Source: Fragilaria crotonensis
Lineage: Eukaryota; Bacillariophyta; Fragilariophyceae; Fragilariales; Fragilariaceae
Assembly: GCA_022925895.1 (NCBI GenBank)
Contig: JAKSYS010000315.1
Coordinates: 1-64,000 of the forward strand
Direction: 5' to 3'
DNA length: 64,000 nucleotides
In this document: positions 1 through 64,000 of the stretch, piece after piece
How the letters are laid out: each line of letters starts with the position of its first letter
How positions within the stretch are numbered: position 1 is the first letter of the stretch
The notes under the pieces: model-generated
Database searches by the model: none
Seen by the model: only the letters and a program-made list of their open reading frames with translations
Told to the model about the DNA's origin: nothing
Position numbers and translations under genes: made by a program

Positions 1-333
1 TAGTCCGAAAGCAAATATTCAGGGACCTCCAGGAGTACACACACGATACCAGTCGTACACTTGTAGGTGATGGTACTTCGTGTGCCTCTGTAAACTGTAG
101 TAGGTCTAGTTAAACGAATTGGGACACGCTGCGTGCCTGCCAGCACAAATTTGGAAGCATTTTTCTTGTTCATTTGCACGTCTCGTCATCGTCACGTTTG
201 GTTGCTCTAACGACGCATGACAGAGTCGCAGTCGCTGCATTGCTTGGCGTGGACCTATACTTTTTAACAGTTTCTAGCCTACTCGTAGTCAAGTGGACAA
301 AATACTAGCACGGGTGATTGAGAGATCTGCATC
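1..333. other. 5' flank of the flippase gene
   Basis: No gene is recognised. This stretch must hold the promoter and 5' leader of the P4-ATPase that follows; I see no clear TATA box or other named element. Confidence 0.4.
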
Positions 334-3300
334 ATGATGAGAGCTCCAGTTGTCGACAATGAGGACCGCGTACTTGTTGCGGGAAGACCCGATCTCGAAC
401 GATGCGACAACAAGATATCGACTGCCAAGTATTCGCTGCTCACGTTTCTTCCTGTTGTAAGTTTCTATGCATTCAATCCATTGTCTTTTAATCGAAGAGT
501 CATGTCATGTTCATCAAGATACCAGGATAATTGATGGATGATGAAACAAATGACTAGCTTGACTCGCGTTGATTCTTTATTGTTCAAAACGTAGTCCTTA
601 ATCCGTTTGCTATTTTCCAAACGCAGGCCACTATCGAGCAATTTCGTCGTGTGGCAAATATGTACTTCCTTGTCATGGGGCTCATCATGGCGATCGGATG
701 GTACACGCCACTGTTTGAGTCGGCCATTCTCCCGTGGACGACTTTGGGCCCTCTGGCTATCGTTGTTTCATTCTCGCTAACTCAAGAAGGAATCGCTGAT
801 TACAGGCGCCATCAATCTGATGATATCACTAACAACCGCGAGTGCATTGTTCTCCGTCGGGCGGAGGAGTTGGATGCCGAAGGTGGGGCACGGGAATCGA
901 CCGTCCGAAACGGGGAGGATGTGGAAGTTAATCTCGACAAGGACAGATACGCGGCTGTGGGGAGCAAGTTACCACCGACACCAGTAGCGGTTGGTAATAC
1001 CACTTGCAAGATTGCATTTCAAACGGTCAAGCGCATGCGCATTCGTCAAGGACAAATTGTTATGGTGCGAAACCGAGATATGATTCCGGCCGACCTGATC
1101 TTACTTGCCAGCAGTGCGGAAAACGGTAATGTCTACATTGAAACAATGTCTATTGACGGTGAAACGAACTTGAAGCTGCGGACCAGTCCTCGCTTGCCAG
1201 AGGATGTTGCAAAAATGATTCACCAAACTAGTCCAACAGACACTTTTACTTTTGGCGAAAAGAAAGTTCTGCACGAAACCTTGGAGCAGGCCACAGCTCG
1301 AATATGTCGACTATCGGCATTGGGGTTTCCAAATGGAATCAGTGCTCTGGCTAATCCAGCGAATCCAAAGGAAGCTGAAGAAGATGAATGGGATGACAGG
1401 ATGAAACCAGGCTCTGGCCGCGCACGTGATTTACTGGGAAAGGTTGTAAAGGGTATTGCCGGCCAAGTTCCTTCGTTAACATCAGATATACTGACACCAA
1501 CGGCAGACAGCAAATTCATCACGGCGCTTAGGACTGAACCACCAAATGCTTCTGTGAATACATTTAACGGAGTCCTGTGGTTGCCTCCGATTTCCGACGG
1601 GGGGTCTAGCGTGGAGATTCCTCTTAACGGAGAAAACATGCTTCTTCGCGGTGCTGTACTACGAAACACAGAGTGGGCTATAGGCCTCTCCTGTTACACT
1701 GGAGGGGACACAAAGCTTGTCCAGAACTCAGTCGAGACTCCTTCCAAGTTTAGTCGGCTCGACCAACTTGCGAACTCAGTCGTTTACTGCGTGATTGGTG
1801 TCATGGTGCTTTGCATTGCTATACTGGCAAGTCTTGCCACCCATTCATACAACACCCATAATTCAAAGATATGGTATGTCCTCAACGCCGCCTAGTAGCA
1901 GTGAGATGTTGTGCGTTACTTGCTCGGTTACTAACATACTCCAATCCTAGGTACCTCGGTATGAATCCCGATGCGAATGAAAAATGGCCGAGCCTTCCAA
2001 ACTTACCAGCTCCGCAATGGAGAACAACAACTCCCAACTGGGCGCAAGTTTTCTTTCTGTTTCTCACGTTGCTGAATTCGTTCCTCCCTATTTCTTTGTA
2101 CGTCACTCTTGAATTTATTACCATCACAGCAAGAGTTTTCATCAACCAAGACGTCAACATGTACGATCCGAATACAGATACCCGAACTGTCGCTCGCAGT
2201 ACCACAGTAAGCGATCTGGGGCAGGTAGAGTATATCTTTTCGGACAAGACCGGGACCTTGACTCAGAATGTTATGAAGTTCAAGCGATGTTCTGTGGACG
2301 GTGTTGTGTTCGGTGCCCCGATAGTGAAGGCCACACCGGGTGACGAGGCACACGTCCCACATGAATTTCAAAGTCTTGAGACCTTGTTGCTTGGTGGGGC
2401 GAACTCGAGTGACAAGGCGTTGAGTGGAAAGGGAGGCGTCGATGAAGTGAAACCGTTACCGCTGCTTTCGTTCAACAGAGAAATGTTCCTGCGTGTGATG
2501 AGTCTCTGTCACACAGTTGTTGTAGAGAAGGATCTCGACGCCTCTCATGGAGTTATCGCTGCGTCGCCAGGTGCGAATGCAAAAGAATCGAGTAGTTCTC
2601 GCAGCAGCGTGCGTAAAACGCTGAGAAAGCTTTTCAGTTCTGGGCAGAAGTCTCACTCTGCATTATCAAGTCACAGTGGTAAGGAAGAAAAACTTCAAGA
2701 CGCAGAACAGGTTCTACTGGAGGGTGAACAAGGAGAGAACAGCATCGATTCAACGCGCCTCAAGGGAACTGACGGTGCACCGATTGGATTTGCTTATCAA
2801 GCGGAAAGTCCTGACGAAGGAGCCCTCGTTGAAGCATCAAGTCTCGAATTCGGTTTCCAAGTAATCGGTCGTGACTCATCAGGTATCACTCTTGCGGTTG
2901 ACGCCCCCTCGATTTTCTCTGACGAGAGCATTGTCAAAAGATTGAAAGAAGGTTCGGTGACAGAGTTAACACTTGCAGCAGAAACATCCTCGCTGATTGT
3001 AGAGAGGGGTGCAGACGACGCGGAATGTAAGGGGAAACGGCTGGAAACGTGGGAAGTACTCGCCATTAACAGATTTGATTCGACAAGGAAGCGAATGTCT
3101 ATCCTTGTAAGGTCGCCACCAGAGCTTGGATCAATTCCGATGCTACTTTGCAAGGGAGCCGACTCGGCAATGGTAGATCCACAGGTTCTCAGAAACCCAT
3201 CGCATGCAATGGCCGGGGACGAGGATGCAGCAAAAATCTTCCAACGAGGATGGGAACCAGATGACTGCGACGACGAGGATTGGGACCGGACCACCACGCT

Positions 3301-5788
3301 GTCTCTCCAATCTCATCTCGGAGAATTCGCTCGAGAAGGCCTTCGGACTTTGGTTCTGGGTGTACGAATTTTGACTGAAAAGGAATGCTCAGAATGGCTT
3401 GCGACCTATAATGCTGCTGCAACGTCGCTGAAGAGTCGAGAGGAAAAGTTGACAGCCGCCGCTGAACTCATCGAAACCAAGATCCACATTGTCGGAGCAA
3501 CGGCAATCGAAGATAAGCTTCAGGATGGTGTTGCAGAGACTATTGCTATGCTTGGTAAAGCAGGAATCAAATTGTGGGTACTAACAGGTGATAAGAGAGA
3601 GACGGCGAAAGAGATCGGATACGCAACCAAGGTCCTCACGGAGAAAATGCGCCCTGGCATAACTGAGGTCGTCAAGGGCTCCGAAGACGAAGTCAGAACA
3701 AGAATGGCTATGGCGTTCCTCAAGTTGGTGAAACACGCTAAGCTTCCTGAGTATCAGAAGAGTTCGATCAGCGCAGAGAAACCAAAGAGACTCGAGACAT
3801 TCGTTTTCCGCTTCGGCAAATTCAGACGTCGCGTCTACCGCGCTCTGCGCCGTTTCTTCCACAAGCACATCAAAGTGATCTTTTTCTCCTGTTGCTCTAA
3901 GAAAAATCCTACCGATCCAGCACTTGCGGCAATCGACGTGGAAGAGGCTAAGGAAGAAATTCTCCAACTTACAGATCGCCGTCGCAACGTCAGGCACAGG
4001 GCCGAGCGGATTGTGCGAGGCTACCTCAACAGTCCAGAAGGTATGGCCCAACGACAATCACGCGCACGGTTTGACACGGCTTTCGAGATACCCATTGAAA
4101 GCATGAGTATGCCACCTGTCGAAGGACCAGATGTTTTCAGCCGAGCCTCCAACGCCGAAGCCGCACTTCACGAGCGACAGCTGAGCGGATTGACCGCTGC
4201 CGTCTTAGGAGCACTCCATGACGAACCCAATGCTCCGCTGGTTGACGAAGATATCCTGTCAATGTACAGTGTATTGCCGTCTGATGGCGTGGAAGACACT
4301 AAGAATTTCGACTTCAACAAGAGAACTCTATGGGAACGGGCGTTTGCAGTTGACAAAGACATGCGCCATGGTCGTCTTGTCAAGCATCTCAGGAAAGATA
4401 AGCTTAGGGGCATCCAGGATAGAAAGGCGATCGACACATCAGAGGCGCTTCAAACGACGGAGGAATCAAGCATTGATGGTCCGCGAGGTCTAGTTATCGA
4501 AGGAGCAGCTCTGGATAAATTGCTTGGCGATTCAGAGTTGGAGGAGATTCTTTTTGCCGTAGCCAACACTTGCGATTCTGTAATTGCATGCAGAGTAAGT
4601 CCAGCTCAGAAAGCAAAGCTTGTGCAGCTGGTTCGCCGCTATGTTAGTCCTGAGCCTGTGACACTTGCCATCGGAGATGGAGCAAACGATGTTGGCATGA
4701 TTCAAGCTGCCCATGCAGGTGTCGGTATATCAGGGAAGGAGGGGGCCCAAGCAGTGAACGCGTCCGATTTTGCGATTGCGCAATTCCGATTCCTTCAGGA
4801 CCTTATCCTCATTCATGGAAGGTGGAATTGCATGCGCCTCATCGCTGCCCTTCTCTTTACTTTCTATAAGCATGCAGTATTGGTGGGCTGCCTGATGGTC
4901 TTTTCGAGACAGACCCTGTACAGCGGAACGCCCTTCTTCGACCAGTGGAATATTCCCATGTTCAATTTTGTTGCTGCAACGCCGATCTGGTCATTGGGTG
5001 CCTTTGATCGATGCCTCGATAGAGACTACATCAAGAAGAATCCTGAAGTCTACGCGCCAACTAGACGCAATGAGCTCCTCAAGAACAGAATTCTCATTCG
5101 ATGGGTCATACTTACATGTGTACACATTGCCACGATCTATTGGCTGTCAGTTCCGTCTTTGGTGACTGGCGGTGCCGGAACATCATCTGCCTTTTATGGT
5201 ATGATGAGGAACGAGGATCCTGATGTCCCTGGAAACGGAGAAGGAGGAGATTTGAAGAGTGTTGGATTTATCGCTTACTCATCCCTCATCCTGTTGATGG
5301 GATTTAAAGTGTTGTACGAGACGAGATCGATCATCATTGGCGAGTGGCCATTTTTCAAATGTCAGTGGAAGACTTCCGATAAGTGGTACGATCGTGCCCC
5401 GTGGACATGGTTAGCCGTCTTCGTGGGATCTTTCGCTTTCTATGTCGGGTTTGAGTACGTCTACCAAATCGGCCAAGCGGCCTTGGGCCCCTCCGTATTC
5501 TCCGAATTCACTGGAGTCGTTATTCACGCATGGCAAATGCGGGCATTGTCTTGGATCTCCATCCTGTTGGTTCCTGTTGCGGGCATGGCATTCGACATAA
5601 CTGGAAAGGTATTCAGCAACCTGTTCTTCCCAACACAAACACAGATTCACATCGAAATTTTCGCTGCTGAGCTCAAGGAGTCAAGCCGCAGAAAAAAGGG
5701 CGAAGACAAACGCAGCTTTAGCGCGCAAAGCGACCCTGTACAAAATGGCATTGGCAATTCTGCGAGTAGCATTGAGTACTTGTCATGA
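334..5788 (+). CDS. P4-type ATPase, phospholipid flippase
   Basis: Integral membrane pump that flips aminophospholipids between leaflets at the cost of ATP. Three exons, 334-456, 627-1873 and 1951-5788, give 1,735 residues; the introns start GTAAGT and GTATGT, end in CAG and TAG, and the joins keep frame. Exon 1 gives the N-terminal signature NKISTAKYSLLTFLP, continued in exon 2 by EQFRRVANMYF. PISLYVTLE, diagnostic of the P4 class, lies near residue 504; the phosphorylated aspartate is in DKTGTLTQN near 555; the P-domain motifs TGDK and GDGANDVGMIQ are near 1002 and 1365; the C-terminal membrane helices follow. The TGDK-GDGAND interval is about 360 residues, clearly longer than the family norm, and includes a strongly basic patch ending FFSCCSKK. 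P4 pumps usually need a CDC50 partner, not seen here. The first ATG of an adjacent pair is taken as the start. The gene runs into an opposite gene that ends 18 bp away. Confidence 0.95.
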
Positions 5789-5806
5789 AGCTCATAATAG
5801 AGATTT

Positions 5807-6953
5807 CTAAGGCTTTAGCGCATCGCGGACGGCGTCGATCCCGCTTTTCTGGGCCTCGACGTCCTGGGGTAGTACTTCATCTTGTTCGCCAAATGGAGGA
5901 GTGTACTCCAACTCGCCTACGTTCTTCATGTAGTCGCACCGAAAGCTTGCCAAACATGGCGGATGGAATCCTGCTAAGGTGTCATCATCCATGTACATAG
6001 GCTCTAAAGCCACAATTGCCGCTTCGATTCGTGTCAGGGTGTCATCGTCCGACAACCACGCCAATCGACAAATACCAGCTTCTCCTTCAGACACCACACG
6101 AGGGCATTGTACTAAGATTCCACCGGCAGTCTCAAATTCCACACATTAGGACCATCGCCTGTTGCACGTCCATGCCACGCATCTGCCTCTTCCATTTGAT
6201 CGATTTTCCATCCTCTATTACCAGTCTGTGGACCCCATGTCCAACTGGTTCCCGCCCACTGTTTGTGCCATTTGAAGGGAGGGACTCCTCGGTAAAGGAT
6301 GGGATTTCCCAGGGCCGGCGGATTCGCTGCTTCCGTTTCCATTGTTGGGGGCTCATCTCGCAACGCCTCTCTCGAAATCAGGGTTCGAAACAGTTTCAAC
6401 CCCTGCGGCGGACACGACCCAGGCTCAACTCCTGCTTTCCACACTGGTGCATGTTGAAAGACGACGCGGACGCGTCCGTCCCCCTGACTCAAGACCAATT
6501 CGGTCGCCATAGTGCCCGATCGCAGCAGTGTTGGACCATTTACCATTCCGACGGATCCTAGCCGAGTCTTGTGCAGTTGTGTGGGTGTGTATTGTGCCAC
6601 TGGCAATTCTTTTGTTTCAAAGGAATCGAAGCATGTGGCACAATCGGCTCGTTTCGCGCCGACAACAATGGTGTGTGTTTGCTGAATAACATCATTAGAT
6701 TCATCGTATTTGAGATTCACACTCGCGACTGTCTCGTCGATTACATCGCCAATGTAATCGTAAGTGGTCCACACACCTTTCAGGATCCCTTTGCGTGGTG
6801 CTTCTTAAAAAGATCCCATTGAATGGAAGGATCATCTTCTCCTCCCGTTGAAGAGTGGAGCAAAGTTGCTTGTCGGGCTCTGATGGGGGAGGCTGTGAAC
6901 GCCGCTACTGAAGACAAGCCAAGAAGCAGGTAGACGGCGGCATTCCGGATCAT
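5807..6953 (-). pseudogene. Plastid-targeted DUF3598-like protein, frame broken twice
   Basis: Reads from an ATG at 6953. The start MIRNAAVYLLLGLSSVAAFT is a signal peptide ending in an ASAFAP-like A-F cleavage motif, as in diatom plastid precursors. The mature part begins with IQWDLFKKHHAKGS and runs through VWTTYDYIGDVIDETVASVN, which I recognise as DUF3598; the end CRLAWLSDDDTLTRIEAAI also fits. The frame changes twice: near 6779-6782, where GSWKGVW is expected but TGA is read, and near 6121-6126, where LPGGILVQC is expected. At each point one G appears to be missing from a run. Everything between is open and well conserved, so either the gene was inactivated very recently or the assembly lost two bases. 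The function of DUF3598 proteins is not established; a plastid role is inferred from the leader. It is convergent with the flippase gene. Confidence 0.75.
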
Positions 6954-7528
6954 GGTAAGGGCGGTGACGAAAGTGTGTTTTCTCGGGCCTCAGCGGAAGG
7001 AAGATCCATTCCACCTGGAAGCAAGCTGTAGCTACAATTTTGGCATATTACACAGTACCAGTACAACTGGGCGAATTAATACAATGGTGCGTACCCGTGC
7101 ACCTGTACGTTCGTACCCGACCCCTGCTACAGTAATGATATCTCGCTATTCGCTCTCCTGATACGGTACGACTACATCCAGTGCTGGTACAGCACCAATA
7201 ATTGATCTTCGTGATCCTGCTTTCAATGAGAGTTATGGCCAGCAGGCCTCAAGAATTTCATCTTAAGAACAATGGAAGTTCCTTCAGTCGGCATGGGCAT
7301 TTCAGGACGACACCTCAGTCTTCGGTATCCTGAACAAGGTGTCGATCGGCCACTTCGGGGGCACATTGATCGCTCAGTGGTGGAAAAGCTGCGTCTCTGT
7401 CCGGTCTGGCCTAACACGACCCATGCTGGGCATGCTGATCCGGCATTGGATTTCTATAGGTGCAAGAGCTCTCTAAATCCGTGAATCACGGTCGGTTGTG
7501 CGCGATGACCTGAAGGTTGACGTCAGTG
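6954..7528. other. Intergenic, no gene seen
   Basis: Upstream side of the DUF3598-like gene and 3' side of the acetyltransferase gene. It has GTAC-rich words (for example ACCAGTACAACTGG) and a TGACGTCA palindrome at 7518-7525, just past the acetyltransferase stop. Short frames here show no family resemblance. Confidence 0.4.
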
Positions 7529-8527
7529 CTACAAATGGTCCCACAGTCGTACATCCACCGTTCTCGATGCTTTCGACAAGTCCAATTGTTCATTTGCCTG
7601 TAATTCAATGCCAAACTGTTCCTTCAAGACTATCAGCACAGATTCGTCGGACTTGAGATCTTCAACTCTTGAGTTCGCAGTGGGCCAAATCGAGGTGATG
7701 TGCAACGGAGTCGACGCCCAGAGAGCGATAACTTGGTGGTGCGGGTCAAAAGGCAAGAAATATTCTTGCGGTAGAACGAACTCTTCGCACTCATCAGAAT
7801 GGGAATGACGTACTGAAAATGTTGCAGCGTATATTGGGAGCAATCCTCACTCGCTCGAACAAGAGGTGCATCTCGTTCATCCCATTGTAGCCTGGGTTCC
7901 CAATATCCCGTTTCGTCAGTCTCCTCCACCCACCACTCTAGAAGGTAGCAGCGGCGTGTTTTTCCTTGCTTGTCTGTCCAAGAGCCCTGAGGATCCGGGA
8001 TAATGCGGCTTTTCATACCTTCGGCCGTTGTTTGTTCTGTTCCAAGGGAATCCGAGGTATAGCAGAGGGGACCAAGCGCTGGCTCTCCAATACCGACATC
8101 CACGAAATACTGATCGGCACCTATGCCGACGAGGATCATGAAATGGCTTGCCACGGCACGAAATGTTGCCCGCTTGTTTCGATGTCCTCGTTCTTTGCCA
8201 GCATAGACATAACATGGGACCATGGATACAGCAGAAAACTTCAAATCCTGTAAAAGATACGAAAACAAACCATTTAATTCTAGACAACAACCACCGCGGC
8301 CCTTGTGAAAGACTTTGTGCATTATATCGGCTTGGGACAATACAATGGCAGGTTCGATTTCACCCGTGACGTGAAGGGACAAATTCTCAAAGGGAATGTG
8401 CCCCAAGTGCAATTCGGTCAAGCTGCAGGGTTTCCAGAGTCGGAGGTAGTTGCTTTGTGGAATCAAGATGAAGACGTCGTCGATACGCTTCGATCAAGGG
8501 AGAAGACTGGTCACATTGCTCCGTCAT
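7529..8527 (-). pseudogene. Arylamine N-acetyltransferase, frame broken at both ends
   Basis: NAT-family enzymes move an acetyl group from acetyl-CoA to arylamines through a Cys-His-Asp triad. The parts are present: HIPFENLSLHV, then RGGCCLELNGLFSYLL with the catalytic cysteine, VASHFMILVG with the histidine and YFVDVGIGEP with the aspartate. The most likely start is the ATG at 8527, giving SPLIEAYRRRLHLDSTKQLP and PTLETLQ. That frame must change around 8410-8425 to reach the catalytic core, and again around 7800-7850 to reach a convincing C-terminus (RVEDLKSDES, VLKEQFGIEL). The total of about 333 codons is normal for the family. The breaks could mean recent loss of function or indels in the assembly; the adjacent gene has the same problem. 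It is divergent from the LHC-like gene. Confidence 0.75.
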
Positions 8528-9006
8528 TTCGTGGCCATTCAGTTTGTCATGCTGCTAGGAGGGAAAGGCTATTCTGGCATGGCATGATGGATGGTGGACT
8601 GTGGACTGTGGACAACCAATTCATTTTGGGGCAAAACCAATTTCGCACAGCGTGGTCGCCGCGTTTTGTATTAGTAGAAGAGTAGAAAGTACGCCGATGC
8701 TCGCACCCTCCGACCTCCGACTTCACGTTTCATGTGCATGCGTCGGCTGAATGGCACGTGTCATATCAAGTTCAATCCCTGTCCCTCCGCGGTCCGCATT
8801 CATGCAAATGATATCGATGACGTCATATGCATTCCGAATTTAAATCATGTCCTCGCGTTTGTTACCTCTTTATCCAAAAAATCCCCACAGACCTGACTCA
8901 TTGGTCACTTTCCCTCACATTTGAAACAAGTGCGTATCGGAAACGACGTACATCATCCTCCGATCACAACAATCAAAGAAGTACACTCTGGAAACGACGA
9001 ATCAAC
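8528..9006. promoter_or_regulatory. Divergent promoter region, acetyltransferase / LHC-like gene
   Basis: This 479-bp gap separates two genes transcribed away from each other and must carry both promoters. It contains a G-box-type CACGTG (about 8756) and a perfect TGACGTCA palindrome at 8818-8825. I see no open frame resembling a protein. Confidence 0.5.
8818..8825. promoter_or_regulatory. CRE-like bZIP site TGACGTCA
   Basis: Perfect eight-base CRE palindrome 181 bp before the LHC-like start codon. TGACGT-type elements bound by bZIP factors mediate CO2/cAMP- and light-responsive transcription in the diatom Phaeodactylum. A role here is inferred from position only. Confidence 0.35.
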
Positions 9007-10232
9007 ATGAAGCTATGTATTGCTGCTTTTCTTGCGACTGCTACGTGCAGCTCTGGCTTCACATCACCAATGTCTCGCTCTAGATTTGTTGGTATTTCTG
9101 CCATTTCCGATCCGGAGATCGCGGCTAATGGATTCATCCTTAGTACTCCGACAACGGAGGAAGAAGAAACCGTGATGGCAGAACCCGCCGTGGCATCTGT
9201 CACCACCGCTAATGAAGAGGTCCAAGCATCATCTGAGCCCACATTGGCTCCTTCAGCGACTGCAGTCATTGAACCACCCGCTATTCCTTTCGTGGATCCG
9301 CGAAAGCAAATCCAACCGTAAGCAATTAATTGCTGTGTACGCTGACAAAAATCATGCACTCCTCTCACCACAACTCTGTTCTTTATTCTAGTGGTCGCTA
9401 CGATAGCCTCAAGTACTCCTTGACGCTACCATTCTTCGAACGTCCGTCCAAGTTGGATGGCAGCCATGCTGGTGACTATGGATTTGATCCACTGGGCTTC
9501 ACCGAAGAGTTCGATTTGTACTACATGCAGGAATGCGAACTTCGTCACGCTCGACTTGCAATGCTGGCAGCGGTGGGATGGCCCATCAGTGAGCTCGTAG
9601 CACCGGACTGGATGTTACAAGATGGACGGGCACCATCTGTCCTCAATGGAGTTAACCCTCTCTCATTTCTTGCCATTGTTGCAGCACTGGGAGCCTTTGG
9701 TATGTTTGAATATCAAACGAGTTTACGCCGCAACGTTGATACCACGTTGGGTGATATCCACAGAAGTGACATGGAGCTTATTTGGAAGTACGGCGTTGCC
9801 GGGGATTACAACTTTGACCCGTACAATTTGTATTCCATCTTGGGTGATGACGCTATTGGACGCAAGGCACTCCGTGAAGTCGAAGTATCTCACGGTCGAT
9901 ATGCCATGGTCGGAATTACCTACTTTGCAGCATGGGAGGCGTTGACCGGAACCGCCATTGTTGAGAACAACCCACTCTTCCACCCAACCGCCGTCGTACC
10001 CATCGCCGCACTGTCCTACTTTGTCTGGAGTCAGTTTTACCAAGTTAGTGATGTCAGAAAGTATCCCATCAAGATTGAATACACCAAGGACGGGGAAGAG
10101 ATGCTGAGAGGCGTAGAACGCACTCTGGCAGCCGTAGATACCGAAGGTGTGCAGAATGCTGCGAGTACGGCAGTCGATGCTGTTGTTAAATTTGTCAAGA
10201 CATTGCAGGGGACACCAGACGAGCAACGTTGA
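9007..10232 (+). CDS. LHC-superfamily chlorophyll-binding-like protein, plastid
   Basis: Thylakoid pigment-binding protein of the light-harvesting superfamily. Two exons, 9007-9317 and 9392-10232, are joined across a 74-bp GTAAGC...CTAG intron, giving 383 residues. The leader MKLCIAAFLATATCSSGFTS is a signal peptide with an ASAFAP-like GF motif, so the protein should enter the complex plastid. A long acidic Ala/Pro/Thr-rich spacer precedes DGSHAGDYGFDPLGF, the usual LHC entry motif. Helix 1 holds ECELRHARLAML and helix 3 EVSHGRYAMVG, both with the E-x-x-H-x-R chlorophyll ligand pattern; a middle helix lies around SFLAIVAALGAFGMF. The spacer and C-terminal tail make it longer than ordinary FCPs of about 200 residues, so it may belong to a side branch such as RedCAP; I cannot settle the subfamily. 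A decayed copy lies at about 14.4-15.1 kb. Confidence 0.9.
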
Positions 10233-10985
10233 GAGGATGATGTAAATGACAAGGGATCCGCAAGGTCTTTGCTCGAGAAGATCAGAGAATTCCAAGAATT
10301 GTTTAATGTGATGAAATCAATTAATCGCCAACTCTAATCAATTTGCGTCAGGCCTATGAACGCCTAGTTATGTCGCACGCCTTCGCCAGGCATGTCAACC
10401 TCACCGAAACCCTAAGGAGGACATTTCAAGGAGTCCACTCAGTCTCAAAGAACGTCGTGTACTTAATGCGCACGCCAGTGATGCTTCCATACCCACCTTG
10501 TGACTACGCATCATGAAATCTGGAATACCAGGTCGCGGGGCGTAATGGCATAATCGACGATGAGATCATGAGGAAACGAAGCGCCTCTAGTAGTGGAGTA
10601 GAGGAATTACTACCGGTAGGCAACAAACCAAACGCGTACTACATTGCCGGTACGTCACTACCGGTACCTCACTAGACAGTACTGTACCTGGTAGCATAGC
10701 TCATGCCGCCGAGGCCCGAACTGCAAATACAGGCGTATCGCAGCTCCATGCACATGTACAACTACATACATCAGTACAAGTACAACTGGTGGTAGTAATA
10801 CGGATGTACCTAAAATTCATGAAACAAATAAAGCAACCATGTAGGGCTTCGTATATTCACCAAGTAGAAAAAACTCCGTGCTGTCGCCGTGCTAAAATGG
10901 AGGATTCCGGCGTACGACAGTACGTATAAATGGTAAGAAAAAGCTTCGTATCGTACTAGTACAGTAGAAAACATACTACGGCGAG
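10233..10985. other. Intergenic, 3' flank of LHC-like gene
   Basis: No gene seen. The first 300 bases are partly repeated downstream of the LHC pseudogene (about 15.07-15.30 kb), which shows that the duplication included the 3' flank. The rest has short GGTAC/ACCGGTA words and is otherwise featureless. Confidence 0.4.
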
Positions 10986-13072
10986 CTAAATTCTAAAGTT
11001 GGGATTCAGAGTCCCATCCTTCTTATCCCTCTTCAGCCCATTAATGATGTTGGTCACTGAAGTCTGACCACCATAGACAGCATAAATCTTGTCTATGGCG
11101 GTCTCTGCAGTATCCCCCATGCGAATCAATCTTGATACCAAGTCCCACACAACCTTGCGTCGGCTGTACCGATGCTTTGAGCGACCTCGCTCAGTGTAGG
11201 AGAACAGTCTAGCTGCTTTCCTCCCACCGACTCCATGATGATACTCTTGCCAGAGGTCGTGAAGACTTCTGGGCGTCGGCATCAGCGTCGCCATCATTGC
11301 GAGGTCGTTCGCAGCAGCTCTTTCAGGCACCTCCTCCGCTCCTGCTTCGCCCTCGCCTCTCTCCCCACCAGCAGTCCGTCGCCTCGCAGGTTGCAATGCA
11401 ATTCGCCTCACATTTCCATTCAAAATGCCAAAACACCGCTCCAGATTCAATTGAATTCGATTGACCGCTGTCTTTAATTCCACATTGTCTTGTCGTAGGG
11501 ACAACAAACCCGACTGCATACCCAACAATTGATTTCGCATTGTCACATTCGTCCCAAGCGCAGGCTGTCCAGCTACTCCATCCACATCAATTGCCCCAAC
11601 CATATCAATGAAGACTGCTCCGTGATCACCTGACACCATCACCGCCATCTTCTTGATTGGATTCATTTCAGGATCAACATCTGCCCCGCGAACATGTTCC
11701 CATTCCGAAAGAACGTCACGTTTGAAATCACCCGGAACGTACTCATCAGCAAGCGGAGAGCAAATCAACCACAACAACGCCTTACCAAGTACAAGACACG
11801 CCGATTCTGGGAGTCGCTTCCTGATATTTGGAACGACTCGACTCAGAACGAATGTGTTCATCATAGTCGCGTCAAGTGTCTCGTCAGGCACATAAAAGCA
11901 AGGTCCGCCACCACACAACTTCTCAGCAACCTTCGCATCGGGAAATGGAAGCTCAACATCATCATAGACATCGGATACTCTACCTGTTCCTTTCCATCTA
12001 CCTCTGATATCTTTCTCGTCTTTAGTGACCCCACATCGTCGGGCAAATGTCGCAGCATACTTTCGAATGCTGTGACTCCCCAGCATAGACAATTCACCGT
12101 CACCATTCTCCTCCCCCTTGAATTCCTGGCGTCTGAACATACGTGTAAATAAAGATTGTATCATTGCCTTTGTCTTCAGTCCTCCATCTGGAACACGTAC
12201 GTCATCGCTGATGCAAAAAACATATGGAGAATTCATTGCTGTCGGATTCAACTTCAAATTTAATTCAAGCCACAATGCGAGTGAGCACAAAACACAATAT
12301 ACAGGATTCAGGGACCCCAACACAATCTGCCATGGTGCATCTCGTTCATCGTCCACATTTTTGGACCAGTTCAATCTGGTTTTCAATGCATTTGGAAACG
12401 CATCGTGGACTCGAATATGCTCCAGTACAAGTTGAGTTGAGTCATCAACTCGAGCTATCAAATGGAATTGGAAGTTCACCATCGCCGATATACCATACCT
12501 TTTCCAGAATACATCATGTGCACCTTCACCCCTCTGGCCTGCAGACAAAACATTACGATTCAAAAGGTCATGCATTACAACAAATTCCTGACCAAGCATG
12601 GGCCGTCGAGTCTGCGAATCCACCCCTTGTTTCCTTGCCTCTTTCTTCTTGACACGCTTGATCAGACCATTTACGAGCGCACTACGGGTAGGGTTACCTT
12701 CAGTTCTTGTCACACTCCACATGTCGCGATTAGGCATGAAATACGAGATTGCTTTCTTGTCCATTGCCAAGGAGTTTGCTCGTGCTGAAATGGGATTCGC
12801 ATCTCCCGCAGGTTCTGTTGTCCCAAAGTCTTCAAATTCATATACCGCAGCACATCATTCGGAGTTATAGCAGCTAACACCTCCATTGCATGAACATGAT
12901 CCCGATGATACTCACCTCCAACAGGACGATTGTGGAGAAAAGACATGAACGAAGCAAGAATACATTTGTACTTTGTCAGAGTTTTGGTGTCAACCATTCT
13001 ATCGACAAGTATTACAAATGAGCCAAAGGGTACCTTACGAAACTTGTCGCATTCGTTCCATATGTACCACAT
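10986..13072 (-). CDS. Crypton-type tyrosine recombinase with GCR1_C-like domain
   Basis: Recombinase of a Crypton DNA transposon. The N-terminal part (from the ATG at 13072) holds a SAM-like core-binding region: YKCILASFMSFLHNRPVGGE, then LAAITPNDVLRYMNLKT. The frame then shifts once near 12830, where a T run looks one base short; just after it the other frame reads FGTTEPAGDANPISARAN. From there 594 codons are open: AISYFMPNRDMW, GNPTRSALVNGLIKRVKKKE, then the catalytic domain with SHSIRKYAATFARRCGV (the H-x-x-R box) and GRWKGTGRVSDVYDD (a candidate nucleophile tyrosine). The C-terminus SLHDLWQEYHHGVGG followed by RYSRRKVVWDLV matches the GCR1_C DNA-binding domain that marks Cryptons. A coiled stretch (LLSLRQDNVELKTAVNRIQ) precedes it. 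There are no introns. Confidence 0.75.
10986..13072 (-). mobile_element. Crypton (stramenopile-type) DNA transposon, coding span
   Basis: Tyrosine recombinase plus GCR1_C-like domain, with no reverse transcriptase or terminal inverted repeats seen nearby, fits a Crypton rather than a DIRS element. Cryptons make no obvious terminal repeats, so the outer limits cannot be set; the coding span is given as a minimum. Confidence 0.6.
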
Positions 13073-13390
13073 GTAAATTTACTGCAAGTGCAACGAAAGT
13101 CGCAGTTCCCAAACTGCTGGTACTATTGTTTGGACTGAGTATGGTCCACATAAATCTACCGAAAACGTCTTCAAGTACCCCAACTATGGTGCATAGTACC
13201 AGTAGTGCAAGATCCGGAATTTCGTGGAATCCTATAAGAGAAGTACTACCTCGGTCGCATTTCCGAGGTAATACTAGAGTACCAGTCCTGAGCAGAGATG
13301 GGGGATGGGGTACGCGGAAGCGCATAACGGATGCACGAACTGAGGATCTGGCCCCGCTGTCTTTCTTCTCTTGAAGGATCGTACGACGAC
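13073..13390. other. Gap between Crypton and AlkD-like gene
   Basis: No gene seen. It contains several GTACTA/TACCAG-type words. It must include the promoter of the AlkD-like gene. Confidence 0.35.
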
Positions 13391-14188
13391 ATGACAACCA
13401 CAAGAGGCTCATTTCTTGTTAGCGCCGTGTTCTTCCTCTCAATACGGCTTGTGCTCAGCCTTCATGGCAACAATATGGGAGTGAATCAAAAAATGATCAG
13501 GGACATGGTAGGCTTGGTTCAAACCGAGTTGAGGAAGGTGCGGAATGCGGACAATGCACCGAAGATCCAGCGATATCTCAAGACTGACATGCCCATGTAT
13601 GGGATACAGAGGGCTGCAAGATTCGAAGTCGAGAAGATTATGCATGCGCACTTGGTTGTGGATTCATTTGACATGTATCGAGCAAGTATCGAATCTCTTT
13701 GGGGGCTTCCTCATCGAGAGGAGAAGTACCTTGCAATTGACTTGGCAATCAAACATCGACAGTTTATTGGGTTGGAGGCGTTGGAGCTCTTTGAAACTAT
13801 GATACGAGCAGATTACATGTGGTGGGACCTATGTGACCCCATTAGTACTAATTTGGTGGGCCGAGTTGCTTTACAACATGACTTGGATAACCATCTCCGC
13901 CGATGGGCTCAAGATGAAAATATGTGGATCCGGCGCACTGCAATTTTGGCTCAGTTGAAACACAAGGCTGATACCAATGCGGATTTGCTGTTTGATTTGT
14001 GTCAGGAGCGGATGCACGAAAAGGAATTCTTCGTGCGCAAAGCCATCGGTTGGGCCCTTCGGGAATACAGTAAGACTAATCCTGAGCTTGTGGTTTCATT
14101 TTTGCGCAAAGAGAAAGCCAAATTGAGTGGCCTTTCGTATCGCGAAGCTGCGAAAGTTCTTGTGAAACAAGGCAAGATGAAGATGTAA
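13391..14188 (+). CDS. AlkD-family DNA alkylation repair protein
   Basis: DNA glycosylase-like protein built of HEAT-like helical repeats that removes bulky N-alkylated bases. From ATG 13391 it is 265 residues, close to the usual 230 plus an N-terminal extension. Family marks are QRYLKTDMPMYGI near the start, YMWWDLCDPISTNLVG (aromatic-acid catalytic pocket), MWIRRTAILAQL, and FVRKAIGWALREYSKTNPEL near the end. The first 25 residues include FLVSAVFFLSIRLVLSL, a hydrophobic stretch that could be a targeting peptide; a shorter product could start at MGVNQKM. The frame is complete and ends at TAA. Confidence 0.88.
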   Translation: MTTTRGSFLVSAVFFLSIRLVLSLHGNNMGVNQKMIRDMVGLVQTELRKVRNADNAPKIQRYLKTDMPMYGIQRAARFEVEKIMHAHLVVDSFDMYRASIESLWGLPHREEKYLAIDLAIKHRQFIGLEALELFETMIRADYMWWDLCDPISTNLVGRVALQHDLDNHLRRWAQDENMWIRRTAILAQLKHKADTNADLLFDLCQERMHEKEFFVRKAIGWALREYSKTNPELVVSFLRKEKAKLSGLSYREAAKVLVKQGKMKM

Positions 14189-14429
14189 GGGCCGTTGGCG
14201 ATAACTGACGAGTGACGAGGCATGAATGTGTCGACGTGCCGGAAAACACTTGCTACCGAACTCATCTGGCGCGATGTTGAGACTTCATCTTACAAGACTG
14301 CGGGATAGCTAGAATACTGAGCATGAGATCAGAATGATTCGATTTTCGACGGTGGCGATCCGTTCCGGATTGCTTCTACCAGTAGGTGGTCAGCGGTCAA
14401 GGATATCGCTCCGTGTTCTTTGGTGGTAA

Positions 14430-15125
14430 TTGCGAATTGAGACCATGGATTCGATACACCGGGTTCCACGAAAGAGTTTGGTTTGTACCACTTGCAGGAA
14501 TGAGCGTCGCGTCCGACGTGCTATGTTAGCAACCGTGGGGTTGCCCATCAGGAACTCGTACGTCCCTCCTTGAAGCTCCAAGATGGCAGGATTCAAGGGT
14601 CCTCGGTGGACTTCACCCGCTCTCATTTCTGGCAATTGTAGCGGCACTGGGAGTTCTTTCTTGTTTTAAGCGCCAAATGTCTTCACGCCGCAACGTCAAT
14701 AACTTGTTTGGAAGCACGCTGTGGCCGGGGATTACAATTTTGAACGAGACAATTCGCATTTTTGCACTAGTCCTAATTTTCTACTATGCAGCATACTCCA
14801 GTACCAGGCTTTGACCTGAACCGTCATTGTTGAGGACAGGTCACTTTTTCCAAAGAACTTCCCTCGTACCCATCATGGCGTTTCCAACGATGACTGCAGT
14901 CGGTCTTACCAAGTAAGGGATGGCAGGACCTTTCCCATCAAGATTGAATACACCGATGTCGAGAACGAGATGTTGACAGGCGCAGAACGCACTCTGAGTA
15001 CGGCAGATACCGAAGGTGTTCAAAATGTAGCAAACATGGCATGTGATGGTGGTCTTAATTAGTGGCCTCCTCTGGGTCGCCTTAGAAAATCAGAGAATTC
15101 CAAGAGTGTGTTCAACAGGGTGAAG
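14430..15125 (+). pseudogene. Decayed copy of the LHC-like gene
   Basis: Aligns by eye to exon 2 of the gene at 9007-10232. Recognisable blocks include the TTGCAGGAATG region of helix 1, TTGCCCATCAGGAACTCG, CTCTCATTTCTGGCAATTGT of the middle helix, CGCCGCAACGT, and a long 3' block with CCCATCAAGATTGAATACAC, GCAGAACGCACTCTG and GATACCGAAGGTGT. Similarity continues into the 3' flank (ATCAGAGAATTCCAAGA, ATTAATCGCC). It has many substitutions, several frame changes and a large deletion across helix 3 (the second chlorophyll-binding helix), and exon 1 with the plastid leader is missing or unrecognisable. It cannot make a functional antenna protein. Confidence 0.85.
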
Positions 15126-15385
15126 TAGATTAATCGCCTTGTCGACCAAAAATCCTCATCGTCACAAAAAGCATTTCAACCTTCCCAGATACTGCCAGAA
15201 TTTAAGATTCATTTCCGTATCAACGAACGTTGTGAAGTCTCTGCCCAAGCTCTTGATGCCACCACATGTGCATTGTGACTGCACATGATGATAAGGAGCA
15301 GTCCACGCATGACAGCGAACCACGGCAAGATCGGTGTTGCGACTACAGACATCACTTTATACGACTCGAAGGGAGAAGGTGAGGC

Positions 15386-16513
15386 TCAGTTGTTACCAGG
15401 TCCACGACAGTCTTTAATCGGCATGGTATGCCAGGTCTCATTCCATTGACTTGGATCTCCATAAGCTTGAAAGGTTGGCGTCGTTCGAAAGCCAGTCATA
15501 CCACCCGTGCGCCACTGAACGGGCAATTCGTTCAAAGGAGGGTCGTATTTGGAATGACTCAAACGCTGCGCAATCTCATGCATCGGACATTCGAATCCCT
15601 CGCAACGCCCTACTCCGTGGACACCTACAAACCAGGGTTGCGGCCAACTCGGGCGGTTGCCAATGAACAATCTGATTTCTGGGAGTTGATACATCCAATG
15701 AAAGAGAGCATTACCCACATCATGGTTCACACGGTATTCAACACACTGTTTCACAAGCCCCCCGAGTTCCAGCCCGCGTCGAAGGTGGTGCAAGGTTCGT
15801 CGATTATAGGCAACCATTTGACCCCAGGGAAAGCTGTAATTGAAATCGCTTGAACACATGTACGGCGATCTTTTGCTCAGCCACCCAAACTGACCCAACA
15901 GCCTTGGAGCCGGTCCACTGGTCATCACTAGCAGCTCATCGATGGAGATGTTAGTCAGAAAGGCTCGCATGTACGACGATCGAACGAAGTTGTCATCGTC
16001 GTGATACACTAGCCACTCATAGTCATAGTGCTCCATCATGTACAACATTCCCATTTGTTGTTTGCAGCACACGCATTCTGGACCTTTTCCCTCAGGGCAG
16101 TCCACAAAGATGGGGTGTATCCTCGATTTAAATCTGGTGAAGTTATCATCCGTCTCCAACAATCGGTTATACCTTGATTGCCACGACCGGGACAAGACGA
16201 CAAAGTATGGTTCGTCCACCGGCACCCACCATTCAACTGCTGGGAAGATGAACTCTTCGAATCTGCTTGTCGTTAATAGATGGCAGAAGGTCACGTACGC
16301 AATGCGAGGGTACGTAGAGTTGCCTCTCTGGAAGGACAGTTTCGTCACGCTTTCACGAAAGCTGCTTGTTTCTACAAGCTGATGCCTCAACATTGACTGC
16401 AAATCAAGTCTGAAGATTGCGCGAAGCGTCAATGATATTGAGAGCAATAGTGAAGCGCGCAGAAACACTAGTCGGTTGGACATGCTGATTGTGGGATCCT
16501 TCTTCGCTGCCAT
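15386..16513 (-). CDS. Fringe-like (GT31-type) glycosyltransferase, type II membrane
   Basis: Predicted Golgi sugar transferase. From ATG 16513 it is 375 residues: a short cytosolic tail, one signal-anchor (LVFLRASLLLSISLTLRAIF), a stem, then a GT-A fold. IAYVTFCHLLTTSRFEEFIF starts the catalytic part; WLVYHDDDNFVR supplies the DxD metal/nucleotide-sugar motif; PWGQMVAYNRRTLHHL and VNHDVGNALFHWMYQLPEI correspond to the later acceptor-side motifs of fringe/C1GalT-type enzymes. Cysteines around PECVCCKQQ and RCEGFECP could form disulfides. Upstream in-frame sequence to 16564 has no ATG. Donor and acceptor cannot be deduced. Confidence 0.7.
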   Translation of the reverse strand: MAAKKDPTISMSNRLVFLRASLLLSISLTLRAIFRLDLQSMLRHQLVETSSFRESVTKLSFQRGNSTYPRIAYVTFCHLLTTSRFEEFIFPAVEWWVPVDEPYFVVLSRSWQSRYNRLLETDDNFTRFKSRIHPIFVDCPEGKGPECVCCKQQMGMLYMMEHYDYEWLVYHDDDNFVRSSYMRAFLTNISIDELLVMTSGPAPRLLGQFGWLSKRSPYMCSSDFNYSFPWGQMVAYNRRTLHHLRRGLELGGLVKQCVEYRVNHDVGNALFHWMYQLPEIRLFIGNRPSWPQPWFVGVHGVGRCEGFECPMHEIAQRLSHSKYDPPLNELPVQWRTGGMTGFRTTPTFQAYGDPSQWNETWHTMPIKDCRGPGNN

Positions 16514-18253
16514 GGACGTATCCCCGTTATCGTTCTCGTAGATGGGGATTGTATTGTATTCCAAGAACTCCGAGTACTTGACAACAGCTAACTACCGGTA
16601 GGACACGAATCAACAAGTGGCCGTAGTGTCCCATCAGTTGGGAAGTTGAGTTGAGACAACGATCCTTTGAAGGGCTCGTTGTTAAGTCCAATACTCCCTC
16701 CGTCCGAAACCATCGTTCGTTTCGGGGGGAAAGGTTTTTGGATACTAGCTACCGTAGCATGAGTACCAGGTTTAACGTACTCGGAGTAAAAACTGAATTT
16801 TTAATGTGTCGTTCACTCATATCTCATATGTCGTCGTAGAATGTTACTCGAGACTCGAGATTTACAATTCCATATTCGATTTTTGGAAACAAAATTTTCA
16901 AAACCTTGCACTACTACCAGCAGGTACTTACTACGACGTAGTCGTAATCGTACTTTGTTTAGTAGTGTATGCCTATTTACTTGTCCTCCGAGTACTCCAG
17001 TAATGGGTTGCCGATTACTGGATTTTTTTGATTCTCCGCTGTAACTCTAAACTGATGGCCGTCGCAATTCCGTGCTAAAATCTTCAATTATAAGGTTATT
17101 AAGAAAAGCTAAAGAATACTTACAACGTTCCAGAACCACATTTGTAGTTATCCCACTTTGGCTGCTGTCTGTACTACATCTCAGTTTTTCTGTAAAGGCT
17201 CAACAGGGGCATCCATATGTCATAGAATGTAGGATGCAGATATCATTGCTTTCAACGTAACTACAAGACCAAGGTGCGTTGCTGGGTGTCCCAGTTTCTC
17301 ATTATGTTGGTGGAGGTCACTTCTTACATTAACGAGCAAAATAATTATGCTGTGTTGCTAATGCATTTTGTCATATTTGCGAGAAGAAAGAAAAGCACCA
17401 TTTTTCGTCAACAAGGATTGAGTTCTAAAAGTCATGATTATTGTTGACAGGGTTGACTTCAAATCGATCATAATTGAGCACATGCTGTAGTACTAAGTTA
17501 TGCTAATTCGTTCAAGCGGTCGCAGAGCAATTGTTGAGGGCAAAACTTCTATTGTTTGGCCGCCTTGTTCATGAAAACAACAAGTGCATGGGGATTTCCA
17601 ACACAAGGGCAACTTAGCTGCATCTCGTTTGATGCCTGATGACATTGTGAAGCTCCAGCAGCACGGTCAAAATCAGCTGTGGAGAGTATGGTTTCTATAC
17701 CTTTTTCTGAGGTGGATTTGAGCTTTGGGCACGCACCGAGCACTCCCTGAAGATTTGCTGGAGATCACGTCACATGTCTATTCCCTAATCGTAGTATTTG
17801 GTACTACATTCAACTCGACGGTTAAGTATACTTTCGCAGAGCCACTACAAGTACGCCGAAGTGTATTGTGAGTTGTGCGAACTGCTATCCGCTATCCCCT
17901 TTCCCCATGACATTCTGGAAGTCGAACTCATTTTCAATGGTCTGTACGTACATTCGACACTACTCCGAGTATAACGTAGGTAGAGAGTTGTCAGACAAAA
18001 AAGTCAGCTACCGGTAGTCGACATTCGAGCAGCACCACGTGCTCGCGTAGTTTGCATACGATTCGCATACGGGCGCATAAGTATTTACATTTGTCGTCGG
18101 ATCATAATTGTTCATGTTTTGGTTCACGAGTGTCATTCCTTGATGACACGATGCTTGGCCAGAAAAAAGATACATCGTTCCATGCGATCTTTCCCACATT
18201 CTTCGCAAATAGTACTCCAGGGTCGAGAGTGCATGTAATTTTGCATACGGGAA
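16514..18253. other. 1.7-kb AT-rich gap, no gene seen
   Basis: Only short random frames. It contains a CTCCCTCCGTCCGAAA block at about 16694-16709 followed by a CCGAAAC...GTTTCGG hairpin (16704-16725), several GTAC-rich words, and no recognisable coding or RNA gene. The last few hundred bases must carry the promoter of the cysteine-rich protein. Confidence 0.4.
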
Positions 18254-21200
18254 ATGATCTTTTTGACTTTGGTGCTGTTGCTGCCTCTCGGCAAGTTGGC
18301 AAACGGCAACCCCGAGAATGAAAGCACATCTCAATGGCTTCGTCGAGTCCAGTTGACCGCAACGTCTTCACGTCCTCCTTGCTGCGATCCACTCAAGCAG
18401 CCCGGAACGAATGGAAACAACATCTGCAAGGAGGGAAGCGCCTGCTGTCCTGATGGAACATGGGCATGCAGCATTGGCGACGGCGTGACCTTTCCCTGCG
18501 GCGGCGAGTTGATTGTCGACCCCAACGGACTAGTGTGTGGGGAGAAATGTTGTGAATTTATCGACAAGCCGTGCAAAGGGGTGCGTTGTTGTTCGGATGG
18601 AATATGGACCTGTCCAAATCCAGATGGCAGCTACACTTGCGCCGGGGCAGAGGTCGCAAACCCAACTGGGAAGCCGTGCCCTCGCTGCTGTGACAAACTG
18701 TTCATGCCGTTTTGCTTCATCGGAACCGCCGGTTGTTGTCCAGATGGAACCTGGGCATGCCCAGATGGTGCCACTGGAACGTACCCGTGCGAGCCTGTGA
18801 AGGACCCTCAAGGAACGATTTGCGACACCCCTTGCTGCGACCCACTCCTAGAACCTGGAGGGCCGGTAGTCACGGAACCCTGCGAGTTTGGACATGTTTG
18901 TGACCCCAAGGGAATATGGCAGTGTTTGGGACGACCCATGCCAACTTCTAATCCTGCTGCGCTGCCGAACGTTCGAAAATTGCAACTACAGGTCGCTACG
19001 ACTGGCAAAGTTTGCGACAAGCCATGCTGTGATCCAACTATTGATCTGCGTTGTCTAATTGGAAGTCCTGCCTGTTGTCCTAACGGACAATGGACTTGTC
19101 CTGACGGGGTGACCGGATTGTACCCATGTTCTTGGGCGAATCCAGATGGCCCAATGTGCGACAACGGTTGTTGCGAGCCGGAAGCAGCACCTGATTGTGG
19201 AACCTTCAAACCTGTGTGCTGTCCTGAGGGAGACTGGACTTGTCCTGCTAAGGGAGGCGGCTACATCTGTAGGGACCAGGCATTCGTCGAGCCGCCGGGT
19301 GGGACTGTCTGCAACGAGTGCTGCCCAAATAAAGGGCAGATCTCATGTCTCACTGGCGTAGCCTCCTGCTGTTCCGATGGAACATGGGTGTGCCCCGACG
19401 CGTACACTGGACTTTACAAATGCGGAGGTGCCGTTGTCAAGGAGCTCACAGGCAAAGCCTGTGAAGCCTGCTGCGACCCTGCGCTGAAGCCACCTGGACC
19501 GTTTCCCTGCCGAGGCGAAGGTCTCGCTTGCTGTCCAGACGGAACATGGGCATGCAGCATTGGCGATGGCGTAACGTTTCCCTGCGGAGGCGTCGACACT
19601 GTGAATCCTCAAGGCAAGGTTTGCAACACGACTGTGACGCCGACGAACTGTTGCGAACCATCCGATATGCTGTTTTGTTTGATTGGCAGCGCTGGTTGCT
19701 GCCCCGACGGCACCTGGGCTTGTCCAAACGGTGAGAACGGGCCGTACCTCTGTGACGGCGTCAAAGTTGATAAGCCGACTGGCACCGTTTGCGCCTGCTG
19801 CGATCCAGCGAAAGAACCCGGCGCGAACGGAAATCCTTTTTGCTTCGAAGGCCACGCTTGCTGCCCAGATGGGACGTGGTCGTGCAGCATTGGCGATGGC
19901 GTAACGTTTCCCTGCGGAGGCGTCGACACTGTGAATCCTCAAGGCAAGGTTTGCAACACAACTGTGACCCCGACAAACTGTTGCGAGCCATCCGGTATGC
20001 CATTTTGCTTGATTGGAAGCGCTGGTTGCTGCCCCGACGGCACCTGGGCTTGTCCAAATGGCGTGAACGGACCGTATCTATGTGGAGGTGTTGAAGTTGA
20101 TAAGCCAACAGGCACCGTTTGCGCATGCTGTGATCCAGAGAAAGAACCTGGCGCGAATGGCAACCCTCTGTGCTTCGAAGGTCACGCTTGCTGCCCAGAT
20201 GGGACGTGGTCGTGCAGCATTGGCGATGGCGTAACGTTTCCCTGCGGAGGCGTTGATACTGTGAATCCTAAAGGCAAGATTTGTGTCAAGGAGGCGTGCT
20301 GCGAGCCCGACATCATGCCGCCCTGTCCAACTGGTGGTAATGCAGGGTGTTGTCCTGATGGAAGTTGGGTATGCCCCAATACAGTCAATGGTCGTTTTTT
20401 GTGTGGGGGTGTCATGGTTAAGGATCCAGCCGGGACAATTTGCTCTTGCTGTGATCCCGCACTGAAGCCACCGGGGCCTTTCCCTTGCAGAGGCGAAGGT
20501 CTGGCCTGCTGTCCAGACGGGACATGGTCTTGCAGCATCGGAGATGGCAAGACCTTCCCTTGTGGGGGCGAGCTTGTGGAAGAGCCACAAGGCAAAGTTT
20601 GCGCCGTGAAGGGGTGTTGCGCTAAGGAAGCCGTTCCTGATTGTGGTGGCCTCAAGCCGGGATGCTGCAGTGATGGTAGTTGGACTTGCCCCGGGAAGGA
20701 TGGTGCCTATGTCTGCACGGATCAGGCTTTTCTAGGCCCGCCTGACGGAAAAGTGTGCGACGAATGCTGTCCAAGGCAAGAATTGATCTCTTGCGCTGTT
20801 GGGAAGGTATCCTGTTGTTCAGATGGAACATGGGTATGCCCAGATTCAGCCAGTGGCCTTTACATGTGCGGAGATGTTCTTGTCAAGGAAACGAAAGGCA
20901 AAGCCTGCGAAGGTTGCTGCGATCCCGCCAAGAAGCCACCAGCTTCCTCCTGCAAAGGTGAAGGTATCGCATGTTGTCCTGATGGAACGTGGTCGTGCAG
21001 CATCGGTGATGGAAAGACGTTCATCTGTGGAGGCCAACAGGTTGAGAAGCCGCAGGGCAAAGTTTGTGCTTGCTGTGACCCTGATAAAGCACCGCTTTGC
21101 CTTATCGGCAACGCCGGCTGCTGCAAAGATGGTTCCTGGGCGTGTCCAAGTGGCGAGAATGGACCATACACTTGTGGAGGAGTTATTGTTGATGAGCCCC

Positions 21201-21817
21201 CTGGCTCGCTTTGCGGCTGCTGTGACCCTGCCAAGGCGCCGAAAGGATGTTTTGAAGGTATCGCCTGCTGTCCAGATGGCACTTGGTCCTGCAGCATTGG
21301 TGATGCTATGACATATCCTTGTGCTGGCTCCCTTCTTATCAATCCGACAGGCAAAATTTGCAAATGCTGCGACAGGGCCAGCGAGCCTGGAATGTTTGGC
21401 AATCCTATCTGTCGCGAAGGTCATGCATGTTGCCCTGATGGGACTTGGTCATGCAGTATCGGCGATGGCAAGACATTCCCGTGCGGAAACGTCAACATTG
21501 TGAATCCGAATGGTGCTATTTGTCAAGGCGTTGTCGACACAGGTGGAGGCGATCCTTGGACATACTCGGTGCCTGTTTGGTTCCCGGATGTGTCGAGACG
21601 CTTTACAGGGGATAACCTCCAAAAATGCAGGAAGCGTCGGTTCGCACCTAAGGACGGTGCGAAGTGTGGATTGAAGAGTAAGACATGTTTTTTCGGACTT
21701 CAAGATTGTGCTGGAAGTGGCCCTCAACCAGACGTAATGTGTGTGTGCAATACTGATGGTCTGACAAAAGGCAACTGGAGTTGCACTCCAGAAGCATGCC
21801 CGGGATCACCGAAATAG
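18254..21817 (+). CDS. Secreted protein of 20 tandem eight-cysteine modules
   Basis: 1,187 residues, intronless. The start MIFLTLVLLLPLGKLANGNP is a signal peptide. From residue 43 come 20 consecutive modules of about 50 residues, each with the cysteine pattern CC - C - CC - C - C - C. The core is CCPDGTWSCSIGDG..FPCGG in a long type and CCPDGTWACP.G..GPYLCGG in a short type; the two types often alternate. Module 4 is divergent. The C-terminal 85 residues differ (KCRKRRFAPKDGAKC, then CVCNTDGLTKGNWSC) and resemble the terminal Cys-Trp-Cys segment of many diatom secreted proteins. With 160-odd cysteines it is presumably disulfide-locked and extracellular, perhaps wall- or adhesive-associated; this is inference. 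The spacing is not that of granulin, WAP, EGF or frustulin ACR repeats, and I do not recognise the family. Confidence 0.85.
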   Translation: MIFLTLVLLLPLGKLANGNPENESTSQWLRRVQLTATSSRPPCCDPLKQPGTNGNNICKEGSACCPDGTWACSIGDGVTFPCGGELIVDPNGLVCGEKCCEFIDKPCKGVRCCSDGIWTCPNPDGSYTCAGAEVANPTGKPCPRCCDKLFMPFCFIGTAGCCPDGTWACPDGATGTYPCEPVKDPQGTICDTPCCDPLLEPGGPVVTEPCEFGHVCDPKGIWQCLGRPMPTSNPAALPNVRKLQLQVATTGKVCDKPCCDPTIDLRCLIGSPACCPNGQWTCPDGVTGLYPCSWANPDGPMCDNGCCEPEAAPDCGTFKPVCCPEGDWTCPAKGGGYICRDQAFVEPPGGTVCNECCPNKGQISCLTGVASCCSDGTWVCPDAYTGLYKCGGAVVKELTGKACEACCDPALKPPGPFPCRGEGLACCPDGTWACSIGDGVTFPCGGVDTVNPQGKVCNTTVTPTNCCEPSDMLFCLIGSAGCCPDGTWACPNGENGPYLCDGVKVDKPTGTVCACCDPAKEPGANGNPFCFEGHACCPDGTWSCSIGDGVTFPCGGVDTVNPQGKVCNTTVTPTNCCEPSGMPFCLIGSAGCCPDGTWACPNGVNGPYLCGGVEVDKPTGTVCACCDPEKEPGANGNPLCFEGHACCPDGTWSCSIGDGVTFPCGGVDTVNPKGKICVKEACCEPDIMPPCPTGGNAGCCPDGSWVCPNTVNGRFLCGGVMVKDPAGTICSCCDPALKPPGPFPCRGEGLACCPDGTWSCSIGDGKTFPCGGELVEEPQGKVCAVKGCCAKEAVPDCGGLKPGCCSDGSWTCPGKDGAYVCTDQAFLGPPDGKVCDECCPRQELISCAVGKVSCCSDGTWVCPDSASGLYMCGDVLVKETKGKACEGCCDPAKKPPASSCKGEGIACCPDGTWSCSIGDGKTFICGGQQVEKPQGKVCACCDPDKAPLCLIGNAGCCKDGSWACPSGENGPYTCGGVIVDEPPGSLCGCCDPAKAPKGCFEGIACCPDGTWSCSIGDAMTYPCAGSLLINPTGKICKCCDRASEPGMFGNPICREGHACCPDGTWSCSIGDGKTFPCGNVNIVNPNGAICQGVVDTGGGDPWTYSVPVWFPDVSRRFTGDNLQKCRKRRFAPKDGAKCGLKSKTCFFGLQDCAGSGPQPDVMCVCNTDGLTKGNWSCTPEACPGSPK
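18380..21526 (+). repeat. 20 x ~157-bp coding tandem repeat
   Basis: In-frame tandem array encoding the eight-cysteine modules. Pairs 8-9, 10-11 and 12-13 are nearly identical at DNA level (for example the GGCGATGGCGTAACGTTTCC blocks), showing recent expansion by a two-module unit of about 320 bp. An older higher-order duplication links modules 6-9 with 15-18, which share PDCG..KP.CC and CCP....ISC landmarks. Confidence 0.85.
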
Positions 21818-22110
21818 CTCTCGATTGAAGAACCGACACGACATGATCCATCAAAGGCAACGGCCTTGTCGGCGTGGAGTTGCATTCTAAATGAATGTCC
21901 TTCACCTGGAGATCCTGTATTGATCATCATGTTTTCAGGGACCAATTAGGCTGCGAAAAAGGTTTGACAATGCGCTATTGCAGCACCTTTACATGTTACA
22001 ACGCGATACATCTATAGGAATAATTGCAAAGTGGACATTTTACATTTTTCCATGTCAATTATGATTGGCGAAAATCGCGGCAACAGTTCGCCAAGCATCA
22101 TACCCCAGCT

Positions 22111-22575
22111 CTAGGTAAGACTAACGTTGTCCCTGTTGTTCCGCAGTAGTTCGCTGGTGGGTTCGGCATTTCCTCCGACGTTGTGCGTGTGGGAACGACC
22201 CCATAGGAAGTACGCACCCCATGTAAGAATGATGCTAACAATGTATCCCACAGGCCCTCCGGGATGCGGCTCATACAAGTAATGCGCTTTGAGGAAACCT
22301 CCAAAGTGGAAGATGGAGTACACCGCCATTCCCAAGAGTACACTTTGTCGCAGAACAACATTGCTGGGATTCCTGAGGACGGTAAAGCACATTGTGGAAA
22401 CCATAGCATCGCCAGAGGCAGCGATCGAACACCAGAACTTGGCAGTAGGAGAGGGAGTACCTCCAAAGTACTCAACAGTGCCCTCCGTCAAAAACTCGTA
22501 AAGTAGAATGGATGGAATGGGTCCAACGAAGCCCAGCCAGAAGAAAATTCGTTGCGGCATGGATAGCTCATTCAT
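22111..22575 (-). CDS. Small multi-spanning membrane protein, unknown function
   Basis: 154 residues from ATG 22575 (MNELSMPQRIFFWLGFVGPI). Four hydrophobic segments are visible: around FFWLGFVGPIPSILLYEFL, KFWCSIAASGDAMVSTMCF, LLGMAVYSIFHFGGFL and GYIVSIILTWGAYFLWG. A polar tail follows. I have an impression of a conserved stramenopile family but no named function. The frame stays open upstream without an ATG, so an extra 5' exon is possible. Confidence 0.6.
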   Translation of the reverse strand: MNELSMPQRIFFWLGFVGPIPSILLYEFLTEGTVEYFGGTPSPTAKFWCSIAASGDAMVSTMCFTVLRNPSNVVLRQSVLLGMAVYSIFHFGGFLKAHYLYEPHPGGPVGYIVSIILTWGAYFLWGRSHTHNVGGNAEPTSELLRNNRDNVSLT

Positions 22576-23237
22576 GTTGTTCAAGTTCGGAGCTGAGATG
22601 ACAACGCACGACGACGGAGTTGGAATAGAGGGATCTGTTAGTTGACGACCACTGCACCGCAATGATACCGGTAAACACGGAGGCTGAATGATCTCGATCT
22701 CGATGTTGAGGCTTCGTGTTTTGTGGCACTTCGTCAATGATTTCAGTTCATGCCGCTAGAGCGTGATCCTTTGTCACAAATTAAGTCGTGCCCGGAGTCA
22801 CCACCAGCAGGCAAGAATCGAGCGTCTGCGGGGTTCGTGAGCAGAACGAGAACGAAGATTCGCGGAAATCTGGCACGCGGCATTTCGACTGATGTGCATT
22901 GTTCATTTGTTGAGCATACACAGTACAAGTACAGTACCTTGTATGCGTATGTCATACTGTCATACATGCTGTACAAACTACAAACGCAGAGTAGTACTCC
23001 AGTACTCCAGTATTCCGTTACTCGGAGTACGTTCATGCCATACACTCACATTTAGTTTTTTATTTATGATCAGATTCAGCCGTTACGTTGCGACCGTTGG
23101 ACGGACAGGTGAAAAAAAGGCCAGATCTCCCACCAACGCCTCCATCCACTCTATTTCAATTGACGAACGAGCTGAAGGCTCAATTCGCCTACTGATACAA
23201 CTCGGAATCAAGAAGCAGTTCGGTCCATTCGTGTGCC
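22576..23237. other. Divergent intergenic region
   Basis: Lies between the small membrane protein (leftward) and the TTL-like gene (rightward) and must hold both promoters. It contains repeated ACTCCAGTACTCCAGTA words at about 22996-23012. No gene is supported. Confidence 0.4.
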
Positions 23238-24695
23238 ATGATAAGACAACGGTCCGCCAACCCAGCCTCGAGAGTAGAGAAGGCTCAGGAAACTGCAACG
23301 GCAAGCCCTAAACTCAAACGAGCCCCCAAGAAAACGAAGCCACTCGCCCCGATCTTGTTTGTTGCCCTCATTGGTGCAGCTATCGTCTTCCTCGTCGTCT
23401 TGGTGTCGGGAGGCGTTCAAGGACTCCGGGGAGGGGATGCTCAGCCAAAAATCGTTCTGACTGCCAAGATTCACAAATTTACGCCGACTCCTGAACGGAG
23501 CAAGCGCACTTTTTGGGTGGAACAGAAGAAGATCAACGAACCGATCATTCGGGCATTTCGCGATCGAAAGTGGACCAAGGTGAACGATAATAGTGAGGCT
23601 CAATTGGTCTGGACGTATTCGAACGACGGAGCGAACTGGGAAGAACCGTTCCATCCATGGCAGCGAACCAATCATATTCCTGGGTTTTCAGCTTGGAATA
23701 GGAAAGACACGTTCGTCAAAGGCTTTCTTGAATACGAGAGAAGGGTGCCAGGAAAGGATCATTACTTCAATCCTGAGACGTACATGCTTCAAGATGAAGA
23801 TGATCGCGAGAAGTTTAGCAAGTTATTGACCCGCGGTGGAGGAATGAATCATCCCTGGGTCCTGAAGGAAGGCGACGTTAACCAAGGACGCGGAATCACG
23901 ATGCTCGCACCGAATTCTGAAAAGTTGAAGAATGTACTGAACGATTATCCGGCGGATGATTCAAATTTTGTCATTCAGCGCTACGTCTGCAATGAACTCA
24001 CATGGAACCGTCGCAAGTACGATGTTCGAATGTTCTGGTTCGTTGCATCAATCGACCCACTCCTTGTTCTTTATCACGACGGCTACGTCCGAATAGGAAA
24101 TGCGGAGTACGATGAATCTGACTTTTCCAACACACGAAATCATTTGACAACGCACACAAAGCTGGCAGAAGAAGGAAAGGCGACCTTTGACGAGTTCAAG
24201 CAACACGTGCGTCAACACAATCGCGAGGCCAACCTCGGCATCTCGGATCCTGTCGCGCACGTTCGCAATCAGTTTAAGGAAGCAATTGGAGAAACTGTGG
24301 CGGCATTCAAAGATACTAGTTTTACAACTAAAGAGATGGTGGAGGAGAATGGTATTGGATTCTACGGAGCCGATTTCATCCTAGACCAAAGTTTGGACGT
24401 ATACTTTTTGGAGCCGCAAATGGGTTGTGGTTTAGACGAAGATTACAACTTTCGAATCCAAATGCACGATCAGCTGTTCCGTTCCATTGTGGATATACTC
24501 GACGAAGTCCTTGAGAAGCAAGAGAAGGGCGAAAATCTATTGCCCATTAAAAAGCCAGGCCACTGGCAAGTCGTTTATGCTGATGGCTGGATCTACAAGT
24601 TTGAGGGGTACCAGCGGTCAAAGAACAAGAAAGGTTGCAATCTTCCTCAAAAGTTTGCGACCAAAGAGGAGGACAACGAACCAGACGAACGATAA
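23238..24695 (+). CDS. Tubulin-tyrosine-ligase-family protein, membrane-anchored
   Basis: 485 residues. ATP-grasp ligase family that adds amino acids to tubulin or other protein tails. A basic N-terminus (KLKRAPKKTKP) is followed by one membrane segment (ILFVALIGAAIVFLVVLVSG), so the enzyme domain is probably lumenal, which is unusual for a tubulin modifier. TTL marks in order: NHPWVLKEGDVNQGRGITML near residue 205, NFVIQRYVCNELTW near 244, YDVRMFWFV near 262, HDGYVRIGN, and GADFILDQSLDVYFLEPQMG near 380-397 with the metal-binding acid. It ends KEEDNEPDER. The substrate may be a secretory protein rather than tubulin. A truncated copy lies at 28.1-28.3 kb. Confidence 0.8.
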   Translation: MIRQRSANPASRVEKAQETATASPKLKRAPKKTKPLAPILFVALIGAAIVFLVVLVSGGVQGLRGGDAQPKIVLTAKIHKFTPTPERSKRTFWVEQKKINEPIIRAFRDRKWTKVNDNSEAQLVWTYSNDGANWEEPFHPWQRTNHIPGFSAWNRKDTFVKGFLEYERRVPGKDHYFNPETYMLQDEDDREKFSKLLTRGGGMNHPWVLKEGDVNQGRGITMLAPNSEKLKNVLNDYPADDSNFVIQRYVCNELTWNRRKYDVRMFWFVASIDPLLVLYHDGYVRIGNAEYDESDFSNTRNHLTTHTKLAEEGKATFDEFKQHVRQHNREANLGISDPVAHVRNQFKEAIGETVAAFKDTSFTTKEMVEENGIGFYGADFILDQSLDVYFLEPQMGCGLDEDYNFRIQMHDQLFRSIVDILDEVLEKQEKGENLLPIKKPGHWQVVYADGWIYKFEGYQRSKNKKGCNLPQKFATKEEDNEPDER

Positions 24696-25319
24696 ATGAA
24701 ATCAGATCATTGTTGACCTCCGAGTCATGAAGTATTAAAATGGATGCATTCGCAGCGCGAGTCCGTCATCGAATAAAAGGCATACTTCAAAGTCGAATTC
24801 ATGTAGATTCCCTAGGCCGATCGGTTGATTGTGTTGCCATGAAAGTTTTCCCGACTTGACTAATAACCCGCCGTTCCGTAGTTTTATTAACGTGGAGGCT
24901 GCATAGGTCATGTACCAGGACCCTCCGCAGGCCTTATTTGTGACATTTCACCATCCTCAGCAGTGTACGTCATCGGTGCCGTTCAAGCGATTTATAAACA
25001 AGTCCCTCCTGAGCAGTCTGGATATCCGCTGCTAGAAAGAGAATGCCAGAAGTAGAAATAGCAATTTGAGGAGGCTCGCATGGAAAGAAACGAATCCAGC
25101 TCTCTAGAGTCCGCACATATTTTTGTCCACGGCAGACTCTACAAGAAAATTCTAGTCAACTGCTGTTGAATCGTAGCCTCCTACTGATGAGGTTTCAAAA
25201 ATGCGGAGACAGGCGCCGCGATCACCATGCAAATCTGCCAAAGGGTCCTACTTCGTGAAAAAAAATTGTGGATCCTAGTCTATGCGTCGATTCGACATTG
25301 TTGTAACCTTCCCCCCGAT
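24696..25319. other. Spacer between TTL-like and GH99-like genes
   Basis: Convergent 3' flanks. It is repeated in the second block at 28350-28973 (for example AAAGTCGAATTCATGTAGAT and AAGGGTCCTACTTCGTGAAA). No gene seen. Confidence 0.5.
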
Positions 25320-26651
25320 TTAATGAATGTTATGAAGCGTGTCGAGATACCTTCCGTAACCGGAGCTACTTGCCCATTCCCGAGCCGATTCAACTGACGT
25401 TCCTTCTCCCCATTCGTTAAACGAAGTGATCAGCTGCCAATCTTCTTTGCTGCTCACCATCTTTAAAACGTTCGCCCGCCAGTGTTGTTGATTCAATCGA
25501 GGCAATCTCGGTTTGGCCTCGTCTGCTCTCCAAAAGCCAGGTGACACGGTAAACGAATATTCAGGTTGCCATGATACTGCCTTTGCAGGAGCATACTGAT
25601 GCCAATGATCGGGCTGGACAGCACACTCCTTGTGTCCTGCAAAGACTTTAAGAACGACGTACCACTCTCCTTTACTGGCGCTCTTCCAACGAGCAACCAC
25701 CTCGCAGCCGCCTTCGTTGTAAACGAAAATTACTGGACGACCATCGACATGACCATACGCCGAATGCCAAGCAAACCATTTCTTGAGATAAATAAGATCG
25801 CGACTGATTTCAACAACGGAAGGGTCCACAGAATATTCCTTCTCGTAATAGACTGCCCACTTCAGGTTGGAGTAGAGCGACTTATCCATCAGACTAGTTA
25901 TCCTGGCTCGGTCAAGATGTTCATTACGACCCCACCAAGATGCGATTGCCAAATCAACGTGAGCGTAGTTAAGGGCATCGACATGAGCCGCCTGTCCATC
26001 AACTGAGCCACTCGTGTACTTTCCGAGCGTTGGTTGATAAAAAACTGACTTTCCATTCACGCTCCATGTCTCAGGAAACCACGGGTAGTAGAACGCACCC
26101 CGAACCGGAAACACCAAGTTATCAGAAGATGGACCGAAATACCGACTCCGAGGCAGTCCAGCGAACCAAATCAGTGTATTTTGATAAAAGATAGAGACTA
26201 TCCCCCGGTCGTCCAAAATTAGAACAGCACCAGGATGTTTGCTACTGAAGGTTTGCCAGAGGAGCTTATTGCTGGCACTCCGTGCCAACATGTTGCCGTC
26301 ACCCTGCATCGTGCAAGTGGCAGTATTATTCAAACCAGCGCGCCAGATCACCTTCTTATTGCTGGAACGCCTCAGCTGCAGGTCTCCGTCTTGATAAATA
26401 CCGAAACGGTATTTTCCTGCCGGAGACGATGCAACGTCGCCTCTTTTCATCGTTGTGTCTGGCTTTAACACAACTTTATAAAAGGGGTTAAGGCGGAAGT
26501 TTCGCAATGGCCTTCTCGTCGGACTGCGAATAAGCTTTCGGGCGGCAGCTGGAGTTGATTGGCTTTCAGGATCTTGCTGTTGAGCGGTTGCTCTGGATCC
26601 GTCGAGGAGTACAACGAGAAAAACCACAATGGGCAAGACGACTCTGATCAT
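25320..26651 (-). CDS. Secreted B-lectin + GH99-like glycoside hydrolase, copy 1
   Basis: 443 residues from ATG 26651. Signal peptide MIRVVLPIVVFLVVLLDGSR; a basic linker; a bulb-type (B-)lectin domain at about residues 55-165 with FGIYQDGDLQLRR, VIWRAGLNN and MQGDGNMLARSAS strands typical of mannose-binding lectins; then a GH99/GH71-like barrel with GAFYYPWFPETW, HVDLAIASWWG, RPVIFVYNEGG, YSFTVSPGFWRAD and the closing ITSFNEWGEGTSVE. Family members cut alpha-mannosidic or related glycans, so a secreted mannan-active enzyme that binds its substrate by the lectin is a reasonable inference. About 27 residues differ from copy 2, with no length change. Confidence 0.85.
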   Translation of the reverse strand: MIRVVLPIVVFLVVLLDGSRATAQQQDPESQSTPAAARKLIRSPTRRPLRNFRLNPFYKVVLKPDTTMKRGDVASSPAGKYRFGIYQDGDLQLRRSSNKKVIWRAGLNNTATCTMQGDGNMLARSASNKLLWQTFSSKHPGAVLILDDRGIVSIFYQNTLIWFAGLPRSRYFGPSSDNLVFPVRGAFYYPWFPETWSVNGKSVFYQPTLGKYTSGSVDGQAAHVDALNYAHVDLAIASWWGRNEHLDRARITSLMDKSLYSNLKWAVYYEKEYSVDPSVVEISRDLIYLKKWFAWHSAYGHVDGRPVIFVYNEGGCEVVARWKSASKGEWYVVLKVFAGHKECAVQPDHWHQYAPAKAVSWQPEYSFTVSPGFWRADEAKPRLPRLNQQHWRANVLKMVSSKEDWQLITSFNEWGEGTSVESAREWASSSGYGRYLDTLHNIH

Positions 26652-28049
26652 GGTGGCGACGGGTAATTGCTTCCGCTGTGGTAGCTTTGATGACAAATGC
26701 TTTTAATCATTCCCGCACATTAATGATAACAAGTCAATGGTGGAATTTTGGACATCCACACGGCCGCAAATTGTGTGGTGTGAAGGAGTCTCCATTGTAT
26801 GCATTCCGAAGAGATGTAAAATGGCCAATAATATTTGAGTCTCTCTTAAACAGAGTGGTTGCCCCGACCCGCGACCATGTGATCCAACGGAGATTCGATA
26901 GGCGGTGGTCACAAAATTCAACTCAGCGAAAAAAAGGTTGAAACTTGTGTATCTTTTATTATATTGTATACGCATATGCAATATGCAAACCCTTACGCAC
27001 ACGCCACTCCGACGTCCAGTATTAACCCAAGCTGAGTATGGATTACGACAGATGTTTCATAGGATCCACTGAAAATACATTTTACACCTGGCACTCAAAA
27101 CTGATGATACACATGTTTCATGTCATAGAAAATGAGAGCACCTCATTTTTTCGAAGGGATCCTTGCGGCAGGAACAGGAAATGTAAAATGTGCAGAATAA
27201 GAGAACGACAATCCAACGATCCCCAACGAGAAAGCCGATAATTCCACCCTAGCGTTGACGCCACTCACCTTATCCAATAGTACTGGAGTACAGTGGCACA
27301 AATACTCAGGCTGATAAACTGATTCACGACAACAAACAACAAGAGGAGGCCGAAATCCACGTGTTTCTGAGCATACGATTGTTAGTCGTGCCGCAATTAA
27401 CAGTTTCTCTGTCGACCAACATTGGAGAGTTGGCTGGCAGATAGTGGAATGAATGCGCCAACAGCGGCGAAGGTCGAATGTAACGATGAGCATGATAGCC
27501 ACAGACTCGGCATTCCGCTTCAGATGATGCGCATGATAATGAGACCTTGTTGGTACAGCGTTTTTCCTGTAACTATTCCTATAAAGAAGTGGGGAATACA
27601 TGGCAGGGGAATGCGAGGTCTGACTCGCTTCCATCGCGAGATATGTTGTCATGGCAGGGGGATATAGAGGAATCGAAATTGTGGAAAACTCCCATTTGTT
27701 GTTCAGAGCACGCTTCGGGGGAAAGGTTTCTTGTCAGTCAGATAGAAGGTCTGGATGATGTGTGTGCAAATGATGGTGCAGTGAGTGTGATTTGAAGTGG
27801 TTTTCTTGTTTGATGTGACACTGACTTTAGTCATCGAGCCAGCACATATTGATGGAATTGCAGACTCAAACAAGGTGATGGCTTTGGCATACAATGACAA
27901 TGGCGTTGGCCAGCAATTGGATCACAAGGATCGGACTGCCATTATTCCAACCAGAAACTGGTACGTTTTACTGTGCCCGGGAGGTGGAAGAGCACAAGTT
28001 AGGAGATGTTACTGAACACACTCATACCTGTGGACATGGGCTGGTTGCA
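26652..28049. other. Flank of GH99-like copy 1, no gene seen
   Basis: Promoter side of copy 1, then sequence related to 30.3-31.2 kb. Short frames only. The part from about 27.66 to 28.05 kb is unique to this side and shows no gene. Confidence 0.4.
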
Positions 28050-28349
28050 AATAGTCTCCATGGTGGCGGGAAACTACAATAGCAAGCCCTTAATTCAAAT
28101 GAAATAGATGGTGGAAGAGAATGGCATTGGATTCTACAGAACCAATTTTGTCCTCGACCATGTTTGGACGTACTCTCTTTGGAGGGACAAATGGGATGTG
28201 GTTTAGACGAAGATTACAACTTTCGAATCGAAGTGCACTTCCATTTGTTCCATTCCATGGTGGATGTACTCGACGAAGTCCTCGAGAAGCAAGAGAAGAG
28301 CGAAAATCAATTGCCAGAGAAGCAGGTCAACAGCCCAGATGAACGCTAA
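28050..28349 (+). pseudogene. TTL-like gene remnant
   Basis: Begins with a piece matching codons about 17-30 of the gene at 23238 (GAAACTACAATAGCAAGCCC), jumps over roughly 1 kb, then continues with the C-terminal region: ATGGTGGAAGAGAATGG, the GGATGTGGTTTAGACGAAG block (GCGLDEDYNF) and VLDEVLEKQEKSENQLP. A further deletion of about 110 bp removes the tail before the shared end PDER. The ATP-grasp core is gone, so it cannot be an active ligase. Confidence 0.85.
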
Positions 28350-28973
28350 ATGAAACTGGATTGTCGTTGGCCTCCTGAGCCATGAAGTACTTAACGAAGT
28401 ATAATAATGGATGCATTCGATGAACAAGACAGATATCGAAACAGTGAGCACATTGCAAAGTCGAATTCATGTAGATTCCCTAGGCCGATAGGCGAACTGT
28501 ATTGCCCTAATGCTTTCGTGTTGACGATTCAGCTGCCATTACGTCCGAAGGCATTGTCGTCAAGACTGGATAATTCATGAGCGAGAAACCTTCGCAGGTA
28601 TTGCTGTTGGTGTGTTAGCACCCCCAGCGCACGCATTTGCTGCCGTTCAAACGATTCATGAACTAGGCCCTCCTGACCAGCTGGTCTTCCAGTATGCCAG
28701 ATGTAGAATTAGTAAGTCATGTAGGCTCGCATGGAAAGAAACGAGTCCAGCTCTAAGAGTCCACAACTACTGTTTCTCCACCGTTGTTTCTTCAAGAACA
28801 TTCTTGTCAAAGTACCGAGATGTGGCCTCCTGCTGATGAGGTTTAAAAGCTGCGGTTACTGGTCCCACAGTCACCATAGAAATCTATCCAAGGGTCCTAC
28901 TTCGTGAAAAAAATTGTGGATCCTTGGCTACGCAGCGACTCGCCATTGATGTAACAATTCCAATAAGCTCTAA
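28350..28973. other. Duplicated spacer, copy B
   Basis: Matches 24696-25319 with scattered differences. No gene seen. Confidence 0.5.
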
Positions 28974-30305
28974 TTAATGAATGTTATGAAGTGTGTCGAG
29001 ATACCTTCCGTAACGGGAGATACTTGCCCATTCCCGAGCCGATTCAACTGACGTTCCTTCTCCCCATTCGTTAAACGAAGTGATCAGCTGCCAATCTTCA
29101 TTGCTGCTCACCATCTGCAAAACATTCGCCCGCCAGTTTTGTTGACTCAATCGAGGCAATCTCGGTTTGGCCTCGTCTGCTCTCCAAAAGCCAGGTGACA
29201 CTGTAAACGAATATTCAGGTTGCCATGATACTGCCTTTGCAGGAGCATACTGATGCCAATGATCGGGCTGGACAGCACACTCCTTGTGTCCTGCAAAGAC
29301 TTTAAGAACGACGTACCACTCTCCTTTACTGGCGCTCTTCCAACGAGCAACCACCTCGCAGCCGCCTTCGTTGTAAACAAAAATTACTGGACGACCATCG
29401 ACATGACCATACGCCGAATGCCAAGCAAACCATTTCTTGAGATAAGTAAGATCGCGTCGGATTTCAACAACGGAAGGGTCCACAGAATATTCCTTCTCGT
29501 AATAGATTGCCCACTTCAGGTTGGAGTAGAGCGACTTATCCATCAGACTAGTTATCCTGGCTCGGTCAAGATGTTCATTACGACCCCACCAAGACGCGAT
29601 TGCCAAATCAACGTGAGCGTAATTAAGGGCATCGACATGAGCCGCCTGCGCACCAGCAGAGCCACTCGTGTACTTTCCGAGCGTTGGTTGATAAAAAACT
29701 GACTTTCCATTCACGCTCCATGTCTCAGGAAACCACGGGTAGTAGAACGCACCCCGAACCGGAAACACCAAGTTATCAGAAGATGGACCAAAATACCGAC
29801 TCCGAGGCAGTCCAGCGAACCAAATCAGTGTATTTTGATATAAGATAGAGACTATGCCCCGGTCGTCCAAAATTAGAACAGCACCAGGATGTTTGCTACT
29901 GAAGGTTTGCCAGATGACCTTATTGCTGGCACTCCGTGCCAACATGTTGCCGTCACCCTGCATCTTACAAGTGGCAGTATTATTCAAACCAGCGCGCCAG
30001 ATTACCTTGTTGTCGCTGGAACGCCTCAGCTGCAGGTCTCCGTCTTGATAAATACCGAAACGGAATCTTCCTGCCGGAGACGATACAATGTCGCCTCTTT
30101 TCATCGTTGTGTCTGGCTTTAACACAACTTTATAAAAGGGGTCAAAACGGTAGTCTCGCAATTGCCTTCTCGTCGGACTGCGAATAAGCTTTCGGGCGGC
30201 AGCTGGAGTTGATTGGCTTTCAGGATCTTGCTGTTGAGCGGTTGCTCTGGATCCGTCGAGGAGTACAACGAGAAAAACCACAATGGGCAAGACGACTCTG
30301 ATCAT
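28974..30305 (-). CDS. Secreted B-lectin + GH99-like glycoside hydrolase, copy 2
   Basis: 443 residues, the same length and architecture as copy 1: identical signal peptide, B-lectin with FGIYQDGDLQLRRSSDNKV and MQGDGNMLARSAS, GH99-like domain with GAFYYPWFPETW, AIASWWGRNEHLD, RPVIFVYNEGG and ITSFNEWGEGTSVE. Roughly 94% identical to copy 1; the changes cluster in the linker (RRQLRDYRFDPF) and on surface positions such as RLSQQNW, leaving every motif intact. Both copies therefore look functional. Confidence 0.85.
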   Translation of the reverse strand: MIRVVLPIVVFLVVLLDGSRATAQQQDPESQSTPAAARKLIRSPTRRQLRDYRFDPFYKVVLKPDTTMKRGDIVSSPAGRFRFGIYQDGDLQLRRSSDNKVIWRAGLNNTATCKMQGDGNMLARSASNKVIWQTFSSKHPGAVLILDDRGIVSILYQNTLIWFAGLPRSRYFGPSSDNLVFPVRGAFYYPWFPETWSVNGKSVFYQPTLGKYTSGSAGAQAAHVDALNYAHVDLAIASWWGRNEHLDRARITSLMDKSLYSNLKWAIYYEKEYSVDPSVVEIRRDLTYLKKWFAWHSAYGHVDGRPVIFVYNEGGCEVVARWKSASKGEWYVVLKVFAGHKECAVQPDHWHQYAPAKAVSWQPEYSFTVSPGFWRADEAKPRLPRLSQQNWRANVLQMVSSNEDWQLITSFNEWGEGTSVESAREWASISRYGRYLDTLHNIH

Positions 30306-31346
30306 GGTGGCGACGGGTAATTGCTTCCGCTGTGGTGGCTTTGACGAGGAATGATTATTTGCTTAATGCATTTCCGGAAGTTGATGATCGCAGTCCATGT
30401 GGAATTGTGGAGTAGTGAAATTTTCTTGTCCAGACGGCCGCAAATTGTGTGGTTTGAAGGAGTCTGCATGATATGTATGATACTGGACATGCATGCGTAA
30501 TGCGTATACCTCGGAGATGCAAAAGATGTGTCAGATATATATATATATATAACACGTATGTTGGTATCAGGCAGCATTTAAGGTGATCACAAAATTGACG
30601 CTATAAAATCCTTAATTGTACGCCTACGACATAGTCCACATGTGGCCGAAAACCAAATACTAATGATGCTATGAATACGAAGTGCATAAAGCAAATACTT
30701 AAACTCACACATAAGACTCGTGATACACACGTTAAATGACTTGTCGTTATACAGCCGGCGCGTCATTTATTCGAAGGGATCCCTGTATCTTAATAGCATT
30801 ATCAGCAAAGCTAAGGAAGCGCAGCAGGATATGAAATGAGTTGAATGAGCATCCAACGATTCCCATGGACCGAAGCCGATTATTCCACTGCAGTTTGGTC
30901 GCAACTCGCCTGATCCAGTACTAGAGTGCGGTGGTACTACTTCTCCACACATAAACTGATTCACCGCTACAAGCGCTGGCTCAAATGAATCAATCTCTGT
31001 CGAAAAACCTTGGGGAGCTGGCTGGCACTTAGTCGGATAGACCTTATCTACAAGGGCGAAGGTTGAATGTAACGACGAACATGACATCCCCAGGCTTAGC
31101 AGTGTTCATCAGTGTATATGCATGATAATGATATCTTGTTAGTATAGCTTTTGCCCTCGAACAAATGCCATATAGAAGCGGGGGAACGCGAGGTGCGAGT
31201 CACTTTTACAGCGACATATGTCTACACATACGTGAATTTCGGTAGCCTCTAAAAGACCTAAAGGCTATTGTGTTACTGTTAGGCGCCTCTCTGGTCGATG
31301 GCAAATAGAAACATGGAAGTATATATTCATCACGAAAAAAGTCTAA
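30306..31346. other. Flank between GH99-like copies 2 and 3
   Basis: The first 130 bases match the promoter side of copy 1. It includes a (TA)n tract at about 30535-30550. Sequence at 30.77-31.2 kb is related to 27.1-27.6 kb. No gene seen. Confidence 0.45.
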
Positions 31347-33512
31347 CTAGTGAATATCATTAAGAGCATCCAGATAAAACCCCAATCCTGATGTACTCGC
31401 CCATTCCTGCGCCGACTCAACGGCGGTGCCTTCACCCCATTCGTTGAACGTAGTAATCAGCTGCCAGTCTTCCTGGCTGTTGACCATCTTCAGAACATTA
31501 TCGCGCCAACTCTGTTCGCTCAATCTTGCTAAGGTTGGAGAATCTTTGTCTGCTCTCCAGAAGCCAGGTGACACAGTGAACGAATAACCTGGTTTGCTGA
31601 CAACAGCAGCAGCAGGACCGTACTGATGCCAGTGATCTGGCTGGACGGGGCAATCTTGGTGTCCCACAAAAAGTTTAAGGACGACGTACCATTCGCCGTT
31701 GCTGGCACTCTTCCAACGAGAAGCCACCTCACATGCACCTTCATTGTAAACAAAAATTACTGGACGACCATCAATGTGACTCCATGCATCATGCCAAGCG
31801 TACCATTTTTTGAGATAGTCAAGATCGGCGCGGATTTGTGCAACCGACGGATTTGTAAATAGTTCCTGCTCGTGGTAGACTGCCCATTTGACATTGGTGC
31901 CGCGCGACTTGTCCAGCAAATTGGTTATACGTGCTCGTTCGAGTTGCTGATCAGGACCCCACCAAGATGCAATCGCCAAATCAACATGGGCGTAATCAAG
32001 GGCACCAACATGAGCTGCCTGTACGGCAGGGTAGCCAATGCTGTATTTTCCGAGGGTTGGTCGATAGAAAACGGGCTTTCCGTTAACACTCCAAGTCTCC
32101 GGATACCAAGGGTAGTAGAACGCACCACGAACTGGAAACACCAAGTTCGCAGACGACGGTCCTGAATACTGACCCCGAGGCTGTCCAGCCAGCCAGAGTG
32201 CCGAACTTCTGCTCACTATAGCAACTTGCCCTCCGTCGTCCAAAATCAAAACAGCACCAGGATTGTTGCCGGTATGGGATTGCCAGTTGACCTGTTTATC
32301 TGTGCGCTTTGTCACCATATTTCCGTCACTCTGCATGAAGCAGTTAGCCGCATCATTCATTCCAGCGCGCCAGATCACTTCGTTGTTGCTGGAACGCACC
32401 AACTGCAAGTCGCCGTTCTGGTACAAACCGAATTGGTATTGTCCCGATGGAGACGAGACGACACGGCCTATAGTCATGGATGCGCTTGAGGACAACACAA
32501 CGGAAAACGGGAACGACCGAGCAACTGGTGCTAGTGTAGATAATGCAGTGGGCCTGCGTGTAGGTCCTGGAGTACGTCCTGGAGTGGGCTTGGAAGTAGG
32601 CTGATGAGTCGGACGGGGAGTCGGTCCTGGTGTCGGCTTAGAAGTAGGCTGACGAGTCGGACTGCGAGTAGGTCCTGGTGAAGGCTTTCGAGTAGGTTGA
32701 CGCGTCGGACCGGTCGTAGGTCGTGGTGTAAGTCTTGGAGTCGGCTGACGAGTCGGACTACGAGTAGGTCCTAGGGTGGGTTTGTAAGTTGGTTGAAGTG
32801 TCGAACCTCGAGTTGGTCCCATTGTTGGGAATCCTGAACGATTTAGCGTCGGCACTGAAGTAGTGGGGGGTGACGAAGGTTGAACACCAGTTCGACGGGT
32901 CGGAGCAGGTACACGCCCCTTCATCGACGTTGCAAGCGTTCGAACCGTAGAGGCCACAGCGCTCGTCGGGTGAAACAACTGTGGAGGTGGGACAGTGGGA
33001 ATATCATAAGGCCCGCTTGACGTCGGTGAGAGTCCCAACTGCTGGCTGCGCAGAGCAATCCAATCAATGCATGGCCCGCGACTAAGACCGGCAGTTAGAC
33101 GAATTGTGTGACGACCCGACATGGTCGGAATGACAATCGACTCACGGCTCCATGTCATCCAATCCTTCGTCTTGTTCATCTTTAGGGTATCAATCAGTTT
33201 CCCATCAATCATCACGTCGACGGGATAGTCGGATTTTCCAGCGGAGTAACTTACAACTAATTCCACCACATTTGTAGGTTCATCAATCGCGAACTCAATC
33301 CACGATCCGTGAGCCTCAAAGTCGACAAAAGTAGCACCCTTCACATCACTTCCTCCATTGCGAAGCTTGCATTGATTCGACCTAGCAGCGGCGGCACTGT
33401 AGTACGTAGCAGTCGCATTGCGGTGGAAATTCGCGGCAGATGATGGCACGAGCACGGTGGCAACAATTCCGAAGGAAAAGAGTACATGGACCATGGTCGA
33501 CAATCTCTTCAT
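31347..33512 (-). CDS. Secreted CBM + PT linker + B-lectin + GH99-like protein
   Basis: 721 residues from ATG 33512; an ATG six codons on (MVHVLFSFGIVATVLV) would also begin a signal peptide. Order: signal peptide; a CBM6/35-like beta-sandwich of about 130 residues with VDFEAHGSWIEFAI, VVELVVSYSAG, SGRHTIRLTAG and CIDWIAL; a linker of about 130 residues rich in PT units (QPTYKPTLGPTRSPTRQP); a B-lectin domain with FGLYQNGDLQLVRSSNNEV and FMQSDGNM; a GH99-like domain with GAFYYPWYPETW, AIASWWGPDQQ, RPVIFVYNEGACE and ITTFNEWGEGTAVE. PT linkers are typical of diatom surface and wall proteins and are probably O-glycosylated. It is related to the two neighbouring copies but much more diverged, so it is an older duplicate or the fused ancestor. 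Confidence 0.85.
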   Translation of the reverse strand: MKRLSTMVHVLFSFGIVATVLVPSSAANFHRNATATYYSAAAARSNQCKLRNGGSDVKGATFVDFEAHGSWIEFAIDEPTNVVELVVSYSAGKSDYPVDVMIDGKLIDTLKMNKTKDWMTWSRESIVIPTMSGRHTIRLTAGLSRGPCIDWIALRSQQLGLSPTSSGPYDIPTVPPPQLFHPTSAVASTVRTLATSMKGRVPAPTRRTGVQPSSPPTTSVPTLNRSGFPTMGPTRGSTLQPTYKPTLGPTRSPTRQPTPRLTPRPTTGPTRQPTRKPSPGPTRSPTRQPTSKPTPGPTPRPTHQPTSKPTPGRTPGPTRRPTALSTLAPVARSFPFSVVLSSSASMTIGRVVSSPSGQYQFGLYQNGDLQLVRSSNNEVIWRAGMNDAANCFMQSDGNMVTKRTDKQVNWQSHTGNNPGAVLILDDGGQVAIVSRSSALWLAGQPRGQYSGPSSANLVFPVRGAFYYPWYPETWSVNGKPVFYRPTLGKYSIGYPAVQAAHVGALDYAHVDLAIASWWGPDQQLERARITNLLDKSRGTNVKWAVYHEQELFTNPSVAQIRADLDYLKKWYAWHDAWSHIDGRPVIFVYNEGACEVASRWKSASNGEWYVVLKLFVGHQDCPVQPDHWHQYGPAAAVVSKPGYSFTVSPGFWRADKDSPTLARLSEQSWRDNVLKMVNSQEDWQLITTFNEWGEGTAVESAQEWASTSGLGFYLDALNDIH
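32540..32830 (-). repeat. Coding PT-rich short tandem repeat
   Basis: Degenerate units encoding RxPTxxPTxGPT, seen on the + strand as repeated CGACTCGTAGG/GGTCC words. It forms the flexible linker of the third GH99-like protein. Such arrays are prone to length change. Confidence 0.7.
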
Positions 33513-34367
33513 TTGCAAGCAATCCTCTGTATTCGAAACCAATATTGTCCGATTTGTGAGAGTGTTAGTAACCTTTCATTGATCAACTTAGTCTTTCCGC
33601 GACTGACCCGATCAACTTTCGACCTCAACTCTTCAAAAGGGCGTATCATTTTTGGCAATGAAATAAGTGCATCACATGGGATGCGAAAAGATTGTTTCGA
33701 AATTAGAAATAGTCTCTAGCAAAGCCTCATAAACAGCGTTGGCGATGCCGTCAAAAAATGATGTGACGGGAATTCGATTCTTGTCAGTCACATGTCACTG
33801 TATCACATAGCAGGATTGACACGAAATTTACAACCCCGGAACCCACAAAACGTCGATGGAGAGCAAGCCACTTATAACTTATTCCATCCACACCTTTGCA
33901 CATGCCACCGAATTTTCGAATTGAGGTGCTGCTCGCGCGAGAGACCACACAGCGTCCAGTGACTCAAGAGCACCACGTTGAATACGTAACAAGTCCGCCA
34001 CTGAAGTATAGGTCAATGTCGGAGAATTCAGGGGTTACCAGAAAGTGGGACTTTCCAGTGATCTGACCGCGGAGTTTCCAAATGTGGCCAAGAGGCGAGT
34101 CCGACAATCGCTGGGGGATCAACTACGAGGGCATTTTTGTGCTTGTTGTCGCAACTTAGCAGCGGAAGGAAAATCCTTCACAAGACCGATTCCCAGGTAT
34201 GCTGACGTATCACTGTAGTGCGTTCAACAGTGCTGGCTTTCACACCAGGGAGAAGCAGAACCCTCAGCAGCCCCAACCGGTAGGCGATTCGGTTCCGTCA
34301 AGTAGCCACATTCTCTCCCAAGGGAAATACTGATATCGAAAAAAGGCAATAGGGCTATTACCAGAAC
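33513..34367. other. Promoter side of the CBM-GH99 gene, no gene seen
   Basis: 855 bp between the GH99-like start and the 3' end of the next leftward gene. No convincing frame or RNA. Confidence 0.4.
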
Positions 34368-34970
34368 TTAGAATCCAAATGTAGCGCCATTGATCATCTC
34401 CTTGGTTCGCCAGGAGCCTTGCAAGCCCCACGCCACATTGATGGCACAGACAAGAATCTCAAACAACAGTGCATTTTCCGTAGGACCTTGGTAATTCAGT
34501 TCCGAGGCAAAGGACATGACTTCATAGCCGATTACGTATCGGCATATGCAAGTGACGAATAAGGTCAGGAGAGCTACCAGGGCAGGGACACGTGGATTGG
34601 CGGGAAGGTATCTTGCGAGTGTGAATCCGGCGGCTAGGGACGCAAACGTGGCGAATGCCAAAAGAAAGGTTTGATCGGCAGCTGCAAACAGTCCAACCAA
34701 CAACATATAGCCATGGAGATGACTCATGACTTCATCGTTGTAGAAGAAATTGCATTGACCTGGTTTTTGATCGCGTGGTGTAGATAGCAGCCGGTAAACG
34801 AATGTTTGGGGAGGGCTGTCCTCGACAGGTTCGTTGCCAGACGCTGGCTTGCTGAGTGGCAAGCAATCATCCCAATTTCGGGTTCGACGCACCGAAACTG
34901 TCACTGGCCTCAACAAAGATGTGATTGGAACCCACGATGAGACTGTAAGGAGGGCAACAAACCAACGCAT
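34368..34970 (-). CDS. Putative plastid membrane protein, unknown function
   Basis: 200 residues from ATG 34970. MRWFVALLTVSSWVPITSLLRP looks like a signal peptide ending in a weak plastid-entry motif. Then a soluble stretch with FVYRLLSTPRDQKPGQCNFF and four hydrophobic segments (GYMLLVGLFAAADQTFLLAF, FASLAAGFTLARYL, VPALVALLTLFVTCICRYVI, LLFEILVCAINVAWGL). An in-frame ATG at 35051 would add 27 residues. I do not recognise the family. Confidence 0.55.
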   Translation of the reverse strand: MRWFVALLTVSSWVPITSLLRPVTVSVRRTRNWDDCLPLSKPASGNEPVEDSPPQTFVYRLLSTPRDQKPGQCNFFYNDEVMSHLHGYMLLVGLFAAADQTFLLAFATFASLAAGFTLARYLPANPRVPALVALLTLFVTCICRYVIGYEVMSFASELNYQGPTENALLFEILVCAINVAWGLQGSWRTKEMINGATFGF

Positions 34971-35326
34971 GACCACAACGAGGTTCACAGAGATGATACG
35001 ATGCAGATACTTCGAACGGCAACAACCCCCTGTTGGTGGTTCCACTAACATGCGACGGAGGTCGCGATTCCGAAAACCCAACTGGTTGGAGTACTACCAG
35101 TACTTAGCGGTTACGTCAAAAGATGCTTAATATGTGATACACATATATAGGAGTATTATACTGTTAGGGGTTAGGGGTTAGGATGCTACTGTACATGTAC
35201 CAGTACCATGTACCAGTACCATGTTCATATGCAGGACCCCATATGATTGAGACGAGACGACTTGGTCGCCGCCATTCCAAGTATTGATCAGATTAGCATT
35301 CGATCAACATCAACAACATCATCATC
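34971..35326. other. Divergent intergenic gap
   Basis: Holds the promoters of the membrane protein and the CWF19-like gene. It includes a TTAGGGG-type repeat and CCAGTACCATGTA words repeated at 35199-35222. Confidence 0.45.
35163..35182 (+). repeat. Short telomere-like repeat
   Basis: Nearly three units of TTAGGGG in a row, close to the TTAGGG telomere repeat of many eukaryotes. Too short to be a telomere; possibly a relic of double-strand-break repair. Confidence 0.6.
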
Positions 35327-36634
35327 ATGCTTTCGGGAATCAAGGTGGGCAAGAAGAAAAGCAAGAGACCGCGGGTTGATGTACCGAATGCGTTACAGTC
35401 ACAGGTGTCTGATCCATCCAATCGAGATGCCGCGGCGGCCCTGCGAGCTCAAATCTCGTCTGGTGGGCCCTTGTCGTCGTTGTTGCGGAGTGACACGGAG
35501 GAGCGGAACCATGAAAGACATCCAAGACAAACAGGAAGAATAACAAATCAGGATGAAGATAATGACAACGTTGTTGTCCTAACAGGAAAGGCGGTAATGT
35601 CATCAAGCCGACCTGAATATCAGAAGGAAGATTTTCGATCAGGGGCTCGAAAGGGAAAGGTGAAACGCAAGGCTGTAGATACTATCGGGACGACACACGA
35701 CGAGGCAACCATGTCCATTCAAGACATGCTGCGGGAAGAAAAGGAACAGGATCATTCCATGGATGAAATTTACGCTCGCAATGTGGCTCGCATGGGTTCG
35801 CGCTTCAAAGGCACAGAGTTGAAGGCAGGGAGTTCGGCGGGGGCGGATGAAGAGGACTTTGTGGATGTCAAAATATTTCAACAACAAAATCTCACCAAAG
35901 TTGCTGTGGCACAGCGTGAATCTTCACGGCAACTTGCAAGACACGACAGGCAGAGTGCCATTGCGGCGAAATGTTGGTGGTGGATGGAGAGTCCGACATT
36001 TCGGAAGCATATGCTGATTGCCTTGGGAAATCACGTGTCACTGGTAATGGCACCTTCGCATCTATCACTCTTTCCAGGGAATTGCTTCTACATAGTTCCA
36101 CTCCAGCACGCGGATTCTCTGGTGAGATGCGATGACGACACTTGGAACGAAATACATAAGTTCCAAACCTCCCTTCGAACTCTATTTGGGAGGGAAGAGA
36201 AGGATGTCATCTTCACTGAAACGGTACTGGGCACTAAGGCATTTTGGCAGACGCGCTTAACTGCTACCCCTATACCTCGTAAACAAAACGACGCACCAAT
36301 GTACTTCAAACAGGCCATGTTGGAGCAGGCTGAAGAATGCGGAACTCACAACAAGGTGTTGTCGACTCGAGGAAAAGGGTTCCGTCGAACGATTCCAGCA
36401 AATTTCAACTATTTTCATGTCGAATGGGATACCAACGATGGATTTGCTCAAATCATTGAGACAAATGACTTCCCGGCAGACTTTGGTGTCGACACATTAG
36501 CAGGGATGCTGCAGATGGATTCTGTTCGATTCCGACGAACGCAGCGGCAGTCGTTTGAAGAGGAGAAGAAAATGGTCTTAACTTTCCTTGAGAAGTGGAA
36601 GACTGTGGATTGGACACTTGAGTTAGAGGGTTAA
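35327..36634 (+). CDS. CWF19-like splicing factor (CwfJ C-terminal domains)
   Basis: 435 residues. Nuclear protein linked to late spliceosomes and intron-lariat turnover. A charged, lysine/arginine-rich N-terminus (KVGKKKSKRPRV) and a coiled helical part (MSIQDMLREEKEQDHSMDEI, typical of Cwf19) precede CwfJ_C_1 at about residues 215-335: MLIALGNHVSLVMAPSHL, IVPLQHADSLV, DDDTWNEIHKFQ, KDVIFTETV, then YFKQAMLEQAEE. CwfJ_C_2 follows: FRRTIPANFNYFHVEWDTND, GFAQIIE, FGVDTLAGML and a final FLEKWKTVDWTLELEG. It is shorter than most homologues because of a compact N-terminus. Intronless; the ATG at 35327 lies after a CATCATCAT run. Confidence 0.92.
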   Translation: MLSGIKVGKKKSKRPRVDVPNALQSQVSDPSNRDAAAALRAQISSGGPLSSLLRSDTEERNHERHPRQTGRITNQDEDNDNVVVLTGKAVMSSSRPEYQKEDFRSGARKGKVKRKAVDTIGTTHDEATMSIQDMLREEKEQDHSMDEIYARNVARMGSRFKGTELKAGSSAGADEEDFVDVKIFQQQNLTKVAVAQRESSRQLARHDRQSAIAAKCWWWMESPTFRKHMLIALGNHVSLVMAPSHLSLFPGNCFYIVPLQHADSLVRCDDDTWNEIHKFQTSLRTLFGREEKDVIFTETVLGTKAFWQTRLTATPIPRKQNDAPMYFKQAMLEQAEECGTHNKVLSTRGKGFRRTIPANFNYFHVEWDTNDGFAQIIETNDFPADFGVDTLAGMLQMDSVRFRRTQRQSFEEEKKMVLTFLEKWKTVDWTLELEG

Positions 36635-38761
36635 CCGATACTCCTAAGATCTTGCCCAACGGTAGATGAGACCTTCGTCCATGGGGAAGAACTTGTCTTG
36701 ATTCAAACCTTGACTCATTTCTTGCCGATGTGAATTCCTCAATCGTTCATGTCTATAGCGCGTCAAGTTCGGCAATCGTTGCTTTGATGACACCTTTAAT
36801 GTTGTATCCAGCAGTTTCCGCTGCAAACCAAAACAATTGGGACGATTGGATTTTGGTTGTCGAATGGACACCATAGGAAACTGCTTTTCAAGGCTTTATT
36901 TGCAACTTGGATGAACTGAAAACCAATGAAAATTGCCACAGTCCAAAGAAATGGTCAAAATTGTCAAGTATGTGGTGCGTTGGGCATCAGAGTCTGCCCA
37001 GATCAGACAATTTTTTGTGAGCTTGTCCATAGTGCTTTCCAAATAATGACGACTGTTTAATGAGTGGGTGGGACAGCAGCAATCATTGCCACTGCTAAAG
37101 GTTGAAGGAAAACAAATAATGAAGCAACTAGTAGTGTCGGGGAGCATCGCAACTTGGGACTCCAACAGTGACTTCAAAAAGCACTTGGACGTCCTGCAAC
37201 CAACGAAGGAGGTAACACCCACTTGAGGATGCTGCCTGTCAAAAGGGAGCTCATATTCATGACGAAAGGAGCATCTAATGGAGACCCAAACATGGAATCA
37301 TACCTAACAACAATGACCTTGAAAGTCGCAACATTTCAACAGCTCTGAAAAATAGCCATTCATCCATGTATTACATTAGATTCTGGCATCCTAATCGAAA
37401 TCCTCATTCTTTGTTTTTCTATTGGTAAATCAGCCTCCATTATCTTTCTTGGTAAAGAAGTACCTAGTCAGGTACTCTACCTGCCAACACTTGGGCATAT
37501 TGTACCATCTTGTCTTCTCAAGAAACAAAGAAACAAAATTACCCACAACATAACACATGAATAAATCTCCTTCCATGATTTTGGTCTCCAAGAAGAACCA
37601 GGTTGGAAATGGGATTTGTAGGAAAAAGGTCCAGGCATGTGCAATTTCTAATGCAAAATGCTCCTGCATTGCCAGTGTCACATATACGTGCCCGTCTTCT
37701 GTTTTCAACCTGAGAATGACAACAGAGGGAAAACTAAATGATGTGATCTTTCAAACATGGTGGAAACATCTTTGTGAGACAGAGGGAGTAATCAGCATCC
37801 ATCACTATGTCAATACTCAGCATCAGTCCTGAAGCATCAAAGGTTGTATTCATGCATCTGTTCATCACCAGCACCACTGTTAACTCCTGGTAAACAGTAG
37901 GGACAACCGTTTGCTGCACAGGACGCATGTTACTAGTAGTACTAGCATATTATGACACTTCAAGAGGGAGAACAAATGTTTCTGAAGGCTGCTAGTGAAT
38001 TTGGGCTTGCGTCATCACTCAGACAACTAGTACTTGGAAACATGTGAAGGGATGCTGAACATGCTCTCTTCAGCCTTTTGTCACCTGACTGCTGTCTTAA
38101 TGATGTGGTGACTAGTATGATGACTCCTCCTGTTGTGCTGCTGGTGTTGTCAGTCATTGGGTCTTATCCTGGATGATGTCAGCTTTGACCTACTTCAATC
38201 CTGCCTGCCCAACCAGCATCAACAGTGAAGCAATACTAGTGAGATGAGATGGACTAGATTATAGTCATAGTCATATCTATCATTTACTTTCAATTGCTTT
38301 CTGTCGTAGGGAAGGTGCATTGGTGGATCTGTGGTGATGAGGGTGGTGGTGTACTGTGAGGAAAGCAAACAAGGAGTTTAGTTGAGTATAGTAGTAATTG
38401 TAAGAATAGTAAGGCCCAAAAGTGACCCTGACAACCTGCACATCAGCATTCATTGCCTAATGCTGTCCACTGTCCAGTGTCTACGGTTATAAAGCTTTTA
38501 CACCTCCCTTTGCAAGTCGGGAGGGGCTTTGCTTTAAAGCTTCATCGGGGTTGACAGAACTGCAGGGGCTCACTCGGTTGAGACCTTCGACCCCTAGACC
38601 GTCTCTTGATCAAGGATAACAAGCATACTGTAAACCTGCTCGTATAGGTACTTGCAGTGTTGAACATGTGCTATTGTTAGTGAAATTGTACCCAGAACCT
38701 CATAGCTAATGTGGGACAGCGTAGTGCGTGGTACAGTACCAGGTAAGTTACTGGCACCAGT
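36635..38761. other. 2.1-kb AT-rich gap, no gene assigned
   Basis: Only short frames. Some leftward frames between 36.6 and 37.7 kb have a faintly protein-like composition, as a long-decayed gene might, but I can assign no family. At 38486-38545 there is an imperfect hairpin around AAAGCTT/CTCCC...GGGAG. No tRNA or rRNA seen. Confidence 0.4.
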
Positions 38762-38783
38762 CATACCAATAGCGACCAGAGGC
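38762..38783 (+). repeat. Left terminal inverted repeat (candidate)
   Basis: CATACCAATAGCGACCAG then AGGC; 20 of 22 bases match the reverse complement of 44070-44091. Confidence 0.6.
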
Positions 38784-38866
38784 GGTTTTTGTAGAATTGC
38801 GCGCTCTGTAACGGTCGCGAACACCTCTAAGTAAAAAAGATTGTATGTAACTAGACTTGCGAATGG

Positions 38867-38974
38867 TTTTGCACCCAGATGAGTTGACTACCTGAGAATT
38901 TACATGGTGCATCCTTGATTGGTAAGGATCCCCCACCTAAATTTTGAGGTAGTCAACTTGTCTGGGTGCAAAAG
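38867..38974. repeat. 108-base imperfect palindrome / hairpin
   Basis: Left arm TTTTGCACCCAGA..GAGTTGACTACCT pairs with right arm AGGTAGTCAACTTG..TCTGGGTGCAAAA; only a few mismatches over about 35 pairs. The centre contains a smaller stem ATCCTT...AAGGAT. It could be a subterminal transposase-binding structure, a nested MITE or a small-RNA hairpin. Confidence 0.75.
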
Positions 38975-39227
38975 TAGGTTTTAGGCTTCAAGTGGTTAGG
39001 TCATAATATTCCGACGAAAATGTCCGGCTCAAAACCTGATAGAGTCGTGCAATCAACGTGAAGGTCATTCCATAATTTTCACGGTTGGAGTAAAAAGATC
39101 TCGTCGCTTCCGCATCATCCCTCGGACGAGGTCATTGAATTTGAAGTGTGTGATCTCCTCCCCACTCGCATCCTGCGCCTATTATAATTCCATCCTGACT
39201 TCTCAGCAATCGGCAGACGAAACAGGA

Positions 39228-42200
39228 ATGGTTCGAACGCGATCCGGGAATGAAGTCTTCCATTCGGAAGCATCATACGGTCGTGCAGCAAGGACCGAGT
39301 CAGCACGGCAACGAAAGAAGAGGAAGACTGGATGTGCCGAGAACAAAACAACTACATCTTGCGGCTTGACAACACCGATGGGGGTACTGACAAGACAAGC
39401 AACATCTCAAATGGATGAAGACAAATCATTACTGCTGGCAACTCCACCAAGTGCTTCAATCAGGGCTGGACCTACCCCATCACCCAAGACCGATCAACTT
39501 CTACGAGCTACGACTGCGATGAGGAAACCGAGGTGTACAGATTTTGGAACGGCGAGGCGTTTTGCCTTCCAGGGGCAAGGGTATTTCTTTTGTAGCTCAT
39601 GTGATTTATGGGATGCTCTTCCTGCTGATACCAACAAGAAAGTTTCGATGGACTCGCTCATGTTTGGTTGTAAGGCAAATCACAAGTACTTTTCACACCC
39701 AACAGCACTCCGAAACGACGACTGTTACATCCGGCGAAAGGGGACAGCAGTGTTGGCCCCCGCACCCTCCTCAACACATGTATGTCCTACTATAGTAGTA
39801 GACAACATGCTTCTCGATGATGCAATTGAGTCAGAGGAGGAATCGAATTGTTCATCAAGTGCTACTACTCCTACTAGAAGTTCTGATGTACTAAGAAATG
39901 TCTGTCATGACAATGATGTGGACGAGATCAGCACTAGTACTAACAACAATCAACCACTGATGGACGATGGTTCTGGAGTGGCTGACAATTTCATCATTCC
40001 CGGGTCTGTGACATGCTCTGATCCCGATGATACTAGATCCCCACTGCTTCTTCGAGCTCTGGTGGAGCAACTTAAAGGGAAGCTGGCATTGCTCAAGGAA
40101 CGGAATCGTCGACTCCTCATCGAGAATAAGAAACTAAGAAATGATGCAAGATTGAAGGAGCGGAATGATCGTCAAGCAGGTCCAACAATAACCACCATGC
40201 CTCCACCTCCAGTCGTAATGAATTATTTACGAAGGATGTTCTGGAAGCAGTGAATGGTGTCTTAGGTAGGTACCGACGCTGGGGTGACAATGGAGTGGGC
40301 CAGCTTGTAGCAAAAGTAGTTTGGAGTCAAGACAAGTTTCTTCCACATTTGCTTCGGAAAGCCCGCAAGCACTTCAGAGATAATATATTCACACCCTATA
40401 ACATTCTTCGAGCGATGGACCTTGCTGGAGGTACTCTGTCCTACGAAGGAATCGACATCTTGAGACGTGTGGAGACGGGTGGAGTCAAGCGATTCCGGGG
40501 TTCTATGATCCCATCAAAGTCAGAGTTGAAGCGAATGGCTGGTGCAGTGGAATGGTATGCACGAGAACAGTGTCCATTCCAATCACAACAGACGTCAACA
40601 GGTGAGTCAGTGGAGTTCAACTATCCAAAATCGATGATGTGCATTGCACAAGCATTCCATTTGGATGAGATTGGAAAATCACGGAGCTTGTCAGTTGCTT
40701 CCTCGATTGATGGGGCATCCCTTTCCAAGAATCTCTCTATAATTGCAGGTGGTATAAAAGTAACTGACCGAGCAGCTCGATGCCCAATCACAAACAGACC
40801 ACTTCTTGACAACCCGACTACAATGAGTGCTCAATCCCGTAATCTGTGCATTCCATTGAAGATCATGATGGGGCGAGAGACTAAGGAAACCTTCACTGAA
40901 TTTGGTTCTCTATTCAAGTTTGTGGATGATATGGCAGATGAGGCGACACTTCCAACCGAGATGACAGGATTCATTCCATTCACGTGTATGACTAATTGCG
41001 ACTTGTCAGCACAGTGGAAGGGCTTATGCAAGGGTGGTGCCGCAAAAGTACATACACTGCCTTGCCCTGGATGCGCCACCGAGTCTGACTATCTGGCCAC
41101 TCCAAATGCAAGTCCTTGCACTCGATGGTGCATGGATCATTCAACAGATCCCGATTGGATGTGCTTTCACAAGCAAATGGCAACTCCAGAGAGAGTTGAA
41201 ACAATGCGGGCGGAGGTAACAGAGCTGGTCTCTACATTAGAGACGGCCCTTGTAGAGATACTTGAGGAGTCCCGAATGACTCGCAGTGATGTAGAAACAG
41301 ATACTCCAGCAGAAAGTTCAAGGAATGATACCACCTCGATACACTTTTGTCCTCAGAATTTAAGCCAGAGCCAATCATATGCACATTTGCTTACGAACGA
41401 GTTGATACTGAGAGAGCTTAATATCAATGGCACCTTGGAAACGAGACGAGGGCGTTTGCATCTAGCTCTTCGAGATGAAGCTACAATTGCAAGACTCTCA
41501 AAAGAGATCTCGCATGGCGAAGTTAAGGAAGGTGCATACTTTCTCTTGATGAACACGCTCCCCTGCGTCCTGCACATGGAGAATCGCAACGGTATCAAAA
41601 TCCTTACTATGTTGTTGATTGAAGGCCTGTCAAACGCAAAGAAAAAGTTGCTGTACATCGAGGTGAAAGCCGAGGGCAAGAGAGTTTCTCGTTTCGTATC
41701 TGATATAGAAAATCTTATCAATAGGTCAATCCTCGGAACTTGCGAAGATCCTTGCCAATGGATGTGCCCGTTTGACTTCAAGAAAAAAGAGATTGGTCCA
41801 ATCACGATGGATAACGTTAGAACACGGCGTGTTGTTGATGCTCTTGATGTTATTGTGGATGCGTTTGTCACTGACGATGCTCGCAAACAGTTATGGATGA
41901 CAGCCCTTAACAACTACAGGATATCAATGGTCCTCCTTCGACAGAAGGACGACTTCACAAACGAAACAATTGCATCGTATCAGTGTCATGCTGATAAATT
42001 CTTCCAGGCGTGGGTTCGCTTATGGCAGAAGGAAGGGATTACGAACTATTTTCACATGATAGGATCTGGTCACGTTGCCGATTATCTTTATAAGTGGAAA
42101 AACCTATATCGGTTCTCACAACAAGGCTGGGAAGCGATGAACTCGCTAATCAAGACTTTCTTCTTTAGAAGAACAAACCATGGTGGCGGGGTTAGGGGAG

Positions 42201-42367
42201 CAAGCAAAAAGTCTCGACTGATTCCCATCGCTCGGTGGCTGCAACGACGAATGGTGTTTCTGTGTCGCATAGATGAAGAAACGATTTGTCGGTACATAGC
42301 CGATCATCCGATGCCAGACGGTTTCCGAACACAAGCATTATTGCGAGACGATGACGTCTACGAGTAA
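39228..42367 (+). CDS. Putative transposase of the two-gene element
   Basis: About 1,045 codons from ATG 39228 (MVRTRSGNEVF), with one frame change in the 40140-40205 interval. First part: basic and Ser/Thr-rich, with a metal-binding-like module YFFCSSCDLWDALPAD...FGCKANHKYFSH and a coiled coil LLRALVEQLKGKLALLKERN. Second part, 705 codons: VLGRYRRWGDNGVGQLVAK, FTPYNILRAMDLAGGTLSYE, a cysteine/histidine cluster (CMTNCDLSAQWKGLCKGG, LPCPGCATESDY, CTRWCMDH), then NYFHMIGSGHVADYLYKWKN and GWEAMNSLIKTFFFRRTNH. The last block recurs, in my memory, in multi-copy proteins of protists and invertebrates, which suggests a mobile gene; relation to the KDZ (Kyakuja-Dileera-Zisupton) group is possible but unproven. 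Confidence 0.55.
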
Positions 42368-42390
42368 TAGAAATAAGAGTAAGATGGAAA

Positions 42391-43891
42391 TCATCCATGA
42401 AGTCTTAGTTCAATTAACTCCTTCGCTGTTTGAAGGTCGAAAGACTTCTCTAAACCAAACATGGTGTTGTTACGTTGTGGATAGAAGCACCGAGACCGAA
42501 CCTGAGTTGCATCTACATTAACCACTCGATAAAGACAACCATCACTGTCCTCAAACTCACTCCCCTGTATGATCATCGAGCAATCATCCTCTGATGATTG
42601 GAGTTCACCGACAGCAAAGGGATCGCGTCGACAAATCAACGCGAACAGCAGTGGGTCACATTCTGCAACAACAAGATGATTTGCAGAATAAGTATATCTC
42701 CTGTATCGGATGGTGACAAATAGTTTGCTGCAGCCATCAAATTCAAGATCAATCCCATCGCGAACAGTCTTGGAGTTGAATACAGGTTCTTGAGCATCAG
42801 AACCACAAACGACATTAATGATGTCGTTCTGCCACAGACCCTTCGGTGCTGATATCTTGGGCAAGCGACATCGTTGCCCTGCAGTCACTGATTCTCCGAA
42901 CACATAGCACAGTCTTCGTAGATGAGCCTTTGTTTCAAACCTGAGAATTGTGCAGTTCTTGCTTACTTGAGCAGCCTTTACCACCAACCCACTCTCGGTA
43001 ACTCGATGACGGCGAATTCTTGTTGATGTTCCGCTAGCAGCATTATTAAATAAATCATGAAATTGCCATCGGAGAAATCCCCACGTCTCGGCTGTGAAAT
43101 TAGACACCCTGCAACTTTCTTTTCCGTAGAGGCCCTGCAGATGCGAATATCGACCTACTAGAAGCTTCGACATCTCCAGTTTGATGCATATCACACTGTT
43201 CCAAATGCGACTCGGAAAGCAATCATGGTACCTTGAGCATGTGTAGCTTGACGGGAAGGGAAGACAGTGTCCATCGGGCACATCAATCAGCATCGATTTC
43301 TCTGTCCCCTGTTGGAACCTGTATCTTACGATGAAGGCGATTGCCATACCTTGACAGGTGTAGAACAAATTGCAGGCATCTTTGAGGACAACATGGCTGA
43401 AGACGAAGGCCAAGTTCACGATATCATTGCATGAAATAACCCGAAGCTCCGCCATCTGGACAATCTCAGGTAGATGTCGCAGATGGTTGTCATCCAACAG
43501 GATACAAAATACCATCCATCGAATCGAATTCTGCTAACCGCTTGAAGACATTCACTTGAACGGTCAAAGGTCTTGTTGGCATGGTGTTGCTTGTGGCTAC
43601 GATGCCAACAATCCTTGCAACCACACCATTATGCACATTGCTTCCTGATGTGCCAGTCACGTCGGGTGCGAGAAGCACAAATGTACCTGGGAGTAGATCA
43701 GCCTTCAGTTGTTTGGAATAACAGGCAAAAAATGGAGGCCCTTCATCCCAATGTGGCTCAACACCTTCCCAAAATGCCGAATTGACCATCAGAGCAACGC
43801 AATCGAATCGAATGGCTTGGTTGAGGGAGTGATTGTTGATAGTTATGTCAGAGCTATTCAGTGTGAATAGCACGACGTGGCTGGTCGACAA
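42391..43891 (-). CDS. Second gene of the two-gene element, unknown function
   Basis: About 500 codons from ATG 43891 (MSTSHVVLFTLNSSD), with one frame change near 43500. The N-terminal part has ADLLPGTFVLLAPDVTG and NGVVARIVGIVATSN, a pattern faintly like a BAH- or SH3-type chromatin domain. The rest includes LPEIVQMAELRVISCNDIVN, AETWGFLRWQFHDLFNNAAS, RHRVTESGLVVKAAQ and CYVFGESVTAGQRCRLP. It looks like a real protein by length and composition, but I recognise no family. Its stop is 23 bp from that of the transposase-like gene, so the two converge inside one element. Confidence 0.5.
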
Positions 43892-44438
43892 GAAAAGCGG
43901 TTAAAAATCTTGAAGTATTTTACTTACATAGAGGCTGTTATGGTACGTTAAAGCATAAATACAAAAACGGTTTCGTCTCCGTAAAGACGACACCGAGATG
44001 TATACAGAGCCATAGATGTACGATCGAGTCATTTATGAAATGGTCGAGACATCGTCAAAAGTCATGAAGGCCTCTGGTCGCTATTGCTTTGGGACTCCGG
44101 TGAGCCGACGGAGAATCTCGTCGATGATTCGCTGTCAGCACGTCGCCCTTTTTTTGACAAAATTATGTCACGAGTGAAGGCATCACAGATGAACACACGA
44201 ACCTTTTCGTGTTCGTAAATGACAGCCGATCCGTCCGAGCATCAATTTTTGTCACAAATTGACTTCGATTGAATCTCGAAGCAATCACCAGCCGAGAAAA
44301 GGAAAAGCTGGCCTATCTTTCACAATCGACGACTTGGGTTGGTACCGGCGTTGTTTTCCTTCTCCTTTTGTCAGGAATCTACCTCTTCCATTCCACGCCT
44401 GCGGAACTCAGCAGTAGTACGTAATTGAAAAGTGCACC
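43892..44438. other. Right end of the element and leader of the first S51 gene
   Basis: Contains the right inverted repeat (44070-44091), a hairpin ACACGAA..TTCGTGT at about 44195, and a 53-codon frame without ATG (44263-44424) that reads a basic helix and a membrane segment, WVGTGVVFLLLLSGIYLFHS, ending 14 bp before the S51 start codon. The last may be a relic exon. Confidence 0.35.
44070..44091 (-). repeat. Right terminal inverted repeat (candidate)
   Basis: GCCTCTGGTCGCTATTG followed by CTTTG; reverse complement of the left repeat with two mismatches. Confidence 0.6.
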
Positions 44439-45512
44439 ATGCCAAGAACTTTCAAAGCCCCTCCGAATCTCAAGGGTTTGTTCGCTGGATCTGGATCCGA
44501 CGGACTCAATGAACCTCAGTTAACAAGCGCCATTCTTGATCTCGTCGGGGACAAGGCACATCCCAACATCCTGTATTTGGGAACCGCTACCTATGACTTG
44601 CCGGGACCCCGACTCCGGCAGACCGAACGGTTCCTCGAGGCCGGTTGCACTGTCACGTCCTTGGATGTTGTGACCGAGACGTCAACGATGCAGAGCGGCT
44701 GGAAAAGCTTTGTTGACGCCGGTTGCACGGTCCGTTCCTTGGATATCGTCTCCAGCGCACCAGGTGATATGGCTGCGGCCATGGAAACTGCCGACGTAGT
44801 GGTTGTGAGTGGCGGGAACACCCTCTACGCCGTTGATCGATTTAAACGATTGGGACTTCATGAGCTGCTCAGAAGCGCCATGAATCGGGGAGTTGTTCTG
44901 ACGGGAGGGAGCGCTGGGGCCATTTGTTGGTTCGACGGCGGTCACTCGGATAGCATGGATCCTGACTCATTCAAACCCGTCATGTTGGCTGAAGCCGACC
45001 ATGGGGGAGACGAAAGTAGCGCCGCGCCGACAAACGACCAAGACAGGAAGCCATGGGAATACATTCGTGTTGATGGTCTAGGCTTCCTGCCAGGGATCGT
45101 CTGTCCTCATCATGACAAGATACAAAGCAACGGGGTCTTGCGCGCAATCGACTTTGACGTCATGCTTTTGGACCACCCAAGCGAAGTAGGTATTGGAATT
45201 GATCACTGGGCTGCGCTTGAAGTGAATCAAGGTCGGTTTAGGGTGGTCTCTCTCGAAGGAAAGGAAGGTTCGGTCCTTCCTGACAAAACGTTTTCGCCTG
45301 AGAGAAAAGGCGTCCCAGGCGTATGGCTCAAGGAAGTCCGCGACGATGGCCGTGTGCATTCTAGGCTCTGTCCCGAAAGCGGCTTTATATCCGATTTGAT
45401 CCGAGTCCCAGTTGAGATCAATCACGACCCTCGTGTCGAAGTTTGCCGGGAACTTAACCCAGATGATGCCCCGGCGCATGTGCTGTTGAGCGCTGTGATG
45501 GGGAGCGTTTAG
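44439..45512 (+). CDS. S51-family serine peptidase (peptidase E / cyanophycinase-like), copy 1
   Basis: 357 residues. S51 enzymes are serine peptidases with a nucleophile elbow and act on Asp-containing dipeptides or cyanophycin-like peptides. Marks: KGLFAGSGSDGLNEPQL, NILYLGTATYDLPGPR, VVVSGGNTLYAVDRF, the nucleophile in TGGSAGAICWFDGG, CPHHDKIQSNGVLRA with candidate histidines, and GIDHWAALEV. No signal peptide, so probably cytosolic. Odd: EAGCTVTSLDVV is followed 26 residues later by DAGCTVRSLDIV, an in-frame duplication of one strand-helix unit that the neighbouring copy lacks. The ATG at 44439 aligns with the MAGNPF start of copy 2. Confidence 0.88.
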   Translation: MPRTFKAPPNLKGLFAGSGSDGLNEPQLTSAILDLVGDKAHPNILYLGTATYDLPGPRLRQTERFLEAGCTVTSLDVVTETSTMQSGWKSFVDAGCTVRSLDIVSSAPGDMAAAMETADVVVVSGGNTLYAVDRFKRLGLHELLRSAMNRGVVLTGGSAGAICWFDGGHSDSMDPDSFKPVMLAEADHGGDESSAAPTNDQDRKPWEYIRVDGLGFLPGIVCPHHDKIQSNGVLRAIDFDVMLLDHPSEVGIGIDHWAALEVNQGRFRVVSLEGKEGSVLPDKTFSPERKGVPGVWLKEVRDDGRVHSRLCPESGFISDLIRVPVEINHDPRVEVCRELNPDDAPAHVLLSAVMGSV

Positions 45513-46916
45513 TTTGTGGCTAAACCCAGATTCTCGGTACCTGTTTTGTTGAGCGGCTGGGGTTGGTATTCAGTTTGCTGGCTGAATCCAGGATCAAAGT
45601 CTTCGACTTAGAAGGTCCCCTTAGAGTATGTAGAAAGCAAATTATAGAAATATCTCCTATAGACAATTGCTGCGATGTTATTGTTATCCAAGGAGCCCGC
45701 TTAAGGAATCTGGCGGGATCGATTCTGCCGCATCGTCTGCTGGACTGTCCTTTCGACAGGGCTCGCTGGCTAGCGGCATCCTGAATTTGCTATGTTCATT
45801 GTAGTTGTGAGCTAGAACTGAAGACTTCTTCCATCAACAGTTTTAAAAAATCCTTGGCATATCCCATGCCCCATGGTGTTAATAGCATTGCCTATTGCCA
45901 ATAAATGAGGGAAATCCGCAGTCTAAACTCGTTTAAAACATGACGACCATGGATTCATGGTGTATTGAGTAAGTGTTACGGTTTTGTGGACCATACGACT
46001 AGTACACCAAAAAGGTAGACAAATGGCTACCAGTAGTATCGATTACATACCGTACTACTGGTTCACGACTAACGGTAGTACTTATCATAGAGGTGTTTTG
46101 GGTTTTGGGCGGGTCGAGTGCACAGTGTGCACTGCACAATGCACACTGCAAGGCGAATTCAGCGACGGAATGGACGGCGAGCCTGCAAGTACTAGTACTA
46201 GTACTAGTACCGTGATAGAAGAAGTGCGAATGTGTCAGTACAGTACTGTATCGGTAAACGGTACAAGTACTGAACAATCAAAGGAAGATTTTGTGTCAAT
46301 TGCTTGCATCTCGTGAATCGTCCCTTTCTTGCCAGCTGTTGTTATCATACACCGTGAGACATGGATTTTCCGATCACATGACGGAAGTTCAACATGAAAC
46401 TTCTCCACCATGCGAGGAACAAAAATCGAAGTACGAGTGACGCACTTAAGAGAACAGGTGCACGGCCGTTACATTGGTAGGGGTTTCGGTATACATTGAT
46501 GATGATGTTATCAACAATCTATCGCGATTTCCTTCCAGGGATGCGTGCTCGGGAATGGTCACGAATGCAGGTCGGAGTACCCACACACACAATTTCAACA
46601 CCAACTGCAGTGATCAAAATAAATTTCGTGTAATTTCTTTTCGACACGATCGGTGCCTCCCCAATTTGGTGTCATAAAAACGTGTCTCCTGCATCAATGC
46701 AACACATCTTCCCAAGACCAACCACGCTCATAATACAAAGGCTAGAGGCATTAAGGGAAGATGCGTTTGCTTGGCAACCATGAATACGAAGGGGCTCCTC
46801 AAACCCTCTGTCGATCTCGATCGGACCCATCGCTTCCTGCGTTTGAGTTGTTGAAAGGCGACACACTTGATACGCCCACGTGCGTGGAGTTTAAACGTTT
46901 GACGCGTCACAAGACC
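45513..46916. other. Spacer between the two S51 genes
   Basis: 1.4 kb with no gene supported. It contains an ACTAGTACTAGTACTAGTAC tract at about 46190-46210 and a GTGCACAGTGTGCACTGCAC palindromic stretch near 46119. In the second half an in-frame ATG at 46761 lies upstream of copy 2. Confidence 0.4.
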
Positions 46917-47885
46917 ATGGCTGGAAACCCATTCTCCTTTGATGCACCACCTAAAATGAAGGGATTGTTTGTCGGATCTGGATCGGACGGCCTCAACGAA
47001 CCGTGGATGACTCGTGCCATTCTGGACCTGATCGAAGACAAGGACAAGACACCCAATGTGTTGTACTTGGGAACGGCAACCTATGATTTGCCAGGACCTC
47101 GCCAACGTCAAACACATTGCTTTGTTGAAGCCGGGTGCGAAGTGACATCGTTGGATGTCACTTTTAGCGTCCCTGATGATATGGCCCTCAAGGTTGAAGT
47201 TGCCGATGTCATTGTTGTCAGCGGAGGGAACACTCTTTACGCAGTCGACCGTTGGAAGCACATTGGCTTGCATGACCTTCTCCGTAGAGCAATGCATCGA
47301 GGAGCGGTGCTCACGGGAGGCAGCGCTGGTGGGATCTGTTGGTTTGACGGCGGTCATTCCGATTGTATGGACCCTTCCACTTTCAAGGAAGCCATGCTCG
47401 CGGCCGCCGACAAGGAAGGAGACGAAAGCAGCGATGCCCCGCTCTGTGCTAAGGATAAGCAATCTTGGGAGTACGTTCGCGTTGACGCTTTGGCCTTCTT
47501 GCCCGGACTTGTGTGCCCTCATCACGACAAGAAACAAAGCAACGGGGTCTTGCGTGCGAACAGTTTCGACGCGATGCTCCTGGCGCATCCAAACGAATTT
47601 GGGATCGGAATTGATCACTGGGCTGCTCTGGAACTCCACAATGGTCATTTCAGGGTTCTATCTGTGGAAGGAAAGGAAGGTTCTGTTCTCCCAGACGGTA
47701 CCTTCTCGCCAGATCGAGCTGGAGTTCCTGGCATCTGGCTCAAAAAGGTTCAGGATGACGGGCGCGTCCATGCTATGCTATGTCCCCAGAGTGGGAAGAT
47801 AAGTGACTTGCTCCGCATCCCTTCCAGGATTGATCATGATCCACGTGTCGACGAATGCCGTCGACTCAACCCTCCAGCACACTAG
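46917..47885 (+). CDS. S51-family serine peptidase, copy 2
   Basis: 322 residues from ATG 46917, chosen because the protein then aligns with copy 1; an in-frame ATG at 46761 would add 52 poorly protein-like residues. Same motifs: KGLFVGSGSDGLNEPWM, NVLYLGTATYDLPGPRQR, VVSGGNTLYAVDRW, nucleophile in TGGSAGGICWFDGG, CPHHDKKQSNGVLRAN, IGIDHWAALEL. It carries the normal single EAGCEVTSLDV unit. The pair is a tandem duplication, diverged enough to be old, with both copies intact. Confidence 0.88.
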   Translation: MAGNPFSFDAPPKMKGLFVGSGSDGLNEPWMTRAILDLIEDKDKTPNVLYLGTATYDLPGPRQRQTHCFVEAGCEVTSLDVTFSVPDDMALKVEVADVIVVSGGNTLYAVDRWKHIGLHDLLRRAMHRGAVLTGGSAGGICWFDGGHSDCMDPSTFKEAMLAAADKEGDESSDAPLCAKDKQSWEYVRVDALAFLPGLVCPHHDKKQSNGVLRANSFDAMLLAHPNEFGIGIDHWAALELHNGHFRVLSVEGKEGSVLPDGTFSPDRAGVPGIWLKKVQDDGRVHAMLCPQSGKISDLLRIPSRIDHDPRVDECRRLNPPAH

Positions 47886-48081
47886 ATACAGCAGTCAGTT
47901 GAGCAACCCCGTCGGTTGCATACTCTGCCTGCATTTTTACACGCATAGACGCCCGTGGTATAAACATAGAATATTATCCTTGTCTTTCCTTTGTTTTTGG
48001 TCGAGGTCGCCTATCCAAAAAAGTAGATTCGCTTGATGAACGCTCGTCCCAGTGGCTTGCTCATGATCGGCAGGAGTGAAC

Positions 48082-49137
48082 CTACAGTAGACTCAGGCAT
48101 TCAGGTACAGGCGTCAGGACGCTTCCATCCTTGGCATGCGACAGGATGTTCTCCACGGTGAGGGCTCCCATGGCAGCTCGCGTTTCAACAGTGGCAGTAC
48201 CGACATGGGGGAGGAGCACAACATTTTCTAGGGCTCGGAGTGCTTCTGGGATGTGTGGTTCGTTCTCAAAGACATCGAGGCCAGCCGATCCCAATCGTCC
48301 TCCTTGTAGCGCAAGAATAAGCTCTTGTTCATCCACAACACTCCCACGTGCTACGTTGATGAGCACACCGTCAGGTCCCAACGCGTTCATCACCTCCGCA
48401 TTGACGATATGTTTGGTGTCAGGTCCACCTGGAACGATGCAAATCAGGCAATCTACATCCCGAGCCATTTCCAGCAGTGAATCGTAGTATCTCCATGGTA
48501 AGTCTTCTTTTCTAGTTCGACAATGATACGACACGGAGGCTCCAAAGGCCATTGCCTTCTCGCCAATCGCTCGTCCGATCCGCCCCATGCCCAAAATTCC
48601 AACCTTACGATAGTCGGCTGTTCGGGTCAACGCGTGACTTTTCCGTTCCCATGATCCCGAACGAGCATGATTTTCGCATGACCGAAAGCTTCGATAGCAG
48701 GCCAGCATCAACAAGATGGCTGTCGTGGATGTCTCGGCGTTCAACTCGGCCACATTCGCGGTGTGCGTCACCACAATGTTGTTCCGGACGGCAGCGTCAA
48801 CATCGATTCCATCGTATCCTACGCCGTTGCAGCTGATAAGCTTCAGATTCGGAAGATACGATAAGTAGGACCCAGGAAGACCATCATGACCATTTGTCAG
48901 GACGTAGCGAACGGATTCGCCGTGTTCTTGGAGCCATTCATCAATATTGAGGTGAGAGTCCAAATCGGAAGCTTCGTGAACCTCGAGATCTGAATTTCGG
49001 AGCGTTTCCAGCATGTCATTCGAAGCCGGACCAAAAACTAGTATCTTGTTCATCACAATTGCGAGGGAGACAGTAAAGAATGGAGACAAGACGACGACCA
49101 TCGCTGTGAGGGATTGATCGTGAGAATTCATGAGCAT
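48082..49137 (-). CDS. D-2-hydroxyacid dehydrogenase (glyoxylate/hydroxypyruvate reductase-like)
   Basis: 351 residues. NAD(P)H-dependent reduction of a 2-oxo acid such as glyoxylate or hydroxypyruvate, as in photorespiratory metabolism. The substrate domain has LKLISCNGVGYDGIDVDAA and THTANVAELNAETSTTAILL; the nucleotide-binding domain has VGILGMGRIGRAIGEKA; the catalytic residues are in LINVARGSVVDE (Arg), GLDVFENEP (Glu) and LLPHVGTAT (His). Family similarity starts at MNKILVFGPASND (ATG at 49053); the longer start at 49137 adds 28 residues with a hydrophobic run (VVVLSPFFTVSLAIV) that may be a targeting peptide or may not be translated. Intronless. Confidence 0.9.
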   Translation of the reverse strand: MLMNSHDQSLTAMVVVLSPFFTVSLAIVMNKILVFGPASNDMLETLRNSDLEVHEASDLDSHLNIDEWLQEHGESVRYVLTNGHDGLPGSYLSYLPNLKLISCNGVGYDGIDVDAAVRNNIVVTHTANVAELNAETSTTAILLMLACYRSFRSCENHARSGSWERKSHALTRTADYRKVGILGMGRIGRAIGEKAMAFGASVSYHCRTRKEDLPWRYYDSLLEMARDVDCLICIVPGGPDTKHIVNAEVMNALGPDGVLINVARGSVVDEQELILALQGGRLGSAGLDVFENEPHIPEALRALENVVLLPHVGTATVETRAAMGALTVENILSHAKDGSVLTPVPECLSLL

Positions 49138-49799
49138 GTGAAATCTTCGTCACACACAGTGTCGAGCAACAGTGTCGTACTCCAGTAGATAGTAATACTG
49201 TATGTCATACTGAGAGTACGTCATAAGCATACTACCGGATGTTAGTTCGACTGTCGACGGCTGGACGATTGTGAGGGTTAATCAAGTCCCAGATCAAGTG
49301 TTTCTTGCACAGGCCCGCCCCTTACATCGTACTATGCATACCTCGCACCGGAAGCAGTAGACGACATTTCTCAAAGCCCCACCGCTCTTCAGTTTTATTT
49401 ATTATGAACGGACCTAGAGACAAAGCACGACACGTGCCGAGAGTGCCGATTCTCCGAGCGGAATCTTGGAGTGCTTGATCAGAAGTCGCTCAAGACGAAT
49501 TAGCGTGGACGAACAGGAACGAACTGAAGGAAGTTTTAAGCCTACCGGGAGAACAGAGTTCTCACTCATCCTTCTAGGAAAATCTTTAACGTCGACCACT
49601 CTATGATAGTCGTAGAGGGCTATACTTACCGTACGGGAGCTGTTGTCTTCCGGGAACTGTTACCCAACGGGCACAATCGCATGTTAGGTCGGTGTCGAGA
49701 AAGTCTGAGTTGAAAGTTAGTCCTAATAACGAATCCTGTGGATTCACAGAAGTCGCCTCGGCTGTACTGCACGTTGAACGGTATGGGAAGTGCTAGTGT
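49138..49799. other. Intergenic, no gene seen
   Basis: Promoter side of the dehydrogenase, then AT-rich sequence. Short GTACTCCAGTA-type words at about 49177-49188. Confidence 0.4.
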
Positions 49800-49807
49800 A
49801 TGCATAA

Positions 49808-50263
49808 CAGAGTCCTGCACCGGGTATGAAGCCTGTGCCCATGGGTACCCAAGGCTGCCGGTAGGCAGGCTTGGACCACCCATGACCATGACCCACCCAC
49901 GCTTCGCGCGGTCACGGCTGGACCACCGTTACCCACCCACGCCCGGTAGGGCGTACCCATACCCACCCACTACCCATTTTCCCTGCAAAAATTTAGCCCG
50001 CCGCAGGCGATTTTCTTAAAGTTGCTCTCACCGCGTACTATACTCTACTACTCCTTACTAGCTACAGTATACTTGGAGTACAATGGTCGATTCGCGTTGG
50101 CAGGCTTGGACCACCCATTACCCACCCACGCTTTGCGAGTCAAGTTGGGACCACCCATTACCCACCCACGACTGGTTGGGCATGCCCATACCCACCCATT
50201 AACCATGGGTATGGGTGGGTAGTGGGTGGGTACTGGGGTATGGGTACCCAGTGCAGGACTCTG
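49808..50263. mobile_element. hAT-type MITE (non-autonomous), 456 bp
   Basis: Starts CAGAGTCCTGCACCGGGTA and ends TGGGTACCCAGTGCAGGACTCTG reversed, i.e. terminal inverted repeats of about 13 perfect plus several near-perfect bases. It is flanked by an exact 8-bp duplication ATGCATAA (49800-49807 and 50264-50271). Eight-bp target duplications and CAGRG-type ends are the hAT signature. The inside is non-coding and made of degenerate ACCCACCCA/GGGTATGGGT tandem units. The intact duplication implies a recent insertion. Confidence 0.85.
49850..50250. repeat. ACCCACCCA-rich tandem repeats inside the MITE
   Basis: Imperfect repeats of GGACCACCCATTACCCACCC and their complement, interrupted by a 100-bp AT-richer spacer. 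C/G strand asymmetry switches near 50205, giving a large internal palindrome (CCCATACCCACCCATTAACC / ATGGGTATGGGTGGG). Confidence 0.7.
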
Positions 50264-50271
50264 ATGCATAA

Positions 50272-51173
50272 TCACATAGCGACTACGTAAGAGTCTGGTA
50301 TGCTGCGGTATCACGTGCCCAGGTACCACATAAAAATGGCTTGGAACCAATATTTACACAAGAGTTTCAAACTACTTAATCTCCGTAGAAACATAAATGA
50401 TTAACGAGCAGTTCTTGTATCATTGATCCTTCATCTGCTTGTCAACAGCAATGAGGAATGATCAAAGTACTGGAGCAAGATCCGAATTGCCTATCGATGA
50501 TATACAAGTCTGACTTTTTCATTTACTGGTTCAAAGTTGTGTATAAATATGTATACATATATAAATAATATTTTATATTCGGTTCTTAATATTTTTCACA
50601 AGAGTTTGATGAGTGAATCGTCAATCGAAATTCGTATTGGTACAGGGTTTTGTACGAGCTATTTGTACCACACAGTGTAGAACAAACGCGAAGTGGAATT
50701 CTCTCAAACGTATGAAAATATTCAGAACTGTAGCTTGTAGAAATTGGGAGGGCATCCTCGACATGTGAAAAATGGTCGTGCAACAATGTTTTGAAGTCTC
50801 ATCTACAGTATGCGTTTTTGAGAGACCTGAGCAATTATATATTGTTTTCTATCTGCAGAACATACCTCTATTTGTTCATTAAGGAGAGCTTTACAATAGG
50901 TCATGGTGTGAAATAATGAAAATTGGAGTCTTTTTGTGTAGAGGTCGTTGAATTTCACAAGAGATTGGTTGAAAGCCATTTTATTGGGCCAAAGCCATTT
51001 TTATGTGGTAGTACATAGTACATAGGCAACGTTGGATATAGTAGCATAGTGGGCAAAAAACGTAGTGACTATGACGATTATTGAATATCCGAGGAGTCCA
51101 ACGGATTCCCAGATGGTTCACTAAAGCACTGGCCTGAGGCTGTTGGGGACGGCGGGTGGGTTAGCAAAAAAAG
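50272..51173. other. AT-rich intergenic, no gene seen
   Basis: Only short frames; ATATAAATAATATTTTATA tract near 50560. No RNA gene recognised. Confidence 0.4.
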
Positions 51174-51349
51174 TACATCGGCTGATATCGCATCACCGAT
51201 GTATTCAAATCGCTCACTTGCAAAACAAGTGAGTGATTTCCATCAGGAAACAAGTTGTTTGCCCTCGACCGCGTTGCGGTCGAATGTCCTAGGGCCGTCA
51301 GTATGTCATTTACGTAGCGATTACTGGTTGTATGACATTTAAGATACTG
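51174..51349. other. Cluster of four consecutive hairpins
   Basis: Stem 1 TACATCGG/CCGATGTA (51174-51203); stem 2 AAATCGCTCACTTG with CAAGTGAGTGATTT, 14 pairs with one G-T (51207-51239); stem 3 CGACCGC-GTT-GCGGTCG (51266-51282) nested in GCCCT/AGGGC (51261-51295); stem 4 ATGTCAT/ATGACAT (51303-51338) inside CAGTAT/ATACTG (51299-51349). Such density in 176 bases suggests a structured RNA or the remains of a foldback element. No known RNA family is recognised. Confidence 0.5.
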
Positions 51350-51737
51350 CAATAGGAGTAGTAGGGTAGTGATACTCGTCTACTGTTGCGTTGGCTTAAA
51401 GTCTTATCTGTAAAGCATCGCAGCATGCTGTAAATTGTAAAGCATGGCTGGGAGTCGTGTACTGCAACATGACCTTCCCTTCACACAAAGGGTCGACGGT
51501 CATTAAGGTAGTACTCCAGAGTACAGAAGACCGGTCATCCATCAAGTGAAAACGCACCTCTGTCTGCTGGTGCTACTAGATAACGAATGAGATGTTCTCG
51601 CTGCCCCTAGAACAAACGTACCAGGTGGAGCAGACTGAAAAAGCTACATTTGAAAGCCCTGGTTTCTTGATGTCATCTCTGTTATGTTAGAATAAATGTT
51701 TCCATCAACAATATGAATGCTCGTCAGCTTACGCCCC
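51350..51737. other. 3' flank of the histidine kinase gene
   Basis: No gene seen; includes a GGTAGTACTCCAGAGTACAG word near 51507. Confidence 0.4.
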
Positions 51738-53930
51738 TTACTTATGCGCGTAACCAGTATGCTCCTTGATCACGGTAAGTAGGTGGTCTCTCTTCATAGG
51801 CTTGTTGCAATATTCATCAAAGCCGATGTCCATGCACTCTTTTTTAATCTCCGCCCCACCTTCACCCGTTAAAGCGACGATCGGAGTCTTCACCTTCAAC
51901 TCATTTTTGATAATCCTCGTCGCAGTGATGCCATCCATGACTGGCATCCTCAAATCCATGAACACGAGACTGTACAAATCTGGATCCTGACGCAGCGCGT
52001 CAACAGCTTCTTGCCCATTTTGCACCCACTTGGTAGAGCAATTGAACTGACGCAAAATGGTGCACAAGAGCTTGGCACAGACAGCGACGTCTTCGACAAC
52101 CAAAATGGAAGGACATACCATTGCCTTGAGGCCATCAGAAGCCACCTTCGCCTGTGTGCACCGAAAGGCCCCTTTATCTGTCTTCTCTGGCTTGAGGAAG
52201 TCGTCAAGGGACCTTCTCAAGTTGGGTCGTTCGAAGGCAATCCTTTCAGATTCTGGAATGCCATTGTTGTGGGGAATGCTAAACCAAAACTTCGTTATTT
52301 CAGGCGTGGTGCTGTATCGCAAATCACCTCCCAACGATCGGACAAGGTGATATGAAAGGGGAAGTCCTAATCCAATGCTGTTCGTACGATGGCAGTTGAT
52401 TCCAGATTCAATTCTGTCCCTGATACTTCCCGCGGCCTCAAGGTCGACCATGTCCTCAGGCAACAGTTCTTGGTGATATCGTTGAAAGATGGGGGGCAGT
52501 CCACTGCTTGTGATATCTGGTTCTACCATCATGGAACCGGCGTGATCGAGCACGCCCTCATCCGCACTGATGACAGCGAACACGCACGAGTCTGCATTAT
52601 GTCCAATCTTGAGTGTGATCGTCCTCGTCAAGTTCTCCGGAGCGACCACCGTCGCTTCATGGTCCACCAAGGTGCTCAAAACCTTCTTCAAAAATCGAGC
52701 ATCCGAATGAATGAAGGAAGGTCCACCACTATCCACATCCAACGCCACTTGAATTCTGGGTGGGATTTGAACAGCCTCAAAGACGCTTGTTCCGAGTTCC
52801 TTGAGAAGAATGAGATCATTCGACACCTTTGCTTGCTGCCCTTGATCAAACCTTGCCAAGGAAGATATGTCGTCGATCATTTCAGTAGCTTTGTTGACAT
52901 GCGTTTGGGCCTGAGAGAGCACGGATTCGCAATCCTCCACCAACTCCGAGAGATCCGAGTCATCTTTCACTTTATCGTTCTGTTCAATCTTTTTCATTTG
53001 CGACAAGAGAATGTCGACGGAAGACTGCAATATATGCAAAGGAGTTCGCATGTGGTGCAAGGAGCGACTCATGAAATTATCAAGCATGGCAAGCGATCTT
53101 TTAGTTTCTTTCAAAAGCAACTGCGCCCTGGCTTCGCGAATCTTGCGCTTGGTGTCGTCACGGATGAAGCATCGGGTATGTGCGAACTTACCCTGCTCAT
53201 CGTACTTGACGTTCGAATCAATAAGTAAGTCCACAATGCGTCCATCCTTGGTCCGAAACCTGACAGGGACATCGGCGATAGTATTTCCACTTCCAAGCTG
53301 TTTGAATATTTCTAGGACTAGTTCCTCATCATCAGGACAGAACTTCATAATAGGTTGGCCAATGTACTCTTCGGCAGTGTATCCCAAGACATCCAGCTCC
53401 GTCTGGTTGGCCCACAAAACGATGCCATCGCCTGAAAGCCAGTGGAGGGCGATGGGGGCATTCTGGAAGAAATCAATGAGCTCTGCATCCTGCGCACGCT
53501 CTGCCATGTCCTTCTCGGTACAAGGATCCCCGAACAGGACGATTTTGCCATCTTTGCCAAGTCCGACCGTCCAATCAAAGTGCCGCTTGATCGGAAGACC
53601 TGAGTTGCTTTCAGCAAGGGTCGTCATCTCGATGTTGCGAGCCTTTCCCTTGACTTCGTTGCCAATTTTGGCGGTTCTAATCGCATCAAGAAAGGAAGAC
53701 TGGTGTTTTTCTGACACGAGGCTCAAAAAATTTGATGCGGTCATTTTGAAAAAGGGACTGACGTGCCTTGCAAAAGCTGAGTTGATTTTCGTTGCTGTAA
53801 AATAATCATCTTCTCCTCGCTGTTCAAGCACCACCATGCAGAAGGGACCGCTATCAAGGTAGTCAAAGGTGATTATCAGTGCATCGCTGTCATCAACGGC
53901 ACCACCGGATGAGAGAGGTGTTTCGTTCAT
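51738..53930 (-). CDS. PAS - histidine kinase - receiver hybrid protein
   Basis: 730 residues from ATG 53930 (MNETPLSSGG). Soluble two-component hybrid without membrane segments. Order: an N-terminal region with a possible PAS fold; a clear PAS domain (ELIDFFQNAPIALHWLSGDG, ANQTELDVLGYTAEEYIG); the dimerisation helix with SLHHMRTPLHILQSSVDILL, whose second His stands where the phospho-acceptor is expected; an ATPase domain with the G2 box SIGLGLPLSYHLVRSLGGDL; and a receiver with ILVVEDVAVCAKLL, phospho-acceptor Asp in VFMDLRMPVMDGITATR, VALTGE and CNKPMKRD. The N box reads LSTLVDHEATVV instead of an Asn-centred motif and the G1 box is only ADEGVLD, so ATP binding may be weak or lost. The promoter was displaced by the adjacent copia element. 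The frame continues upstream into antisense LTR sequence, not part of the original gene. Confidence 0.85.
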   Translation of the reverse strand: MNETPLSSGGAVDDSDALIITFDYLDSGPFCMVVLEQRGEDDYFTATKINSAFARHVSPFFKMTASNFLSLVSEKHQSSFLDAIRTAKIGNEVKGKARNIEMTTLAESNSGLPIKRHFDWTVGLGKDGKIVLFGDPCTEKDMAERAQDAELIDFFQNAPIALHWLSGDGIVLWANQTELDVLGYTAEEYIGQPIMKFCPDDEELVLEIFKQLGSGNTIADVPVRFRTKDGRIVDLLIDSNVKYDEQGKFAHTRCFIRDDTKRKIREARAQLLLKETKRSLAMLDNFMSRSLHHMRTPLHILQSSVDILLSQMKKIEQNDKVKDDSDLSELVEDCESVLSQAQTHVNKATEMIDDISSLARFDQGQQAKVSNDLILLKELGTSVFEAVQIPPRIQVALDVDSGGPSFIHSDARFLKKVLSTLVDHEATVVAPENLTRTITLKIGHNADSCVFAVISADEGVLDHAGSMMVEPDITSSGLPPIFQRYHQELLPEDMVDLEAAGSIRDRIESGINCHRTNSIGLGLPLSYHLVRSLGGDLRYSTTPEITKFWFSIPHNNGIPESERIAFERPNLRRSLDDFLKPEKTDKGAFRCTQAKVASDGLKAMVCPSILVVEDVAVCAKLLCTILRQFNCSTKWVQNGQEAVDALRQDPDLYSLVFMDLRMPVMDGITATRIIKNELKVKTPIVALTGEGGAEIKKECMDIGFDEYCNKPMKRDHLLTVIKEHTGYAHK

Positions 53931-53936
53931 CGTACC

Positions 53937-54396
53937 TGTCGAGGATAAGCGTTTACTAACCAACGACAGTACCGGTGAGGATGTACTGGCTGTGCAAACA
54001 GACAGACATCCAGCACCGGAATCCCGCTTCCGTCGTGTGTACGCGGGAACTACGAACGGCATTCCGTTGGCAACGCGCACGATCCAGAATCTACAGTATC
54101 CGAACGACAGTAAATCGCCCGACAAGAAACTACAATTGTTTGATGATGTAGATGGCGATTGGACGACTGTAAGTAAGAGAGAAAGGAGAGTTAAAAGAGG
54201 AGTTAAGATCATCTCCAACCAAGACAAGAGATCCCTGTCTGGGAAGGTTGGCAGGACTGATCTGAGACAAGGAAGTAACTAAAGTAGTTACAATATTTGG
54301 AACCGGAATTTAGAGTCGGTAGTATTGTCAGTTTATCTACAGTAAGGTAGAGTTAGTGCGTGCGTACGAGGCAGGAGATATCTGGGATTCTCAACA
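53937..54396 (+). repeat. 5' LTR of copia element
   Basis: 460 bp, begins TGTCGAGGATAAGCG, ends TTCTCAACA; preceded by CGTACC. Confidence 0.92.
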
Positions 54397-57300
54397 CGTT
54401 TTTAAAACGGTTAGTTCGAAAGTGAATCAAGATGAGCGGCGAAGGTAAGAAGGCACTGGAGACTATCAAGGTCATTCCATTTTATGGAACGGATACTTCG
54501 AAGGGCGGACTTGAACCGAGGAGTTCTTTACGAAGGCGGAGGTCTTTGCGGCTACAAGAGGTTTCAAGAAGGCAATGTTGGAAGAGAAGATCAAGGAAGA
54601 GTTTGCTTTCAAGGAAGACTTGACGGAAGAAGAACAGTTGTTGGTCAAGCAAGATGAAGACGCAAAACATTTTCTGATCATGTCCTGTCGTGGCGATGCG
54701 TTTGCGATTATTGAGTCTCAGGAAACCGCATTCAAGATGTATCAAGCTTTGAAGAATAGGTATGATTCAAAGAAGACAAAGGATTTGGTCAAGGCGACGA
54801 CAAAATTGGAGAAATGCTTCATGAAACATGACTTTGATGACCCTTACATATGGATTTTGGAAATGGAACGTTTGAATCGCGATGTCGAGAAGTGCGAGAA
54901 CGGAATCAAGAGGAGCGATGAGCAAATGCAGGCGACTATTTTGTCGAGACTTCCAAAAAGACGCTATGAATCAGTCATCACATCTCTAAATGGAAAGATC
55001 GGATCGAACGACTTCACGTATGATGATTTTGTGTCGGAAATTTATGTTCACTATGAAATGTTCATTGAACCCTACAAAAACAGGTTTGCAGAACAGACAA
55101 AGGGTAAGCATTTAGCGCTCAACACTGTTTCTGGCAAGGGTGGATGGAAGGCATTCAAAGGAAAGTGTAATAAATGTGGCAAACAAGGCCACAAAGCTCG
55201 AGACTGCAACAGTACAGGTGAGAATAAAAACGCAAATTTAGGCAAAAAGTTCACAGGAAAATGTTTCAAGTGCGGAGACATGGGACACATGGCAAGAGAT
55301 TGCAAGAAGGTTGGATCTACTGCGGAAAATGGTATGTTTGTCGGAATGTCCATTGCAGGTCGTGGTAAGACGGTATATGAAGACAGTTTGAAAAAGGACC
55401 AAGCAACGGTTGATATGAACAAGGTCGCGATGAAAAACTTGGGAGACATTGCAGAGGCAAATAAGACCAAGGTCAGTACAGAAGAGAGTAAGAAAAACAG
55501 TGAAACGGACATTGAGGGAAGCCCTAAGAAAAGCATTGAAGAAGTTGATGTTGAAGATAACTCGTTTGCGAAGAGACGCAAAATCGACGAAATTAAGGAG
55601 AAGGAGCAGAGAATGTCCTGGTATGATATGTGCGCGACAAGTAACGAAGAAGAAGAAGAAGATGATGATGATGATCCGGAATTAGAAGAAAAGAATGAAG
55701 ACTCGGAGGTTGAAGTGTTTGAAGTAATTGACTTAACTGCAAGTGAGGTTGACTTAACGGAAAGTGATGACGAAGAGGTCGAAGAGATTGTTAAGAAACC
55801 CGAGAAGAAGAATGACCCCGATTTGTTTAATGAGAATGAGAAGACAGAGCAGACACGAATGAAGAGAGGCTTGTTTTATGAAACCGACGAAGAGGAAGAC
55901 ACAGACCAAACTGAGTACTCAGAGGAGCACGGACAGTATGGTAATGTCGTAAATGGCGAATTTTATATTTACTCTGGGAGTACATGCAGCACAAGCGTAG
56001 AAAGAGGTACAGAAATTATTGTCAATGAGACCAATGAAAAAGAAAGGAATGACACTAAAGACATGGAGAAAGACGCTGAAGACATAAAAGAAAAAGATAT
56101 GGAAAGTACTGGAAAGATGGGTGCACTGGATATTTCGGACAAAGATATGGAACAAAACCACGATATGCAAAAAGAAGAACAAGTGTACATGGTTTTCAGA
56201 GCTCAGCGTGAAACTAAACTTGAATTTCCCAAGTGGAGAAGTAAGGAAAGAGACAAGAAAGAGAGTTGGTTGATGGATTCCGGCGCAACAACTCATGTGG
56301 CTACTAACTCCAAGATGATGACGAACGTAAGGACCGCAATGAATGGTCAATTTGTGCGTGTCGGCAACAATGCTACCATGCAAGCAACTGCAATTGGTGA
56401 CCTCACTTTGATGCAGGGAGGAACCAACAAGAAAATGTTTCTCAAAGATGTAATGGTTGTTCCGAACTTTGCAAAGAACCTGATCAGCGTAGGACGATTG
56501 ACAGATCATGGAAACGCTTTTGCGACGGATAAGACTGGTGCAAGGTTGACAAACGAGAACGGAGACGTATTGAATTTTGAGAAAGGAACTGATGGAATGT
56601 TTTATTTCTTTGCAACACGCGTTAAAGAAGGAAAAGAGGTAAACAATGTTGAAGGAAGTAATGAGAAAGGTTCAGAAACAAAGAAGAAAATGAGAAAAGA
56701 GATGGACATCAATGAAGCCCACCGCAAATTTGGGCATGCAACTGAGAAAGTGGTTCGAGAAATGTTGAAAACGTTGGACATTGAACCTGTGGGACAAATC
56801 AAGACATGTGACGGATGCTCGCGTGCAAAGGCTACTCAAAAGCGGACTAAAAGGTCACAACTGTTACTGCAGACAAACCCGCGGAACGTTTATTCATGGA
56901 TACGAGCGGACCGTACAGTGAAACAGCCGCAGGAAATCGATATTGGTTTAAGCTGGTTGATGACAAAACCCGCAAGTCATGGGACTTTTATGGTGCTAGG
57001 AAGAGTCAATTGAAGAATGTCTTAAAGACTTATTGGACAAATTACGCGCAGCGGACTATACAGGTTAAGTTCATACGGTGCGACAACGCCGGTGAACACA
57101 TTGCTGATCTGAAGAAAATGTGCGAAGGGGAGTATGGTATCGTATTGGAGTATACTGCCCCACATACTCCCCAGCACAACGGAGTCGTGGAACGAATGTT
57201 TGCTCGAGATGCCAAACGAGCTTTGGCAATGATGTTGTCTGCCGGTTGGACAAAGACGATGCAGTCCAAACTTTGGGCAGAGGCAACCAAGACTGCTGCA

Positions 57301-59842
57301 CTTATTGGCAACTCCATCTCAAACACAAGGAGTTCTATCCCTCCTGACGAGTTATTCTACGGAAAACCAGTAAACATTTATCCAAATTTGATTGAGTTCG
57401 GTCGCGTTGGATATGTGACAAATCGACAAGGTATGATCGGGAAGTTTAAGGAAAGGAGCACGAAGATGGTTATGATTGGCTATGCCGAAAACCATTCGCG
57501 GGACGTTTATCGGATGTATAACCCCCTAACTAACAAAGTTGTGGAGACGCGTGATGTGTACGCTTGGGCGGATTTTACTCACGATGCGAACGACATACGC
57601 ATGACAATGGCACAAATGTTCGATCCCGAACTTGTCCAAGGACAGGAAAGTAACACTCCTGAAGCGCATTCAAATGAGGACGTTCCAGCAGCTGCAGAAC
57701 AAGCGGAAAACAACGTCCATTTGATCCCCGAATACGACGATGAAACGCCGTCCCTACTTGAACGGGACAACCTCCTAGATGCTTCTGGAGCAGGGAGGAT
57801 GAATGACGATTACACTCCAACATATGACACCGAACGGGAGTATACGGATATGATTAATGATGAGGATACGAACCAAAAGAGTGACGAAGTCAAAAATTCA
57901 CCAAATCGACAAAACTCTACAATTCAAAACAACGAAGATGATTCGAGCAGCGACGATGAAAGCGAAGCCAAAGGAGTATCAGATTCATCTGATGACGAAG
58001 AAAGCATTGTATTTGGCGAAGAAACTGAGATGAGAGACGACAATGAAATCGTCAATGCTCCAAAAGCAAAAGAACCAAAAACTACGAAACTTGACAAAGA
58101 AATGAAGAGACTGGGAGCAACTCCCGCAGTCATTGAAGACGACACTGGGACACGAACAAGAAGTCGGGCACGGATTGATCAAGCAGCATTCAATACCATG
58201 CTTACGTCTGACCCAGGAGAACCTAAGACATTTAAGCAAGCCGTGGAAGGCCGTGAAAAGGACAAATGGGTACCATCGGCAAAAGCCGAGATCAATAATT
58301 TCTTGTCGCGAGATGCGTGGCAGAAATTCCCAAGGAAAAATCTTGACAACAGGAAACCGATACCAGTGAAGTGGATATTCAAAGTCAAAGAAGAACAAGA
58401 TGGGAGCAAACGGTACAAAAGTCGGATTGTGCTTAAAGGATATGTCATGGTGCCGGGAGTGGACTACACAGAGTCATTTTCCCCAGTTGCAACAGATACA
58501 ACAGTACGTACAGCGATTGCTATGGCACTGTACAGACAAGATGAAAAATGGACTGTTGAAATGATCGACATTGAAGCGGCATTCTTGAACGCAGAACTGG
58601 AAAGTGACAAACCAGTATATGCAGAATGGCCAGAAGGAATGGTGGATCTGGGATTCATCACAGAAGGAGAACGACAAAAGTATTGTATCAGACTCACCAG
58701 GGCAATGTATGGAGGTGTGGATGTTCCAAGGCTATTCATGAAGACGTTATACAAATACCTGACTGGAGAAATGAAAATGTCACAGAGTGAAGTTGATCCA
58801 TGTCTGTACTACTGGAAGGACAAAGCAGGAAATGCTACTTTACTTGCAGTTGTACATGTTGATGACGTGGCACTTATTGGTGATAAGACAAACATTGAAA
58901 AATTCAAGACAGAATTGAAGAAGAGATTCAACATCTCAGATCTTGGACAGTTGAAGAAACACTTAGGAGTCTGGTACGAGTGGAAGAAGGATGACAACGG
59001 AGAAATTTATGTGGTGGCTAGCATGAACAAACTGGAAGAAGAAATTGTAAGTGCATATCAGGAGACAGCAGGAAAACCGGCAAAGGATGCGATTACTCCG
59101 GGATTTCCGGGACAGCATTTAACAAAGAACAAAGGCGATACAGTGAAGATGACCGAATACAGGTCATTGGTCGGTAAGATTATGTACCTGATGACAAAAT
59201 TGGCACCAGACATTGCCAATCCAGCAAGAGAACTGGCACAACATTTATCTAATCCAGGACACGAGCATTGGAAAGCGCTAGAACGATTGGTCGGACATAT
59301 AAAGATGAAGCCATATGAAGGATTGGTGTACAGAAGACCAAAGAGCTGAGACCGATATCTATTGTTGACTCAGACTATGCCAAGAACATAGACGACAGAA
59401 AGAGCATATCGTCCGGTCTACATACACTGGGTGGAACACTAGTACATTGGGAATCGAAAACCCAACATGTTGTGACTCTATCAAGTACAGAAGCGGAATA
59501 TATTAGTTTGGCGAAAGGCGCATGTGAAAACAAGTTCATGATGATGATGCTTGACGAGGTCATGCGAAACCCATCAGAAGAAAGACTTATTGGAAAAATC
59601 TATGAAGACAATCTGGGAGCGATTTATTTGGTTAAGAACCAACATGTCGGAGCAAGAACAAAACACATTGATGTGAGGGCACATTTCATTCGAGAGCTAG
59701 AGGACACTGGATATTTGAAAGTGCAATTTGTTCGTTCAGAAGAAAATGCCGCAGACATTCTGAACAAGAACTGCCCTGACAAGTTACATACCAAACACGC
59801 CCAGAACATGAGAAACGGAACTCTAGATTGCTGGAGGGAGGA

Positions 59843-60302
59843 TGTCGAGGATAAGCGTTTACTAACCAACGACAGTACCGGTGAGGATGTACTGGCTGTG
59901 CAAACAGACAGACATCCAGCACCGGAATCCCGCTTCCGTCGTGTGTACGCGGGAACTACGAACGGCATTCCGTTGGCAACGCGCACGATCCAGAATCTAC
60001 AGTATCCGAACGACAGTAAATCGCCCGACAAGAAACTACAATTGTTTGATGATGTAGATGGCGATTGGACGACTGTAAGTAAGAGAGAAAGGAGAGTTAA
60101 AAGAGGAGTTAAGATCATCTCCAACCAAGACAAGAGATCCCTGTCTGGGAAGGTTGGCAGGACTGATCTGAGACAAGGAAGTAACTAAAGTAGTTACAAT
60201 ATTTGGAACCGGAATTTAGAGTCGGTAGTATTGTCAGTTTATCTACAGTAAGGTAGAGTTAGTACGTGCGTACGAGGCAGGAGATATCTGGGATTCTCAA
60301 CA
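59843..60302 (+). repeat. 3' LTR of copia element
   Basis: 460 bp, identical to the 5' LTR except for about one base; followed by CGTACC, the same six bases that precede the 5' LTR. Confidence 0.92.
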
Positions 60303-60308
60303 CGTACC

Positions 60309-61117
60309 TGCAATCCGATGCGTTTTGAGTGAATGGGAAAGTGATGTTAGCAGTCTTTAAGTGTTAATTTTGTCGCGATTGCCGTAGAACTGGTTATAAT
60401 TTTTTAGTAGAGCTTTTGGACGACAAAGTACGAGGTACGACTTTGTCTGATACTCCATTTCTAGCGTATCTGTAATCGTATCTTGGCGGACGTCGTGGAC
60501 AGCCAATGCAAAATTTGAGCGTTCTCAGTTCGGACAATTTTTCTTCACCGTTTGGTCTGAGCCTTCGATTATCTGATGTTCCGATTCGTAGGTCAATTCA
60601 GAAGGGCTTTTGTGACCATGAAGTTTTTGGGAGGTCATAATAAAGACTTCGATAGTCAAAACAATGTCATAAGTTGACTTATTTAACTAAACATCGAATG
60701 CAACTGGAAAACATCAACTCCAGTATGACGAACTGGTACAAATTTCACATTGTCGCTGACGGCGAACTATAAAAGCGAATACCACATTACCATAACTGGA
60801 AATCCATCATTGTGGGGCAGCATAGCGTTAGTGATTAGGATAGAACAAAATTATAAACTAAGTCCGGAGAAACCCCACCTGGTCTGGCCGTAGCCCAATA
60901 CGACGCAGACACAGTAGAATTCGTTCAGTCCCCGCGAGCAAAATACCGATCCATCGGTGATTCGCTCGTCCCCGGATTCGTACTCCTCACAAAACACCAA
61001 ATATCACATAACACCAGAGGCCGTTCGGACGTCCATTACCGAATAGTATTAGCCCATCCACACCTACGCTCGTAGGCCAAGGCCAGCCACCTGCTTCGCA
61101 GGCCAAAAGCCATCCCG
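60309..61117. other. Displaced promoter of the kinase gene and end of the second copia element
   Basis: Sequence just after the insertion duplication (from TGCAATCCGATGCG) was, before the insertion, directly upstream of the kinase start codon. Further right, towards 61.0-61.1 kb, a purine-rich tract before GGTGTGGATGGGC (read on the minus strand) is where the 3' LTR of the leftward copia element should begin; its limits cannot be set because the partner LTR is outside the window. Confidence 0.45.
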
Positions 61118-64000
61118 TTACCATAGGATGCGTTGCGATAAATCCCGAAGCTTCGGTCCCGCCAAGAGCTTCGTAAAGATATCCGCCAGGTTAGTTTCAC
61201 CATCTTCCTTAGCAATCCGCACAGTCCCCGCAGCCTGAGCCTCGCGAGTGCGATGATACGCGATCGCCTGGTGCTTCTTCTTCAAAGTTGACTCCGGCCT
61301 GGTGGAATTCTTGACGACAGCTTCATTATCACAAAAAACATTACAAGGGTCCTCAACCGGGACACCCATCATCCTTAACTTGTACCGCAGCCCCTCAATC
61401 AACTCAACTGCGATCTTCATGGCAATGAACTCCGAGCCAAACGTGGATGACTCCACCGTGTTCTGTCGCTTGGAGTACCAAATGATCGGAGCGCGATTAA
61501 TATAGAGGATCACGCCAGTGTGCGATCGACGTGTCAACTGGCATCCTGCGTGATCAGCATCAACGAAACAAGTCATCATCACTGGCTTCCCTCGCGGCTC
61601 GGGCATGTTCTCCGGTATCGCTTCCTTCGCGTCAGGGTAATACTTCGACCAATCTTGTGTGGCAAAACGTCGCGGGTCGTAGCTTGGCTCGGTGTCGTCA
61701 AACACCATCGTTGATCGGTCGTACTGTTTCAGATATGCAAAGACATGGAACAACTGCTGAAGATGGCCCTCCCTGGCAGACACAAGATATCGTGACATCA
61801 GAGAAACCGGCATCAGGATGTCCACTCGCCCAAGTTCACAGATCCACCTTAAGACGCCGACCAACCCTTGATAGTAATTGAGCCGCTGTGCATCCAACTC
61901 CGCCGTCTGATCCAACTCTGGTCGATACCCCTGACTTAATGGAGTCGTGGTACGTTTCGGCAACCCCAACCCCACATTCTCCAACTCTGTCTCAACATCC
62001 TTGACAGCCCTCGCCACATACTTGGATGAAGACATGGCCCACCTGATCTTTCCCGGCTCGTCCGACTCGGGAATCCTGAACTGCTTGATCTCAGCCCCAA
62101 GATATACATCAGGCGCCTTCACGCTCCCATCCTTCAGCTTGTAAACCTTCGACAAAGCGTCCATCACATTCTTCGGATTAGTATCGAGACAGAGGATGTC
62201 ATCAACATACGCCAAGACATAGCTGTAGAACTTGGTTCCATCGGCTTTCGTCGCAGCCTTCATCCACACGTCCGGGTCCGCCTTACAACTCTGGTAGCCC
62301 ATATCCCGCAGCGACGCAGCAAGGTGGTCCCTGAATCGTGCTCCCGACGATTTCATTCCATAAAGGGCCCGCACAATCTTTGCTGGTCGCCCTCTCAAGT
62401 CGGGTGGGAACTCCAACCCAGCAACAACATATAACCTCTCTTCAGTCGGCGCCGAGAGATAGGCATTCTGGATGTCAGCCGCCAAGATATCGAGCCCATT
62501 CAAAGCCGCAAGAGTGAAAGCGATACGAACGCTGTCGCGTGAGACGACACTCGAGAAGGTCATTTCCTTCGGCACATCATGCTTCGCGCCATTCAGGACC
62601 AATCGCGCCTTCCTTGTCAGATCAAACTTGATGTCGAATATCATGTGACATGTCGCTTTCGCAAATCCAACCGGCGGGTTCGGGTCGTCGCTGAACTCAA
62701 ATGCAATCATCACATTTCTCATCTCCTTTTCAATGGCATCACGCCAAAAGGTAGTCCCCGTTCTGCGATCAATCGCAAGTGCCTCGGCCACAGTCTTCGG
62801 CAGTTCCACGCCATACTTGTGCGACCTCAGCCAATACTTGGTGGACTTTACCTTCTTGATTACACGATCCCGGCGGCGTAGCACATCGCAAACCCACCAA
62901 GCAAATGCAGGTTCCTCTGCGATCTTGTTGGCAACCGCATACTCCGCCACCTCAACGGGGTTCGCTTCTTTCAAGTCCTTCAACGGAATCCAATCCAGTA
63001 CCATCCTTCCAAGAGACCAAGAGTTTCCAACCCTCGTCGTCAACTTGGGACGACGCTGCCCATGACGGTTCTCAATGAAACCGTCGTCCTTTGACAGAGC
63101 CGATCCATCTTTCTTGTGGTCGGTGATCTCTTGTAAATGGCAAAGTGGCGACCCTCGTCGTCCACTTGTGAATATAAGTTTTCGGCAATCACATTCGCGG
63201 CATACGTCGCAGTCGATCCGTCTGGAAACTCAACCTGGTACTCCCGGGTGTCCAAGATCGGATTCGAGTGCCGCATACCGAGTGGATTACCGTCCCTCCC
63301 GTGCATCCGACCAACAACCTTCGCGCGTACCACGTCTTCGCCACGTGGCAGAAGCACGCTTGCCGATATGTACTCATCCATCGACTCAGGCGTGTAGTCG
63401 TCTGCCTCCTTCCTGGCTGATTCTGGTTCAAACGGTTCGAGGTCGTCTTCCGCATCTCGTTCCGCCTCCTGAACTTCCTCGATCGATGGAAACAACCCAT
63501 CGAAGTCGTCGTCAACCTCAGATTGGCGTTTACTGTCGCCGATCTTTTCATGCACCTGTTCGTCGAAGCGTTCCTTTGCGTCGATCGTGTGTTGCATTCG
63601 CTCGATCTCGTCTCCGATCAGAAAGACCGTTGACCTTGCGATTGGGCGGCAGGAGATCGGTAATACCCAATGGCAATTGCCACTCCCAATCCCTCTTGCC
63701 GGTCCCAACCAACGACCAAGCTTCACCTCTCCGTCATGGTCCATGTAATGTACCCATTGGTACCAACTGAACTGGACGTACATCGAGATGTCGGGCGTGT
63801 CACCATCCACCCTCTCCGCCGGAACTCGACCATTCAAAACCGGCGTATCATGCGCCGTCAGTCGCCTCGTCCCAGCGTACCATTCGCCGCAGAAGCACCA
63901 AGTCCGCTTCGGCGATCCTCCTGATTGCATGAACCGTCGAATTCCACGCTTGATGGAGCGAATGGAACTTTCCGCCTTATTTTGCCACGGGCTATAAGGC
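61118..64000 (-). mobile_element. Second Ty1/copia element, partial at window edge
   Basis: Minus-strand copia pol remains running off the right end. From right to left: end of the integrase region (WYQWVHYMDHDGEVKLGRWL), an acidic linker, reverse transcriptase (DIKFDLTRKARLVLNG, ADIQNAYLSAP, LAYVDDILCLD) and RNase H (CFVDADHAGCQLTRRSHTG, STFGSEFIAMK, CDNEAVVKNSTRP). Only distantly related to the 53.9-kb element, so it represents another lineage. Gag, protease and the 5' LTR are outside the window. The visible part looks broken at least once. Confidence 0.85.

Follow-up and report, generated by a model that had tools for sequence, protein, structure and literature searches.

A multicopy two-gene DNA transposon of the diatom Fragilaria crotonensis with a one-base-pair target site duplication

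The DNA analysed here carries, at positions 38767–44086, a copy of a DNA transposon that is present many times in the genome of Fragilaria crotonensis and whose insertion duplicates a single base pair of the target. The window is the whole stretch of 64,000 nucleotides that was analysed (contig JAKSYS010000315.1, positions 1 to 64,000 of the forward strand). Two diverged families, A and B, have the same layout: between terminal inverted repeats, a gene of about 470–510 codons (gene 2) faces a transposase gene of about 1,030–1,150 codons. The window copy belongs to family A and has the following parts.

38766, no strand: the left C of the 1-bp target site duplication
38767–44086, no strand: whole transposon copy, family A, 5,320 bp, with inverted ends common to many copies
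38767–38783, + strand: left terminal inverted repeat, CAATAGCGACCAGAGGC
38867–38973, no strand: subterminal hairpin, two 50-nt arms that are 84% complementary
39228–40250, + strand: N-terminal part of the transposase gene, with a zinc-binding-like motif and a coiled-coil-like stretch
40169–42364, + strand: catalytic part of the transposase gene, its key residues invariant in 9/9 aligned proteins
40709–40711 and 41000–41002: codons of the two key D residues
41063–41074: codons of the C(2)C pair
42053–42055 and 42071–42073: codons of the two key H residues
42131–42133: codon of the last E
42394–43532, − strand: C-terminal ORF of gene 2, a frameshifted copy whose relatives are single frames
43493–43891, − strand: N-terminal ORF of gene 2, same frameshifted copy
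44070–44086, − strand: right terminal inverted repeat, an inverted copy of CAATAGCGACCAGAGGC
44087, no strand: the right C of the 1-bp target site duplication

The sequence-only reading had pointed to an exact 17-base inverted pair at 38767–38783 (+) and 44070–44086 (−), and these positions are confirmed. The two sites are the only matches to the 17-mer in the window at up to three mismatches, while shuffled windows have a mean of 0.15 matches and 0/100 reach two, in keeping with the earlier judgement that such a pair is unlikely to arise by chance. Its extension of the match to 20 of 22 bases does not hold. The extra outer bases are flank, because other copies and empty sites stop at CAATAG..CTATTG, and the element ends at 38767 and 44086. 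The two convergent genes it described are real, but they are not intact in the window, where one frameshift splits each of them; the transposase frame breaks within the ORF overlap at 40169–40250. A programmed frameshift was considered, but the single frames of several other copies tell against it. The copy at C282, which is without the last 56 bp, is 99.1% identical to the window copy over 5.27 kb and its transposase is likewise split; going by this identity, the two copies parted recently. The start of the subterminal hairpin, TTTTGCACCCAG..GAGTT, is also present in miniature copies of about 220 bp, within part of their arms. Rfam models at gathering thresholds give no match in the 64-kb window.

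The neighbourhood of the window copy includes a chlorophyll-binding protein gene, three adjoining genes with glycosyl hydrolase family 99 matches, one of them also with a CBM_6 match (25323–33575, −), and Copia-type retrotransposon genes with Pol_BBD and RVT_2 (54515–59346, +, and 61121–63229, −). Tandem peptidase S51 genes lie at 44439–45512 and 46761–47885, the transposon end being about 350 bp upstream of the first. Elsewhere in the assembly, on contig C881, a 66-residue fragment of the RuBisCO large subunit has as its best PDB matches, among 11 listed, the chains 6ftl, 5oya, 5n9z, 5mz2 and 7yk5; these are diatom enzymes, and together with the chlorophyll-binding protein gene they agree with a diatom host.

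Many copies in the genome share the ends and both genes, which bears out the proposal that this stretch is a DNA transposon. Family A elements start with CAATAGCGACCA and have the form CAATAG..CTATTG, while family B elements start with CACTA(G/C)AGACCATT and have the form CACTA(G/C)..(C/G)TAGTG; one family B copy (C273:101358–106885) has a perfect 37-bp inverted repeat. Mutants at a single end are few (C35, C644 and C421, for example). Across the 62.1-Mb assembly, the 17-mer has 66 matches at up to two mismatches, against 12 for a reversed control, and the 12-mer core CAATAGCGACCA has 88, against 12 for its control. A 17-mer that proved to be a common dispersed word would have spoken against the transposon, but it is no random dispersed word. 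The core forms 29 neighbouring pairs within 12 kb, and every one of them is + then −, with none in another orientation. For family B, the 14-mer CACTASAGACCATT has 91 matches in the assembly and none in the control; it forms 32 neighbouring + then − pairs within 12 kb, 24 of 0.3–1.7 kb and eight of 5.5–5.9 kb, and five neighbours are in another orientation, three of these clustered on C613.

Paired ends of family A fall into several lengths, the short ones being 105–140 bp (4), 213–228 bp (8) and 1.9 kb (3), and the long ones 2.9 kb (2), 5.0–5.7 kb (9) and 7.9–10.2 kb (3), so that miniature derivatives accompany the full-length elements. The three 1.9-kb elements lie at C386:35588, C548:387233 and C877:566. 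The 2.9-kb elements (C76:102397–105297 and C38:80020–82916) are 99.9% identical to each other; C76 has gene 2 as an uninterrupted frame, whereas in C38 it is split.

In the genome, at least 74 stretches match the transposase ORF and at least 71 match gene 2; these lower bounds count stretches rather than elements. Identity to the window protein is about 60–98% in the better family A copies and lower in decayed ones. The longest matches of family B to the window transposase are 35–38% identical, with gene 2 in the same convergent place. Single transposase frames of 1029–1149 codons occur in both families (C38, C361, C690 and C1 in A; C120, C150, C273 and C233 in B), and gene 2 is a single frame of roughly 470–510 codons in several copies. 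The sequence-only reading had also named, as a finding that would refute it, transposase copies that lack these ends or the convergent partner, and it withstands this check. Other copies have both, in the two diverged families, and copies without one gene or one end were found as well, as expected of a transposon family. One and the same family B insertion is present at C26:21581–27500 and at C233:26974–32898; the 5,075 bases that were compared are 99.6% identical, and the assembly has probably retained two haplotypes here. No relatives were found in the viral contigs searched.

The one-base duplication is seen in the bases that flank the elements. Counting only copies for which both flanks are available, the outer flanking bases are identical in 38 of 45 insertions (18/20 in family A and 20/25 in family B). 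The first set of 25 insertions leaves out C233, the haplotype of C26, as well as C548:321401 and C679, which duplicate C336 and C323. In 22 of the 25 the same base stands just outside both ends, against a shuffle mean of 6.5, and none of 100,000 shuffles is as high; the matching base is C in seven, A in six, T in five and G in four. No insertion of this set has an exact match over 2–8 bp at the ends (0/25), and duplications of 2–12 bp at offsets 0–11 gave no convincing signal. A further 20 family B insertions match at the outer base in 16 cases (shuffle mean 6.9; 2/100,000 as high), and two of the 20 match over two bases. These 20 and four of the first set come from the 32 paired family B elements, while C421, also in the first set, lies outside the 32. 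The outer bases differ in seven of the 45 insertions, perhaps through mutation or recombination of these copies; the element end itself is changed in two of them (C35 and C421). A base carried in from the donor site would match only about a quarter of the time, and therefore 38 matches in 45 represent a true one-base duplication.

Related empty sites lead to the same result. When the joined outer flanks of 25 elements were searched against the same genome, they matched many related unoccupied places; 40 of 206 candidates were scored and 20 were aligned. Exactly one base is missing at the junction in 11 of these 20, with no other gap within 20 bases; the 11 clean sites belong to four family A insertions (C38:96490, C361, C274 and the miniature copy C221) and none comes from family B. 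Six more lack one base at or beside the junction and have another gap, a shifted gap or a substitution close by (L108 for C361, L105 for C716, L112 for C58, and L113, L115 and L116 for the family B insertion C273), and three alignments (L107, L111 and L117) are ambiguous. No empty site was found for the window insertion itself. Because the flanking bases match and the related empty sites are without one junction base, insertion of the element duplicates one base pair. Among 5.39 million open-licence papers, none on a transposon with one-base duplications was found; with Pfam, the PDB and such papers as the basis of comparison, the earlier label 'undescribed' is provisional, and the element may already be described in Repbase.

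The transposase has an invariant series, D-D-C(2)C-H(5)H-E, in all nine aligned proteins from both families. Its conserved blocks are DGA.L, then D(L/M)..QW..L..GGAAK followed by C..C, then NY.HM....H, and finally QQGWEA. The spacings are nearly constant in 10 of 11 frames, the eleventh being a fragment: 92–97 residues from the first D to the second, 21 from the second D to the first C, six from H to H and 20 from the second H to the E. An N-terminal FC..CD....C...H motif, which looks zinc-binding, is found in 7/11 related frames. The transposase is under purifying selection (dN/dS 0.09–0.35 in 7/28 estimable pairs). From the order of its conserved residues it appears to be a DDE enzyme.

Searches with this protein gave little. 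Pfam returned no credible family for the nine transposases, the best of 15 weak matches being a coiled-coil model at 0.006. A profile compared with the PDB gave no transposase match, only ten weak ones, all within the first 260 of 959 profile positions, the best of them a mitoribosomal protein (E 0.01). Single-sequence AlphaFold2 models of the window transposase and gene 2 parts, with mean pLDDT of 33.4 and 33.6, are unusable.

These results bear on the strongest alternative, which is that the element is a divergent lineage within a described superfamily (EnSpm/CACTA, Plavaka, ESTA or Lanisha) that Repbase may already list, and that the short duplication is a quirk of the lineage. The 5'-CA..TG-3' ends, the CACTA at the start of family B, the C(2)C...H..H motif and the annotation of EnSpm-class elements in a diatom genome (Cyclotella cryptica; PMC7466962, in the part of that paper available to us) all favour it. 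It has to be set against the lack of a Pfam match in all nine transposases, none of which matches Transposase_21 (PF02992), and against the duplications of 2–5 bp reported for lineages of the CMCT clade (CACTA/Mirage/Chapaev/Transib; PMC12730594). A search of the genome with PF02992 also gave no match, though the controls were likewise without one. We regard this alternative as a serious one, somewhat short of an even chance. Since EnSpm-class elements are annotated in C. cryptica, relatives of the present element may sit unrecognised in such diatom sets.

Gene 2 adjoins the transposase gene and faces it in both families. It is under purifying selection, with dN/dS of 0.115–0.186 in 13 of 14 estimable family A pairs, 0.56 in the one remaining, nearly identical pair, and 0.22 and 0.39 in two pairs compared with family B; dS is saturated in 20 of 36 pairs and nearly so in most others. 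Distances between transposases follow those between gene 2 proteins closely in family A (r 0.91; 2/720 permutations as high) and weakly in family B (r 0.52; 64/720). Because the trees of the two genes disagree in family B (C120, C150, C273 and C421), where the transposase pairs C120 with C150 and gene 2 pairs C150 with C273, copies of this family seem to have exchanged halves.

Gene 2 has no credible match in Pfam (eight members) or in the PDB. The earlier suggestion of a regulator or chromatin-acting factor gained no support from Pfam, the PDB or one profile comparison, none of which gave a match, and it may still hold. A BAH/Tudor barrel, read by eye at the N-terminus of gene 2, was backed by no test: the BAH profile matched none of eight gene 2 proteins and four fragments, and hhalign of gene 2 with one host BAH protein aligned nothing in the BAH region. 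A search of the open-licence literature for BAH together with transposons found nothing.

Gene 2 could instead be a passenger, or a silencing suppressor that aids spread and is dispensable for transposition. Both 2.9-kb elements carry gene 2 with no transposase match among those listed, and the discordant family B trees look as if halves had been exchanged, as such a reading would have it. Its constant place in both families and the purifying selection on it speak for a role in the element, and we lean against the passenger reading while taking it as a real possibility.

The reading that we prefer, and hold to be probable, is a cut-and-paste transposon that uses a large DDE transposase akin to RAG1 and the CACTA and Transib enzymes, joins with a one-base stagger and has gene 2 as an accessory protein. 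The transposase would consist of an N-terminal zinc-binding-like motif and a coiled coil, followed by an RNase H-like core into which a long zinc-containing stretch is inserted. This enzyme would bind the 5'-CA..TG-3' ends and excise the element; joining to the target with a one-base stagger, followed by repair, would then leave the 1-bp duplication. The multiple copies, their ends, the two genes in both families, the 1-bp duplication and the purifying selection on both proteins are observed, and the DDE chemistry, the cut-and-paste mode and the role of gene 2 are inferred from them. The gene 2 protein most likely acts together with this enzyme at subterminal DNA or chromatin, an accessory role comparable to that of TnpA of En/Spm. 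In family A, conserved subterminal stretches such as GTAACGGTCGCGAACACC, towards the transposase end of the element, and CTCGACCATTT, towards the opposite end, are candidate binding sites.

An enzyme that is not of the DDE type, such as another recombinase or one with a single-strand mechanism that leaves a one-base footprint, would fit the unusual duplication length and the want of a usable fold model; it is improbable, given the invariant D-D-C(2)C-H-H-E series with RAG1-like spacing and the inverted ends with a true target duplication, which are typical of staggered DDE joining. A chance inverted match around two unrelated genes is refuted by the window shuffles, by the large number of copies that share these ends and genes and by the empty sites.

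The length of the duplication reflects the distance between the cuts that a transposase makes in the strands of its target, and it is among the main criteria by which eukaryotic DNA transposons are classified. To make a one-base stagger, as seen in both diverged families and their miniature copies, an enzyme would need a tighter target geometry than that reported for RAG1, CACTA and Transib enzymes. Such elements would escape annotation tools that demand a duplication of at least two bases. With its conserved second protein, the element offers a compact system in which to ask what accessory proteins do in such transposons. For a eukaryotic cut-and-paste element, 1 bp would be the shortest real target duplication known to us.

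Transib elements duplicate 5 bp, Spy elements make no target duplication and En/Spm (CACTA) elements encode two proteins each. The present element shares with Spy a very short target footprint, one base being duplicated here and none in Spy. It resembles En/Spm in its two proteins per element and its conserved subterminal stretches; of its ends, those of family B begin with CACTA and those of family A with CAATA. It differs from En/Spm in that its genes face each other, in having no Transposase_21 match and in its 1-bp duplication. Zisupton (KDZ) is described with an 8-bp duplication in the available part of PMC12730594, while none of 25 insertions here matches over 8 bp.

The CMCT clade, as described in the same part of that source, includes EnSpm/CACTA, Mirage, Chapaev, Transib, Plavaka, ESTA and Lanisha; its termini are 5'-CA..TG-3' in most cases, its transposases have C(2)C and H(3-4)H between the second D and the last E, and its lineages are reported with 2–5 bp target duplications (PMC12730594). 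Both families described here have the same termini, and their two acidic residues, C(2)C, histidine pair and last E come in the same order. They differ in the 1-bp duplication, in H(5)H (10/11 frames), which is one residue longer, and in the convergent second gene of an unmatched family, and no sequence match for the transposase was found in Pfam or the PDB. Mouse RAG1, whose residues are given in the available part of PMC4914335 as D600, D708, C727/C730, H937/H942 and E962, is close in spacing: the second D and the first C are 21 residues apart here and 19 in RAG1, the two H residues six and five, and the second H and the E 20 in both. Unlike RAG1 and Transib, the transposase has no sequence match in the PDB or Pfam. 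The element thus appears to work like a CMCT transposon, and it is not filed as a member because the 2–5 bp duplication reported for the clade was looked for and a 1-bp duplication was found. We put at about even the chance that it represents a new two-protein lineage at superfamily level, in which a DDE transposase joins the ends to target strands one base pair apart, placing it between the CACTA/Transib/RAG1 clade with its 2–5 bp duplications and the elements that make no duplication.
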